A stretch of DNA of 64,000 nucleotides, taken from contig JAOTOM010004793.1 of NCBI GenBank assembly GCA_034440615.1, forward strand, positions 110,001 through 174,000. Direction: 5' to 3'. The notes under the pieces were generated by a model. That model was not told the DNA's origin, did not search any database, and saw only the letters and a list, made by a program, of their open reading frames with translations. Origin of the DNA: Ashinkailepas kermadecensis. Its lineage: Eukaryota > Arthropoda > Thecostraca > Neolepadidae. The translations under genes and the position numbers were made by a program. Positions 1 to 64,000 of this stretch are shown one piece after another (the stretch's first letter is position 1; each line of letters opens with the position of its first letter).

Positions 1-71
1 ATTCATGAATCCATCAACTTAGCAGTTTTAATCGGCGATACTTAGGCTGTGGTCAGCCACAAATCCACTGA

Positions 72-950
72 TTTACACACTACTTTAGGGGTGGCACAGA
101 AACTGCCAATTATTGTGTATTAATGATCAAGGCTCTTTCAATAGTTGATACCAGACTACTTTAGGCACTGGCACAACACAACTACTTTACACAACACTTG
201 ACACTGGCACTGCCAAGAACATGTTGTGTATCAATGATCAGGGCTCGTTCAATAGTTGATATCAGACTACTTTAGGGGTGGCACTGACACTGCCAATTAT
301 TGTGTATTAATGATCAGGGCTCGTTCAATAGTTGATACCAGACTACTTTAGGCACTGGCACAACACAACTACTTTACACAACACTTGACACTGGCACTGC
401 CAAGAACATGTTGTGTATCAATGATCAGGGCTCGTTCAATAGTTGATATCAGACTACTTTATGGGTGGCACTGACACTGCCAATTATTGTGTATTAATGA
501 TCAGGGCTCGTTCAATAGTTGATACCAGACTACTTTAGGCACTGGCACAACACAACTACTTTACACAACACTTGACACTGGCACTGCCAAGAACATGTTG
601 TGTATCAATGATCAGGGCTCGTTCAATAGTTGATATCAGACTACTTTAGGGGTGGCACTGACACTGCCAATTATTGTGTATTAATGATCAGGGCTCGTTC
701 AATAGTTGATACCAGACTACTTTAGGCACTGGCACAACACAACTACTTTACACAACACTTGACACTGGCACTGCCAAGAACATGTTGTGTATCAATGATC
801 AGGGCTCGTTCAATAGTTGATATCAGACTACTTTAGGGGTGGCACTGACACTGCCAATTGTTGTGTATCAATGATCAGGGTTCGTTCGATAGTTGATATC
901 AGACTGCTTTAGGGGTGGCACTACACCGCCAATTGTTGTGTATCGATGAT
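72..950. repeat. 187-bp satellite, about 4.5 copies
   Basis: The motif GGCACTGGCACAACACAAC recurs at 164, 351, 538 and 725, a constant spacing of 187 bp. Each unit is a dimer of two related halves of about 90 bp; both halves carry a copy of ATGATCAGGGCTCGTTCAAT. Copies are nearly identical in the middle and diverge towards 950. There is no coding potential. It may be a small satellite block or part of a longer array that continues to the left of the window. Confidence 0.93.
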
Positions 951-960
951 CAAGGTTAAC

Positions 961-1670
961 TCAATGTTTGATGAGTGGCAAAATAAATAAACAGTAATCG
1001 TTCTCTTAGCACCGATATGCTTATGTCCTGCCTTTTGAAATGCAAAAGCTTTTAATTTTATTCACAAGTTGATTTCTTAACTGTCCCCAGTTGTACATAT
1101 ATGAAGGTGCCATTAGCCCTATTTATCCAATGAGTACTTCTTGCGCCTCGATTGAATGTGCGCCGTTTTATGATAATATGAAATGCACATCAGTGGCGAG
1201 AAATGGGACACGTTCATGATGTTTTTAATGATGATTGAACCTTCTATAGCAACTGTGCAAATAGTGTTCGGTCCAAATACAGTTGCAATGATGAGTGAAC
1301 GAGCGCGTTGTTAAAACCAAAACCAAGTACAAAAGAGTATGTCAGAATGCATTTACTCCTTTTTCTCTGAAAGTAGCATTTTATTATTTTACTCATTCTT
1401 TGTTCTCGTAAGACGTGGAAAAAAAAGTTGCTCTCCCGACCAGATTAAGTGCAAAACGTGACTCACTGTGTCACAGAAGGAAATGCTCCTCGCCTGCCGA
1501 ACAATACTAAATCAGGCAGGGCCGCAAGGCAACTCAAGGCAACTCAAACTTCGTTGGCTAAATTTAAAAAAGCCGTTGGGTTTGTAGTAAATATAGTATT
1601 ACTTAAACACTAGGTTTTTGTCACTTGTGATTAAACATAGCTTAGCCATGTCGCCATACCTCACCTTTCA
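961..1670. other. No gene seen
   Basis: AT-rich unique-looking sequence. I find no long open frame, RNA gene or repeat in it. Confidence 0.6.
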
Positions 1671-2435
1671 ATATGCCGGCCATGCCGTTGCACTTTATAT
1701 CCGATCTAACTCAAATGCAAGCAGTCCAGTGGGACGGGTCGCATGATTTGCATGTCAACCACCATCTGCCCGTTCTCCCAGGTACACCTGTGACAGCCCC
1801 CCCCCCCCCCCACCACCACCGTTACACCTGTGACATGCTGCCTTGGATTATTCATGCCGCTGGTTGCCACACAGTGCAGCATCCCAAGGACTAACGGGTA
1901 CGCCTGCACCCGACGCCGTGCACCACAACATAAAGACGGCGTCAGCAGGGATCGCAGGAACGCTGGTGAAAAGTGGAGGGGCCAGCGCTGTTTGTCACAC
2001 ATAGAACCACTGGCGTTGCCTGAAATTGGTTTTGGGAGCACAAAGCATGAAGGCAATGGGCAAACCCAAGTGGATTGGGGGCACATCCCATAGCGTCCCA
2101 TGGCAACTGTTAAAATTGTTGGAGGAAATGCCAACGTTGAGGGGGAACTTGCCCCCCCCCCCCGAAAAAAAGAGAAAAAAGTACATAAAACAACACACCT
2201 GCATAGGACTGATGGTTAAGGTCACAATAAGTGGGAGGACATGTGCCCCCTCCACTCGGAGTTCCCTTGCCTATCTGTCAGCATTTGTTTGTTTTGGTTG
2301 TTTTGGGTAGATGTCAGCGGCAGTGGTATACCGGGTGTGTACAGGGGCAGTGGCCGAGGTCGGTGTGTGGGGAGGGATGGAGCTATGAATTGCAGATGCT
2401 AAGGTTGTCATGTTTATATCAACTCCACCAGCAAG

Positions 2436-2950
2436 TCACATGGTCATGGCCAAGGTTGTTGTGGTAATGTCAGCTCTAGTAACAACATGTCACATGGTCA
2501 TGGCCAAGGTTGTTGTGGTAGTGTCAGCTCTAGCAACATGTCACATGGTCATGGCCAAGGTTGTTGTGGTAATGTCAGCTCTAGTAACAACATGTCACAT
2601 GGTCATGGCCAAGGTTGTTGTGGTATTGTCAGCTCTAGCAACATGTCACATGGTCATGGCCAAGGTTGTTGTGGTAGTGTCAGCTCTAGTAGCAACATGT
2701 CGCATGGCCATAGCCAAGGTTGTTATGGTAGCGTCAGCTCTAGTAGCAACATGTCACATGGTCATGGCCAAGGTCGTAGTGGTAGTATCAGCTTTAGTAA
2801 AAACATGTCACATGGTCATGGCCAAGGTTGTTGTGGTATTGTCAGCTCTAGCAACATGTCACATGGTCATGGCCAAGGTTGTTGTGGTAGTGTCAGCTCT
2901 AGTAGCAACATGTCACATGGTCATGGCCAAGGTTGTTGTGGTAGCTGCTC
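2436..2950 (+). repeat. 51/54-bp tandem array, codon-sized units
   Basis: Ten copies of a unit containing TCACATGGTCATGGCCAAGG start at 2436, 2490, 2541, 2595, 2646 and so on, spaced by 51 or 54 bp. Both lengths are multiples of three and differ by one inserted AGC- or AAC-like triplet, so frames stay open through the array. One + frame (2487-3017) would encode 17/18-residue repeats starting MSHGHGQGCCGSVSSS; another would encode Val/Met/Ala-rich repeats. No splice sites, signal peptide or flanking exon could be recognised. I treat it as a minisatellite; a Gly/Ser/Cys/His-rich repeat protein exon remains possible. Confidence 0.85.
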
Positions 2951-3017
2951 TGGTTGTCGTCCAGTGGTAGGTGCTATGAAGTCGGACCGGATGGCACATA
3001 AAGACATAAAGACATAA

Positions 3018-3916
3018 AAGATCAGTGCAACTATGAGCCACAAGGGCCCTTCTTGGTGAACTTTGTACACTGAACCAGTTGCCCACCAAATCTGTCAATC
3101 AACCAGGGGTAAAAAAAACCACAAAGTCACAAAGTCCACTTTGGAGAAGATATGGAGGAAGCCCACGAAAATGGAGAATTCAATGCGCGAGAGCATAGCT
3201 GATACGAGACAACTTCAAAGTAGAACTGGCAACGCCTCAGTCCTTATTTGTTCGTCATAAAGCTTTTTATAACGCATCAGTTCCATTCGGATTACATGTT
3301 AGCAAAAGTGGCAGCTCAACCAGTCCCATCACTACTCGCATGCACAAAGTGAGTTATCCACCGTGGAGAAGTGTTCTCCAAAAGGGAAACTCAGAAACTA
3401 AAGATAATCGATGTTAGAATGTTTTTTGCTGGTTGTTGAAAAAATAAATCATAAGTAAAACAATTGTTTTTTTGAACTTTTGCAAAAAAAAAGAAGACAT
3501 GAGCGATTTTTTCTTATAGGGCGACTCTTCTCCACTATTTAAGAATCGACCTTCGTACAATTTCATGAAATGAATGCAAGGCTCACAGTTATGCGAATTT
3601 CCGAAAAAAAACTCGAGATCTGGAGATCGAAAGGAAATCCACGGCGAATGGGTAGTCCTCGCAATGACCCGCTGACATATGGCATTGCGAAAATTCGGTG
3701 ATATTTTCCGAGTGCAAATTTTTAGCGGGCATCGTTTTTTTGTGTGGTAAATTGTTGAAATGGACAACTTTTGGTCCTGGAATTCGGTCGTGTGAACCGA
3801 TGCAAAAGAGTTTGGGTTGCTTATTGGCCTTTTGGGCAACATATTTGAAATGGAGAAATATCGGATACTGATGTTGTTACTTTGGAGAAGGTTCTGCATA
3901 TTTTTGACCCCTGCAA
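3018..3916. other. No gene seen; flank and possible 3' UTR of LINE
   Basis: No recognisable gene. The part next to 3917 may be the 3' untranslated region of the LINE on the - strand. A - strand frame at 3414-3920 codes for a Lys/Asn/Phe-rich sequence without any family motif and is not called. Confidence 0.45.
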
Positions 3917-5098
3917 TCAACCCTCCCTGGAATACAGAAAAACAAGCCCCCTATTCTTATAATGATTGTCTATGCCGTTTTTAAACATGTTCAGTGTGTT
4001 GCTACTGACAATTGTTCTTGGCAGCTGGTTCCAGTGTTCTACTACCCTGTTGGTGAAGAAAGACTGTCTTAACCTTGTCCTGCTGTGATTAACTTTAATT
4101 TTGAATTGATGACCTCTAATTGCATCATTTCTGTTAAATTCAAACATTTCCCTGAGATATCCCTGTTCCTGACCATGAACAAATTTAAAAACCTCGATGA
4201 GATCTCCTCTCAGCCTTCTATATCTATTTAAAAACATATTCAATTTCTTCAATCTTTCCTCATATGCCAGGTTGCTTATGCCATTAACCATTTTTGTTGC
4301 CCTCTTTTGTACTCTCTCTAAAAGCCAACAATCTTTCTCATAACTAGGGGACCAAGCTTGGACACAGTATTCCAAATGTGGCCTGACATATGCACAGTAA
4401 AGCTTCCTGATGACCTCCTCACTTTTGTATGACACATTCCTCTGTATCGCCCCAAGCATTCTTAGTGCCTTCTTCCTGGCTTCTTTGGTCTGTTCTGATG
4501 CCCCCAATTTTGTGTTCAAAATAACACCTAAGTCCTTCTCCTCCTCAGTCACAGATAGTACTTGGCCATCCATCAAGTATGGCGCCTTCATATGCTGCCT
4601 ACCTACATGCATGACTTTGCACTTATCAAAATTAAACTTCATTTGCCATTTTTCAGACCACTTCACAAGCTCGTCTAAGTCGTTCTGCAGCAAAACCTGC
4701 TCATTGTGCCCTGTTATTGCCCTAAAGATCTTCAAATCATCCGCAAATTTCAAAACCTTACTGCTTAGGCCACATTCAATGCTATTCACAAATATAATAA
4801 ACAACAGTGGCCCCAGTACCGACCCCTGAGGGACTCCACTAAGAACATTTTGCCATGATGACTTTGTACCATTAAGCATCACTCTCTGCTGTCTATCTGA
4901 AAGCCACAACTCAATCCATTTTAGGATGCTACCTGCAATGCCATGGACCTGAAGCTGCATCATTAACCGTTTATGGGGTACCTTGTCAAAGGCCTTACTA
5001 AAGTCAAGTTATGCTACATCAACCTGATTTCCCTGATTAAATTGTTCTGTAGCAAAATTTAAAAAGTCCAAGAGATTTGTGAGACACGATCTCCCTTA
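3917..5098 (-). mobile_element. 5'-truncated CR1-like LINE, reverse transcriptase half
   Basis: A - strand frame of 348 codons (4963 to 3917) matches the second half of a non-LTR reverse transcriptase. In order it has the motif GVPQGSVLGPLLF, the catalytic FADD, the segment DLGVIL and the C-terminal stretch around LRGDLIEVFKFVHG, which is typical of the CR1/L2 group. Translation continues in the same frame upstream to about 5098 with the RT motif LDFSKAFDKVPH, but a TAA at 5009-5011 interrupts it and a second TAA lies at 5096-5098. The endonuclease and ORF1 are absent, as expected for 5' truncation. The element is dead. CR1 assignment is from motif memory; Jockey is the alternative. Confidence 0.88.
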
Positions 5099-5568
5099 CA
5101 GCAGCTGACTCTGGCAACCGACCTGATGGTTCCGTAGTCAAACGAAGCTGACCTCGCCTGGTTTGTCCCAAGCGTAGGTGGAGAGAGTGGCATTGTTGAT
5201 GATGCAGACGTAGAACCAACTTTGACAGATCTGTGCCGTCAACTTACCCGTAATTTTACATTGATTGTTTCAGCATACAACATCACCGCTGTTTTTTGGC
5301 CAGCCTATGACTTTGACCCTGGTTCATCCTCATGTGTTCGAACTCTGGACGAGATACCTCTTCAGAATATCCACATCAATTATGCATAGAAATATTCATA
5401 CCACTTGCACATTCCGACACGTGTGTATCGTTAATTCGTCCGTGTACCTTTAAAAGTAAATATAAATACAGAGAATTTAGCACGTGACGGTGCACGCGCC
5501 GGTGACATGAGACAGTGCCAGGATGTCTGCAGCGTAACCGACAGAGCTGTCTGGTGAAACGGAAAACA

Positions 5569-6700
5569 AGCTGGGGCTGAGCGAGTTACACAGCTGGGGC
5601 TGAGCGAGTTACACAGCTGGGGCTGAGCGAGTCACACAGCTGGGGCTGAGCGAGTTACACAGCTGGGGCTGAGCGAGTCACACAGCTGGGGCTGAGCGAG
5701 TTACACAGCTGGGGCTGAGCGAGTCACACAGCTGGGGATGAGCGAGTCACACAGCTGGGGCTGAGCGAGTTACACAGCTGGGGCTGAGCGAGTTACACAG
5801 CTGGGGCTGAGCGAGTCACACAGCTGGGGCTGAGCGAGTCACACAGCTGGGGCTGAGCGAGTCACACAGCTGGGGCTGAGCGAGTCACACAGCTGGGGCT
5901 GAGCGAGTCACACCGCTGGGCTGAGCGAGTCACACAGCTGGGGCTGAGCGAGTTACACAGCTGGGGCTGAGCGAGTTATACAGCTGGGGCTAAGCGAGTT
6001 ACACAGCTAGGGCTGAGCGAGTTATACAGCTGGGGCTGAGCGAGTCACACAGCTGGGGCTGAGCGAGTCACACAGCTGGGGCTGAGCGAGTCACACAGCT
6101 GGAGCTGAGCGAGTCACACAGCTGGGGCTGAGCGAGTTACACAGCTGAGGCTGAGCGAGTCACCCAGCTGGGGCTGAGCGAGTCACACAGCTGGGGCTGA
6201 GCGAGTCACACAGCTGGGGATGAGCGAGTTACACAGCTGGGGCTGAGCGAGTTATACAGCTGGGGCTGAGCGAGTCACACAGCTGGGGCTGAGCGAGGTA
6301 CACAGCTGGGGCTGAGCGAGTTACACAGCTGGGGCTGAGCGAGTTACACAGCTGGGGCTGAGCGAGTTACACAGCTGGGGCTGAGCGAGTTACACAGCTG
6401 GGGCTGAGCGAGTCACACAGCTGGGGCTGAGCGAGTTACACAGCTGGGGCTGAGCGAGTTACACAGCTGGGGCTGAGCGAGTTACACAGCTGGGGCTGAG
6501 CGAGTTACACAGCTGGGGCTGAGCGAGTTACACAGCTGGGGCTGAGCGAGTTACACAGCTGGGGCTGAGCGAGTTACACAGCTGGGGCTGAGCGAGTCAC
6601 AGCTGTCACACAGCTGGGGCTGAGCGAGTTACACAGCTGGGGCTGAGCGAGTCACACAGCTGGGGCTGAGCGAGTTACACAGCTGGGGCTGAGCGAGTTA
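5569..6700. repeat. 23-bp minisatellite, about 49 copies
   Basis: The unit GCTGGGGCTGAGCGAGTTAC plus ACA repeats with a period of 23 bp for 1.13 kb. The main variants are a T/C change in GAGTTAC versus GAGTCAC and rare single-base changes. Short deletions occur near 5912 and 6600. Period 23 is not a multiple of three and no frame is meaningful. Confidence 0.97.
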
Positions 6701-6784
6701 CGGAACTCAGCCGACAGGCCGCTCCAGAACTTGCTGGCTCGCGAGAGGAATGAATGTCTGGCGAACTCAGTGCGGCAGCGCGAG

Positions 6785-7662
6785 ACCTGTACCTGCTCCC
6801 ACCCGTCCCCCTGGTGCTGTGACACGGCAGCGCGATACCTGTACCTGCCCCCATCCGTCCCCCTTGTGCTGTGACACGGCAGCGCGGGACCTGCAGCTGC
6901 CCCCCCATCCGTCCCCCTGGTGCTGTGACACGGCAGCGCGATACCTGTACCTGCCCCCATCCGTCCCCCTGGTGCTGTGACATGGCAGCGCGATACCTGT
7001 ACCTGCCCCCATCCGTCCCCCTGGTGCTGTGACATGGCAGCGCGATACCTGTACCTGCCCCCATCCGTCCCCCTGGTGCTGTGACACGGCAGCGCGATAC
7101 CTGTACCTGCCCCCATCCGTCCCCCTGGTGCTGTGACATGGTAGCGCGATACCTGTACCTGCCCCCATCCGTCCCCCTTGTGCTGTGACACGGCAGCGCG
7201 GGACCTGTACCTGCCCCCCATCCGTCCCCCTTGTGCTGTGACACGGCAGCGCGGGACCTGTACCTGCCCCCATCCGTCCCCCCTGGTGCTGTGACATGGC
7301 AGCGCGATACCTGTACCTGCCCCCATCCGTCCCCCTGGTGCTGTGACACGGCAGCGCGGGACCTGTACCTGCCCCCATCCGTCCCCCTGGTGCTGTGACA
7401 CGGCAGCGCGGGACCTGTACCTGCCCCCATCCGTCCCCCTGGTGCTGTGACACGGCAGCGCGGGACCTGTACCTGCCCCCATCCGTCCCCCTTGTGCTGT
7501 GACACGGCAGCGCGATACCTGTACCTGCCCCCATCCGTCCCCCTGGTGCTGTGACACGGCAGTGTGGGGCCTGTATCTGCCCCCATCCGTCCCCCTGGTG
7601 CTGTGACACGGCAGCGCGGGACCTGCAGCTGCCCCCCCCCCCATCCGTCCCCCTGGTGCTCG
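6785..7662. repeat. 52-bp minisatellite, about 17 copies
   Basis: The motif GTGCTGTGACACGGCAGCGC recurs every 52 bp; for example TGCTGTGAC lies at 6815 and 6867. Units differ mainly at CGCGATACC versus CGCGGGACC and by one-base changes in C runs. On the - strand all three frames stay open for 300 or more codons, because the unit has no stop in any phase and a 52-bp period rotates the frame. This gives a 52-residue pseudo-repeat and is not evidence for a protein. Confidence 0.96.
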
Positions 7663-8030
7663 TCTGTGGCACGCTGGCGTGGCCGCCAATGTGGTGACGG
7701 ATCAATCCTGCGGCGCCGGCTGAGTGCGGAAGCTTAAACATGGTGACGGCGTCAGTCTCCATTAGAATAACATCCAGCCTCAGCCACCTCGGCTCCGCTA
7801 GCGCGGGAAAACACGAGAGATGTCGTCAGTCTCCCTGTGTCTGCCTAGCCGGTAACAACCCGCGCGCAAACATTGATGCGCCGTTGCACATGTCTTCTTT
7901 TGAGTGGCATTGCAGTTTCCCCACACAGACGCACAGTGCCGAATGTGCCAGAGCTCAAGTGTCTCAACGAGCATCAGCCCAGTGCTGCGGGGAATCTTGT
8001 GCCGCATTCTGGCCGATCCAATCAGAACGC

Positions 8031-8225
8031 AGCTGCAGCGGCGACAGTTTGTCTGCTGTCGCGTGAGCTGTCCTGAGCAGCTGCAGCGGCGACAGTTTGT
8101 CTGCTGTCGCGTGAGCTGTCCTGAGCAGCTGCAGCGGCGACAGTTTGTCTGCTGTCGCGTGAGCTGCCCTGAGCAGCTGCAGCGGCGACAGTTTGTCTGC
8201 TGTCGCGTGAGCTGTCCTGACCAAT
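8031..8225. repeat. 48-bp tandem repeat, 4 copies
   Basis: Four nearly identical copies of a 48-bp unit, with CTGCAGCGGCGACAGTTTG at 8033 and 8081 and at two later positions. The third and fourth copies differ from the first two by one or two bases. Confidence 0.95.
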
Positions 8226-8649
8226 TACCGTCGCCATGGAGACCAGTCGGCTGAGTGTGTGCCGGCGTTGATTCGGCACCGGCGCGGTCTGGGGTCGCCG
8301 GCAGCCGCCGTTCATCACCGCGGAACGCTGTGTCGGCGGGCTAAGCTCCGGCACCCCTACGGCGATCGGCCGCTGCAGGATCGGCGCACCGCCGCCGGCC
8401 GTGGCCGGCACCGGAACTCCAGCGACAGCGGCGGCCGCGGCGGTCGGCATGCCCGGTCATCAGTCATTACAGACGGCCGGATATCCGCCTCCACACCCAG
8501 GATCTCAGGAGCTATGGCACCACAGAAAAATACCGTCGGATAGTCCGTGACGATTTCGGAAGAACGCAATACCAATGAATGAACTTGCGCAAAAACTGAA
8601 CACTTATTGCGTCATTGCGAACACTTATGATGCCACGGATGACGTCACT
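8226..8649. other. GC-rich sequence, no gene seen
   Basis: CpG-rich sequence with short open frames on both strands but no recognised domain, splice signal or repeat. A promoter-like CpG cluster cannot be excluded. Confidence 0.4.
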
Positions 8650-9000
8650 TTGGATGGAGGCGGAGGCGGAGAAAATATCAGAGGGAAGTACAGAGAGACG
8701 GCCATAGCCGCAGTATCGCTGGCGGAGGACAGAGGAACATACAGAGGGTCAAATAGACCACGGAGTGGGCGGAGAGAGAGACAGAGGAAGAACAGAGGAA
8801 CGGACAGAGGGCCGAATAATATTAGGAACGAGCGGAAGCGCAGACGAAGGAAAAGCTGAGAAGCGAACAGAGGGACAGGTGAGAGGACAGAGGGACATAC
8901 GAACATACGGAAGTAGGAACAGTAGGGAGGAGGACAGAGTAACAGAGGAACAGACGGAGGGATGGGCGACAGAGTGGACGGGTAGAAGACCAGAGTAGTG
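8650..9000. repeat. Degenerate purine-rich repeat (GACAGAGGAAC-like)
   Basis: A strongly purine-biased + strand made of diverged copies of GACAGAGGRAC. No fixed period could be assigned. The opposite strand reads as a Ser/Leu/Pro-rich pseudo-protein, which reflects composition only. Confidence 0.65.
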
Positions 9001-10204
9001 GATGGAGAGAGAAGTAAAGTCATGAAAAGAGAACATCGACGGATAGATAAAAGACATTCATATTGATAGACATTTATATACATTCATATAGGCATTCATC
9101 ACCCACCAATGTCGCCACGTCTACAGTGGTGGCATCCCAGCGCCAGCGCCCCTATTGTAACGGCTGGAGCTGGAACTGGAGCTGGTGCTGGATCTGGGCC
9201 GGCCCGAAGAGTCGTGTGTGAGCGTGCCTGTTGTGACGTGGCAGCAGATTCCCCGCTTTGACGGACCTTCAGCTGTCGTCAACAGCGCACGTGCCACCAC
9301 GGCTGAAGAATGGCTGCCGCATCTAGCGCGGCAGAGACTGTTCATTTTAGAAACAGCAGGGGAACTTCTACCAGAACAGATGTGGAGGACGGATAATATT
9401 TCTGAAGTAGGAAACCCCTACAGGAATATTGCAGCTCCAGACACTAGCGGATCTAGAGGGCCACGGAGGTCATGCCCCATCCCAACGGCCTGAAGGGGGG
9501 CCAAACTGTCCCCCCTAAGCGGAGCTGTAAAATAATCTCAAGGCATCAGCTTGATGCAACATACCAGGGCACACTTTATTAAATTTTCTCAAGGGGTGAT
9601 GACGGCGACAAAATATGCTCGAAAAGGGAAAATTGGTAGATATGCGAATTTGTTCTTAAAAGGGAATAAATTTGCGGATCAATAGGGGTCCACATAGAAA
9701 ACATGCTAAAATATATCTTGACACAAACTGCAACTTGAGTTCATCAAAATACAAGATGTACCTGAGTCTGGAGCGTTTTCCTATACATGCGCCTAATTAC
9801 ATATATCCAACCAGAACTCTCGCCAATCCCAAAATCTTGCCTTACCCCCAAGGTATGAGTCCGATGTAACATCAGAGGCTTTCTTGAAATTAATGTAGTG
9901 TTTTTTCTAGTTGTTGAAAATGGTGCGGAGGACAGTGCTATTTCGATTAGCAGTGCAGACAATGCTAATCGTGAGCAGCAGCTATAACAAAACAAGACGC
10001 TCAGCTGCTTGGAAACGTTTGCAAAGCTGTGCCAGTTGTGGCATTGGCATGTGCTAGAACACAGCTAATCAGCTTACACGCCAAAAAATCTCACCTGCGC
10101 ACAGAACATAGCCAACCGTGTGCATCAGGCAATTACTCGCAAAAATGTTGTACACATCCTTGGTCGTTGCCATGTTGCTCGGGCTCGCAAAAATTGTGCC
10201 GGGG

Positions 10205-11390
10205 CCCAGAACAATAACGCTTGTGGCCGAAAATCGAATCGAGACTAAAAAATATGAAGCCGTGAGATCGGGAAATTAAACAAGAGCCCCGAAAAAACAA
10301 TCCGGGCCCGGAAGATAGCTCTGGAGTTACAAATATGGCACCAGAGCCCCCAAAATCTAGTAGGACTCAGATAAAAAAACATGCGGGGTATAGGCGAAAT
10401 CGAGCCGGATCCACACAAATCGAACCGGGGTCCAAACATATCGCGCCGGGGAACAAGGAAACCATCCATGGGCTCGAAAAATCACGCCGGCATTCGGAAA
10501 AGCGACCAGGGCTCGGGCAAATTAGAGCAGGTCACAACAAATCGCGTCGGGACCTGAAAATTTGTGTTGGGGCCCCGAAGAAGTGCACCGGAGCTCCGAA
10601 AAAATGACAACAAAGCTCCGAAAACTCTCAAGTCTTCGAATAATCGCTTTCCAGCCCGTCCAAATCGCGTTGGAGTCCGTAAGATTGCCGTCGGAGACCC
10701 ATAAATTTGTGTCAGGGCTCAAATATATACAGCGGAACCCCAAAATTTACAACGGGGCCCGAACAATATAGTCAGGGGCCCGACAAAAATAAGCTTGAAC
10801 AGCGAAAATCAATCAGGTCTTGAAAAATCGCTCCGGAGCCCCACAAATCATTTAGGTCCACGACAAAAACTTTCCGGATACCCGAATAAAATTACACCGG
10901 GGCCCGAAGAATCGGGCTGGAGGCCCTAAAAACGCGTTGTGTTCAGAAAAATAATAATCGATGGTCCCGAAAGTTCTAGTCGGGGCCCTAATAATAAATA
11001 CAGCGGTGCCCTCAAAGCCCCTGGAAGCCCAAAAAGCGTACTGGGCCGTGCAAAACGCATCGATTCTAACAAAAGCAACAGGGCTTTAAAATATGCGCCG
11101 AGGTCCTACTTAAACACACTGGGAGCCGTCAAAAACACAAAGGAGTGCCTTAAAAGCCACTGGGACCTTCAAAATACACCGTGGCCTCAAAGACGACGTA
11201 AGAACCTAAAAAAACAGGCCAAGACCCGCAAAAGATGACATCATAAAATGCGTGTCGGGGAAGAAAAAAACATTGGCCTTCGAAAACGCGCTGGCGCCTC
11301 AAAAACACGTGAGTCCATAAAACGTGCATTGGCACTTTTTATGGATTGGCACGTGCATTGGCACGTCGGGTCTCGAAAACGCGCTGTGGC
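10205..11390 (+). repeat. A-tract/GGGGCC 20-21 bp degenerate array, copy A
   Basis: Diverged tandem units of about 20-21 bp resembling GGGGCCCGAAAAATCGCGCC. GC-rich cores lie near 10405, 10425, 10446, 10469, 10487, 10508, 10548, 10567, 10587 and onward, each followed by a run of A. Segments align to the arrays at 49341-50120 and 50590-51385; for example CAGCGGAACCCCAAAATTTA at 10730 matches a segment near 49750. Units within the array have diverged far more than in an ordinary minisatellite, so it is old or was copied as a block. Confidence 0.8.
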
Positions 11391-11607
11391 CTGGGCGTTC
11401 CGGTGCGTCTTGGTTCGGGAGCCAATGTGGGAGCATTACAGATCGTAGCATGGGAGCTGGGAGTAAATAAGTGTAGCACAAGAGCATCATATGGCAGCAA
11501 TTATCAAAGCGTAGGCGGCCTAGCACAGACCGCAGAAATGGCATGCTCAGGAAGTATGGCAAATGCAACGAATGCACAAGGCGGTTGGTTGTCCAGGTGC
11601 ACACACG

Positions 11608-12235
11608 CAGGGGTGTCGATTTGTATCCTTTTGCGGGGGCCATGGCCCCCCCAATGCTGATCTTGGCCCCCCAATGTTGATTTTGGCCCCCCAATAACCC
11701 ATGCTATTTTTATGCTGATAAAAAGCTAAAGGAAAAAAAGAAGAAAAACACTGTGTTAGGTACATAGAAAACTTAGTTGATGTTAACCAGCACATTTTGT
11801 ACTGAAAAAGAACAGATTTGGATTAGATAGTGAACTGAGTATCCAACTTTTGCTACACAATTCAAAATTATGTACAAAAAAACAAAATAGCTAGATTTCC
11901 CTCCACTGTGCAAGGAAAACTTGCGACATAAAATGTTAAGATTCGCTGATGATGTATTTTAAACCAGATTGTCTTTTTTTAATGTTAAGCCACAAAACAA
12001 CAATTGGATTGTCATACTGATGTTTGTACACACCACCAATGGCTAAACCACACACATATGAGCTTAAACAGGAAAAAATCCATTCTTAATTTCCAGTCAT
12101 TGTCAAACTTGCATTGTCCAGTGAACAGCAATTACAATCATCCTTGAGATTGTGGATATGCAAACTATAATTATCTTCAGCAGCCCACCTATCACACCAT
12201 CAGCTTGATATTTACCTAGGTACCTACCTAAATGC
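11608..12235 (+). mobile_element. Interspersed element starting CAGGGGYGTCGATTTGTATC, copy 1
   Basis: The same sequence occurs at 11608, 12849 and 13370. It starts CAGGGGTGTCGATTTGTATC, then has several blocks of GGCCCCCCAATGTTGAT, then ATGCTATTTTTATGCTGATA and GTTAACCAGCACATTTTGTA, and ends near a CCTAGGTACCTACC-like tail. Copy 1 holds about 200 bp (11890-12090) that copy 2 lacks. There is no coding frame. The CAGGGGCG start resembles hAT-type transposon ends, which makes a non-autonomous DNA transposon plausible; that is inference. Confidence 0.75.
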
Positions 12236-12631
12236 CCAATGACAATGCATGCATTCAATATTGATATGGGGAAAACGAGAGCCATGTGTGGGCAAATCTG
12301 CCAGCTTATGATACCATGACAGAGAAAAGTCAGCAAGAAGCTGCATTGCCACTGCAATATAATTGGTATTCCTAAAAGAATAAAAAAGAAAGCTATGGCT
12401 CACATGACTTTTAAGCAAACCTTAGACATCCACGACCAATGCTATACAAGAGAAATAGCCTTGACAAGCCCAACGTCTCGTACGCCCCAAAAACACCATT
12501 ATTAAACGCCGTAAAAATACCATTATTTTAAAAGGTACACCAAAGTCGCATTCAAACCTTGATGACGTCACAGGTTTTTATTCGTATATTGCAGAAATTG
12601 GTAGCATCAGGCAAGTTGCAATTTAACTGCA

Positions 12632-12838
12632 TGGGGAGTGACTTTTTCAGGCGTACCGGACCACAGATGTCATTTGCGCCACCTTTGAAGCGAGTACGTT
12701 ACATGTCTGACTATAAAAGCGGGTGTTTGCGATCAAGGTGCAGGCATGTGGACGTTTACGTAAAGGGAATTTTACGTTATAGTTTGTGTGATATTTTAGG
12801 CGCTGAAGGCGGGGCTAGGATGGGGACATCCCCCTAAT
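12632..12838 (+). repeat. Dispersed 205-bp repeat with TATA-like box, copy 1
   Basis: This segment and 47341-47552 align almost without gaps, for example GCGAGTACGTTACATGTCTG here versus GCGAGTACGTTACCTGTCTG there. Both continue with a TATAAA-type box, a segment reading TTACGTAAAGGGAATTTTACG here, and GTGTGATATTTTAGG. The conserved TATA box suggests a promoter piece of a mobile element or of a repeated gene. No coding frame follows. Confidence 0.8.
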
Positions 12839-12848
12839 GTCTAGATGG

Positions 12849-13280
12849 CAGGGGCGTCGATTTGTATCCTTTTGTGGGGGCCAGGGCCCCACCAGTGTTG
12901 ATCTTGGCCCCCGCAATGTTGATTTGCCCCCCCCAATAACATATGCTATTTTTATGCTCATAAAAAAGTTGAAGAAAAAAAAGAAGAAAAACACCATGCT
13001 AGGTACATAGAAAATGTAGTTCATGTTAACCAGCACATTTTGTAATAAAAAAAACAGATTTGGGTTAGATAGTGGACTGACTCTCCACCTTTTGCTACAA
13101 AATTCAAAATGGTGTGCACAAAAACCAATTGTCATTGTCCAACTTGCATACAATCCAGTCCCGTGAACAACAACCAGTTATCATTGAGAGTGTGGATATA
13201 CAAACTATAATTAACCTCAACAGCCCACTCATCACACTATCAGTTTGATATTTGCCTGGTACCTAGGCACCTAGGTACAT
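12849..13280 (+). mobile_element. Interspersed element CAGGGGCGTCGATTTGTATC, copy 2
   Basis: It aligns with copy 1 at 11608 from the CAGGGGCGTCGATTTGTATC start through GTTAACCAGCACATTTTGTA to a tail of CCTAGGTACC-like motifs. It lacks about 200 bp of the interior seen in copy 1. It ends where a LINE relic begins. Confidence 0.78.
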
Positions 13281-13369
13281 GCTGCAGAAAGACTTAGAAG
13301 AGCTTGTGAAGTGGTCCAAAAATGGCAGATGAAATTAAATTTTGATAAGTGCAAAATCATGCATGTATG
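13281..13369 (+). pseudogene. 89-bp relic of a CR1-like LINE reverse transcriptase
   Basis: The + strand translates to LQKDLEELVKWS, then after a small in-frame loss KWQMKLNFDKCKIMHV. This matches the same part of the reverse transcriptase at 3917-5098 (LQNDLDELVKWS and KWQMKFNFDKCKVMHV). It lies between two copies of the interspersed CAGGGGCG element and is only a fossil. Confidence 0.85.
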
Positions 13370-13660
13370 CAGCGGCGTCGATTTGTATCCTTTTGTGGGG
13401 CCCCACCAATGTTGATCTTGCCCCCCGCCCCCCAAATGTTGATTTGGGCCCCCAATAACCTATGCTATTTTATCCTGATAGGAAAGCTAAAGGGAAAAAA
13501 TGAAAAACACCATGCTAAGTAGAAACATTGATGTTAACCAGCACATTTTGTACTGAATAGAAACAGATTTGGATTAGATAGTGGACTGACTCTCCACCTT
13601 TTGCTGAAAAATTAAAAATTGTGTGCAAAAACAAACCAAATAGCTGGAATTCCCTCCACT
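13370..13660 (+). mobile_element. Interspersed element CAGCGGCGTCGATTTGTATC, copy 3
   Basis: Third copy of the element at 11608 and 12849, with the same order of blocks, truncated at about 13660. The start has one base change (CAGCGGCG). A fourth piece of only the first 20 bases lies at 14552-14571 and a reversed fragment at 19945-20016. Confidence 0.75.
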
Positions 13661-13682
13661 GTGGAAGTACAGCTTACATCTT

Positions 13683-13752
13683 TCTGGGTTGGTTGGTTGG
13701 TTATTTGGGTTTACTGGCGCATTGACTGCGTTGGTCATACAGCGCCCATACA
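13683..13752 (-). mobile_element. 3' part of a tRNA-derived SINE
   Basis: The - strand reads GGCGCTGTATGACCAACGCA and ends in an AACCAACC tail. The order of motifs (GACGCTATATGAC, then ACGCGYC-like, then ATAACCAACCA) is that of the SINE at 19651-19766. The 5' part with the B box is missing. Confidence 0.65.
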
Positions 13753-13852
13753 ACTTTTCTTGTTCCCACCTTAAAGCACAATAATACCCAAAAGCTTCCG
13801 AAAAATAAATTACAACCATGTTCACAAAAAAATCTAATTTTGTATTCAAAAT

Positions 13853-16800
13853 CAGCTTAGGTTCGGTTAGGCTCGGTTAGGTTCTTTTTTAAGTTTGAGA
13901 ATTTTCAGAAAATAAATTAAGTGAAATTTTAATTTAGTTTAATTTTTGTTCTCAAAAGTTAGGTTAGGATAGGCTAGGTTAGGTTTTGTTGCATGGAAAA
14001 AAAATTATGTTTATGCGATGTTACCGAACTCAAAGCCTTTTTGGCATTATTTTGCTCACAACCTGAAAAGTAAGCACAAAAAATAAGTGGGTCCAATCAT
14101 CTTAGTCACCTTCATAAACATGGTATTCTGCATATTTTTCTTTGTTTTAAAGGAAAAAAGAACACCTTAGACTGCAAGGTTACCAAATAATTTGCAATTT
14201 TTGGGGGAAACGTTTTAGGAATTTTTAAAAAAGTTTTCCATCTTGAAAAGCCTAAACTAACCTAACTTAACCGAACCTAACCCATTTGCTTGCTATATGG
14301 AGGCAAATGTGTGTAAAGACTTGTCTTGTTACCACCTTAAAGCCCAATAATACCGATTTAGCTAGGTAAGGCCAGTTTAGTTGTTTACCTTGGAAAAATT
14401 GTTCAATCATTTTCAAAAATAAAATAAAATTGGAAATTTTCCTTCAAAAGCAGCTGACATCAGGTTCGGGTAAGTTGGGTTCGGTTGTTTAATTTAGAAA
14501 ATGTTCAGAATATATATTACTTAATTTTTGTTTCTATTTTTTTTTCCAAAGCAGGGGCGTCGATTTGTATCGATAGACACTAGCGCGTATTAAATGTCAC
14601 ACATCGTGATGGGCGTTCCTCAGAACATCCAAAATCGTAACATGCAAAGAAAAAATTCCAGTTACAGAAATTCCAGCGCCTGAAGTCTAAATTTGAGGTT
14701 ACAGTGACAAATGTGACGGAGGTAAGACATCTGTGGTGCAATTGCGCGCAGTGTTTAATCCGGAGGCCAATCTCATGTGACGTCGTACTGATTCGTTTTT
14801 TGTACTTCGCACATTCTGATGTATCGCACCTTCTGATGTATCTGCGGATTGGTGTGATTTTAGATAGTGAATAAATAGCTTGCTGATATTTAATTCCCAA
14901 AGGAACAGTAGTTGAAGAAGTTGGCAGGTAAGCTTGAAAAAGTCCAGTCCATGCTTTTTTCTGATTTGTGCTCAGGGTTTCCATGTTAATATCAGATAAC
15001 TACCACGTTTGTCTTCAAGAAGAGCTGTTTTTAGTTTACTTTTATTAATATTTTCATTCCACTGCTCTTAGTGCCCTTTCTGCCCAGGATTGGGGCACCT
15101 AGTGTTGCATTTCCGTCCAGGGGTTGGCACACCTTTTGGTAAATTTACAGCTTAAGTTAATTTCTGATTAATTTTTTCCCATGCAATGTTTAGGAATGTC
15201 ATGAACACGATGTTACTGCTCATTTTGGTAAATTTGTGTTTTAAGGTGTTTTATGAATTCGTGGAATGTATCATTTCAATGCAATGTTTATGAATGTGAC
15301 TCAGATGATGGGACCACTCATTTTCTATACAAATGCCTACATTTCAGGTTGTAAGCAAAATAACACCAACAAAAAGCTTTGAATTAGGTGACATAGGGTA
15401 AAGTATTTTTTTAAATAAAATAAATGCAACATAACCTAACCTAACCTAGCTTAACAAAAACATCAAGTTGTAAAAATTTCAAGCAATGTATTTTTTTACA
15501 ATACAAAAATGTAACCCAACTTAACCTAACCTAACATAAGCTGCTTTTAAAGAAAAAAGATCTATTTCTTTCAAATTTTGGAACAATTTTTGCAAAAAAT
15601 GTCGAACTTAAAACACTTAAACTAATCTATCATCACCAAACATAGCCCATTTGTTTGCTTTATGGAGGCAAATGTGTAATAACTTGCCTTGTTGCCACCT
15701 TAAAGCACAATAATTCCGGTTAGATTAGATTGGGTTAGGTTGTTTCATTTGTAAAATTTCAAGAAAATAAATTGCTAGATATTTTTCCAATCTTGTTTTT
15801 ATAGTTGTTTTCTCCAAGGTCAGCTTAGGTTACATTAGGTTATGTTGAATTTTTAATGTATTTCTTTTAATTGCTATGTTACCTATCTCAAAGCCCATTT
15901 TTAATGTTATTTTGCTCACAACCTGGAAAGTAAGCATTTGCACAGAAACTGAGTGGTGCCATCAGCTTAGTGAGATTCATAAACATTGCATTGTAAATTT
16001 AAATAGAAAAATATTAATAAAACACATAAAAGCACACATTTAATGTCCTTTCCTCTGCAAATGCATGCCTTTCAATTGGGAGTAAAAAATAACACCAAAA
16101 AAGGGTGGGGAATATAGCATACAAATAATGTTCAAGATGTATGATAACCTTACCTAACATAGTTCAACTTCCCATACAAGAAATTAATTGTTTTTAATTT
16201 AAATTTTCGAGGAATTTTCTCAAATATTTTCAACTTAAAAAACCTAACCTAAGCTAGCCTGAACGGTTTATTATTTTTTTGTAGAAAAATCATTAACAAA
16301 AATTATTTACCAACAAATGATTTTTTTTATAACTTACAACAAAAGCCTAACCTAACCTGACAAATCTCATCCCTTTGTGTGCTTCATGGAGGTAAAATGT
16401 GTGTAAAACTTGTCTTGTGGTTGCCTTAAGCTGTGATAATACCTGGCTTTTTGGGTAATATTTCAGCTCATGGTACTCTCTGACTTCTTCTAATTTCTTT
16501 TTTAATGCAGTTTTTGTTAATGTGCTGAACATGACGTAACCGCTCATTTCCTCTGCAGATTTGCAGATGCACATTTCCACTTTTCATTTGTGAGGAAAAA
16601 AAACGTGGAAAAGGGGGCTTGGATTCGAGTAATATAGGATGAAAAATAATGTTCAGATAAAAAAAATGTAACATAACCTAACCTAACCTAGCCTAGACTT
16701 CCATGCAAGAAATGATGATTTTATGCCAAATTCCCCCCCACCCCCAATTTCTTTTTTCTCAAACATTTTGAACTTAAAAAGTCTAACGTAACCTAATCTA

Positions 16801-16930
16801 GCTTGAACCGTTTTTGAATATTTTTTTTTATATTTACTAACTTACAACAAAAGCCTAGCCTAACGCAATTAGACAAAACCTAGCTCCTTTGAATGATTCA
16901 TGGAGGTAAAAATTGGTGTAAAACATGTCT
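13853..16930. repeat. AT-rich region of TTAGG-bearing dispersed repeats
   Basis: The region is studded with short runs of GGTTAGGTTAGG or AACCTAACCTAACC, for example near 13960, 15430, 15515, 15740, 16240, 16350 and 16675. Between them one core recurs in both orientations: TTATTTTGCTCACAACCTG followed by AAGTAAGCA and CTTCATAAACATTGCATT. It is forward near 14045 and 15905, and reversed near 15295 and 16050. The same core is found at 40655, 41285 and 41755. This looks like nested copies of one AT-rich element rather than a true telomere, since each run has only two to four units. No genes are visible. Confidence 0.75.
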
Positions 16931-18369
16931 TGTGGTTACCTTAGACTGCAATAATATCTCTTTTTGTGCTACCTAGTGTCCGTGATGAACCTCCATCTGC
17001 ATGCTGCATGAGAGCATTGCACTTATTGCTTCACAAAGAACAAGAACATATTGAAAGTACAATATTTTCAGGAATGGAATCCTGTGCTGATAACATTTTC
17101 TGAGTTATAAATTTGCAGATCAGATCTACATCATTTGTGTTAATAAATATGAAAAATTCATAGAAATGCTTACACTGGTTTGTGGACAAGAAGTTATTCT
17201 GATGATTTCTGATGTATTGGAAAATGACAAATTTTCATGATGGAAGCAGGCAAAGTTAGAGTACATATATCTCAATAAGTGGTCAGTTCACTAACAAGAC
17301 AGCAAATTCACTCAAATAGCACTCAAAATGCCAGGCGGCCCACTCTTTTTGCAAGTTTAAAATCGATGACAGTGCTTTCTTGAATCATGTTTAAAGCACA
17401 TGAAGGAAATGTATTGCTGACACTTGTTAGGAACTGATGTGTGTAACGTTAATTAACATTTCTAATGTCCTGTTGTTTGTACACAAAATATAGCTCACTA
17501 TTGTAAATAGCATGGGAAGTATGATGCCATATATCATGGCTAATTTATGGTCAAACTGTTATGCAGCAGATTCCCTGCATTGTTACTTAGCTATTTGGGT
17601 TTTAGGGCACAGACCATGTTGATCACATAGCTCCCTGCATTGTTGTTAACTGATACATCAGTATGTTTGCAAATTCACTTATGAGTGAATCCATACCATT
17701 CTCACTGGGGTATAAAAGCTACATTATAACATTGCTTATACCGGGCGGCTGTGTCGGTGCATTGACGGCACGTTACACTTTCGGTCAAAATTCTGCCGTT
17801 TAACTTTAATTAATGGGTCGGGTGGTGGGGCCAGGGTTCACGCAACAAGCTCTGCTTAGCAATCGGGCCCTGGTTCATAAAGCCACCCCAACAAGAACTC
17901 GGATGAAACTTATTAAAAAAAAATGATTTAAAAAAATGCATATAACAGAAACCCATCTCGATTGTCCTGCTTACTCAGGACACCATAGAAGTCAATGAAG
18001 CCAATGAAAACCATAGAAGTCAATGAAAATGTTACTTCATCCCCTGTATTGTTAATGGAAACAAGTCTCTTGAACCATATGTTATGTCCTTCACAGTGTT
18101 ACTCCATCCACCTCCAACTCCAACCCTGACCAAACTTCAGGAGCTCATCCATCTCCAAAGCAGTGTGTTGAAGAAGGTATGTATTGCAGCATAACTACTG
18201 TGACCGGAATTCCATGGTATCCATGTTGCCTTACAATCCATCCTTGCTGATCTATGTAGCAGATGTTTGACTTTCCTCAAACTGCCTGGATAACTGGGGA
18301 GTTGAAATCACATGTGTGATGAAACAGATGAACTATTCCTGGATTCTTATGTTGCATTATTGCATGGCA
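16931..18369. other. No gene seen; possible A-tailed retroposed fragment at 17742-17940
   Basis: AT-rich unique-looking sequence. At 17742-17940 a GC-richer block starting GGGCGGCTGTGTCGGTGC ends in a run of A. This is the structure of a short retroposed element, but I see no clear polymerase III boxes or duplicated flanks. Confidence 0.4.
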
Positions 18370-19365
18370 CAGTGACATACCGAATGGGGAGGGGGAATTG
18401 TGGGAAGTTGCCTCACCCCCCGTCCTGATTAGTTGTGGGGGCCCCCAAGAGTCCGCTGAGCTTAGGAGAAAAATGCGCTATGCTCCCTAAGAATTTCACT
18501 CGGTCCACCAAAAATCGCACCGGGGCTTAGAAAAATCACATTGGGGGCCCCCAAACGTAGCGCAGGGGCCCCGATAATGACGCTGGGGCCTCAAAAGTTT
18601 GCACCTGGGCCCCTGAAAATCACGTTGGGGCCGCAAACAAGTCGTGCCGGGATTCAAGAAAATCACGACGGGGGCCACAAACTGTCGGGCCGGGGCCTCC
18701 TGAAAATCACGCCGAGACTGAGGTATTAAGAATTATCACCCGGGCCCTTGAAAATCACGCCAGAAGCCTGATAGGTCCCACCGGGGCTCTAAAAGTCTCG
18801 TTGAGATCACCCAACAAATGAAGCCGGGTGAATGAAAAACAGTCCGGACACGGAAAATAAATCTGGGATCTCAACAACTTGTTGGGCCCCCACAAACGTG
18901 TCGTAGCCACCGCAAGGGATCCCAGCAAGTGACGACGGGGCCCCAAAAATCGCACTTAGACAAAAACAAATTCACGCCGCTTCTCTTGAAAATCTCACTG
19001 GGGCCAAAACGTCGTGCCGGAGCCCCACAAGTTGCAGCTGGCTTCCCAAGTACCAATATATACCCGGAATGTCACCTTGCGGACGGAAAAATTGCGTCAA
19101 GGATTCACAAAATAAGAAGTCGTCGGACGCCGGAAAAGAAACCTGTTTGGGCACCGGAAAAAACGCACCGAGAGCCAGAGTACCGGGTTCCAAAATTAGC
19201 CTGCAGGGGGCTTATAAAAACAGACTTCACCACAAAAACCACAAGGAGACTCCATCGAATCGACCAGAGCACCGGAAAATTAAGAATGGGTCCCGAAAGA
19301 AAAGTATCCGAAGGGCATTTCTACTCTCGATCGTGCAATCTGCGGAAAAAACACGTTGAGCAGCC
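18370..19365 (+). repeat. A-tract/GGGGCC 20-21 bp degenerate array, copy B
   Basis: After a G-rich head that starts CAGTGACATACCGAATGGGG come diverged units of 20-24 bp, with GGGGCC cores at 18543, 18565, 18594, 18607, 18627, 18647, 18671 and 18692, each followed by CAAAA or GAAAATCACG. The segment AACAAATGAAGCCGG at 18811, followed by GAAAAACAGTCCGGAC, matches the reverse complement of sequence near 52050. A new CAGTGGCGTACTAAATGG head starts at 19369, directly after this copy. Confidence 0.8.
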
Positions 19366-19650
19366 GCAGTGGCGTACTAAATGGAAAAATTCCCCTCCCT
19401 AACGTTAGGCACGACGGAAATATTTTCACCCATCGTCATTACCGTTCAGGTCTGCTGTGCTCTGATGCTTCAGCAATGCCGCTGTGTTTTAGCCTGCATC
19501 TGATCGCTGAAGTATTTTTATTTAAGCCGGTGTGTGTTTGTTGGTGTGTGGAGTGAGAAGGAGGGTAACAGTGACGGTGACGGTGACGATAGATCCGAGC
19601 CCACTATATGGCACTGCAGTCGCATGCTATCACTCAGAGTTGTTATGTTG

Positions 19651-19766
19651 GTGAGTTCGAGTCTCACCTGTCGCTACTCTTCGTTCGTCCGCGACCAATC
19701 GGCGTGAGAGATTGGCGACGCTATATGACACAACGGTCGACGTGTCGTAGAACCAATAACCAACCA
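19651..19766 (+). mobile_element. 5'-truncated tRNA-derived SINE with 15-bp target site duplications
   Basis: The insert begins with a perfect tRNA T-arm (GTGAG, loop TTCGAGT, CTCAC), which contains the polymerase III B box GTTCGAGTC. It continues through GACGCTATATGACACAACGG and ends in AACCAATAACCAACCA. It is flanked by identical 15-bp copies of AGAGTTGTTATGTTG at 19636-19650 and 19767-19781, the signature of LINE-driven retroposition. The A box half is missing, so this copy is 5'-truncated. The 3' tail is shared with 13683-13752. Confidence 0.85.
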
Positions 19767-19944
19767 AGAGTTGTTATGTTGAAATGTACTGAGCACTGCT
19801 CTTTTAATTATGTGACTTCACCAGTTATTGGACGATTTTCCCCGTCGGTGAGGATGCTGAATAAATATAAACATACACATCGTCGAATAAGAAATCAGAA
19901 TTTCTGCGATCTGAAAATATAGTGGGCTAAATCCGACGAGTTTT

Positions 19945-20016
19945 TTTTTTTTTGGGGGGGTGTCTAGTGCGTTGGCACTTCGGCCCCCCAATGTTTTTCA
20001 AAAATCGACACCCCTG
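19945..20016 (-). mobile_element. Short fragment of the CAGGGGCG interspersed element
   Basis: Read on the - strand it starts CAGGGGTGTCGATTTTTG and continues ACATTGGGGGGCCGAAG. This is the start of the family at 11608, 12849 and 13370 in reverse orientation. Confidence 0.6.
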
Positions 20017-20066
20017 CACACACGTTAACGTGGCGATGACTGGGTGTTATTGACTAAAAGGAGTGA

Positions 20067-21630
20067 GACTGGAAAATGAGAAAAAGGCATAAAAACCTTA
20101 TGAGCATATTAAAACAAAGAAATAGATCCAAAATCACACTATATATTTCGGCCACGGGCCTTCCTAAACAGTGAACATTTTGCTACAAATGCCACAAAAC
20201 ACACACGCCAAGTGCACCTCGTGACACAGAACCATGAATCGCCTTCATTTTACATATCACAATATCTGCATACTCGTAAAATACAAATACACATTAACAT
20301 AAGCCCACATGAAGATGTATGATCCGTGTGTGTATGCATGTGTCAACTTGCAACCCAGGTGTGTATGCGTGTCTGTATGTGGATGCGGTTATGTGTTGCA
20401 TATGTGCTTGCCTTAGGCGGTGTATGGAACCGGTTTTATCAGGGCCCAGGATGCCGTCATTGTGTTTAATGAAGGCTTTTTGTTCCTAATCTCTATTGAT
20501 TCGCTGATTTTCAGCTCTGCTACATCTTTGCAGACTTGCAGAATGGATATGCTGAGTGTTTTAGAGTCGAAAATGCTGCTCGCGTGAGCGATTTTGAAGT
20601 GTTCGCCAAATGGGGTGTTAGTGGTTTTATTTTTAGCGTCTCTTAAGTGCTCATTAAATCTGTCCCTAACCATTTTGTTTTGTTTCCCCAATATACGTGA
20701 TGTTCAATGGTCGGCATAGCTGGCATGTTATAAGGTAGACGGTGTTCCGTGTGTGGCATCTGCCTGGAAGTCCTGCCAGACAGCAGTGACACTTTTTGCT
20801 CCCAGCAAGACATGGGTGTGGGTTGAGAGCGGACTTGGTCAGAGTTTCTGAAAGTGTTTTGCCACTCTGCCATGCTACACGTAGTGATAGTTTTGAGGTT
20901 TTGATTGCCGCTGTTATTTTTTTGGTGAGCTTATCATCTATGTAGGGGAGGCGGACGAAAGTTGCGTTGTCTTTGGGGTCCGAACGTCGCGTTTGTGTCT
21001 GTGTATTTCTCACGGGGTGTGTTACCTGAAACCTGGCTTTTTTGATCATGTGGGGTGGATAGTTGTTGGCCAGAAACAAAGTTTTGATTTTTTGCATGCC
21101 TCGGTTTCGGGCATCAGCATTAGATCCGAGACGCTTGGCTCTCAATGTCCGTGCATACAAAACGGGTCTTTTTGTCTGGATGGGGTGTGCCGAGAAAAAT
21201 GGAAGGATTATAGGCGCCGCCATCGGTTTTATGTATAGCTCGGTTGTGTAAGAATCGTCCTTGTTGATGGTCAGGAGTGCATCCAGGAAAGGTACTTGTT
21301 GTTTACCGGAATGGTCACTGCGCCCTATGGAAAATTGTATGGAGGGATGGAAGTTGTTGAAGAAATTAAAATAATCATCGAGTGCTTTTGATCCGTGTGT
21401 CCAAATACCCAGGACATCAGCAATGTAGCGCATATATGTTATGGGCTGGTGTTGATTTGATGTCAGGAGGAGTGTCTCAACTGCGTTCATGAAGATGATG
21501 GCCAGTGGTGGAGCTGTTGTTCACTGCTGAGGAAGTGGCCGAAATATATACAGTGTGATTTTGGATTTACTTCTTTGTTTTAATATGAGCATATGGTTAT
21601 TCTATGCCTTTTTCTCACTCATAATCATGC
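20067..21630 (-). mobile_element. Penelope-like element with inverted end repeats
   Basis: An 80-90 bp sequence at the left edge (20067-20155) is repeated in reverse complement at the right edge (about 21535-21630). Both contain CATATTAAAACAAAGAA, TCCAAAATCACACT and ATATTTCGGCCAC. Between them lies a - strand reverse transcriptase joined to a GIY-YIG endonuclease, the combination that defines Penelope-like elements. End repeats in inverted orientation are known for Penelope. The N-terminal part of the reverse transcriptase is missing, so the copy is internally or 5'-truncated. Confidence 0.85.
20413..21520 (-). pseudogene. Broken Penelope reverse transcriptase/GIY-YIG endonuclease
   Basis: The - strand frame from about 21520 carries the end of the reverse transcriptase (FMNAVETLL, then RYIADVLGIW), a linker, a Cys-rich stretch (CLAGSKKCHCC) and the start of the GIY-YIG nuclease (VYLITCQLC, then ITYIGETKQNG). 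A one-base frameshift near 20680 moves the rest (RDRFNEHLRDAKNKT and the C-terminus to 20413) to another frame. In the catalytic motif, normally Y-x-D-D in this family, the first Asp is Ala (codon at 21419-21421), which should abolish polymerase activity. The copy is therefore doubly inactive. Confidence 0.88.
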
Positions 21631-22479
21631 TCAATGCAGCACTGCACCTAATCAGACTGGAAAATATAATATTTTAAAGTGATCTGCACTGCTGTAATTT
21701 TGGCATTTCGAGCTGACCTATCAAGAGATACAAAAAAAAACTTTGAACAAGGGATAAGTTGTTGAAATTCGGTTACCAAAGCACGGTGATAGTAGATTGA
21801 GCCCCTCCACAAGAAAATTATGTTCGTCCTTAATTATTTGTTTTGATCGTTTAATGAGGTCCTTTGAAGAATAGTTATATAAATCCGGTGACCTTCTAAT
21901 CGGGTAGGTTGCGCACCGTCCAAATTAGTTTTTCTCCTCTCCTGACGCAAATATTAGGTTTGCCACTGGGTTGGACCGGCGTTGAAAGTTCACTCCCCCC
22001 CTAAACTGGTCGGCTAAATAAGCCAGTGGCTCCAGCTGTTGCAATTGAAAACGACAGGTGGAAAATTGTTTGCTTTTTGTGGCGAAGTTCCCATTTAAGT
22101 GCACAGTTATGGCGGCCTGGCACCATATTCTTGCCGGCAGTATCATCAGCTGGGCCGCCAGCTGCCGGCATCGTATTGACGGCGTCGCTGGACTCTCAAC
22201 CCGCCCACCGTCAGCGGCTTTTGGGGACGGCTATTGTTCGACCGCAGTGCGCGGACGACCTCGGTCACCTTCCGCCCGCCGCTCTCTGGCGGTGCTGAGC
22301 ACCACTGGTGCTGTGCACCACTGGTGCTGAGTCACCAAATGGTGGTGAGGACACCAGCCGTCGAGTATCACTTACCAGTAGGGCATTCGCAGTCCACCCT
22401 TGGCTGGCAGCCAAAGACGGCCGTGAGACGTGTTGAGCCCGGATTGGTCATGGGGGGGGGGGGCGTTTTCCCCTTGAGC
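21631..22479. other. No gene seen
   Basis: Overlapping short frames on the + strand between 22026 and 22479 have no recognisable domain. The GC-rich part near 22130-22340 repeats short GCTGTGCACCACTGGTGCTG motifs. Confidence 0.45.
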
Positions 22480-22605
22480 GGGCTGGAGCAGACGTGCTGT
22501 CGACGGCTGGAGTGGACGTGCTGTTGGACAGCTGGAGCGGACGTGCTGTTAACGGCTGGAGCGGACGTGCTGTTAACGGCTGGAGCGGATGTGCTGTTGG
22601 GTGGC
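22480..22605. repeat. 24-27 bp tandem repeat, 5 copies
   Basis: Imperfect copies of GGCTGGAGCGGACGTGCTGT, with AAC or GGAC between them. Confidence 0.85.
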
Positions 22606-23129
22606 TCGAACGGAACGCTGTTGGACGCTGACAGTCACGGTGCGAGAGGATCTTTGTGGCATATACTTTGGAGAGACACGTTACAGTGTCTACGTAACGA
22701 TTGTCTGAAATGAGGTCGTTGTATTGGCAACCCGTCGCCGTTTTGCATGCTCCCTACGCCCTGTCAATACAGGACAAAGTTCGGCATTTCTTTCGGACAA
22801 GCTGTCGTGGAGCGTGGTCTGCATTAGACAACACGAGCCAGAAAGAGAACTTCCCTGCATTTTGGGGATTCTTAGGCACCTAAAATTAAAGACAAGAAAC
22901 CCCTAAGTTGCCCCAAAAGGAAGCACCGCTCAAGCCAGTACAGGACTCCGTAGGCAGGAGCCCCCATGAGCCTGGCCACGTCTTGAGAATATGGAGCGTA
23001 AATTTGAATGAAGGTAGTCTGCAGAAAAAAGCTTAAGTCATGCATAGCCTATCACTTCATAACTCTCTGACATATTTATTGACACGTTGCTGCACTGCAA
23101 AACCAAAATAAGTGACACCAGTGCTCCGG

Positions 23130-23935
23130 TGCTCGACTAGTGCTCGACAGCTCCGGTGATGATGTGATCTCCAGCTCCGGTGGTGACGTGATCTCCAGCT
23201 CCGGTGGTGACTGATCGACAGCTCCGGTGGTGACTGATCGGCAGCTCCGGTGGTGACGTGATCTCCAGCTCCGGTGATGATGTGCTCGACAGCTCCGGTG
23301 GTGACGTGATCTCCAGCTCCGGTGATGATGTGCTCGACAGCTCCGGTGATGACTGATCTCCAGCTCCGGTGGTGACTGATCTCCAGCTCCGGTGTTAACT
23401 GATCTCCAGCTCCGGTGGTGACGTGATCTCCAGCTCCGGTGGTGACGTGATCTCCAGCTCCGGTGGTGACGTGATCTCCAGCTCCGGTGGTGACTGATCT
23501 CCAGCTCCGGTGGTGACTGATCGACAGCTCCGGTGGTGACTGATCGACAGCTCCGGTGGTGACTGATCGACAGCTCCGGTGGTGACTGATCGACAACTCC
23601 GGTGGTGACTGATCGGCAGCTCCGGTGGTGACTGATCTCCAGCTCCGGTGGTGACTGATCGACAGCTCCGGTGGTGACTGATCTCCAGCTCCGGTGGTGA
23701 CTGATCTCCAGCTCCGGTGGTGGTGACTGATCTCCAGCTCCGGTGGTGACGTGATCTCCAGCTCCGGTGGTGACTGATCGACAGCTCCGGTGGTGACTGA
23801 TCAACAGCTCCGGTGGTGACTGATCAACAGCTCCGGTGGTGACTGATCGACAGCTCCGGTGGTGACTGATTGACAGCTCCGGTGGTGACTGATCGACAGC
23901 GCCGGTGGTGACTGATCGACTGGTGTTGACAGTGA
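23130..23935. repeat. 23/24-bp minisatellite, about 34 copies
   Basis: The core AGCTCCGGTGGTGACTGATC is followed by GAC (23 bp), alternating with AGCTCCGGTGGTGACGTGAT followed by CTCC (24 bp). The mixture of 23- and 24-bp units rotates the reading frame, which leaves long meaningless - strand frames. Variant types are clustered, as expected from local slippage or unequal exchange. Confidence 0.96.
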
Positions 23936-24235
23936 TGATTTGATTGTGCCGTGAATGTCTTGAGCATGGTGTACAGATTTTGAGTAAGCGTTCCGCAGGT
24001 GCAAGCCGATGAGTAAGTGTGACACAATCTGGTATATTGTAAGGGTGCTCGGCAAATCCTGGCTATGCAGCAAGTGGCTTCTTACAGCCAAGAACACGAT
24101 GCAGGGAATTTGGACAGGTGGCGGCATGCTCCTATTTCCGGCGACAGTCACTCCAGCGAGACCGCGGTAGGCCAATGCAGGTCAATATGGCCCCGTGAGT
24201 CGGCGTGACAACCAGGGTCGGCCAGCCTGCTGGCA

Positions 24236-24285
24236 GTCTGGCAGCACGGTTGGCAGCACAGTTGGCAGCGCAGTTGGCAACAGCG
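24236..24285. repeat. Short GTTGGCAGCRCA repeat
   Basis: Four imperfect copies of a 12-15 bp motif around GGTTGGCAGCACA. Confidence 0.7.
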
Positions 24286-24289
24286 CAAC

Positions 24290-25443
24290 ACTCTCGTGAG
24301 CCGCAAATAATGACAGTCTAATCAAGATTAGCTGGTGTTTGTACGTCCGATGGAAGCGGAACAGGAGGTCGCAGCTGAAGTGGCCAGTGCCTGTAGGTGG
24401 GATGGTGGCCCAGGTCGGACAGCCCACTGGACGTACGAGCACATCACGACGTCACGAGACGCAGCCTAATTCGGTACGCATTGGGTCTTGCTGAACAGTT
24501 GCGGCGGGCGTATGATGTTGGAAAGGAGGCGTTAGAGCATGTGCGGTCATGGAAGGTTAGCTAATTATTTGATGCCTCTGGATAAACTCGGGAACGAGAT
24601 AATTACGAAAATTATTTTCGTCAAACGACCGATTTTTGCAGACATTTTGTAATAAATGCATTTTCCCGAATCTAAGAATATTTTATGATGTAAATCATGC
24701 CTTACCTAGACTCAAATGATGTTAGCTATTCATATCTGATAAGGTTTTTGAGATCCCTGTGACGCTCTGACGACCGCCCAAGCGGTCACAACTGTCCCAT
24801 TCACCTGACCACAACTGCTCCAGCAGCTACGGTCGCTCCAGCGTTGGCGAAAAAGACAGCCCAGCGATAGCTGTGCTGACGGTCGCTCGAGAAGTGCCAG
24901 TTGCTTCGTCTTGGACCGGGATGACACCGGTCAAGCAAGAAGAAGACAACATAATTTGCAGAATGCTGTGTGTTGGGAATAGCTGGTCAGGCATTTTGTT
25001 ACTCCTTCCCCTGTCCCTAAATCTTCACTTATTTTTCCTCACTAGCATTCATACTTCATTTTGAGGTAGTATGGAAGTGTCGGATAGGCGCAAAAAAATG
25101 TGGGCTTCACCCTCTCAATTAAACAATGTCTGAATATAGAAAGATAACAATTAGTTGCATGGAGATAAGCAATCATATTTTTAACTAAGCTAATAATATT
25201 CATACCAAAATTCATACCCAGAGTGTGAATTTTGTGAGCAGAAAAGAGCCCGAGGTGGAGGCCTTCCCGTGCAGGGATCGGGATCTAAACCCAGCGTTCC
25301 GCCGTCGGTGTGGTGTCGGTGCTCGGAGATTTCGTGTTGACGGAACGCTCGCTGGGCGCTTAAATTATTCATTGAATTTATCCACTGCGTCCCGCCTCCT
25401 CGCCGCTTCCGGTGGCCAAACTGGACATTTTTCCACAGGAGGT
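24290..25443. other. No gene seen
   Basis: No recognised gene or repeat. Confidence 0.5.
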
Positions 25444-25633
25444 AAAGTGCGACGAAGGGGCATCACATAGCTCCGCAAACCACGATGGCATGCCTGCTGT
25501 GAACCATGCTACACATGCTACACAACGCACGTGTATGCAAAGTGCGACGAAGGGGCATCACATAGCTCCGCAAGCCGCGATGGCATGCCTGCTGTGGACC
25601 ATGCTACACATGCTACACAACGCACGTGTATGC
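25444..25633. repeat. 95-bp tandem duplication
   Basis: AAAGTGCGACGAAGGGGCAT starts at 25444 and again at 25539. The two 95-bp copies differ at only a few bases, for example CCACGATGG versus CCGCGATGG. Confidence 0.95.
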
Positions 25634-25981
25634 TGGTGCAGTGCTCGTTTTTTAACGTGTCCGCTGCAGCGGCCGCTGTGGAGCTACGACGACATTCGGT
25701 CATCTAGATGCAGACATAGATGCCAGACCTGTACATCTAGATCTCGCCATCTATCACGCACGATAGCATTTCATGCCGGGCCGGACGCATCTGTGTTGCG
25801 GTACTGGCAGCACGGGAAAATCAGATCAGAGTAGTGACTGGACTCCGTTGGCCATCCAGGAAACGAGCTGATTCTATTATAGATTCTTTTCTGGTTGCAT
25901 TTGTGTAATGATGTTGGCTGGGCATTTCTGGTTATATCTGTGTAATGATGTTAGCAGGGCATCGTGCGGCGCAAAAGTTGT

Positions 25982-26157
25982 CAGATGTTCAGCACGGACA
26001 CAGATCCGGTGCTGCGGTAGCAGGTCAGATGTTCAGCACAGACACAGATCTCCTGCCGCGGTAGCAGGTCAGATGTTCAGCACGGACACAGATCCACTGC
26101 CGCGGTAGCAGGTCAGAGGTTCAGCACGGGCACAGATCCGCTGCCGGGGTAGCAGGG
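25982..26157. repeat. 44-bp tandem repeat, 4 copies
   Basis: CAGATGTTCAGCACGGACAC occurs at 25982, 26026, 26070 and, with changes, 26114, a spacing of 44 bp. Confidence 0.95.
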
Positions 26158-26323
26158 CATATACCCCCACTTAGTCAGACAACTTCGTGTTCTCGTCTTA
26201 CATGCCGACTTGCCGAAAATGGCCAAAAACACATTGGATGTCCCACACTAATATCAAGTCTTGGATACGGGCCTTGTTCAGTCAGGCTAGTCTGCATTGG
26301 TGGATGTGCTTAGTGAGTGGGAA

Positions 26324-26550
26324 GGCGGTATTCGCCGGCGGTATTCACCGGCGGTATTCACCGGCGGTATTCATCGGCGGTATTGGCCGGCGGTATTCAT
26401 CGGCGGTATTCACCGGCGGTATTCACCGGCGGTATTCATCGGCGGTATTCACCGGCGGTATTCACCGGCGGTATTGGCCGGCGGTATTCACCGGTGTTAT
26501 TCGCGACCGGTATTAGCCGGCGGTATTGACCGGCGGTTTTCGGGGACGGT
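26324..26550. repeat. 13-bp minisatellite, about 17 copies
   Basis: The unit GGCGGTATTCACC repeats every 13 bp, with variants ending in ATC, GCC or TAGCC. All three + frames stay open through it because the unit carries no stop in any phase. Confidence 0.96.
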
Positions 26551-26559
26551 ATTCGCCGA

Positions 26560-27001
26560 ATGCCGCCGAATAATCTTCGACGAATGATCTGTATCACAAA
26601 CCATCAAGCAGGGCCATTTTATTGTACTGGTTGACTGTCGCTTCTCGTGAGATGATATCCAATTCCGACGACTTCATTGTCGTACGCTGGTAGTGACTGT
26701 TGCATATGTGTTGCTTATGCAATGTCGATGACACTCGAACACTTTGGCAAATTACCCGGCAGTGCTCGAGTGGTTGTACATAACCATAAACTGTCGGCCG
26801 CAAAACCAATCAAATCAAGCTCGGCGTCAGAATTCAGAGCCACTGTAACTGCCCCAGCAGACCCAACAGCTCGCCTAAAACGGCACCATCTTTAATGAGC
26901 TCAATGGAGCAATGTACAAGCTGTATGCTTCCCAATGCATATCGACAAAATTGCTGCCAACCTGCCTACTTCGCCCCCTCTCAACAAACTCGGCTTGACG
27001 T
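26560..27001. other. No gene seen
   Basis: No recognised gene or repeat. Confidence 0.5.
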
Positions 27002-27240
27002 CACGAGTCGTGCAGCTTGAACTCGGCCTGAAGTCACAAGTCACGCATTTTGTTTTAATCTTTATCAGAGGCAGAGTGCCATCCGCTAGAGATTTGTTAT
27101 GTTAAAGAATTGGTTACGTTAATCCGGCTTATGTGGCATCCGGTTATATCAAGGAAGCAAGAGAGGAAAGAGGAGACGTCGGCAAACAAAGAACGTGGCG
27201 TAAAGGGCCGATACATACATAGCATACAGGTTCATACACG

Positions 27241-27270
27241 GACATACATACATACATACATACATACATG
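27241..27270. repeat. (CATA)n microsatellite
   Basis: About seven copies of the tetranucleotide ACAT in the 3' UTR side of the LINE. Confidence 0.9.
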
Positions 27271-27693
27271 ACAATCAGAAGAACACTTGGAGGGTGGACA
27301 GCATCGTAACCTGCCGAGAGGCTCCACTGCCCACCCGCGACCTAAAAGGCGAAGCGGAGGCCCGGCGCCCAGGGCGAGTCGTAGGCGTCGGGCTCGACCT
27401 TGTATGTGTAGGTGCATGTTTGAGTTAAAGCGTGGGAAAACCTGAGAAGGGGAAAAGCCAAGCAGCTAGTTAAAAAACCAAGCGCAATTTATTAGGAGAA
27501 CCGTCCGTTTTTGCCAAATTGGATCGGTCTCTTCCTACCTAGTGTAAAATATCCTATATGTATGTGTTTTTCGACGACGGAAAGGAACACGTGTGTAACG
27601 CAGTCATACAGCTAACATAGGGTGCAACGCGTGTTATATATCCATCAACTTCTCATCAAATCAGGTGGAGCCGGGTAACGTGTGACAGAGAAA

Positions 27694-30600
27694 TCAAATT
27701 AGTTCGGAAAGCTTGGTATTGTGTAAAAACCGGAGGAGCAGATCGAGGAGTGCCGGGTGGTCATTCCCGAGGAGTGCCCGGAGCGATATCTGCATATGGT
27801 TGCAGTTGAAATAATGTAGAATAGCGTGGTGATGAGGAACATATGCTGGACATGTGAGTAAAACGTGGGCGACAGTGATGCGAACTCGGCATGTGGTGCA
27901 GATCGGGGGCAGACGTGATCGATGAAAAATATAATTGTGTTTTAAGCTGGTGTGTCCGAGGCGAAGTCTGGCGAGTACCATCTCACTCAAACGGGAGTGT
28001 TGGTGGGAAGAGGGCCAGTTCCAGAGTGTAGGTTTGATAGTGTGTAGGTGTGTAGTGTCGTTTGACCAGCAGGCCTGGAGATATTTGTGGAATAACATAT
28101 TGGCTACAGTAAGGAGATCACCGGGTGGTACTGGGGCATGATTATCCTGGGGGAGGTCTATTGCCGCCCTTGCAAGGCCGTCCGCGCGCTCGTTACCCGG
28201 GATACCCCTATGTCCAGGGATCCAGAAAAGAGTGAGCTGTAGGTGTGCGTGGTTGTCATGATAGAGGTGTCGGATGGCGTGGAGTGTGGGGTGTGTAGTG
28301 TTGTGGATGGCCGCGAGGGCGTCAACGGGGATCGTGAGTCAGTGCAGATTGTGGTAGGGGTAGTGATGTGTCGTGTTATGATGTGTTGGAGGCAAGTGAG
28401 TATGGCGACTAATTCTGCTGTGTATACCGAATGATGTACTGGTAATTTGATTTGGCCGGTATCGGGCTCACCGCACCAGGCGGCGCCCGTACCATTGCTG
28501 GTACGGGAGCCGTCAGTGTAAAAGAATGTGTGTTGTGGGTGGGCCTTGTGATATTCAAAAAAATTGACTTGAACGTCCATGGGGTAAGTAGGGTTTTGTT
28601 GTACCGAAAGAGATACTCGAGTTTGGAATGTTTCATGTGCCAGAATGGGAGAATGGGGGGGGGGGGGAGTTCGGTCAGGGGTTACATCAGGAAATTTTAT
28701 GGTGGATTTGAGAACTTGCTTCAAGTGAATAGCAATGCTGTAATTATTTCTTATTTTGGAGAGCCGAACCGGGGGTTTAGACCACGCGACATTGGAGTGG
28801 TGATTTGGTTGTCTTGTTGTTCTGAAGTGGTACCTAACGAGTTGTAGTGTTCTGTGGTGTTGTAGGCTAGGGAGATTGACCTCACCCAGGAGACTGGTCA
28901 TAGGTGTGGTGCGGTGTGCTTCGGTGATGAGGCGGAGTGGGTGATTTTGTATGCATTCTAGTGATTTGGTGAGTGAGGGGGATATATGATCGAAGATAAA
29001 GCTTTGTATTCCAGGATTGAACGAATCAGTGCAATGTAGATTTTACTAAGGGTAGTCCTGTCTGCACCCCAGTCGCGCCAGGAGATGCAGCGCAGGGTAT
29101 TAAGACGAACAGCGCAGCGCTGTTTAATATAAGTAATATGGGGGCCAAAATAGAGTTCTTTGTCTAGAATAACTCCGAGATACTTGAAGGAGGTTTGGAG
29201 GCGGATAATTTCATCGCGATAGCGGAGCGGTTTAGTAGGGGGATGTATCTGGGAAGTCTGGTAAAGAGCATTGTGACCGATTTAGTGGGGGAGATCTGTA
29301 GCCCCCAGAGGGAGCACCATGAATCAATGTGATTCATGGCGAGTTGTATGTAATGGTTAGCCGTGTCTGCTAATGGATGGGTACACCAGATGGCTAAATC
29401 ATCGGTGTATATATAATATTTTAGAAGGGGAGAAATCATGTGAAGTTGGTCCAAAGCATCATTAATCATAATGAGAAATAAGGTTGGTGACAGAACGCCG
29501 CCTTGCGGCACACCTTGCTCAGGAGTGTGTGGCTGGGAATAGATGTTGCCGCAGCGGACGACAAAGGAACGGTTTTTGAGATAATTCGCGATGAAAGTGG
29601 TCATTCTGCCCCTCATACCAATTCGGTGCAATTTAATTAAAAGGGCAGAGCTATGTACTGTATTAAATGCGGATGTTAGATCTAAAAAAAGGGGCGATAG
29701 TTTCGAATTTTTTCGCGAAACCACGCTGGATCGAATCTACAATTTCGAGCAGGTTGTCAGCGGTGCTTCGTTTGGGTCGGAAGCCGCTCTGAAAAGGGGA
29801 GATAATTTTGTTGTTTTCAAGATAGACTCTAATTCGTCTATTGACCATGCGCTCAAATATTTTGTAAGCACAACTAGTGAGAGAGATAGGGCGATAGCTG
29901 GAGGGGAGGTGTCGAGGTTTGAAATGTTTGGCGATAGGAATGATAGTGCTGGTAGACCAGGAAGCTGGGAAAGAACCGTCAGTCCATAATTGATTTAGTG
30001 CCGAGAGAAGTTTGTTTTTGCCGTGGTCAGAGAGTTTTGAAAGAAGGGATATGCCAGTCGATCCGGTCCAACAGCTGTATTTGTTGCTTTGGAGAGGGAT
30101 AAATTTAGTTCATAGAGGGTAAAGAGGGCGTTGTAGGGCTCAGAGTTGTCGGAGCCAAAGTGACAAGTGGCAAGAGTGTTGCGGAGGAATGAGGTGGTGT
30201 GCTGTGAGTATTGAGCGTTGGAGGATATGTCAGAGTAATAGGTGGCGAAGTGTTCCACGACGGCTGTAGGTTCTGTTATTTTCTGTTGATTAATTGTCAG
30301 TTGTGGGAATGCGCGGTGTGGGGCTCTGCCATTGGTGAAGGACCTAATTTGAGTCCAGATTGGGAGATGGGGTAGTTCGGTTGAATGTGTCGGAGTAGAG
30401 TCGCCAGTTGCGTTTTTTGGCCGAACGGATAATTTGCTGACAACGTAGTTTTGCCTCGCGGGCTTCTACCATGTTTTGTACGGTGAGGTTTTGACGAAAT
30501 TTCCGCTCAGCCCGCCGTCGCAAGGCGACGGCTCGTTGGCACTCGTCGTTCCACCACGGCTCGTGTTTACGGTCGGATGGTCGGCGAGTTTTGGGTATGT

Positions 30601-31428
30601 GTTTTTCTGCCGCGAGTAATATGGTATCAAGCAATGCTGAAATCGAGGGGTGAGACTGGGGCGGGATGAGATTATCAATTTCCTGGGAAAAAGATGGCCA
30701 TTTCGCTTTGCGAACTTTCCAGTTGGGAATAAATATACGATCTCTAGACTGGGCTGAGCGTTCGAGTGTGACGTGGATGGGGAAGTGATCACTAAAAAGG
30801 GGGTCGGGTTGAACGTGCCAGGAGAAGAGTGGTGAGACAGAAGCTGAAGCTAGGGAGAGGTCAATGGCAGACGGACGGAACGGGGCGATGTCTGTGTTGT
30901 GTGTGGGTGTTTGGTCATTTAGGAAGACCATGTTGTGGGTGTTGAGGAGTGTTTCAATGTGATGTCCGCGCGGAGATGTGTTGTGGCAACACCATGCCTG
31001 GTGATGGGCATTGAGGTCGCCCAGCACCAGACAGGGGTGTGGGAGGAGATCGAAGAGATTGGTCACAGAAACTAACGATAGCGTAGAAGAGGGGGGAAGA
31101 TAAAGAGTACAGTGAGCTCTAGTTGTGCAATTTGGACAGATACTGCAACGAAATTCAGATCATTGGGGATGGTGATCGCACGATGAAGAAGGGTATTCGA
31201 GACATATAAGGCAAACCCGCCGCCGCGGGGTGTAGAATTTCTGTTGTGGGTATAGAGGGTATAGCCAAAGATATTAAAATTATATGGATCATTGTCGCGC
31301 CATCTGGTCTCCTGAACGGCGGCAATCAATGGTTTATTTTTGATGATATATTCCTTGAATTCTGCCCAATGGGATATGAGTGACCTCGTATTCCATTGGA
31401 GCAATAATTCAGTGGCGGGTGTCTGCAT
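27694..31428 (-). pseudogene. LINE ORF2: endonuclease, reverse transcriptase, RNase H (broken)
   Basis: Read on the - strand in several shifted frames. The endonuclease begins at 31428 (LLLQWNTRSL, AAVQETRW, RGGGFALYVS) and continues after a frameshift near 31070 with LVLGDLNAHHQAW and SDHFPIHVTL. Reverse transcriptase motifs follow: QSGFRPKRSTADNLLE near 29780, DLTSAFNTVH near 29680, GVPQGGVLSPTLF near 29510 and the catalytic YTDDLAIW near 29400. FKYLGVILDKEL near 29180 is in another frame. RNase H shows FYTDGS, YTAEL, CTDS and WIPGHRGIPGNERAD (28530-28170). A C-terminal part with Cys/His residues ends at 27694. At least five frameshifts separate these parts. Confidence 0.88.
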
Positions 31429-31451
31429 TAATGGTGGTGGTGCTCACGCCC

Positions 31452-32757
31452 TCACAGGCGTGTGTGTGGTGGAGAGGGCATGTCGGAGTCGTTCGTCTCA
31501 TACGAGTCGGACGACCCCGGTGAAGTGGAGGGCGGCTCTGGATCCCCGGGTGGGTTCGGGCTGGGGGAACGGGAGAGGTGGCGGACCTTAGGGGTCATGG
31601 AAGGGAGGCGACCCTGAGGGGGCGGTGTGGAGGAAGCCCTTGCCTTCGTTGGCGGAGCGGCATGTTGTCGGTGGGGGTTCCGGATGTCAGAGGGTCCCGC
31701 GACGCGGGCAGGACGCATGGCCGATGGGGGCCGGGGTCTCCACTGTGTTGGAGGCCGCTCTGTTTCCACGCCCTGGAGACAGAGCGGGGGCCGGGGGACA
31801 GAGGGGCCCGCTAAGGGGGCCAGGCGAGAGGCCGGATGCAGGGGAGAAGAGGGCAGGCTGGGGTCGTACGGGGGCGAGGAGCCGCCTCGGCAGGGGTCAG
31901 CCACAGGGTGGCCGAGCGGGCCCCCCCTGTGGCACCTTTGCGTCGAGCCATGCCGGGCACCGGGGGGATGAGGCCGGATGGGGCCCCATGCAGGCCGTGC
32001 ATCGAGGGACCTCGGATGCACAAGTGTCTGTGAGGTGCCCCTCGGCACAACGCCCACAGACGGGCTCTCTGGCGCGACATGCCTTGCCTAGGTGGCCGTA
32101 CTTTTGACAAAAGCCACAGCGGGCCGGGGGCGGGGTCCAGGGGCGGAGGGCGATGCGTAGGTAGCCGGCCATGATGTAGGCGGGCGGGGCCTGGGTCCGG
32201 AAGCCCAGCTTCAGTACTGGGCCGTGGTGGGGACGGCGGCCGAAGCGGGTGACTTCACACACCCCTTGGGCCTGCAGCTCGGCCAGGAGCTCTTCCTCGG
32301 AAATCTCCGATAGCTCGGGTGCATATGCCATCATGTGAACGAGATTCAACCGGTCCGCCAGTTTTACCTTGACTGGAAAGTCCATAAACCTCTCCAGGTT
32401 CATGAGAGACCGGACCTGGGGGGCCGCCCTGACTCGGACAAGCAGGGCCCCGGAGCGGAGGACCTTGGCGGACGCCACTCCGCCTGTTCAGTTGTCCAGC
32501 TCACGGGCTATCCCGAATGGGGAGGTGCGGGACCACGGGCCCTCCTTCTTGGTTACCAGGATGAAAGACTCCCCCTCTGGAGGGTCGCGGGAGGGGGAAA
32601 GCGGGCTCCAGGCTGGGGCCGGCGGCCTCCGTCCTCCTGGTGGGGCTGGGGGTCCCGGGCATACTGGGGCAGGATGGGTGCGCTTACACCAGAGGGGAGT
32701 GGGAGGAGTGTACGTGTGGGGAAGGGCGCCCTGAGGGTGTGCGAGCAAGATAGGCAC
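31452..32757 (-). pseudogene. LINE ORF1, gag-like protein with zinc knuckles (broken)
   Basis: The - strand frame starts near 32757. It has a Pro-rich N-terminus, then FILVTKKEGPWSRTSPF, a TGA stop near 32488 and LRSGALLVRV, typical of the RNA-binding region of I and Jockey ORF1 proteins. Three zinc knuckles follow around 32140-31960: CGFCQKYGHLGKAC (C-x2-C-x4-H-x4-C), CGRCAEGHLTDTC (C-x2-C-x3-H-x4-C) and CTACMGPHPASSPRC. The Pro/Ser-rich C-terminal part to about 31452 is in a shifted frame. ORF1 proteins bind LINE RNA; this copy is a pseudogene. Confidence 0.85.
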
Positions 32758-33596
32758 CCTGAAGGGGTGCTACAAGGAGAGGTGTGAAAAGAAGTGACGT
32801 GGAAAGGGGGAGAGAGACACAGAGGTTTGGAGGGATGGGGGTAGCTGAGCAGAGGCGGGCACAGTCACGGTCCGAAGACCGCTAGCCCGATCCTTTAAAC
32901 CAGAAAGGTACCTCTGTTCGGCTCTATCCTATTGGGTGGGATGGGACAAAACAATCAAAGTTGACCGCCGATACTAGTCGGTTTTCCGATGGCACTCGAA
33001 AGCGCCGCAAGGCCGACGGGGGATGGGAGGGGAGCTGCGCCGACTAATCCGACGAGCAACCGACAAGTGGCGTCGGCCGGCTAGTCCGGCTAACAACCAA
33101 CTAGTGGTCCGGGTGGCTGACGTCACCCGGGGGGGCGGAGCTTCCCGTAGATGCCCTGATAAGGACACCTACGAGACAGCTGGGGTGGGTGGAAGGGGAA
33201 GTGAAGCGGCGGGCAACTTCTGCGCTTGATCTCCCTTGATATCAATCAAAAGGGTCTTGTCAAGCCTCCTGATCCTCCTTCCTCTCTTCTTCCACGAGTC
33301 GCGCAGCTTGAACTCGGCTGCACTTAGCCCATGACATCACAGATAAGCCCGTCACTGCACCCTGGTGTCCTGCTGACAGCGTACGGCGAGAGGAAGCCGT
33401 TCCGCCCTGCATCGGTGCATTGCGGTGCAGTAGGTCGTGTGCGTGGTGGATTGGAAGTCCAGTCGCAGCACGAGCTGGCCTGATCCAGCATGCAGAGGGG
33501 AACAGTGCGGTATGGTCTATTCAGGTCGAATCCCCGCGCAGGTGCGCCATCCTGCATCGAACTGGCCCGTCGTCACTGGTGCCTCCTTCGGTCAAG

Positions 33597-33780
33597 GAGG
33601 TGGATAGTTTGAGGTGGAGGAGAGCACAAACAGGCGGGATTAGGAGGTGGATAGTTTGAGGTGGAGGAGAGCACAAACAGGCGGGATTAGGAGGTGGATA
33701 GTTTGAGGTGGAGGAGAGCACAAACAGGCGGGATTAGGAGGTGGATAGTTTGAGGTGGAGGAGAGCACAAACAGGCTGGG
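33597..33780. repeat. 47-bp tandem repeat, 4 copies
   Basis: GGTGGATAGTTTGAGGTGGA recurs every 47 bp from 33599. Copies are nearly identical except for a GGCTGGG end in the last one. Confidence 0.95.
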
Positions 33781-35509
33781 TTCCCTCAGCCCTCGTGCTT
33801 TCAGCCTCGCTGAAGTTTCGAGAACTAGTTACTTCTGTGTCGCACACTTATATTGATGTGGGCGCGAAAGCGACCCATTCTTTTCTTCTTGCGAGCAACG
33901 ACAAACCAGATTGTCGTGCAGCTCTGTATTCTTGTTCATATACACATGACATTCCAGAGCAAGGCATACGTAATGTCCAAACATCTATCAGAATTCGTCG
34001 TTTCGATCGGCAAGAGACCACATCCATCAGCACCAAGCATTGTGAGGACCGCTGAGTGAGCGACGTCAAGTGTTGAAAACGCCGAGCAGTCGAATGTCAC
34101 TCGGTACTTATCCAACCATAGCAGCGTTGCCTCTTGTACTGCCAGTGCTTGCGCTGATCGTGGTGTCACGTGCCATCGAATATGCATGAATAACTTAAGC
34201 AGGCTCGGATGCGGTAAATCCACTAACTTGCATCTCTAAAAGCATCGACGAAGTGCGTTCTCCGTGCTTGGGTTCGGAAACGTAGCGTGCAGGCTGCGAC
34301 GCCGGCGCGGGTCCGCCGGGCTAACGTTGCCGATCGGTGACCGTCCGCAGTGCGAAATGCGTGACAAGTCGCATGGACTTGGCACGTGCCGCAACGGAAA
34401 CATTGCCCGCAATAAATGTACATACCAGGTGCTCTGAGGAAATGGTGTGAAGAAAGCTGGCAGTCATCACGGTTTAGAGAGCAGATTTGTTTGTGAGTGG
34501 TGAAATCGGGACAAGAAACGTTGCCACAAAACAATCCCGTGCAGATCCGTGTTACGGATTCTGTTGATCGTCCTGGTAGTGGGCGCAAGGCTACTGTGAG
34601 TGATGCCTGTCATATCGAGCCGGTAGTGGGCACAATGTTACTGTGAGCGATGCTTGTCATGTTGAGGTCCTCATGGCATGGTTACGATTATCAAAAGCAA
34701 GTTAACGCAGGCTAAAATTTCTGACGTTTTTATTTGCACAGTTAGCCTTGGGTGACCCATTAATATTCCCCGAAAACACTTCGCTAATTCTTCTAGATCT
34801 CTGAAATTTGACAAGTGACTTGTTGAACAATGGGCGCTTGCCCACATTGCATGCTGAGAGCACTTTAGTGCGCTACGAATACAGTGATGGCCAACGAAAC
34901 TGAAACCTTCCACACGCCCATGGGGTGTCACAATCGCTGGTCGGTGATATTTGTATGCAATGGTATTGTATGGTATGGTCAAAGGCAAAGACAAATACGT
35001 ATATTCAGGCCATCCACAATAAACTCGTGGCTATTACAGCCTATTGTGGAGTTTTAAAGCAGATGTCACGGGCAAAAAAAGGCTGTCACAGACACATAAA
35101 AACATGTAACATTTCCTCATACCAGCGGCACGGAAAGAGTCAGAAATTACGGTAAGTATGATAAGAAGTCAGCAAGTATGATAAGAGGTCAGAGAGTATG
35201 ATAAGAAGTCAGGAAGAGGTCAGATCAATCTGACCGGTCTCGTGCACAAATGCCGCCTAAAGCGGCGACTAAACGTGGAAACTGGCAGTTGCCTCAGTTC
35301 GTGTGATAGTTCATTATACAGGGCAGGACTTCTGGAACCAAAATGGCGCCTGCCCATCTCTGTTCACGACCTGGGGACGTATAGGTCCCGGTCCTGACGG
35401 GTGTGACGGTCACGGTGCTCGGCGACTGTTCAGATGGTGCCGGCTAATGAAGCCGGCTCCTGCAGTCGGCTCCTGCAGTCGGCGCACCTTGTGAAGTAGG
35501 CACAGCGTG
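33781..35509. other. No gene seen; one 47-bp duplication
   Basis: No recognised gene. A 47-bp sequence starting GGTAGTGGGC at 34575 is repeated at 34622 with a few differences. Short repeats of GTATGATAAGARGTCAG lie at 35155-35215. Confidence 0.5.
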
Positions 35510-36743
35510 TGGTGTGAGGCCAAGTTCTCAGCACACATCCAGCCAAGACGCTACAACAGATCCGCTACATGGTCAAATTTAGTTCGTCCGAAAATAACTT
35601 TTGCTCCATAGTTGATCATTTTTTAAATCCGAGACATTATTTTGGGTATATATCCGTATACCGAAATGCAGTACCGGATCTGAGAGAGGACCAAGGTATT
35701 GACGAGCACCGAGATGACAGATGGTGGCAGGTGGCCTCTGAGATGCGATAGACCGGCCAAAGTTCCGAAACATCGTCTGGTAATGGTGAAAGCATTCGAG
35801 TCCCAGCTGAGGCTGCGATCAAAAATGAGCCATATATTTTTTACTTCTAAATAGGGGAGCAATTGTTGATCGCGAAACGTTACAGTGAAGTTGGGGAGAA
35901 TGCGGAAATTTTGTTGGCTGCCAAAGACCATCAGCTGGGTTTTCTCCGCATTTACTTTCAGACCGTTACCGCGGAACCAAACGTGGAGGGAGGCCAGAAC
36001 GTGTTCCAACTCGGCAGCGACACTTTGGATGCGAGTTTTGTTTCCGGTGACCAAAATTTGTGTGTCATCTGCATACTGAACGACCACTGCGCCTTCATCG
36101 AACAGACTGAGGTCGTTGGCGAAGACTCAGTAGAGCAAAGGGCCGAGGTATGAGCCTTGAAAAACTCCGATGTTGTTTGGAAGTGGCATAGATTTTAGGC
36201 TGCGACCCAGACTGTCAGTGAGGCTGACACTCTGGGTGTGGTCTTTCAGATAGGCCGAAAACCATGAAATGTCAATACCGTGCTGGCTTAATTTGGTCAA
36301 AAGTTTTGAATGGTCTATCACAGCAAAGCATTTGCTCAAGTCCAGGAGGCAAAGGAGGGACATCTCACCACGATCATTGGCCGAAAGGATCTGGTCGGAT
36401 ATGGATATCAGCGCGGTCCCCGTTGAGTGACGGGGGCGGAAACCATGCTGGGTAGGAGAGAGGAGGCGGTTGCTGGATAGGTAGGCGTAAACCTGCGGAT
36501 GGACCGCACGCTCCACAATTTTGGCAATGATCTGGACAATAGAGATTGGCCGGTAGTTTGATGGGCTGGTAGGGTCACCGGATTTAAAGATGGATAAACT
36601 ATGGAGTGCTTCCAGGAGAATGGGACGTCGGCAGTGGTGAGGCTGGAGTTGACCAAATGCAAAAGCACACTGCCAATGACGTCAAAACTCAGCCGGATCA
36701 TACCCAAGCTGATGTCGCTGACGCTGGTCATGTATCTTCCGTG
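35510..36743 (-). mobile_element. Truncated non-LTR retrotransposon, reverse transcriptase fragment
   Basis: On the - strand: FSWKHSIVYP near 36610, then HGFRPRHSTGTALI, LLDLSKCFAVIDHSKLL and GVFQGSYLGPLLY (36500-36130), a frame break, then the catalytic YADDTQILVTG near 36080, and LVLSQIRYCISVYG near 35680. After a TAA near 35630 the frame continues with KMINYGAKVIFGRTKFDH to about 35560, where a TAG follows. Both late stops are one transition from Gln codons, consistent with cytosine deamination. The clade is uncertain (CR1 or Jockey-like). Only the reverse transcriptase is present and the copy is dead. Confidence 0.85.
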
Positions 36744-38829
36744 GTGACCCGATGGCTAAGCTCTAATTTCCATGTTGAAAGTACATACATTTAGCTTTAG
36801 GTAGGCTTTCAAGGCGTCTGGCGCTCCGTTCGTCCGTGTGAGAGCCATGGCGGCATGTTTCCGCTCGGTGTGGTGCAGACGTGAGCGGAGCTGCAACTAT
36901 CCCACTGTAGTTCAGCGAGTCTGGGTTATTGATCTACGCGCGGCGGCCGCCGTTTTGTACCGTACCACGGCGTATAGACAGTTTCCACGGTTGGCATCAT
37001 TAGCTAATTGTTGAACGGCTGGGTATCGTAACGGCTGGGCTTGCAATTTTCGTGATTGGGTGGCGATGTTCAGTTTGGCTTTATGTAGATATACTGGCGT
37101 GTGCCAATTATTCCTCCGCGTCGGATGTGTACATCACGGATAGATCGTGCCCGAAACTTGATTTATCTTGCACTAGATGACAATTTTGTGTTTGCGCTGG
37201 TAATAGACTGCACTCAACATTAGCGTTTTCCTCGCGTCATATTTCCGCAGACGGTGGGATACCAAGTTAGGTTGTTTCAGTGCTTGGTGTTTCTATTTCG
37301 CGTGCTTCTTTTGCAGCATAACACGCATCTATAGTTCGAATGATTGGGAGCACCAATTGAGCAACGTGAGAACTGACTGGAACTGACCTTTTGAAGCGGA
37401 GTCACATTTTTATCTGCCGGGTCTCAACTTTGGCAATTGGCTGGATTCGGAGACTTTTAATACCGAAATGTGGAACCACGATTTGCGGATTACATACTAT
37501 GGCTCCAGGCACCATTGAAATGTTATCCAAGCACTACCGCTAACACCATTAACCCTAGCCTCCATTGAGAAGGCGGCAGAATCTGCCCCTGTCGATTTTA
37601 TTTTAATTGCTCGAAATTGAGCAGCGATCTCAATTGGAAATGTGTCGGTGTCTGTTCCACATCCATTCCACAACTTGTGGCCAAAAATTAAATTCTAGCT
37701 TACGATGGATCCGGCGTGAGTGACGTTATAGTGATGTCACCTCCCGCGATTTTTGAACGAATTGAAGGGTGTACAGAGAAAAAAGAAACGCTATAACTCC
37801 ACGGACCAATATTTTAGCCATCGAATTTCGCGAATTGACAGCGGATTGAATGGGCGAATGCTGTCATCTCACAATTCTGCTTTTTCCTGCAGGGTGGTTG
37901 TGAAAATTTGCAAACTCAAAACATATATTTATTGAAAGTTGTTTACTTTCCCGAAAAATGACAGGCCCAGATTGTGAATATTTAAAAAAAATTCACAACA
38001 ATGATTCTCAAAATGACCGAGATATGGCTTACCAAATATTACATGATGGTCTCAATGCTGTACGAAAGTCAATGTCGTACGTCGTCGCCGCAAAGTTTGC
38101 GGTTATTGTGGAGCCAGCATCACTGCAACAGCCTGTGAAGTTGTTTGAAACTTTGTAGCCCATGCCACTTTAAATTTGTTTTCAGAAAGGAGGCACCTGC
38201 CTTGAAGTGCTAGGAAAAGTGTGTGATTGCCTTTGTTGGGTTCCGGGCACAATTCTGGCCACGAAACATGCACCGCAGGTGCATAAAATCAGGTCCAATA
38301 TGTGACCTCAGAATACCACGTGACCCACCACGACCTCGATCTTATCTTATTCATTTGTTCTTTCCTTAGCTATCTTAATATGTAAGGCGCATTCATCCAA
38401 TTTCTGCCTCTGTGCTGTTTCATTGTATGATGCTCGACTAAAATCGAAACTTCGCCAATTAGTTCAAGTCTTAAACTTCGGACTGACCTGTGATATCACA
38501 GATAACACTTAGGTAAATATGCTTGACTTCTTTGAACTCATGCTGTTCAGATCGCTTGCCGCCAAAAGCAAAGAAATCGGCCCGTAACTTCTTGATGTTA
38601 ATCATGCCTACCCAAAGGGGTCTGGGTAAACATTTCAAAGAGCTTTTTTATTAAATGTTATTTATACGGCTTTTGTCCGGGTGTGCCTGTAAAATCTATT
38701 CTAACTCATGCTTTCCATACCAGAAATATCTACAATTGTCCCGCAACGCAATATTTTTACAGCTTGTTACAATTCATAACAACAGTTGCAACAACATGTG
38801 CTATGACTAATGCATCGTTTTACCGGCAG
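36744..38829. other. Intron or upstream region of the receptor gene
   Basis: No reading frame with a TM1-like segment is recognisable. The sequence just before 38830 (GCATCGTTTTACCGGCAG) works as a 3' splice site, so at least the right part is intron. The CpG-richer stretch at 36840-36970 could be promoter-like, but nothing in it decides this. Confidence 0.5.
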
Positions 38830-38937
38830 GCGCACAACGCAACAGCCATTTTCATAATCAACCTGAGTGTGAGCGACCTGCTGCTGTGCTGCTTCAACCT
38901 GCCACTAGCCGCCTCACTCTTCATTCACCAGGCCTGG
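38830..38937 (+). CDS. moody: moody/Tre1-like GPCR, exon coding TM2 and ECL1
   Basis: This 108-bp exon codes for 36 residues starting AHNATAIFIINLSVSDLLLC. LSVSD carries the conserved Asp of TM2, and the exon ends IHQAW, the ECL1 Trp of class A receptors. The 5' edge is AG at 38828-38829 after a pyrimidine-containing stretch; the 3' edge is TGG followed by GTAAGC at 38938. Both edges fall between codons (phase 0). Residues and exon borders match the moody and Tre1 receptors of insects, where moody acts in glia at the blood-brain barrier and Tre1 in germ-cell migration. The 5' exon or exons coding for the N-terminus and TM1 are not identified. The last 50 bases belong to a tandem repeat that continues into the intron. 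Confidence 0.85.
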
Positions 38938-39447
38938 GTAAGCGCTGCTTCAACCTGCCACTAGCCGCCTCACTCTTCATTCACCAAGCCTGGGTAAGCG
39001 CTGCCCCAACCTGCTACTAGTCGCCTTACTCTTCATTCACCAGGCCTGGGTAAGCGCTGCTTCAACCTACCGCTAACCGCGTCACTCTTCATTCACCAGG
39101 CCTGGGTAAGCGCTGCCCCAACCTGCTACTAGTCGCCTCACTCTTCATTCACCAGGCCTGGGTAAGCGCTGCTTCAACCTACCGCTAACCGCGTCACTCT
39201 TCATTCACCAGGCCTGGGTAAGCGCTGCCCCAACCTGCCACTAGCCGCCTCACTCTTCATTCACCAGGCCTGGGTAAGCGCTGCTTCAGCCTACCGCTAA
39301 CCGCGTCACTCTTCATTCACCAGGCCTGGGTAAGCGCTGCCCCAACCTGCTACTAGCCGCCTCACTCTTCATTCACCAAGCCTGGGTAAGCGCTGCCCCA
39401 ACCTGCTACTAGTCGCCTTACTCTTCATTCACCAGGCCTGGGCAAGC
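38888..39447 (+). repeat. 56-bp minisatellite made of exon end plus 5' splice site, 10 copies
   Basis: The last 50 bases of the TM2 exon plus GTAAGC are repeated in tandem. GTAAGCG occurs at 38938, 38994, 39050, 39106, 39162, 39218, 39274, 39330 and 39386, exactly every 56 bp; the last copy at 39442 reads GCAAGC. Two unit types (with CTACCGCTAACCGCG or CTGCTACTAGTCGCC) mostly alternate, giving a 112-bp dimer pattern. Each copy keeps TTCATTCACCAGGCCTGG before the donor. Using a later donor would add 56 bp, shift the frame and hit a TAG eight codons after the true end. Confidence 0.96.
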
Positions 39448-39451
39448 CTCA

Positions 39452-39655
39452 GCAGGTGCCAGCTTCTACCCACATCCTCTCATTACCCAGCAACGTAGCA
39501 TTTTACCCACCCAATGCCCATTCAGTGCGAGCGTCCGGTTCCATTAAGTCTCAACAGGTGTCATTTCCTACACACATCCTCTCATTACCCGGCAATGCAG
39601 CATTTTACCCACCCATTGCCCATTCAGTGCCGGGGTCCGGTTCCATCAGACGTCC
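39452..39655. repeat. 102-bp tandem duplication
   Basis: CACATCCTCTCATTACC occurs at 39471 and 39573, and the surrounding 102 bp are duplicated with about 85% identity by eye. It directly follows the splice-donor array. Confidence 0.9.
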
Positions 39656-40053
39656 GAAGCTGGCGACACCATGATCAAAAGTACCACATTCTACCAGAGC
39701 CAGCTGTCCCAGTACTCTACCTGGCTCTACCTGTCTCTCTTGGTACTCTACTCCAATCCGCAGTATGCTCTTGGAGATCCATTTTACTCATTCAGGCATA
39801 TATTGAGCGAACTGTTAGATGACAATTGTGTTCGTAATTACTGTATTTAAAGCAAAAAAGTCGGACATGAAAAGTTTGCCCGTGTGATGGAAAGGTGTCC
39901 AGTCGTTATCCACCCATCATTACCGCAAAAATATGACATCTACATTCTTGCATTCTTCTCTTATTTTTCGATCACTTCCTTGTTGTGGCTTTGAATCGTC
40001 ATTCACAGCCTTTCCATGCCTGAAAGATTCTATCCTAGATTCTAGGATAGAAG

Positions 40054-40385
40054 TACGTGAGGACAAATGTACGTCTGGCAAATGTATGCAAGCGCAGATA
40101 GACGTAAGCGCAAATGTACATAAGCAGAAAGGCACGTATGACAAAGGTATGTATGATTAATATTCGTATCGCACACTTACGTGTACCAAATATGTGTAAG
40201 CACATTTACGTAAACGCCACTGTACGTATGCGCAAAATTAGGTAAGCGCAAGTGTATGCAAGCGCCATTGTACGGAAGAACAAATCTACTTGTCACATAT
40301 GTTCCTGAGCGTAAATGTACATGAACGCAAATGTACGGAAGAGCAAATATACGTATGTGCAAATGTATGTCAGTAAGAATAAGTG
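40054..40385 (+). repeat. Degenerate GTACGTAAGCGCAAAT array, copy 1
   Basis: Diverged units of about 16-17 bp resembling GCGCAAATGTACGTAA. The sequence right after it (TAGAATTTTTTGGCTCGCCAAA at about 40420, interrupted here only by base changes) resembles the left flank of the related array at 44262, so the two may share element borders. Confidence 0.75.
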
Positions 40386-40629
40386 TTGGATTTTCTCTTC
40401 TCAGTCTTGGACTCGGAGAGTAGAATTTTTTGGCTCGCCAAAACATGGAGTGTATAACCTTAGAGAAGCACTAAGTAATGGATGGTATATTTTGGGGGTT
40501 TGGCAAAATATGGTGTATACCCTTGAAACACAAGTAATGGAGTGTATACATTTTACAAATAATGAAGTGTACACATTTCCTAAAATGCAGTGGATGTTTC
40601 CTGGAATGAAGAATAAAACACCATCTAAT

Positions 40630-41840
40630 CAGTTTACGCTATGTTGCCTAACTCAAAGCCTTTTTTGGCATTATTTTGCTCACAACCTGAAAAGTAAGCA
40701 TTTGCGCAGAAAACAAGTGGTTCCATCATCTTAGTCATCTTCATAAACATGGTACTCCAAAAATATCAAACAAGCCCAGAAATTATGTGTGATGCTGTTA
40801 GCAGCAGTGCCAAGAATCTTGGCAAGATTTGTCCACAGCATAGTAGAGAAGTATTATTGCAGTTTAAACTAACAACAAGGCAAGTTTTTTTTTTAATTTT
40901 TTTTTTACTGGTATTATCATGCTTTAAGGTAGCAACCAGTCAAGTTTTTATACACATTTTCCTCCATAAAGCAAGCAAATTGGTTAGGTTTGCTTAGGTT
41001 AGGTTAGTTCAGTTTTTAAGTTGGAAAATTTTGGGATTCTTTTAATAAATAAAAAATAAAATTATTTTTTCTTCAAAAGCAGCTAATGTTAGGTTAGGTT
41101 AGGCTTGATTGGGTTTTTTTTAATTAATTCTTTTCTTCAGAAAACAAAGTTCTTTGCATTTTTTTAATTGGAAAAAAACCTTTTCTCCATTGGGAGGTTA
41201 GGTCAGTTTAGGTAATGTTGCATTTTTATTTTATTTTTAGCATTTCTTTTTATGCTATGCTACGTAACTCATAGTCCCTTCTTGGTGTTATTTTGCTCAC
41301 AATCTGAAAAGTAAGCATTTGAACAAACAAAAAATAGTGCTCCCATCATCTTAGTCACCTTGATAAACATTGCATTTGAATGATATATTCCAATAATTCA
41401 TAAAACACCTTAAAGCATAAATTTGCCTATTTTACCTCCATGAAGCATACAAAGAAGGGGTAAGGTTTGGTTAAGTTATGTTAGGTTAGGCTTGTGTAAT
41501 AAGTTTTTTTATGAATATTTTTTAGGGGAAATTTGTCAAAAAAAGTTTGTTTTTTCTTCAAAAACATTTCAGGCTATCTTATGTTAGGTATTTCATTTTG
41601 AACTTTGAGAAACAAAATTGATTAGAAATTTTTAGGTACAAAAATTGTTTTCATGCATGGAAGGTTAGGGGAGTTTAAGTTAGGATATGCCCGACCTTTT
41701 TTTGTTATTGTGAGCATTACTTTTTAAGCTATATTAGTTATTACCAAACTCCAAGCCCATTTTGGGTGTTATTTTTCCTAGCAAGTGAAAAGCATGCATT
41801 TGCAGAGGAGACGAGTGGCCAAATCATGTTCAGCACATTC
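40630..41840. repeat. TTAGG-bearing AT-rich dispersed repeats
   Basis: The same family as 13853-16930. The core TTATTTTGCTCACAACCTGA lies at 40671, with further copies near 41289 and 41765, each followed by a CTTCATAAACATGG-like end. Runs of GGTTAGGTTAGG are seen near 40998, 41092 and 41480. Confidence 0.75.
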
Positions 41841-41849
41841 ATAAACATT

Positions 41850-44180
41850 GCACTAAAAAAAACAAAGTCCAAGGAATGAGAAATTACAGCACCCGATTTT
41901 CTTGTAATTCGCAACCAGACAAAAAACCGAAAGAACAATGAACCCAATCTTACCTCACCTGATCGAAAAGCAATGGAAGGAAGTAACGAAGGGAAATAAC
42001 CACCACGCGGCGGGATAATACGGCACTCAGGGTTAATGATATTTAGTGCGTCGGATATGGACAATTAGCATAGCACGGCGGGGAACTATGACCTACAAAA
42101 GTCTCAAAATTAAAATGTGATAAAAAGAATATCGAAAAATAGCTCAAGGAATAATTGTTTTCTTCAATTATCTTAACTCTGTACCTTAGTATCTTAAATC
42201 TGGGCCGCACAGATTAAATCAACACAGTCAAATTTTATTGTTCGCGGAGTTGTAGAATATCTGTGTCCGAGCGGCATAAACAGTATTTGTCACGAATACG
42301 TGGCGTTCTGAAGCAATGTATGTCAGGAAATCAAAAGACACCGAAATTTCTGGTTATCTGGTGGTCTATTGTGCCACAAAGTCTTAACAGGTTTGGAGAA
42401 TGTCTTGAATGGATTTAGCTAATTTTCACGCGTAAATTTTAGCTGATATCTTTTATTTAGATCCGTTGTGATGCTTCAAAATTCAGAAATATACCTTTTC
42501 TTTTCTGTAAGCTGATGTAGAGCATCCCAATCTTTCAGGAAGCATTCAAAATTTAAGTATTCATTGCCGTTCTTCGGAGTGGTTTAAAAAGCTCCCGAAA
42601 GAGTGGAAGCTGAAGAGGCATGATTCATCCTCGGCCAAAAGTCTCTAAATTTCCAATCGGTCCCGGAGAGTGGTAGTTTTCTTTACTAGCCAGGTGACGC
42701 ATGGAAGCTACCTTCATTTGACGAGGGATTATTTCATGTTTTGAATTTGGAAGTCCAGAGATGGTATTTTGTGGCAAATGTTAGTTGTGCAGTGCGCTGG
42801 TGTTAGGATGTAGGTATTTGGATAATTAATGGACCGGGAAGCGGGAAGTGGGACTGAAGGCCCTTAAGTGAGAGTAGTAATTCATATCATATCGTATCGT
42901 AATTCCTGTGGTGCGGTGTCGACCCGTCGGTGGGTGTCGTCCTACGTAAGAAATTGGGCTCAATTGAATTGTTCACATTGAATGCCTCTCATTGCCGTTG
43001 GTGTGAAAGGGTGAACCATGATAATATTGTGATACCTTACCTATGGATACATTGCACGGACGTAGGTAGGTTACCTAGCACGTACCTACTTACCTACCTA
43101 CTACTTGGTGCAAATCTAGCTAGATAAGTTTTACCTAGGTGCATCTGCATCCCCATGCAAGTGCACATGCACCCAGTGGCATACCTAGGGTCTTCATTAA
43201 TTGGTGGTTCTGTAAGGGATGAAGCTTTCTGATTGTTTTGTTCTTGTTTGGACAGAATTGTTTTTTTATTTTGAAAGAACAATCGTTTTCAGCAGACAAA
43301 TGAGTTGGAGTTAGGGGCTGGTCTGCTTATTTTGGGGTCTGAATACATTAACTTTTACTCCCATGGGTTTGGTGTCACTCCAGTGCACCAAAGCATGCAT
43401 TCATGCACATTTATTGTGCACTTATGAAGTGTTTCAGGAGATTGTTGGGTGCACCCATCCCATCCCACACTGAGTACAATTTTGTTGTTTTTGTTTGCCT
43501 CCCACTTCATAAAAAACTGCCATGCCAAAGCATGACTTGCACCGACTGCGATATTCGGAAAATAATTCCCTTCATGCCTCTCTAATTGCGAGTTGTATGC
43601 AGCCTACTCTAGTTCTCTTTCTAGTTTTGGCCTTGCATTCTTCTAAGCACTTCTGGTCGGGGTATTTTTTTGTGAATGGAAATCATATGAATGAAGGTAC
43701 GTGTGTTTAGTTATTCACTTGCACTAGACAATTACACTTGCACCATTATACACTTGACTTGCACCATTATATTTTAACATATTAAATGTTCTTATGGTCA
43801 TATGCATAGTGATTCCAACTTTAGCTTCCATTCTGCTGGTATGCTGTCATTCTTCAACTCTCACAGGCATCTCATCTTCTGTTCTGTTCCTTGCATTCTC
43901 TTTGGATGAATGTTTCTGCAGCTCTGATGATCACCTGAAATAACAAATGTACATTATTCTCAATGATGTTGCTAAGTTGTTGTGCTAAGGACCCAAATTG
44001 GTTACACAAGATGAAGATTATTAGAACTGGTGGATCTCATTCTCACTACTAGCCATAGATCACCATATAGCCCATAGAGCATGCTGCTCTGTGGGCTATG
44101 TTAGCAATTATCGCTATTTGACAGTGGCAGAACTAGGTGGGATTTCTTGTTATGCATTAGCTCTTCATCTCGTATTTAGC
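41850..44180. other. Intron sequence, no gene seen
   Basis: No reading frame or RNA gene. ACCTAGGT- and TACCTACC-like short motifs cluster at 43065-43145. CAGTGGCATACCTAGGG at 43174 resembles the end of a hAT-type transposon, but no partner end was found. Confidence 0.5.
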
Positions 44181-44261
44181 AACCCAAGGAGTGGATTTTT
44201 ATTCGGAGTGTATAATTCTTTGGACAGCCAAATGTCCCAAAAATTTCCATTTTTTCCAACG

Positions 44262-44590
44262 CTGGTAAGAATAATACGTACGCATAAATGTTGACCAGCG
44301 CAAAAGCACGTAACGGCAAAAGAACATGAGCGCAAAAGTACGTCGGAACGTGAGCCCAAAAGTATGTAATTGCAAATGTCAGTAAATCGCATATGTACAC
44401 AAGCGAAAAGATACGCATGGCAGACGCATGTATGCAAAAATGTTTCAGAAAAAGTACGTAAGCGCAGCTGTGCGTATGGCAAATGAACGTAAGCGCAGAT
44501 GTATGTATGCAGGACAAATATACGCAAGTGCAACAGTGCGAATACGAAAATGTGCGTACGCGCAAATACACGCGTATGCATCAGCTTTGC
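44262..44590 (+). repeat. Degenerate GTACGTAAGCGCAAAT array, copy 2
   Basis: About 20 diverged units of 16-17 bp, best seen at 44456-44570: CGTAAGCGCAGCTG, CGTATGGCAAATGA, CGTAAGCGCAGATG. All three - strand frames remain largely open and give Cys/Tyr/Ala-rich pseudo-proteins. Confidence 0.8.
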
Positions 44591-44899
44591 TAGCCCGCAA
44601 ACATGGATGATTACGACTCTTGCTGGTGCCAAAAAAAGTCCAACTAAATTCGCATGGGTACCGAAGCAAAAAATGCTGTTTTTCTTGCTCTCGTCTCGTC
44701 TCGCCTTGTTGAATAATCGTGCTGGCAAAAGATAATTAAAGGTGTTCCATAAGTATTTTCCTTTTAGGTTACATTGAATTAACCTGTCGGTTACATTTAA
44801 CTGAATTTTTGGCTATGCAGAAATTCTGATTGAGTTGATCGTAAGTTAAGTTAATTATTTTATAATTGTCTTAGTTAAGTATTAATCGTATTTTGTACC

Positions 44900-45150
44900 A
44901 CCTACATTTGCGCTTACTTACATTAACAATTGCTTACGTTTGCGTGTACGGACATTTGCACTTACGTATGCTTGCACTTACATACTTTTGGGTTTGCATA
45001 CATTTAGCATACATACATTTACGTTGACGTACATTTGCGCATACGTGTATTTGCCAAACGTATAATTGTGATTCCGTACATTTGCCATATGCACATCTCC
45101 GTTTACGTAGATTTACGTGCGTACACCTGCCACATGCACATTTGCTTTAT
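44900..45150 (-). repeat. Degenerate GTACGTAAGCGCAAAT array, copy 3, inverted
   Basis: The same units in reverse complement (CATTTGCGCTTACTTAC, GACATTTGCACTTACGTATG). Together with 44262-44590 it forms an inverted pair around a 310-bp spacer. Confidence 0.8.
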
Positions 45151-45571
45151 GTGGATTTGTTCGGTTACCAGTCACCAATGCTGGTGTCGAAAGTGGTGTT
45201 ATGAGGACAGCAGGGACGTAGCCTTATATTCTTGTATAGGTGCCCATTTCACATGCACCCACAAACCTACTTTGTGCAACCGTAAACCAGCTGTATGCGT
45301 TCACAAAAGATATATTGCATTGTGTCAACTGTTACGATTTATATAAGTTCATTGTTAAACGTAGAAAGCGAAGGCACTATTGATGACTGAAGTTGTACCT
45401 TAGCAAGCGAAATCATTGAAGGGTTGCGTAGCTTTTGCAAAACTTTTGTCTCCTGCAAGGGGTTTAGAGAAATTCCGGCCTTGAATCCCCGAACGTACAA
45501 AATGTCAAATGTTTCACTTGACATGCGAAGATGGAATGGTACAGGTCAAGCTACAAATAGCAGCGACATGT

Positions 45572-45893
45572 GGATGAGGAGAGAGGAGCGGGTGTAACGT
45601 AAAGGATGAGGAGAGAGGAGCGGGTGTGCCGTAAATGATGAGGAGAGAGGAGCGGGTGTGACGTAAAGGATGAGGAGAGAGGAGCGGGTGTGCCGTAAAT
45701 GATGAGGAGAGAGGAGCGGGTGTGCCGTAAAGAATGAGGAGAGAGGAGTGGTGTGCTGTAAAGAATGAGGAGAGAGGAGCGGGTGTGCGGTAAAGGATGA
45801 GGAGAGGGGAGCGGGTGTGCCGTAAAGGATGAGGAGAGGGGAGCGGGTGTCCCGTAAAGGATGAGGAGAGAGGAGCGGGTGTGCCGTAAAAAT
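45572..45893. repeat. 32-bp minisatellite, 10 copies
   Basis: GATGAGGAGAGAGGAGCGGG followed by TGTGCCGTAAAG repeats every 32 bp from 45573. Variants affect GTGCCG versus GTGACG and AGAGAGG versus AGAGGGG. Confidence 0.96.
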
Positions 45894-46262
45894 GTGTGCA
45901 GTGTGCGTCTACAACGGTTTTGAAAACAAACTCACACGGCTCAGAAGTTAATGAATACCTATAATGTGACGTTTACGGAGTACCAAATTCGCTGGTATTT
46001 GTGTAAGAGGATGATTGCGCTTATGATCACACAATTAAACCATGGAAGGTCTTCTTGTCACAATTTATCAACCTGAAACCCTGGTCGACATTCCGTCTTG
46101 CTCTACCGCACAGGGTAAGACAGATTTTCTAAGAAGCAATCTGAGCGCATGTTAACAAGCCCGAGTTCGCCAGATAAGGCATCAGAGAAAGGTTCCTTAT
46201 TATCGCCTCATAGGCATGGTGTGCGTGCGATCGAGTGACCAAATCACCCAGCACACCTTTGG

Positions 46263-46495
46263 GCAGGAGCGGTGGCCCAGTGGTCAAATGACCCAGTACA
46301 TCTGTGGGCAGGAACGGTGTTCGAGTTCCGAAATCGGACGACTCTCCGAGACTCTTCTCGAGACGAGTCTATCGAGACGAGTCTCTGAACCTCTTCTCGA
46401 TAAGCACTCACTACCAGGACTCCGACAAGCATCTGTTTGGTGGTAATGCGTCCAATAAGAATCCTTCGGAACTCTACCGTGCTTTTATATGCTAT
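46263..46495 (+). mobile_element. tRNA-like SINE candidate
   Basis: The sequence holds a perfect A-box-like TGGCCCAGTGG at 46273-46283 and a B-box-like GTTCGAGTTCC at 46319-46329, the spacing of an internal polymerase III promoter. It is followed by a body with inverted GAGACTC/GAGTCTC motifs and then an AT microsatellite, a common 3' end for retroposed SINEs. I see no cloverleaf good enough for a functional tRNA and no flanking duplication. Confidence 0.6.
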
Positions 46496-46498
46496 AAG

Positions 46499-46558
<60 letters not shown>
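46499..46558. repeat. (AT)n microsatellite
   Basis: About 29 uninterrupted AT units. Confidence 0.97.
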
Positions 46559-46563
<5 letters not shown>

Positions 46564-46974
46564 ATTTGGTTATAGTATAATATTAGTAAATAAGCTACAA
46601 ACAGCCGACATCACCAATACGCAAATGTAATTTTTGGCAAAATTTTGGCAAATTTTTGGCAAAATTTAACCACAATCACACGCTATATGTTACAACAAAA
46701 AGTAGATTCCATCAGACACCTGCAAGCTACCTCTGATCTTGCCGCACCTCCATCTTTTATTCGTCCTGGACTTGTGTATGTACCTGTGTGGCCTAGGTAC
46801 CGTGATTTTCAGTGTTACTTCTAAGATACATCGTCAATGTGCGTGTCTTAGATTGAATACTTCACACCGCTTTAAAAGACATGGATGAAATGATGATGCG
46901 AAACACAGTTACGTGCAGACAAACACAGGCAACGTTACGCCCCTGACAACTACTAAATGGCAGTTCTTGTAGCC

Positions 46975-47101
46975 AGCTGTGTGTGCTGTCCTCAGTTGTG
47001 CTGCTGTGTCCCAGGTTCACGGCCAGGAGCTGTGTGTGCTGTTCTCAGTTGTGCTGTTGTGTTCCAGGTACACGGCGAGGCGCTGTGCGTGCTGTTTCCG
47101 G
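46975..47101 (+). repeat. 53-bp duplication of the 3' splice site and exon start
   Basis: AGCTGTGTGTGCTGT starts at 46975 and 47028, and a diverged form (CGCTGTGCGTGCTGT) at 47081, spaced 53 bp. Each full unit includes TGTGTYCCAG, a GTNCACGG exon start and about 28 bases of exon. Two 3' splice sites therefore exist, AG at 47013-47014 and at 47066-47067. Only the second keeps the receptor frame; the first would insert 53 bp and shift the frame. Confidence 0.93.
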
Positions 47102-47198
47102 TGCTTCGGTACGGCCTTATTGCCGTCTCGCTCTTCACCATCCTCGCCATCACCATCAACCGTTACGTTCTCATAGCCCACCCCGACATATACTGCAG
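47068..47198 (+). CDS. moody: moody/Tre1-like GPCR, exon coding TM3 and NRY motif
   Basis: This 131-bp exon codes for VHGEALCVLFPVLRYG, which holds the TM3 Cys expected to pair with ECL2, and then TM3 ending ITINRYVLIAHPDIYC. NRY replaces the usual DRY of class A receptors; an NRY followed by V/I-L-I is characteristic of Tre1 and moody. It joins the TM2 exon in phase 0 and ends with two bases of an Arg codon (AG) before GTACAT, phase 2. The first base of the next exon (A at 58736) completes AGA. The start was chosen at 47068 because only this AG keeps the frame. Confidence 0.87.
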
Positions 47199-47340
47199 GT
47201 ACATGGGCGTAGTAGGAACGTTTGACAAGGTGGAAAGAGGGCTCAAGTTTCGTATGTGTTTGGAAAGGATCAAGCGCCCTCATGTTCATTTGAGGCCATC
47301 CAAAAATGTATGTTTTTTCGATCGGTAAGTCAGCTTCTCG

Positions 47341-47552
47341 GGGGGGGAGAGTGATTTTTTTAGGCGTGCCGGACCATGAAGGTCATTTGCGCCGCCTTTA
47401 AAGCGAGTACGTTACCTGTCTGTCTATAAAGCGAGCGTGTGTGATTGGGCAAGTGGACATTTACGTTAAGGAATTTTGCGTCAGTTTGCGTGATATTTTA
47501 GGTGCTGAAGGCGATGGTCTGGGTTGGGGACAGTTTCCTGTTGTTTAAATGG
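47341..47552 (+). repeat. Dispersed 205-bp repeat with TATA-like box, copy 2
   Basis: Aligned with 12632-12838 over its whole length, with TCTATAAAGCGAGCG in place of ACTATAAAAGCGGG. See that entry for the shared motifs. Confidence 0.8.
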
Positions 47553-47639
47553 TTTAGTTTTACTTTACTCCTCCACAAAATAATTTGTAGTTTTGGGTGG
47601 GGTTGGAGGTGTTGTGAGAGTGACGAGAAGTTGATTTTG

Positions 47640-48043
47640 CCAGGGTGCCGGCTTTAGCCTACTCTTATCGAAGAGCACCGAGGGATCTTTACCGTGCGAA
47701 CAAGGAGGTAATTGTTCATACCGCCTATCACGCCGGCTGCCGCGGTTTAGTTGTTAGTAGCGGGTTAGTCTAAGCATGCCATGCAGGGTTGTCAGTTGGG
47801 TTAGTACGGTGTTTTGCAATTCAGCTCTTCTATTTCCGCTGTTCCTCTGGGTAGCCGTTTACGTTATGAGTTGCTAGGCAAATCGGCTCATCTACGTCCG
47901 ATGGCTCCTCTGGGTAGTCGTTTTACGTAATGCTAATTTGTATTTTTATTTTTCGCTTTTGTTTTCCTAAAGCAAGTCGGTTCATCTACTTCCGACGGCA
48001 CCGCTAGGTAGCCATTTATTTCTAATTGAGAAGCAAATCGGCT
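47640..48043. repeat. Imperfect repeats of AAATCGGCTCATCTACGTCC
   Basis: Three imperfect copies near 47880, 47970 and 48030 of a segment with CTCTGGGTAGYCGTTTACG and AAATCGGCTCATCTACG. Unit lengths differ (about 65 to 100 bp). Confidence 0.6.
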
Positions 48044-48048
48044 CATGT

Positions 48049-48150
48049 ACGCAGTGGCGTCGCCACGAAATTCTTCCAGGGGGGGCAAGGTCGGAAGGGG
48101 GCCTCCTGTTCCCAGAAAGGGGGCCTCCATTGTGTTAGGGTCTCATATTG
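48049..48150 (+). mobile_element. Possible transposon end, CAGTGGCGTCGCCACG
   Basis: CAGTGGCGTCGCCACGAAAT followed by G runs resembles hAT-type transposon ends. The reverse complement near 55553 starts GGGCGTCGCCACCGGGGGC and also enters G runs, so the two could be the opposite ends of one insertion that holds the A-tract arrays. This is a weak call. Confidence 0.35.
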
Positions 48151-49340
48151 TTTTCAGGCTCTTACTATGGTTCGAGAATGGGGAACATGATTTGATATTG
48201 GTGTTTTGTTTGTTCTTGGCATGGTGCATCATTTACTCAAAACGCAATAGCACTAATAATTTTCGCTGAAAACTGGGTCATACCAGGGTATAAATAAGTA
48301 ATATTTGGATAAATACATAAGTGCCAAAACAAACCAACGTCTCAATGCTTTCTCGAATCTTCCCGCTGGCCTCTAGATTGCAGCGAGCTGGCGGGGCTGG
48401 TGCTAAGCATATCTTACAGATATCTCCCATTGATCAACCCACTTTTAAGTCCTCCAAGTCTTACTGAATATAGCTAGACTCATCACTACTGTTATTTATT
48501 CCCACCAGCTTGATGTCATACGCAAAGCTTGAACGATCATTTCTCAGTCATAGGACGACAATTTCGCAAAGGTGACAACGAGAAGTGGATTGCATTGGTT
48601 TTCTGAGCGCCATCTTAGGAATTTGTTTCTTTTTATAACATTTGGTGCTGGCTGCAAGGCAACTGTCACACGAGCTAAAATATATCCTCAGCGAATAAAT
48701 TTACGGCAAGAACAAGCATTGAACAGCAATGCATAAATGACAATGCAACAATGCAACAATGTCAGTGCATACATAATCCAAACCTTCAAATTCCACGCCG
48801 TTACGCCCATCGTTTTCGCTGTGCTGTACCGTTTTGTAAATGACTGAGCCTGCATGATTAGAGCTTCCCAGCTCTAACCATACCGGCTCAAATAACAGAA
48901 AAGAAGTTTGTTGGAAGAAAATGCATTTAAAAACATCATTCATCCCATTTTATATGGGGCATGGATGTTGTATTGTATGCTTGTGAGGGGTAATTTGTCC
49001 CCTCAATGTTGGTTTTGCCCCATGGGCGTATGTTTCGGAAAATTATTGAGGGACCAGTGGAGTACCTATATTTGCGTCAAGCAGGAGGGGGCAAACGGAT
49101 TTGCAGGGGAGGGGGGGAGGCACCTACGCCCATTAAAAAGTCCTTGGATTTCGACCGCTATTTTGTCAAAGGGGACATTTCGAAATAATATAATTAGTCA
49201 TCAACTAAATTGTCCTGTGGAGGGGCCTAGTCTACCACTATGGTTTCTGATTGGTCGGATTTCAACCCTAACTCCACCACCCAGTTCTAAGGTTTTATTT
49301 TGGTACCTTGATATGTTACCTCACACTGCTGAAATTACAC
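48151..49340. other. Intron sequence, no gene seen
   Basis: No recognised gene. G/C-run motifs around 48985-49120 (GTCCCCTCAATGTTGGTTTT) resemble the inner blocks of the interspersed element at 11608. Confidence 0.5.
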
Positions 49341-50120
49341 CTATACCACAAAACCGGATCGGTATCCCAAAAATTCAAGCTGGAGCCCTCCAAAAAAGGA
49401 GAGATTCCAACAAATAAATGTCCGGATCAGGAAAATGGCTCTGGAGCATCGAACATTTTTCTCCAGATGCCTTTAAAAATTGCGTATGGCACCGAAAAGC
49501 ATGCCGGATCTCGAAAAATCGAGGTGGGATGCAAAAACATGGCGCCAGAGGCTCGAAAAATCAGGCCGGGATTCGAACATAAAACCCAGAAAAGATCCAC
49601 AAAAATCGAGGTGAGCACAGAAAGCTGGCGTTGGGTCCCCGGAACCACGCGCCTGGGCGCGATAAGTCGCGCTGGGACCCAGAAAAATAACACCGAAGCC
49701 CCAAAATCGTACTGGGGCCCCACAAATGTGCATTAGAAGCCCCAAATATACACAGCGGGACCCTAAGAGTACAACGGTGCCCGAAAATACAACTAACCTT
49801 CCAAAGCGCACCGAGTCTCCCAAAAAGCGATAGGGCCTTAAAACATGCGTTGCAGCCCTCAATAAACATGCCGGGAGCTCGAAAAAGAATACACTGCAAG
49901 CTCGCAAGGCGCACAGGGGCCATGAGAACGCACAAGGGCCTGAAAAAGAGGCTTGGCCACAAAAGACAACATGGTTCCAAAACATACAAAACGACTGGGC
50001 GCTAAATAAACACATCAGGATCTTCGAAAACGCCCTGCCACGTAAAACATACTCGGTGCACAAAAAAGCAACAAAGCCCTAAAACGAGCAGTGTTTCGAA
50101 GATGTATTAGGCCCACAACT
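49341..50120 (+). repeat. A-tract/GGGGCC array, copy C (left arm of inverted duplication)
   Basis: Diverged 20-21 bp units with GAAAAATC- and CCAAAA-type A-tracts. The whole segment aligns in reverse complement with 50590-51385. Examples are ACCGGATCGGTATCC at 49352, GGTGGGATGCAAAAACATGG near 49524 and AAACGAGCAG near 50083. It also aligns with parts of 10205-11390. Confidence 0.85.
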
Positions 50121-50589
50121 TCAATTTAAAATGTATTACCCACCACTTTAAAATACAAAATTTCACAATTTCAGGGATTCCAGTTCGTAGCACCCGGTCG
50201 CCACGACGGCAACGTCAGTGCACGTGCACACCCATCTTTCGTATTCGGTGCATTCGCCACACTTCGTGCGATGCTACGGCCTCTGCGAGGCCTTCTGCGT
50301 TTTGCAAATTGCTGCCACATGATACAATTGCGCCATATTTGACGTGATGGAATGCTTCGTATGGGCGTTCGCTGCGAAAAGTCGATTGATTAAATTCGAT
50401 CATTAGTTTCCTACTTTCCACATTTTCTGGTAGTTATGAAATGCGGTTTCCGCTGAGGTTCGATGCAGTTCATATCTTTGCTGCTATCCTCCCAGATTGG
50501 CTACCGAACCGAGGCCCTGCCTCAGTATTCTTGTTTGGACCCATTGCGTCTCTCTTGCTCTATGATTGTGTATTATGGCTTCAATCCAT

Positions 50590-51385
50590 TTTTGTTAGGG
50601 GCCTAAAACATTTTCGAACCCCCTGCTCGTTTCATGGTTTGTTGCATTTTTGCGCACCGAGGTTTTTTTGACGTGTCAGGGCGTTTTCGAAGACCCCGAT
50701 GTGTTTATTTAGCGCCCGGTCTTTTTGTTTGTTTTGGAACCATGTTGCCTTTTGCGGCCTCAACCACTTTTTCAGGTCCTTGTGCGTTATCATGACCCCT
50801 GTGTGCCTTGAGAGCTTCCGGTATATTTTTTAGACCTCCCGGTATGTATATTTATGGCTGCAACGCATGTGTTAAGGCCCTGTCGCTTTTTGTGAGACTC
50901 TGTGCGCTTTGGAGGGCCAGTTGTATTTTCGGCCCCCGTTGTGCTCTTAGGGTCCCGATGTGTCTATTTTGGGCTTCTGACGCACAGTTGTGGGGCCCCA
51001 GTACAATTTTGGAGCTCCGGTACGATGTTTCTAGGTCCCAGAGAGGCTTATCGCGCCTAGGCGCGTGGTTCCGGAGACCCAACCCCAGTTTTCTGGGCTC
51101 AATACGATTTTTGTGAAGCCTTTCTGATTTTTTAAAAGTCCGAATCCCGGCCTGATTTCTCGTGCCCTTGGCGCCATGTTTTTGTATCCCACCTCGATTG
51201 TTCGAGATCCGGTTTGTTTTTTCGGTGCCGTATGCAATTTGTGAAGGCATCTGATAATATGTTCGGTGCTCCAGAGCCATTTTTTTAACCTGGGCATTTA
51301 GTTGTTGGAATCCCTCCTTATTTTGGAGGGCTCCAGCTTGATTTTTTCGGATACCGATCCGGTGTTTGTGGTTACACTGTGCTTA
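50590..51385 (-). repeat. A-tract/GGGGCC array, copy D (right arm of inverted duplication)
   Basis: Reverse complement of copy C at roughly 75-80% identity by eye. Unrelated open frames on opposite strands of the two arms give similar pseudo-proteins (for example GCNACVKALSLF versus GCNACFKALSLF), which confirms the alignment over hundreds of bases. Confidence 0.85.
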
Positions 51386-52215
51386 CGTGTGGCCCAAGAC
51401 GCTAATTTTTGAGAGCCTCGACGGTACTACCGATGGGAATTGTGGGTCCCGAGCGCGATATTTGAGGTGCCTGGTTCGAGTTTGTGGGACGCGTTGTATT
51501 TAGCTGTGGCCCCAACGTGATTTTGGCGGTTCCTGTTGCAATTTTTCGGGCCTCGGAGCGAGTTTTCCGGGGCTCGCCGTATTTATTGGGAGACCCATAC
51601 GCGAATTCTGGTGGACCGACGCGAATTTTGGTGGTCCCAGCGCGATTTTTGAGGCCCCGGCACGATTCTTGGGAGCTTATCCCTCTCAGGATGGAGGGGG
51701 CATTTGCCCCTTTGATATAGCATTGCGGCCACTGAAGGAGTTGTTTTTGTCCCAGAGTGACATTCCGATTACGGATTGATTTTTGGGGCAGCTGCAACTT
51801 TTGGGGCCCCGGTGCGACCTTCTGGGCCTCCAGTGTGATTTTCAAGGGCTGCGACGCGACTTTTTTTAGTCCAATGTGATCTTTTGGGCCCCGACGTCAT
51901 TCTCTTGGATCCCTAGCGCGAGCTATAGCGGCCTCGACACTTTTTTGGGGTCCAATGCGCTTTGGGTGCTTTTGGCGTCATTGTTGGGCCCCCAAAGTTA
52001 TTATCCATGTCCGGATTGTTTTTCGTTGCTCCGGCTTCATTTGTTTTGGTCCCAATCAGACTGTTGGGGCACGGTACGACCTGTCGTGCCCCTGGCATGA
52101 TTGTGGTGGTCCGGGCGTGAATTTTTGGTACCCCAGGCTCAGCATAATTTTTTGGGGCCCCGCCGGATCTTTTGGGGCCCATATCGTGATTTTAAAGTAC
52201 CCAGACACGACTCCT
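51386..52215 (-). repeat. A-tract/GGGGCC array, copies D2
   Basis: Continues copy D in the same orientation. On the - strand a head CAGTGGCCGCAATGC at 51733, then TGCCCCCTCCATCCTGAG and CTCCCAAGAAT, parallels the head of copy B at 18370-18500. The part from 52200 to 51740 aligns with the body of copy B, for example AACAAATGAAGCCGG. So at least two head-to-tail copies lie here. Confidence 0.78.
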
Positions 52216-53640
52216 ACTATTTCTTAATTGTTTCTTCTTGCAAATTATAGGCCTCCTGTCGCGTCTTAAGGGTCTCGTCTCATTTCCTAGAGCCTTTTTA
52301 CTGGTTTTCGACGTCTCCTTGTGTGTCCTACCCTCCTCCATATTCAATGGTCCTCCTCTCCCGTCTTGGAGGGCTTCCTCTTGCATTCTGGGGACCCTTT
52401 AACAAGGCATGGGGCTTCCTCTCATCTTCGAGGGGCATTCTCTGCCAAATTAGGGGCCTCCTGCCACGCCTCGTGGGCCTCTTCCTTTATCATGGCAAAG
52501 CCTTACCCGTTTTGAGGGATCTTCAATTTTGGAAACCTCACCTCTTCCATACCTGCTACCACTCCCATCTTAAGGGCCTCCTCTCATTTCCTCGGAACTC
52601 TTTCCGGTTTCCGGGGTCTCATTTGGTCCTGGAGACCTACTCCTTCTTGAGGGACTCCTCTCGAGTCCGGCAGATGCCTTATTTCTCTTCTAGAGGCCTT
52701 CTTTTTCAAATTAGGGGCCTCCTCTCACGTCTTGGGGCCTCCTGCTCTGCGTGTGGATTCGATCTTTACCCATCTTAGGAGTGGTCTCTTATCTCCTGGT
52801 GGACTCCTCTTCTCTTCCAGGCGCCTCCTCTGCCAAATTACTGCCAACCTTTCCTATCTTATTGGCCTTGTTATTTCCCGGGGACCTTCTTAGCCGTCTT
52901 CGAGCCTTCTTTTCCGCCTGGGAGCCATTTCTCTTATCCAATGGCCTTTCTCTCCTATTTTAGGGGCCTCCTCGTTCATCATGGGGTCTCATTTCCAATC
53001 TTGTGTCGTTCTCTTCCCAATTAGGTGCCTCTTGCCACGTCTCTGGATCGTCCTTTTCTATCTCGGTGGAACCTCACCTGTTTGGGGCCTGCTTTTGCGT
53101 CTCCGAAACCTCATCTCATATCCACTGGCTTCCTTTTCCGTCTTAGGGCCTCCTCTCATATTCTGTGGCCTCCTTTCCGGTGTTGGGGCCTCCTTTGCAA
53201 TCCTGGTTTCCTCCGTGCCATTTTTGACACTCTCTTGATTTCTGGGGACTCCTACCCTCTCCTAGGTGACTCCTTTTTTAAATCAGGGGCCTCCTCTCAC
53301 GTCATGGGGGCCTCCTTATCTGTGTTTGGAGCCTCATTATCCTCTTAGCAGGGTGCTTTTGCGTCCTAGTCCTAGATTTTCTCTTCTAGGGTCCTCCTCT
53401 TCCAAAATATGGGCCTCATCTGGCTGGTCTCGGTGGCCTTCTCTCATTCATGCGGAGACCTTCTTACCCGTCTTGGGGCCCCTATTGCGTCCGGAGAAAT
53501 CTCCCCTATCTTGTCTTAATTTTATATTGCAGGGGCATCCTCTTCCGTCTTGGGGGCCTCGTTTTCCAAATTAAGACTATCCTGCCACCCATCGGAAGCC
53601 TTTTCGTCTAACCTGGGTGGCTTCTTGCCCGTATCGGTGG
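52216..53640 (-). repeat. Degenerate 20-bp GGGGCCTCCTCTC array
   Basis: Diverged 20-30 bp units with the core GGGGCCTCCTCTC and T-runs, a transition between the degenerate GGGGCC arrays and the homogeneous array to the right. Frames on the + strand read as Leu/Ser/Pro/Gly-rich pseudo-proteins. Confidence 0.75.
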
Positions 53641-55340
53641 CATCCTTTCCGTCCTGAGGGCCTCCTTTTCGTACTGGGGGCCTCCTTTTCGTCCTGGGGC
53701 CTCCTTTTCATCCTGGGGGCTACCTCCCAATCTCTGTTCTACGTCTTAGGGGACTCCTTTTCGTCCTTAGGTGCATCCTTTTCGTTCTGGGGGCCTCTTT
53801 TTTCGTCCTGGGGCCTCCTTTTTGTCCTGCGGGCCTCCTCCCAATCTCTGTTCTACGTCTTGGGTGCTTCCTTTGCGTCCTGGGGGCATCCTTTTCGTCC
53901 TGGGGGCCTCCTTTTCGTCCTGGGGGCCACCTCACAATCTCTGTTATACGTCTTAGGGGCCTCTTTTTCGTCCTGGGTGCCTCCTTTTCGTCCTGGGGCC
54001 TCCTTTTCGTCATGGGGGCCACCTCCCAATCTCTGTTCTACGTCTTAGGGGCCTCCTTTTCGTCCAGGGGGCCTCCTCCCAATCTCTGTTCTACGTCTTG
54101 GGTGCTTCCTTTGCGTCCTGGGGGCATCCTTTTCGTCCTGGGGGCCTCCTTTTCGTCCTGGGGACCTCATCCCAATCCCTGTTCTACGTCTTGAGAGCAT
54201 CCTTTTCGTCCTTGGGTGCATCCTTTTCGTCCTGGGGGCCTCCTTTTCGTCCTGGGGCCCACCTCCCAATCTCTGTTCTACGTATTGGGGCCTCCTTTTC
54301 GTCCTGGGGGCCTCCTCCCAATCTCTGTTCTACGTCTTGGGGCCTCCTTTTCGTCCTGGGGGCCTCCTTTTAGTCCTGGGAGCCTCCTCCCAATCTCTGT
54401 TCTACGTCTTGGGGGCCTCCTTTGCGTCATGGGGGCATCCTTTTCGTCCTGGTGGCCTCCTTTTAGTCCTGGGGGCCTCCTTTTCGTCCTGGGGACCTCC
54501 TTTTCGTCTTGGGGGCCTCCTTTTCGTTCTGGGTGCCTCCTTTTCGTCCTGGGGGCCTCCTTTTCGTCCTGGGGACCTCATCCCAATCACTGTTCTACGT
54601 CTTGGGGGCCTACTTTTTGTCCTTGGGTGCATCCCTTTCGTTCTGGGGGCCTCCTTTCGTCCTGGGGGCCTCCTTTTAGTCATGGGGGCCTCCTCCCAAT
54701 CTCTGTTCTACGTCTTGGGTGCCTCCTTAGCATCCTGGGGGCATCCTTTTCGTCCTGGGGGCCTCCTTTTCGTCCTGGGGCCCACCTCCCAATCTCTGTT
54801 CTACGTCTTAGGGGCCTCCTTTTCGTCCTGGGGGCCTCCTTTTCGTCCTGGAGACCTCATCCCAATATCTGTTCTACGTCTTGGGGGCCTCCTTTTGTCT
54901 TGGGTGCATTCCTTTCGTCCTGGGGGCCTCCTTTTCGTCATGGAGCCTCCTTTTCGTCCTGGGGGCCTCCTTCCAATCTCTGTTCTACGTCTTAGGGGCC
55001 TCCTTTTCGTCCTGGGGACCTCATCCCAATCTCTGTTCTACGTCTTGGGGGCCTCCTTTTTGTCCTTGGGTGCATTCCTTTCGTCCTGGGGGCCTCCTTT
55101 TCGTCCTGGGGGCCTCCTCCCAACCTCTGTTCTACGTATTGGGGCCTCCTTTTCGTCTGGGGGCCTCCTTTTCGCCTGGCCTTTTCTTCCTGGGGGCCTC
55201 CTCCTAATCTCTGTTCTACGTCTTGGGGCCTCCTTTTCGTCATGGGTGCCTCCTTTTCGTCATAGGGGCCTCCTTTTCGTCATGGGGCCTCCTTTTCGTC
55301 CTGGGGGCCTCCTTCCAATCTCTGTTCTACGTCTCTTATA
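53641..55340 (-). repeat. Homogeneous two-module 20-bp array
   Basis: Module A is the 20-mer CCTCCTTTTCGTCCTGGGGG, at an exact 20-bp period (for example TTTTCGT at 54481, 54501, 54521 and 54541). Module B, about 32 bp with CAATCTCTGTTCTACGTCTT, interrupts it at 18 places: 53728, 53842, 53935, 54027, 54080, 54173, 54267, 54319, 54391, 54583, 54697, 54790, 54863, 54974, 55027, 55121, 55205 and 55316. Nearly all spacings fit 52 plus a multiple of 20. Long open frames on both strands follow from the 20-bp period without stops and are not genes. Confidence 0.95.
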
Positions 55341-55599
55341 GAGACCTGATTATATTTCCTGGGGGCCTCGTCAGTCTTGAGGCCTCATTGACAGTATGAT
55401 CTTCTGTCCCGTCGGCCTCCTTGCTCACCTTTTTTGCTGTGCATTTGCGGATTGGGGGCCTCCTCAAATTTCAGGGGGGCGGCGCCCCCCAGTTTCACGG
55501 CAGGGGGGGCGACTGCCCCCCTGCCCCCGGTGGCGACGCCCTTGCATGTACGTCCGACGCCATGCGGGAATGGCTATTTACGTGTTTCCTTCGAGTGTT
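55341..55599. other. G/C-run head of the array and LINE 3' flank
   Basis: The stretch 55440-55553 alternates G and C runs (GGCGGCGCCCCCC, GGCGACTGCCCCC) and on the - strand starts GGGCGTCGCCACCGGGGGC, which may be the head of the array. No gene. Confidence 0.5.
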
Positions 55600-58500
55600 T
55601 CGCGGTCATGCATTGCGAGTTGATGTGAGTGTTGGTGGTGTGGTGCCTACAATGCCCCTGCTAGTTGTGTGGCATACAGATATTCAAATAGCAATTGAAG
55701 GAGTTCTGGGTGCTTGTCACCGATAAGCGATGGAAGCGATAAGGTGATGCCCTCTTTTTGGAAGAATGCCTTAAGTGGTTGTCCTTTGGAGCTAAAGCAA
55801 CTACATTCTAGCAGGATGTGGCTTATGCTTAACGTGGTGTTGCAGGTGCCGCAGTGTGGTGTTGTGTATTGGTCACCCTCCAATTGGGGCTGTGTTAGTT
55901 TTGTGCAACCGGTTCTAAGTCTAGTGAGGATGACCTCTTTTTGTCGGTGAGATTGATTTGATGAGTTCCATGTACCTATTGTTGGTTTGATGGCGTGGGT
56001 GTGGTTGGATTTGTGTTGTGTTGAGTTGTGTTGTGTCCATTTGTTCTGTTGATGTTGGCGAATGTGGCGTTGTAGGAGTGCTTTGCAGTCGTCTACCGAA
56101 TATTCCATGCTAGTGTAAGTGTTCAATGCTAAGGCTTGCTTTGCGAGCCGATCTGCTTCTTCGTTACCTGGGATGCTGGCGTGGCCCGGAATCCAGAGGA
56201 AAGAAAGGTTTAACTTTACGTTATGGGCCACGAATTGTTGGATTATATCAATGAAGTGATGTGGACAGTCGTGGGTGTTGGTAATTGACTGGAGGACAGA
56301 TTTGGAGTCTGAGCAAATTACTACGTTTCTAGCTTTACGTCTCTTGAGACTGGTGATGGCGGCCAAAATGGCGACTGCTTCAGCGGAGTAGATGGAAAAG
56401 TTGTCCGGTATACGCTTTGAAAGTATGAGACCTGCTCCAGTGATGCCGATGCCTAACTTTGCCTCGTGTTTCGACCCATCCGTGAATACCAGTGATTTGT
56501 GTTTGTTGTCATCGGCGAACTTGTGGAAGAGGCCAAGAATTTCCGCCGATGTGATAGTGGATTTCTTTTCCGATATCAAGTACTCGACCTTTGGTTGACT
56601 GAAAGTCCAAAATGGCCCAGTGGGCGGTCGAGTTGCAGTGAATGGCATTGCGAAGTTTAGATCTGAGAGAGCCGTGGAAATTCGAATGCTATATGGTGGA
56701 AGCTTGCGCGCAAATCGGATCTTGTCGTATCTATCAGGCGTAAAGCAGCGCTGTGCTGGATGATTTTTGATGGACTTGACTTTGATGTGGTAGCGGCACA
56801 GCTGTTGTGTCCTCCGGTCGTGGAGTGGAGGCGTGTTTGAGTCCACTAGTAGACTGACTATCGGTGTGGTGCGAAGGGCCCCTGTGGCTGCACTGATGCA
56901 GCTGTTTTGGATAATTTCTAATTTTCGGCTCTGGCTTTCTGAAATGGTGGCAAAAATGATGCTGTTGTATTCTAGGATGGGTCGTATGATTGATGTGTAC
57001 AGTCGTAGTAGTGTTTTCCTGTCTCCGCCCCAGTCTGTGCCTGCAAGTGCTCGGAGTATGTTGACGCGCTTCGCACATCGCTTTGAGATGGTGGTGATGT
57101 GGGTGTTGAAACTGAGTTTTTTCGTCTAAATGTACTCCTAAGAACTTGAAGCATTTCACCTGTTCGATGGCCTTGCCATCGATTTTAAGTAGAGTTTTGG
57201 GTGTTGGGCGGAGACGGCTATATGTGACGGTGGCCGATTTTTCTGCGGACAGGGTTAAGCCCCAAGTTTTGCACCACTTTGCAATGTGGTCTAGTCCTGC
57301 TTGAATTGTTTTTTCCCCTTTAAGGAAGCATTGTGATGTTGTCCAAATGGCTATGTCGTCCGCGAAAAGTGAGTACTTAAGTGAAGTGTCAGTGTGGTCA
57401 GCAAGTATGTCGTTGATCATGATGATGAAGAGGCTCGGTGAGAGCACGCTCCCCTGAGCCAGGCCCTGCTCCTGTGTTGTGGTGTTTGATGTGACACTGC
57501 CGCATCGGACCTTAAGGGTCCTGTCTCTAAGGAAGTTGAGAATAAAGTGTGCCATGTGTCCGCGTAGGCCTATCTTGTGGAGTTTGTGTGCCAGTGCGGA
57601 TTTGTGTACTCGGTCAAATGCGGCAGTGATGTCCAAGTAGGCAGCTACTGTTGTGCGTTTGATGCGTAGACCACTTTTTATGTCATGTACTAATCTAATG
57701 AGATTGTCTGTGGTTGATTTTTGACGCTGGAAGCCGCACTGAAATTCGTCGAGCAGGTCGTTGTGTCTCAGAAATTTCCTCAATCGTGTGTTGACCATAC
57801 GTTCGACTAACTTGCTGGCACAGCTAGTGAGTGAGATGGGTCTATAACCTTTTGGGGTGGAGTGATCTTTGTGCGGCTTTGGCAATGGAATGACTACGCT
57901 CTCTCGCCAGGATGCGGGAAACGTGTCGCTTTCGTACAGTTCATTTATGGCCGCTAGTAGGTACGTTAGAGAGTTTTTGCTAAGTCGCTTAAGAAACTGG
58001 TAATGGATGTCGTTCGGCCCAACCGACGTGTTTCCACACTTGCTGAGAGCAAGGTGTAATTCGTGCATGTAAACGACTGATTGTAGATCTCTCTATTGAT
58101 AGAGCTGAAATTTGCTTTGGAGGCAAGGGCGTCTAGTGCGCTTACTATAGTGGTGTCGTAGTTGCTGTTGCCAGATACGCTGGCGTAGTGTAGTTTAAAG
58201 TGGTCTACGACTTGTTGTGGGTCAGTGATGTGCTGTCCTTTCACCGTCAGCTGGGGGAATGGGCCTGGTGGTGGGCGTTTCAGGTTGAAGCGCTTCATCA
58301 GGTCCCAGATTCTGCCGGTAGGGGTGAACCTATTGAATTGAGAAGCAAAAGCCTGCCAACTGTTTTGCCGCGCTGTTCGAATTGTGTACCGGCAGTGTTT
58401 TTGAGATTGTCTGTATGCTGAGAGGTGTGCTTCGCACACGCATCTTTTGAATTGTTTGTGGGCACGGCGCCGTGCTGCGATTGCCCTTTGACAGTCCGGA

Positions 58501-58640
58501 GTCCACCATGGCGTAGATGCCTTTTTCCTAGGTTTGTTACTTTTCGGAACTTCGCATTTGTCAACATCAGTATCGCTAGGTCCATCCAGTACTTTCCGTG
58601 GAGCTCCGCTTCTGGCCTCTACTGTTGAGGTGTAGGTCAG
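55600..58640 (-). mobile_element. 5'-truncated I-type LINE
   Basis: A - strand element with the end of the endonuclease-to-RT linker, complete reverse transcriptase and complete RNase H. ORF1 and the endonuclease core are missing. It ends about 95 bp upstream of the receptor's last exon. The 3' boundary near 55600 is approximate. Confidence 0.85.
55647..58640 (-). pseudogene. I-type LINE ORF2 (reverse transcriptase and RNase H)
   Basis: From right to left: the linker WWTPDCQRAIAARRRAHKQF near 58500; after a frameshift near 58070 the reverse transcriptase, with GYRPISLTSCASKLVERMV near 57820, QCGFQRQKSTTDNLIR, AYLDITAAFDRVH, GLAQGSVLSPSLF (normally GVPQGSVLSP), the catalytic FADDIAIW near 57350 and KFLGVHLDEK. 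A frameshift near 57118 moves to the RNase H frame, open from about 57110 to 55647: FTDGSK, SAEAVAIL, CSDSKSVL and WIPGHASIPGNEEADRLA. The RNase H keeps all expected acidic residues. Only about two frameshifts are seen, so this copy is younger than the one at 27-33 kb. Confidence 0.9.
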
Positions 58641-58735
58641 GGTAACAACGGATGATGAACAAAATGTGCGTAAAGCGACACTGGTATAAGTTTCTGAGCT
58701 ATGCGCTGATGGGCGAATACGCACTCTTTTTCCAG

Positions 58736-59148
58736 AATGTACCGACCGAAAATATTGGCGCTGATGATTACTGCCATCTGGCTAAGCGCCTTCGTCTTCC
58801 TAGTACCGACCATGACCGGGAGGTGGGGACACTTCGGCCTGGACCACACCATCGGCAGCTGCACAATCCTGCCGAACGCGGACGGCTCCTCACCGAAGAA
58901 CGCGCTCTTCGTGATCGCCTTCCTGCTGCCGGCACTGGCGTTCTGCGTCTGCTACGTGCGCATCTTCCTGATCGTGCGGCGAACGGAGCGGCTGGCGCGG
59001 CGCACGCCGGCCGGCGTCCGAGGTCAAGCCATCGCGTCCGCCGCCGAGGCCAGCGACGCCGCGACCGAGGTCAAGCCGAGCGCCGGCCGGACGACCGCCA
59101 ACCATCTGGTGGTGCCGCCGCCGCCGCCGACGACGACGATGACGATGA

Positions 59149-59189
<41 letters not shown>

Positions 59190-59600
59190 CCGGCAGCGGC
59201 GGCGGTGACGACGACGACGGGTCGGACGCGCAAGCCGAGCCAGGGCGGTCAGCTGATGGTGACGCTGACGTCGGCGCTGCGTCCTCGCAGCCGGCCGCGG
59301 CCGGCGGTCCGCATGTCGGCCAAGGACAAACGCCTGCTCCGGATGATCCTCGTCATCTTCCTGTCGTTCGTGCTCTGCTACCTGCCCATCACCATCGTCA
59401 AGGTGCTGGGCAAGGAGACGGACGCGCCCGTCATCAACGTGCTGGGCTACGTGCTCATCTACCTCACCACGTGCACCAACCCGGTCATCTACGTGGCCAT
59501 GAGCTCCGAGTACCGCAAGGCCTACCGCCAGCTGCTGGCGTGCGGCCGCCGCCGCTCCATGGTGCCCAGCGTGGCGCACAGGAGCGCCACGGGCGTCTGA
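58736..59600 (+). CDS. moody: moody/Tre1-like GPCR, last exon (TM4 to C-terminus)
   Basis: The exon follows GCACTCTTTTTCCAG; its first base completes the Arg codon of the previous exon, then 287 codons follow to TGA at 59598. It codes for TM4 (ILALMITAIWLSAFVFLVP), ECL2 with GRWGHFGLDHTIGSCTIL and its conserved Cys, TM5 (ALFVIAFLLPALAFCVCYV), a long ICL3 with a Thr/Ala-rich tract, TM6 (LLRMILVIFLSFVLCYLPIT), TM7 with TTCTNPVIYVAMSSEYR (NPxxY form) and a 20-residue Arg-rich tail. FGLD, SCTILP, SPK and MSSEYR agree better with moody than with Tre1 as I remember them. Third-position GC is very high compared with the introns. Assignment to moody rather than a paralogue is moderate; the GPCR call is firm. 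Confidence 0.92.
59128..59221 (+). repeat. (ACG)n trinucleotide repeat inside the receptor's ICL3
   Basis: An imperfect ACG/ATG/GCG repeat that codes for Thr with some Met and Ala. It adds roughly 30 residues of low complexity to the third intracellular loop. Confidence 0.95.
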
Positions 59601-60235
59601 GCGCCTCTGAGCCGCTCTGAGACCGCTCTGGGATCAGAGGCCAGGCGCCTGGTGTGTTCAGCCGGTCACAGGGTGTGATGGCCCGTTGTCAGTATAACTG
59701 TGGGTGTATGAGTGTGTTGACAGACACTTGACGAGTGTCCTCTGCAGAACGTCATGAGAGTATGCTGCTTGTGGAACTCCCTTGTGCCGCACGTGGAACT
59801 CGCGGAGGGTGTGTTGCTTATTGAACTCCCGGTCAGGGAGTTGAACTCCCGGTCAGTGTTGCTTATTGAACCCCGGTGTAACTTCGCATGCTTTTGTGAG
59901 GACACTTTGTCACGCCCCCCCCTCCCTGTCCAATTTTTGCTTTGCCGTCAAGTAATTTAAACTTTTACATGAGACCCTATGTGGTATGCCCCTCAATCCA
60001 TTTCGGCCCGCCCATTGTTTTCATGTATCGTGCCCTCCCAATAATTATCAGAATCCTACACCTACACTCCTGGTGAGCGTTGCCTATGACACTTATCAAT
60101 CGTGTTTAGTCTGTCTTTAGCTCTCTCTGAGCATGGGAAGGTTCGGAGCGTAAGAACCAGGGAGAGGGGTAGAGGCGGCAACGCCCCCCCCAACTTTGAA
60201 CGAGCTAAACATTAACCCTATGGGCATTGCGTGGA
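59601..60235. other. Downstream of receptor; presumed 3' UTR start
   Basis: The 3' UTR of the receptor must start here, but no AATAAA near the stop could be found. Short repeats of GGAACTC and GAACTCCCGGTCAG are seen at 59775-59870. No other gene. Confidence 0.5.
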
Positions 60236-60239
60236 AAGA

Positions 60240-60572
60240 ATCGAGTGCAGCTGTGAGGGGGCGGATGTTGGCTGTAGGTCGTAAGTCAGCACCGCCGACA
60301 TAGCACCAGTGAAGCTGTGAGGGAGCCGATGTTGGCTGCCGGTTGTATGTTCTTCCCTCACATCCGCTGTCTCAGATCCGGTGAGGGGGCGGATGTTGGC
60401 TGCCGGTTGTATGTTCTTCCTCATCCGCTGTCTCGATCCGGTGGGGCGGATGGGCCGGTTGTATGTTCTTCCCTCACATCCGCTGTCTCAGATCCGGTGA
60501 GGGGGCGGATGTTGGCTGCCGGTTGTATGTTCTTCCCTCACATCCGCTTCCTCAGATCCGGTGACGTAGCTC
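60240..60572. repeat. 64-bp tandem repeat, about 5 copies
   Basis: Units with GGGCGGATGTTGGCTGCCGG, TTGTATGTTCTTCCCTCACA and TCCGCTGTCTCAGATCC. One copy near 60440 has lost about 15 bp. Confidence 0.92.
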
Positions 60573-60621
60573 TGAGGAATGCCATGGCTGTGTAACTAAA
60601 AATGTGGTCGCCTTGCATCAC

Positions 60622-61012
60622 GTGAGACTGGTGTGAGACTGTGACCTGAAACCACGTCATACTAGTGTGAAGCTGTGACTGGCGACCTGTCAGATTGGTG
60701 TGAGACTGTGACTGGCGACCCTGTCAGATTGGTGTGAGACTGTGACTGACGACCCTGTCAGATTGGTGTGAGGCTGTGACTGGCGACCCTGTCAGGTTGG
60801 TGTGAGACTGTGACTGGCGACCCTGTCAGATTGGTGTGAGACTGTGACTGGCGACCCTGTCAGATTGGTGTGAGACTGTGACTGGCGACCCTGTCAGATT
60901 GGTGTGAGACTGTGACTGGCGACCCTGTCAGGTTGGTGTGAGACTGACTGGCGACCCTGTCAGATTGGTGTGAGACTGACTGGCGACCCTGTCAGATTGG
61001 TGTGAGACGGTG
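60622..61012. repeat. 34-bp minisatellite, about 11 copies
   Basis: GGTGTGAGACTGTGACTGGC followed by GACCCTGTCAGATT repeats every 34 bp. Two late copies lack GTG and are shorter. Confidence 0.95.
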
Positions 61013-61616
61013 ACTGGAAACACACTGGGCAGTGCTCATGTAACGGACGAGTACCACCTGGTCGCGGCGGGCGCACGGCCACCTACTCCACTGTAGCAGC
61101 CAATGGTAAACTGCCGTGAGCATCTGACACCAGAGAGGGTAGCATGTAACCTGATGATGTTAAATAATTACCGTATGCGGCAAACATTGCACTATGTCAC
61201 CACCGGGAGGCATCCGCTGGTGGGACGTTTTCTAGGGAAACCCTTCCCCACAAATTGATGGCCCAAGATCTCTGATAGATTGGCAGTTTTAGTGAAGCTA
61301 TCACATCGAAGATGTTGACAGGACTTCATTGAAACCCTAGGATCCCAATGCTCGGTGAAACCTTTCCACGGAGTGATTCTGAATGTAAGAGCTCAAGTGT
61401 TTGTGGAGGCATCTCGGTGTATGGCGCGTTATGGATGATAGATGCCTACCTCGTCACTTGTACACGTGACCTACACGCTTAGAGTTCCGACGGTGGCTGT
61501 ACTAGCTATAGCCCGACATTGGTGACACTGGTGTGTTGGCAGCTTTGCCGTTGTCATGGCAACGCGTTCAGCAGCTGGATCCTGATAGCCCATCCTACGG
61601 TAGTAGAGTCGTCCGT
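61013..61616. other. No gene seen
   Basis: No recognised gene or repeat. Confidence 0.5.
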
Positions 61617-62076
61617 TCACTGCCGCCGGTGTCTGATCCGCGCCGTATGTGTCGCCACGATGTCTGATCCGCGCCGTTTGTGTCGCCACGGCGTCTGATC
61701 CGCGCCGTGTGTCGCCACGGCGTCTGATCCGCGCCGTGTCGCCACGGTGCCTGATCCGCGCCGTGTGTCGCCACGGTGTCTGATCCGCGCCGTATGTGTC
61801 GCCACGGCGTCTGATCCGCGCCGTATGTGTCGCCACGGCGTCTGATCCGCGCCGTGTGTCGCCACGGTGCCTGATCCGCGCCGTATGTGTCGCCACGGTG
61901 CCTGATCCGCGCCGTATGTGTCGCCACGGCGTCTGATCCGCGCCGTGTGTCGCCACGGTGTCTGATCCGCGCCGTATGTGTCGCCACGGCGTCTGATCCG
62001 CGCCGTATGTCGCCACGGCGTCTGATCCGCGCCGTTTTCGCCACGGCGTCTGATCTGCGCCGTATGTGTCGCCAAT
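61617..62076. repeat. 26-31 bp minisatellite, about 16 copies
   Basis: The core CGCCACGGYGTCTGATCCGC is followed by GCCGTATGTGT, GCCGTGTGT or GCCGTGT, giving units of 31, 28-29 or 26 bp. The mixed lengths rotate the frame and leave Arg-rich open - strand frames. Confidence 0.95.
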
Positions 62077-62451
62077 CTCGCCAGAAAACCATACCGCTTG
62101 CCGTTGTTCGTACTTCTTAGCTTGTCGCCCTGCTACGCTTGTAAAATCAGTGATGTTATTGTGATATATCGAAGTTCGCACTTTTTCGCTGTATGCGGTG
62201 GCCGTAATTTTGTGCGAAATATATCTACATTTAAATCAGCCGGTATCGATGTGGAAGCTAATGATGCTAATAATGTGGAAGCATTTACTTGCACTCAACC
62301 CTCCACTTCTTATCTGTATTGTGAATGGTAAATGGCGATTGCCTGTTTAGCTGTATTATTACCTGTATCTTCGCTGGAGCAGCCTGCAACTGTTGCCATA
62401 CGTCCAGTTCACTGCTGTCAATAGCACACGTCACTGACACACGGTCTCCAG
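62077..62451. other. No gene seen
   Basis: No recognised gene or repeat. Confidence 0.5.
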
Positions 62452-62892
62452 TGACCACAACCACTACCAGGCGGTAGCGTACCCGTCAACCACCACCAGA
62501 GGGTAGCGTATTCACCAACCGCCACCAAACGGTAAGGTACCCGCCAACCACCACCAGACGATAACGCATCCGCTAACCACCACCAGACGGTAAAACATCC
62601 GCCAACCACCACCAGACGGCAAAGCATCCGCCAACCACCACTAGATGGTAGCGTATCCGCCAACCGCCACCAGAGGGTAGCGTACCCGTCAACCACCACC
62701 AGAGGGTAGCGTACCCTCAACCACTACAAGAGAGTAGCGTATCCGTCAACCACCACCAGACGGTAGCGTACCATCAACCACCACCAGATGGTAGCGTATC
62801 CGCCAGTCACTGTCAGACGGTAGCGTACACGCCAACCACCACCAGAGGGTAGCGTATCCGCCAACCACCACCAGATGGCAGCGTATCCGCCA
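62452..62892. repeat. 29-bp minisatellite, about 15 copies
   Basis: AACCACCACCAGAGGGTAGC followed by GTATCCGCC repeats every 29 bp (GTAGCGTA at 62648 and 62677). Units vary at GAGGG/GACGG/GATGG and GTACCC/GTATCC. Confidence 0.95.
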
Positions 62893-63467
62893 GGGGCGCC
62901 GGCGTTGTCGGCCTCTCGAACGATGGGTAGCACATGTCGGCTACTCAATTCCACACAACAAAACATCAACGGAAAAACTTTCTACCACACATTATTTTAT
63001 GGTCGACAATTTCACAGACTACTTCTCTACTTCTACGCGAGCAGACTTCTACGGCATTACCTTCACTAATGCATTTTAATCTGGAACTTGTACTCCACAT
63101 TGCTTATTAAAGAACATTTCAACTCGTGTTGCCTGGGGAAAAAATGTTGAGCGCCTCCACAATGCTGAGAGCCTCCCCAATGAGGTGTTCATGTCCCTTC
63201 GCAATGTGCGCGAATATTTTTTTATAATTTCGGAAAACATTAACCAGATTGGAACATAATGACCAGCAATTTGCAGAAATCAAACGCGGGGTACCCCGCG
63301 AACCAGGCAGGCGCCCCTACGGACAAGACCCTTGCTGGATTAGACAGGAGCCTCTCTGGACAAATGGTCAATCTAGACCAGGCAGGCGCTACCCTGGACT
63401 AGGCAGTACACGACCACCCATCTCGATAATACAATAAATAAAGAATACGGTAAATGCAATACGTTAT

Positions 63468-64000
63468 TTAATTTACTACCATAACACCAGGCCAACCAAA
63501 TATTTCCACAAACACACAAAGTTCATAGAAGCTCCTAATGTCACTATCTGACCACAAACGATGCAACCGAAATGTTAAACTAAGTGCAGACCAACTCACT
63601 TGATTACTATACTCCATGCACTCCGTTGCGTTTCCTCCGTATGGGGCAGTCATTTCTGTTGATGTTATGCACGCGCCATCAAAAGGGCGGTTTTTATCCA
63701 CACCAGTTAATGGGGCTGGTCTTTCCTTTTTCGACACCGGTAAAACGTCACCCACGAGATGAGGTCGCCATCCACGTTGTGGGTTCTCTGCAGTCTCTAG
63801 CGCGATCCACAATGCGTACACTGAACCCAACGACTTCACTAGGTTGCTTCCGAGTCGGCGTTTCTGCTCGCCGTATGTCACGAGGTTGGCTGTCACTACC
63901 CGGGTAAACCCCATGACCTTGACACGTCGATTGACGGTCGATTGCATCCAGATATTCGCTCGCGTTTCTAGGGCTGAGAAGGAAAGAAACGACAACGCAT
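63468..64000 (-). CDS. Open frame of unknown function, open to the window edge
   Basis: A - strand frame of at least 176 codons runs from the right end of the window to TAA at 63468-63470. The sequence has mixed composition, is not repetitive, and contains segments such as LVKSLGSVYALWIALETAE and LVGDVLPVSKKERPAPLTG. I recognise no domain, signal peptide or membrane segment. It could be the end of a gene or exon that begins to the right, a fragment of a mobile element, or chance. No homology is claimed. Confidence 0.3.
   Translation of the reverse strand, partial: ALSFLSFSALETRANIWMQSTVNRRVKVMGFTRVVTANLVTYGEQKRRLGSNLVKSLGSVYALWIALETAENPQRGWRPHLVGDVLPVSKKERPAPLTGVDKNRPFDGACITSTEMTAPYGGNATECMEYSNQVSWSALSLTFRLHRLWSDSDIRSFYELCVFVEIFGWPGVMVVN

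Follow-up and report, generated by a model that had tools for sequence, protein, structure and literature searches.

Tandem duplications of exon/intron borders have been described in amphioxus, where they go under the name of mirages. As set out in excerpts of one report (PMC3087553), they may repeat either a donor or an acceptor border, many of the copies keep the AG or GT of the splice site, and the length of an array differs between haplotypes. Reported mirage genes are Adh3, the globin genes BflGb6 and BflGb9, PGBD5 and TnC, with units from 10-72 bp in Adh3 to 150-160 bp in BflGb6 (PMC3087553, PMC3902484). Lancelet PGBD5 has such repeats at both kinds of splice site, 5' as well as 3'; two amphioxus arrays count 2 versus 7 and 3 versus 6 copies between assemblies (PMC3902484, in excerpt). 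Data on Adh3, together with RT-PCR of the globin genes, suggested that splicing proceeds undisturbed (PMC3087553), and the excerpted passages of the later report cite the Adh and TnC mirages as being without aberrant mRNAs (PMC3902484). It has also been suggested that new introns may be formed out of mirages (PMC3087553).

The array described here lies in a receptor gene of a probable barnacle, in a 64-kb stretch of DNA that was analysed as a whole and is referred to below as the window. Like an amphioxus mirage, it is a minisatellite at an exon/intron border whose copies carry splice signals, with GT donors in nine of ten units and GC in the remaining one, and with AG in both full copies (2/2) of a companion repeat at the acceptor. 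It is unlike the amphioxus mirages in its probable barnacle host, in its ten copies and in the duplication of both borders of one intron. By its structure the receptor array counts as a mirage, with the borders placed by homology. The preliminary description of this DNA had held a minisatellite seeded by a splice site to be unusual, an assessment that calls for some qualification, because such arrays had already been named in amphioxus and the human 6-16/IFI6 minisatellite is described as a further source of multiple donors.

By the title of Turri et al. 1995, that human minisatellite supplies a transcript with multiple splice donor sites, and two of its downstream repeat units are reported to serve as donors and to yield three mRNAs (PMC4526556, in excerpt). 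Repeat-borne donors are reported as used in 6-16/IFI6; the inner donors of the receptor array are candidates read from the sequence. The 6-16/IFI6 unit measures 12 bp. Excerpts of a report on human segmental duplications describe internal tandem repeats at exon-intron boundaries that differ in copy number between paralogues, with alternative splicing or new introns reported (PMC2812944); both these repeats and the receptor array are minisatellites at exon-intron boundaries, the receptor case being read from its DNA. A potato intron is reported to have arisen by duplication across a border (PMC4974935, in excerpt), and what it shares with the receptor array is tandem duplication across a splice border in which the splice signals were copied too, the new intron being the potato feature. 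One amphioxus gene is described as holding partial exons with splice sites in its introns (PMC2632668, in excerpt). Literature searches for splice-site arrays in crustaceans or barnacles, judged largely by title, found none, and one title on crustacean repeats concerned coding repeats in prawn lectins.

The host gene of the array is a complete four-exon gene for a moody-type GPCR, with 425 codons over 102.5 kb and one final stop. Its exon borders are based on homology and splice consensus (Table 1), and its introns measure, by subtraction, about 81.6, 8.1 and 11.5 kb. The region of exon 2 matches Pfam 7tm_1 (38818-38955, E 2.1e-7) and is 79% identical to a Pollicipes protein in tblastn (38815-38958); the 367-aa protein joined from the in-window exons 2-4 matches 7tm_1 with an E of 8.2e-41. 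The top protein match is a moody-like protein of the goose barnacle Pollicipes pollicipes, identical at 268 of 369 aligned positions (73%). Crustacean and insect proteins come next among the best 120 of 256 matches, many of them named moody, and all of the matches listed (120 of 256) that bear an organism name are from arthropods. To judge from the 7tm_1 domain and the moody-named closest relatives, the predicted protein is a moody/Tre1-type rhodopsin-class GPCR; the nearest solved structures by sequence are those of GPR84. Going by this one protein, the host is probably a barnacle and very probably not an amphioxus, and an amphioxus origin, considered at first, was rejected on these matches. 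Exon 4 contains a (CGA)n-like run (59128-59219) that encodes a threonine-rich stretch in the TM5-TM6 interval; when the receptor is aligned with the Pollicipes protein, this stretch lies within a gap.

Table 1. Features of the receptor gene and its tandem arrays (window positions except where a contig position is given)
Feature	Position	Strand	Basis or remark
Exon 1, coding part (start codon, TM1)	contig 67081-67254 (C4296; = L012:7081-7254), outside the window		tblastn on flanks
Exon 2 (TM2), 108 bp, 36 codons, ends HQAW	38830..38937	+	open frame, AG/GT borders
56-bp x 10 tandem array	38888..39447	+	TRF; unit alignment
Donor 1, GTAAGC, probably the functional donor	38938..38943	+	only donor open with acceptor 47068; gap-free junction in relatives
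TAG	38962..38964	+	codon 45 of three-exon model; met by all modelled donor 2-10 transcripts
Donors 2-10, in 56-bp steps	38994..39447	+	2-9 GTAAGC; 10 GCAAGC (39442-39447)
102-bp x 2 duplication, 3' end of array	39444..39646	+	TRF; 87/102 identical
53-bp x 2.3 repeat spanning intron 2 acceptor	46975..47096	+	TRF; repeat search
Exon 3 (TM3 region), 131 bp	47068..47198	+	89% identity to Pollicipes protein (tblastn); AG/GT borders
Exon 4 (TM4 to TM7, stop)	58736..59600	+	tblastn with Pollicipes protein, E 7.7e-111

Ten 56-bp units with nine intact donors and a tenth changed to GC had been described for this DNA, and both TRF (period 56, 10.0 copies, 88% matches, 0% indels) and an alignment of the units confirm the count. 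Each unit consists of 50 exonic bases, the 3' end of coding exon 2, and of six intronic bases, GTAAGC, the exon ending at 38937. Nine of the donors read GGGTAAGC and the tenth GGGCAAGC, the immediate context being TGG/GTAAGC in nine units and TGG/GCAAGC in unit 10, and the spacing is exactly 56 bp throughout. Donors 1-9 share an identical 9-base sequence, and all nine plus-strand occurrences of GGGTAAGC in the 64-kb window lie inside the array. As a repeat, the donor array is beyond chance. In a search that scored the best candidates only and skipped common words, the exon plus the opening units of the array matched the 907.7-Mb assembly five times, always in this array.

Identity between units ranges from 80 to 100%. 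Founder-like sequence marks units 1 and 2, which are 98% identical to each other; two unit types alternate in units 3-8 only (unit 7 being mixed), and units 9 and 10 are of the same type; identity is 94.0% at lag 2 versus 88.5% at lag 1 (order-shuffle p = 0.028). Because units two steps apart are more alike than neighbours, and because the types alternate in units 3-8, growth by 112-bp blocks would fit the middle of the array, not its whole length. The alternation and dimer growth claimed earlier for the array at large accordingly fit units 3-8 but not units 1-2 or 9-10. Similarly, an acceptor-like CACCAG had been attributed to each unit, but this end is kept in seven of the nine intronic units, unit 10 with its GC donor included, and reads CACCAA in units 2 and 9. 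The pentamer CTAAC, a branch-point-like motif by consensus, stands upstream of CACCAG at columns 18-22 of units 4, 6 and 8. At the exon end (38928-38937), CCAGGCCTGG forms a perfect 10-bp palindrome that recurs in eight of the ten units (1, 3-8 and 10) and is a possible contributor to instability of the array.

The acceptor side of the same intron carries a duplication of its own, absent from the preliminary description. Two full copies of its unit (46975-47080) are 91% identical, with a partial third inside exon 3, and both full copies have an AG before GTTCAC or GTACAC (47013-47014 and 47066-47067), so that both borders of intron 2 are tandemly duplicated. Ten copies of a 32-bp unit (45572-45890) and a (TA)29 run (46500-46557) are among the further repeats inside intron 2 (38938-47067).

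With ten donors and two acceptors, the full frame stays open in one of 20 combinations, that of donor 1 with acceptor 47068. Donor 1 joined to the upstream acceptor (47013-47014) runs into a stop at codon 90, and read-through past the end of exon 2 gives VSAASTCH and then, after eight codons, the TAG. The anatomy of exon, donor, acceptor 47068 and stop had in this respect been drawn correctly. It had also been stated that any donor but the first adds 56 bp, shifts the frame and meets this TAG; the TAG holds for all of them, but 56 bp are added by donor 2 alone, and donors 4, 7 and 10 add multiples of three and reach the same TAG. In the donor 2-10 forms the TAG lies upstream of both following exon junctions.

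Evidence on the ordinary product comes from the relatives of the receptor. None of the 118 BLASTP matches that span the QAW/VHG junction (among the best 120 of 256, the other two not covering it) has a gap there, these relatives being mostly predicted proteins, retrieved by means of a query in which QAW/VHG had been joined beforehand. The gap-free junction would indirectly support an ordinary product at this place in the relatives, and minor forms in the present gene are compatible with it. Because donor 1 and acceptor 47068 give the sole open frame, and because the junction is gap-free in relatives, we infer that this pair is in use and makes the receptor.

The exon-derived columns of the array contain 11 variable sites, seven non-synonymous and four synonymous, which comes close to what neutrality would predict (about 69% of changes non-synonymous, 26% synonymous and 5% to a stop). 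Variation affects three of 20 columns in the acceptor-like tract (P 0.30) and one of nine donor columns (P 0.37), and selection on the intronic donors is unsupported at these donor columns. Columns 29-56, comprising the tract, the AG and the donor, account for two variable columns in 28, out of 12 variable sites (P 0.010, for a stretch picked post hoc), and P is 0.052 when the unit is divided at column 27 instead; this low variation is the one result that leans the other way and could be taken as constraint on splice signals. On the whole, neither the coding part nor the donors of the intronic copies show any firm mark of constraint. An RNA structure that hides the donors was also considered and rejected, the 631-nt stretch folding hardly more stably than its shuffles (z -0.76, three of 20 shuffles folding at least as well).

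Tandem arrays are a general feature of this region, covering 17.9% of the window (17.5% for periods of at least 10) and 26.7% of 20 further loci on the contig of the window (L006-L025, 200 kb in all with 5% N, periods of at least 10), a repeat-rich background that is based on 264 kb of one contig. Two of the five splice sites in the window lie in arrays, for which the binomial P at 17.5% coverage is about 0.21; the donor of exon 1 has no array within 150 bp, which brings the count to two of six. The meeting of arrays and splice sites in the receptor gene is not clearly beyond chance, and since two of five sites correspond to P 0.21, an excess of arrays at splice sites is rejected and no claim of array targeting is made. 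Across the same 264 kb, 100 non-overlapping arrays (period 20-200, at least 3 copies) were surveyed on their 200 strands; GTRAG occurs in at least 80% of copies in nine of the 200 array-strands and GGTRAG in three, the donor array included. Figures for barnacles vary greatly in excerpts of genome reports, with 3.53% repeats in Capitulum mitella and 58% repetitive DNA in Sacculina carcini.

The array is probably a neutral, intron-side mirage in a region dense with minisatellites, splicing being by way of the first donor and the last acceptor. This reading is favoured because firm constraint is lacking in the intronic copies and because the locus is rich in unrelated arrays. In a founding duplication, a copy of the TM2 exon's 3' end, donor included, would have been placed at the beginning of the 8.1-kb intron; slippage or unequal exchange would then have raised the number to ten, partly as 112-bp blocks. 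The 5'-most unit would stay the real exon end, with the other nine removed along with the intron; at the acceptor border a lesser round of this process would have left two acceptors, the one in use being the 3'-most, next to the exon. If splicing leaked to inner donors, a stop would come upstream of two exon junctions, and it is on such leakage that the chief rival reading, a donor-array rheostat, would depend, in which nine equal donors compete, the resulting forms are non-productive (stop at codon 45, NMD) and copy number sets the receptor level. The identical 9-mers of donors 1-9, the TAG that donors 2-10 all reach upstream of both junctions, the two IFI6 repeat units that act as donors for three mRNAs (PMC4526556, in excerpt) and the little-varied, post hoc columns 29-56 speak for such a rheostat. 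It is nevertheless unlikely, since the amphioxus mirages are reported or suggested, in the excerpted accounts, to leave splicing undisturbed (PMC3087553, PMC3902484), the donor columns are not constrained beyond chance and arrays are common at the receptor locus. A broader proposal, quite unlikely in our judgement, has the competing tandem sites (nine GT and one GC donors, two acceptors) form an unstable, heritable copy number that tunes the moody-type GPCR through non-productive splicing, possibly with somatic variation, mirages being general in barnacle genes and independent of those of amphioxus.

The repeat units might alternatively act as 6-nt micro-exons or as steps of recursive splicing (CACCAG/GCCTGG/GTAAGC), inserting Ala-Trp in frame. 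The retention of CACCAG in most intronic units and the CTAAC of units 4, 6 and 8 lend this idea some substance, but the AG is lost in units 2 and 9 and none of the 118 relatives covering the junction (best 120 of 256) has an insertion there, which makes it very improbable. A 6-nt exon is, moreover, hard to define. Transcripts built in this way would contain GCCTGGGCCTGG at the exon 2/3 junction. The assembly itself might be at fault, the real chromosome holding one or few units, as repeat counts do vary between assemblies in the amphioxus cases of 2 versus 7 and 3 versus 6 copies (PMC3902484, in excerpt). False expansion of a single copy would not, however, yield the ordered variants and the differences of up to 20% that are seen between units, and the array occurs at one place only in the 907.7-Mb assembly (five matches, best candidates scored), so that an artefact is highly improbable.

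The interest of the array lies in its being a probable arthropod case and in the duplication of one intron at its two borders. Should the host be a barnacle, the mirage phenomenon extends from lancelets to an arthropod, which suggests that mirages can originate wherever minisatellites are dense and are not a lancelet peculiarity. Nine evenly spaced donors with the same nine bases also constitute a clean natural test of donor choice. With identical 9-mers, the spliceosome has only position or context to go by, a point that weighs against the neutral reading. Should donor choice prove to follow copy number, receptor expression would be under a natural dial of a rare kind.

Upstream on the same contig, a second moody/Tre1-like GPCR gene is present in pieces (L006:1928-2116, L006:5515-5661, L007:894-998 and L008:1275-1391). 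None of the eight ends of these four matched segments, which are match ends and not proven splice sites, is spanned by an array, and a 37-bp array stops 11 bp before the second piece (L006:5515-5661). Elsewhere in the window, a Pfam scan of two of the six frames over 18000-33000 gave no domain. Read by eye, the minus strand near 36070 encodes QYADDTQ, which we take to be a motif typical of non-LTR reverse transcriptases, and the surrounding minus-strand region (about 35900-36750) is possibly a decayed retroelement.
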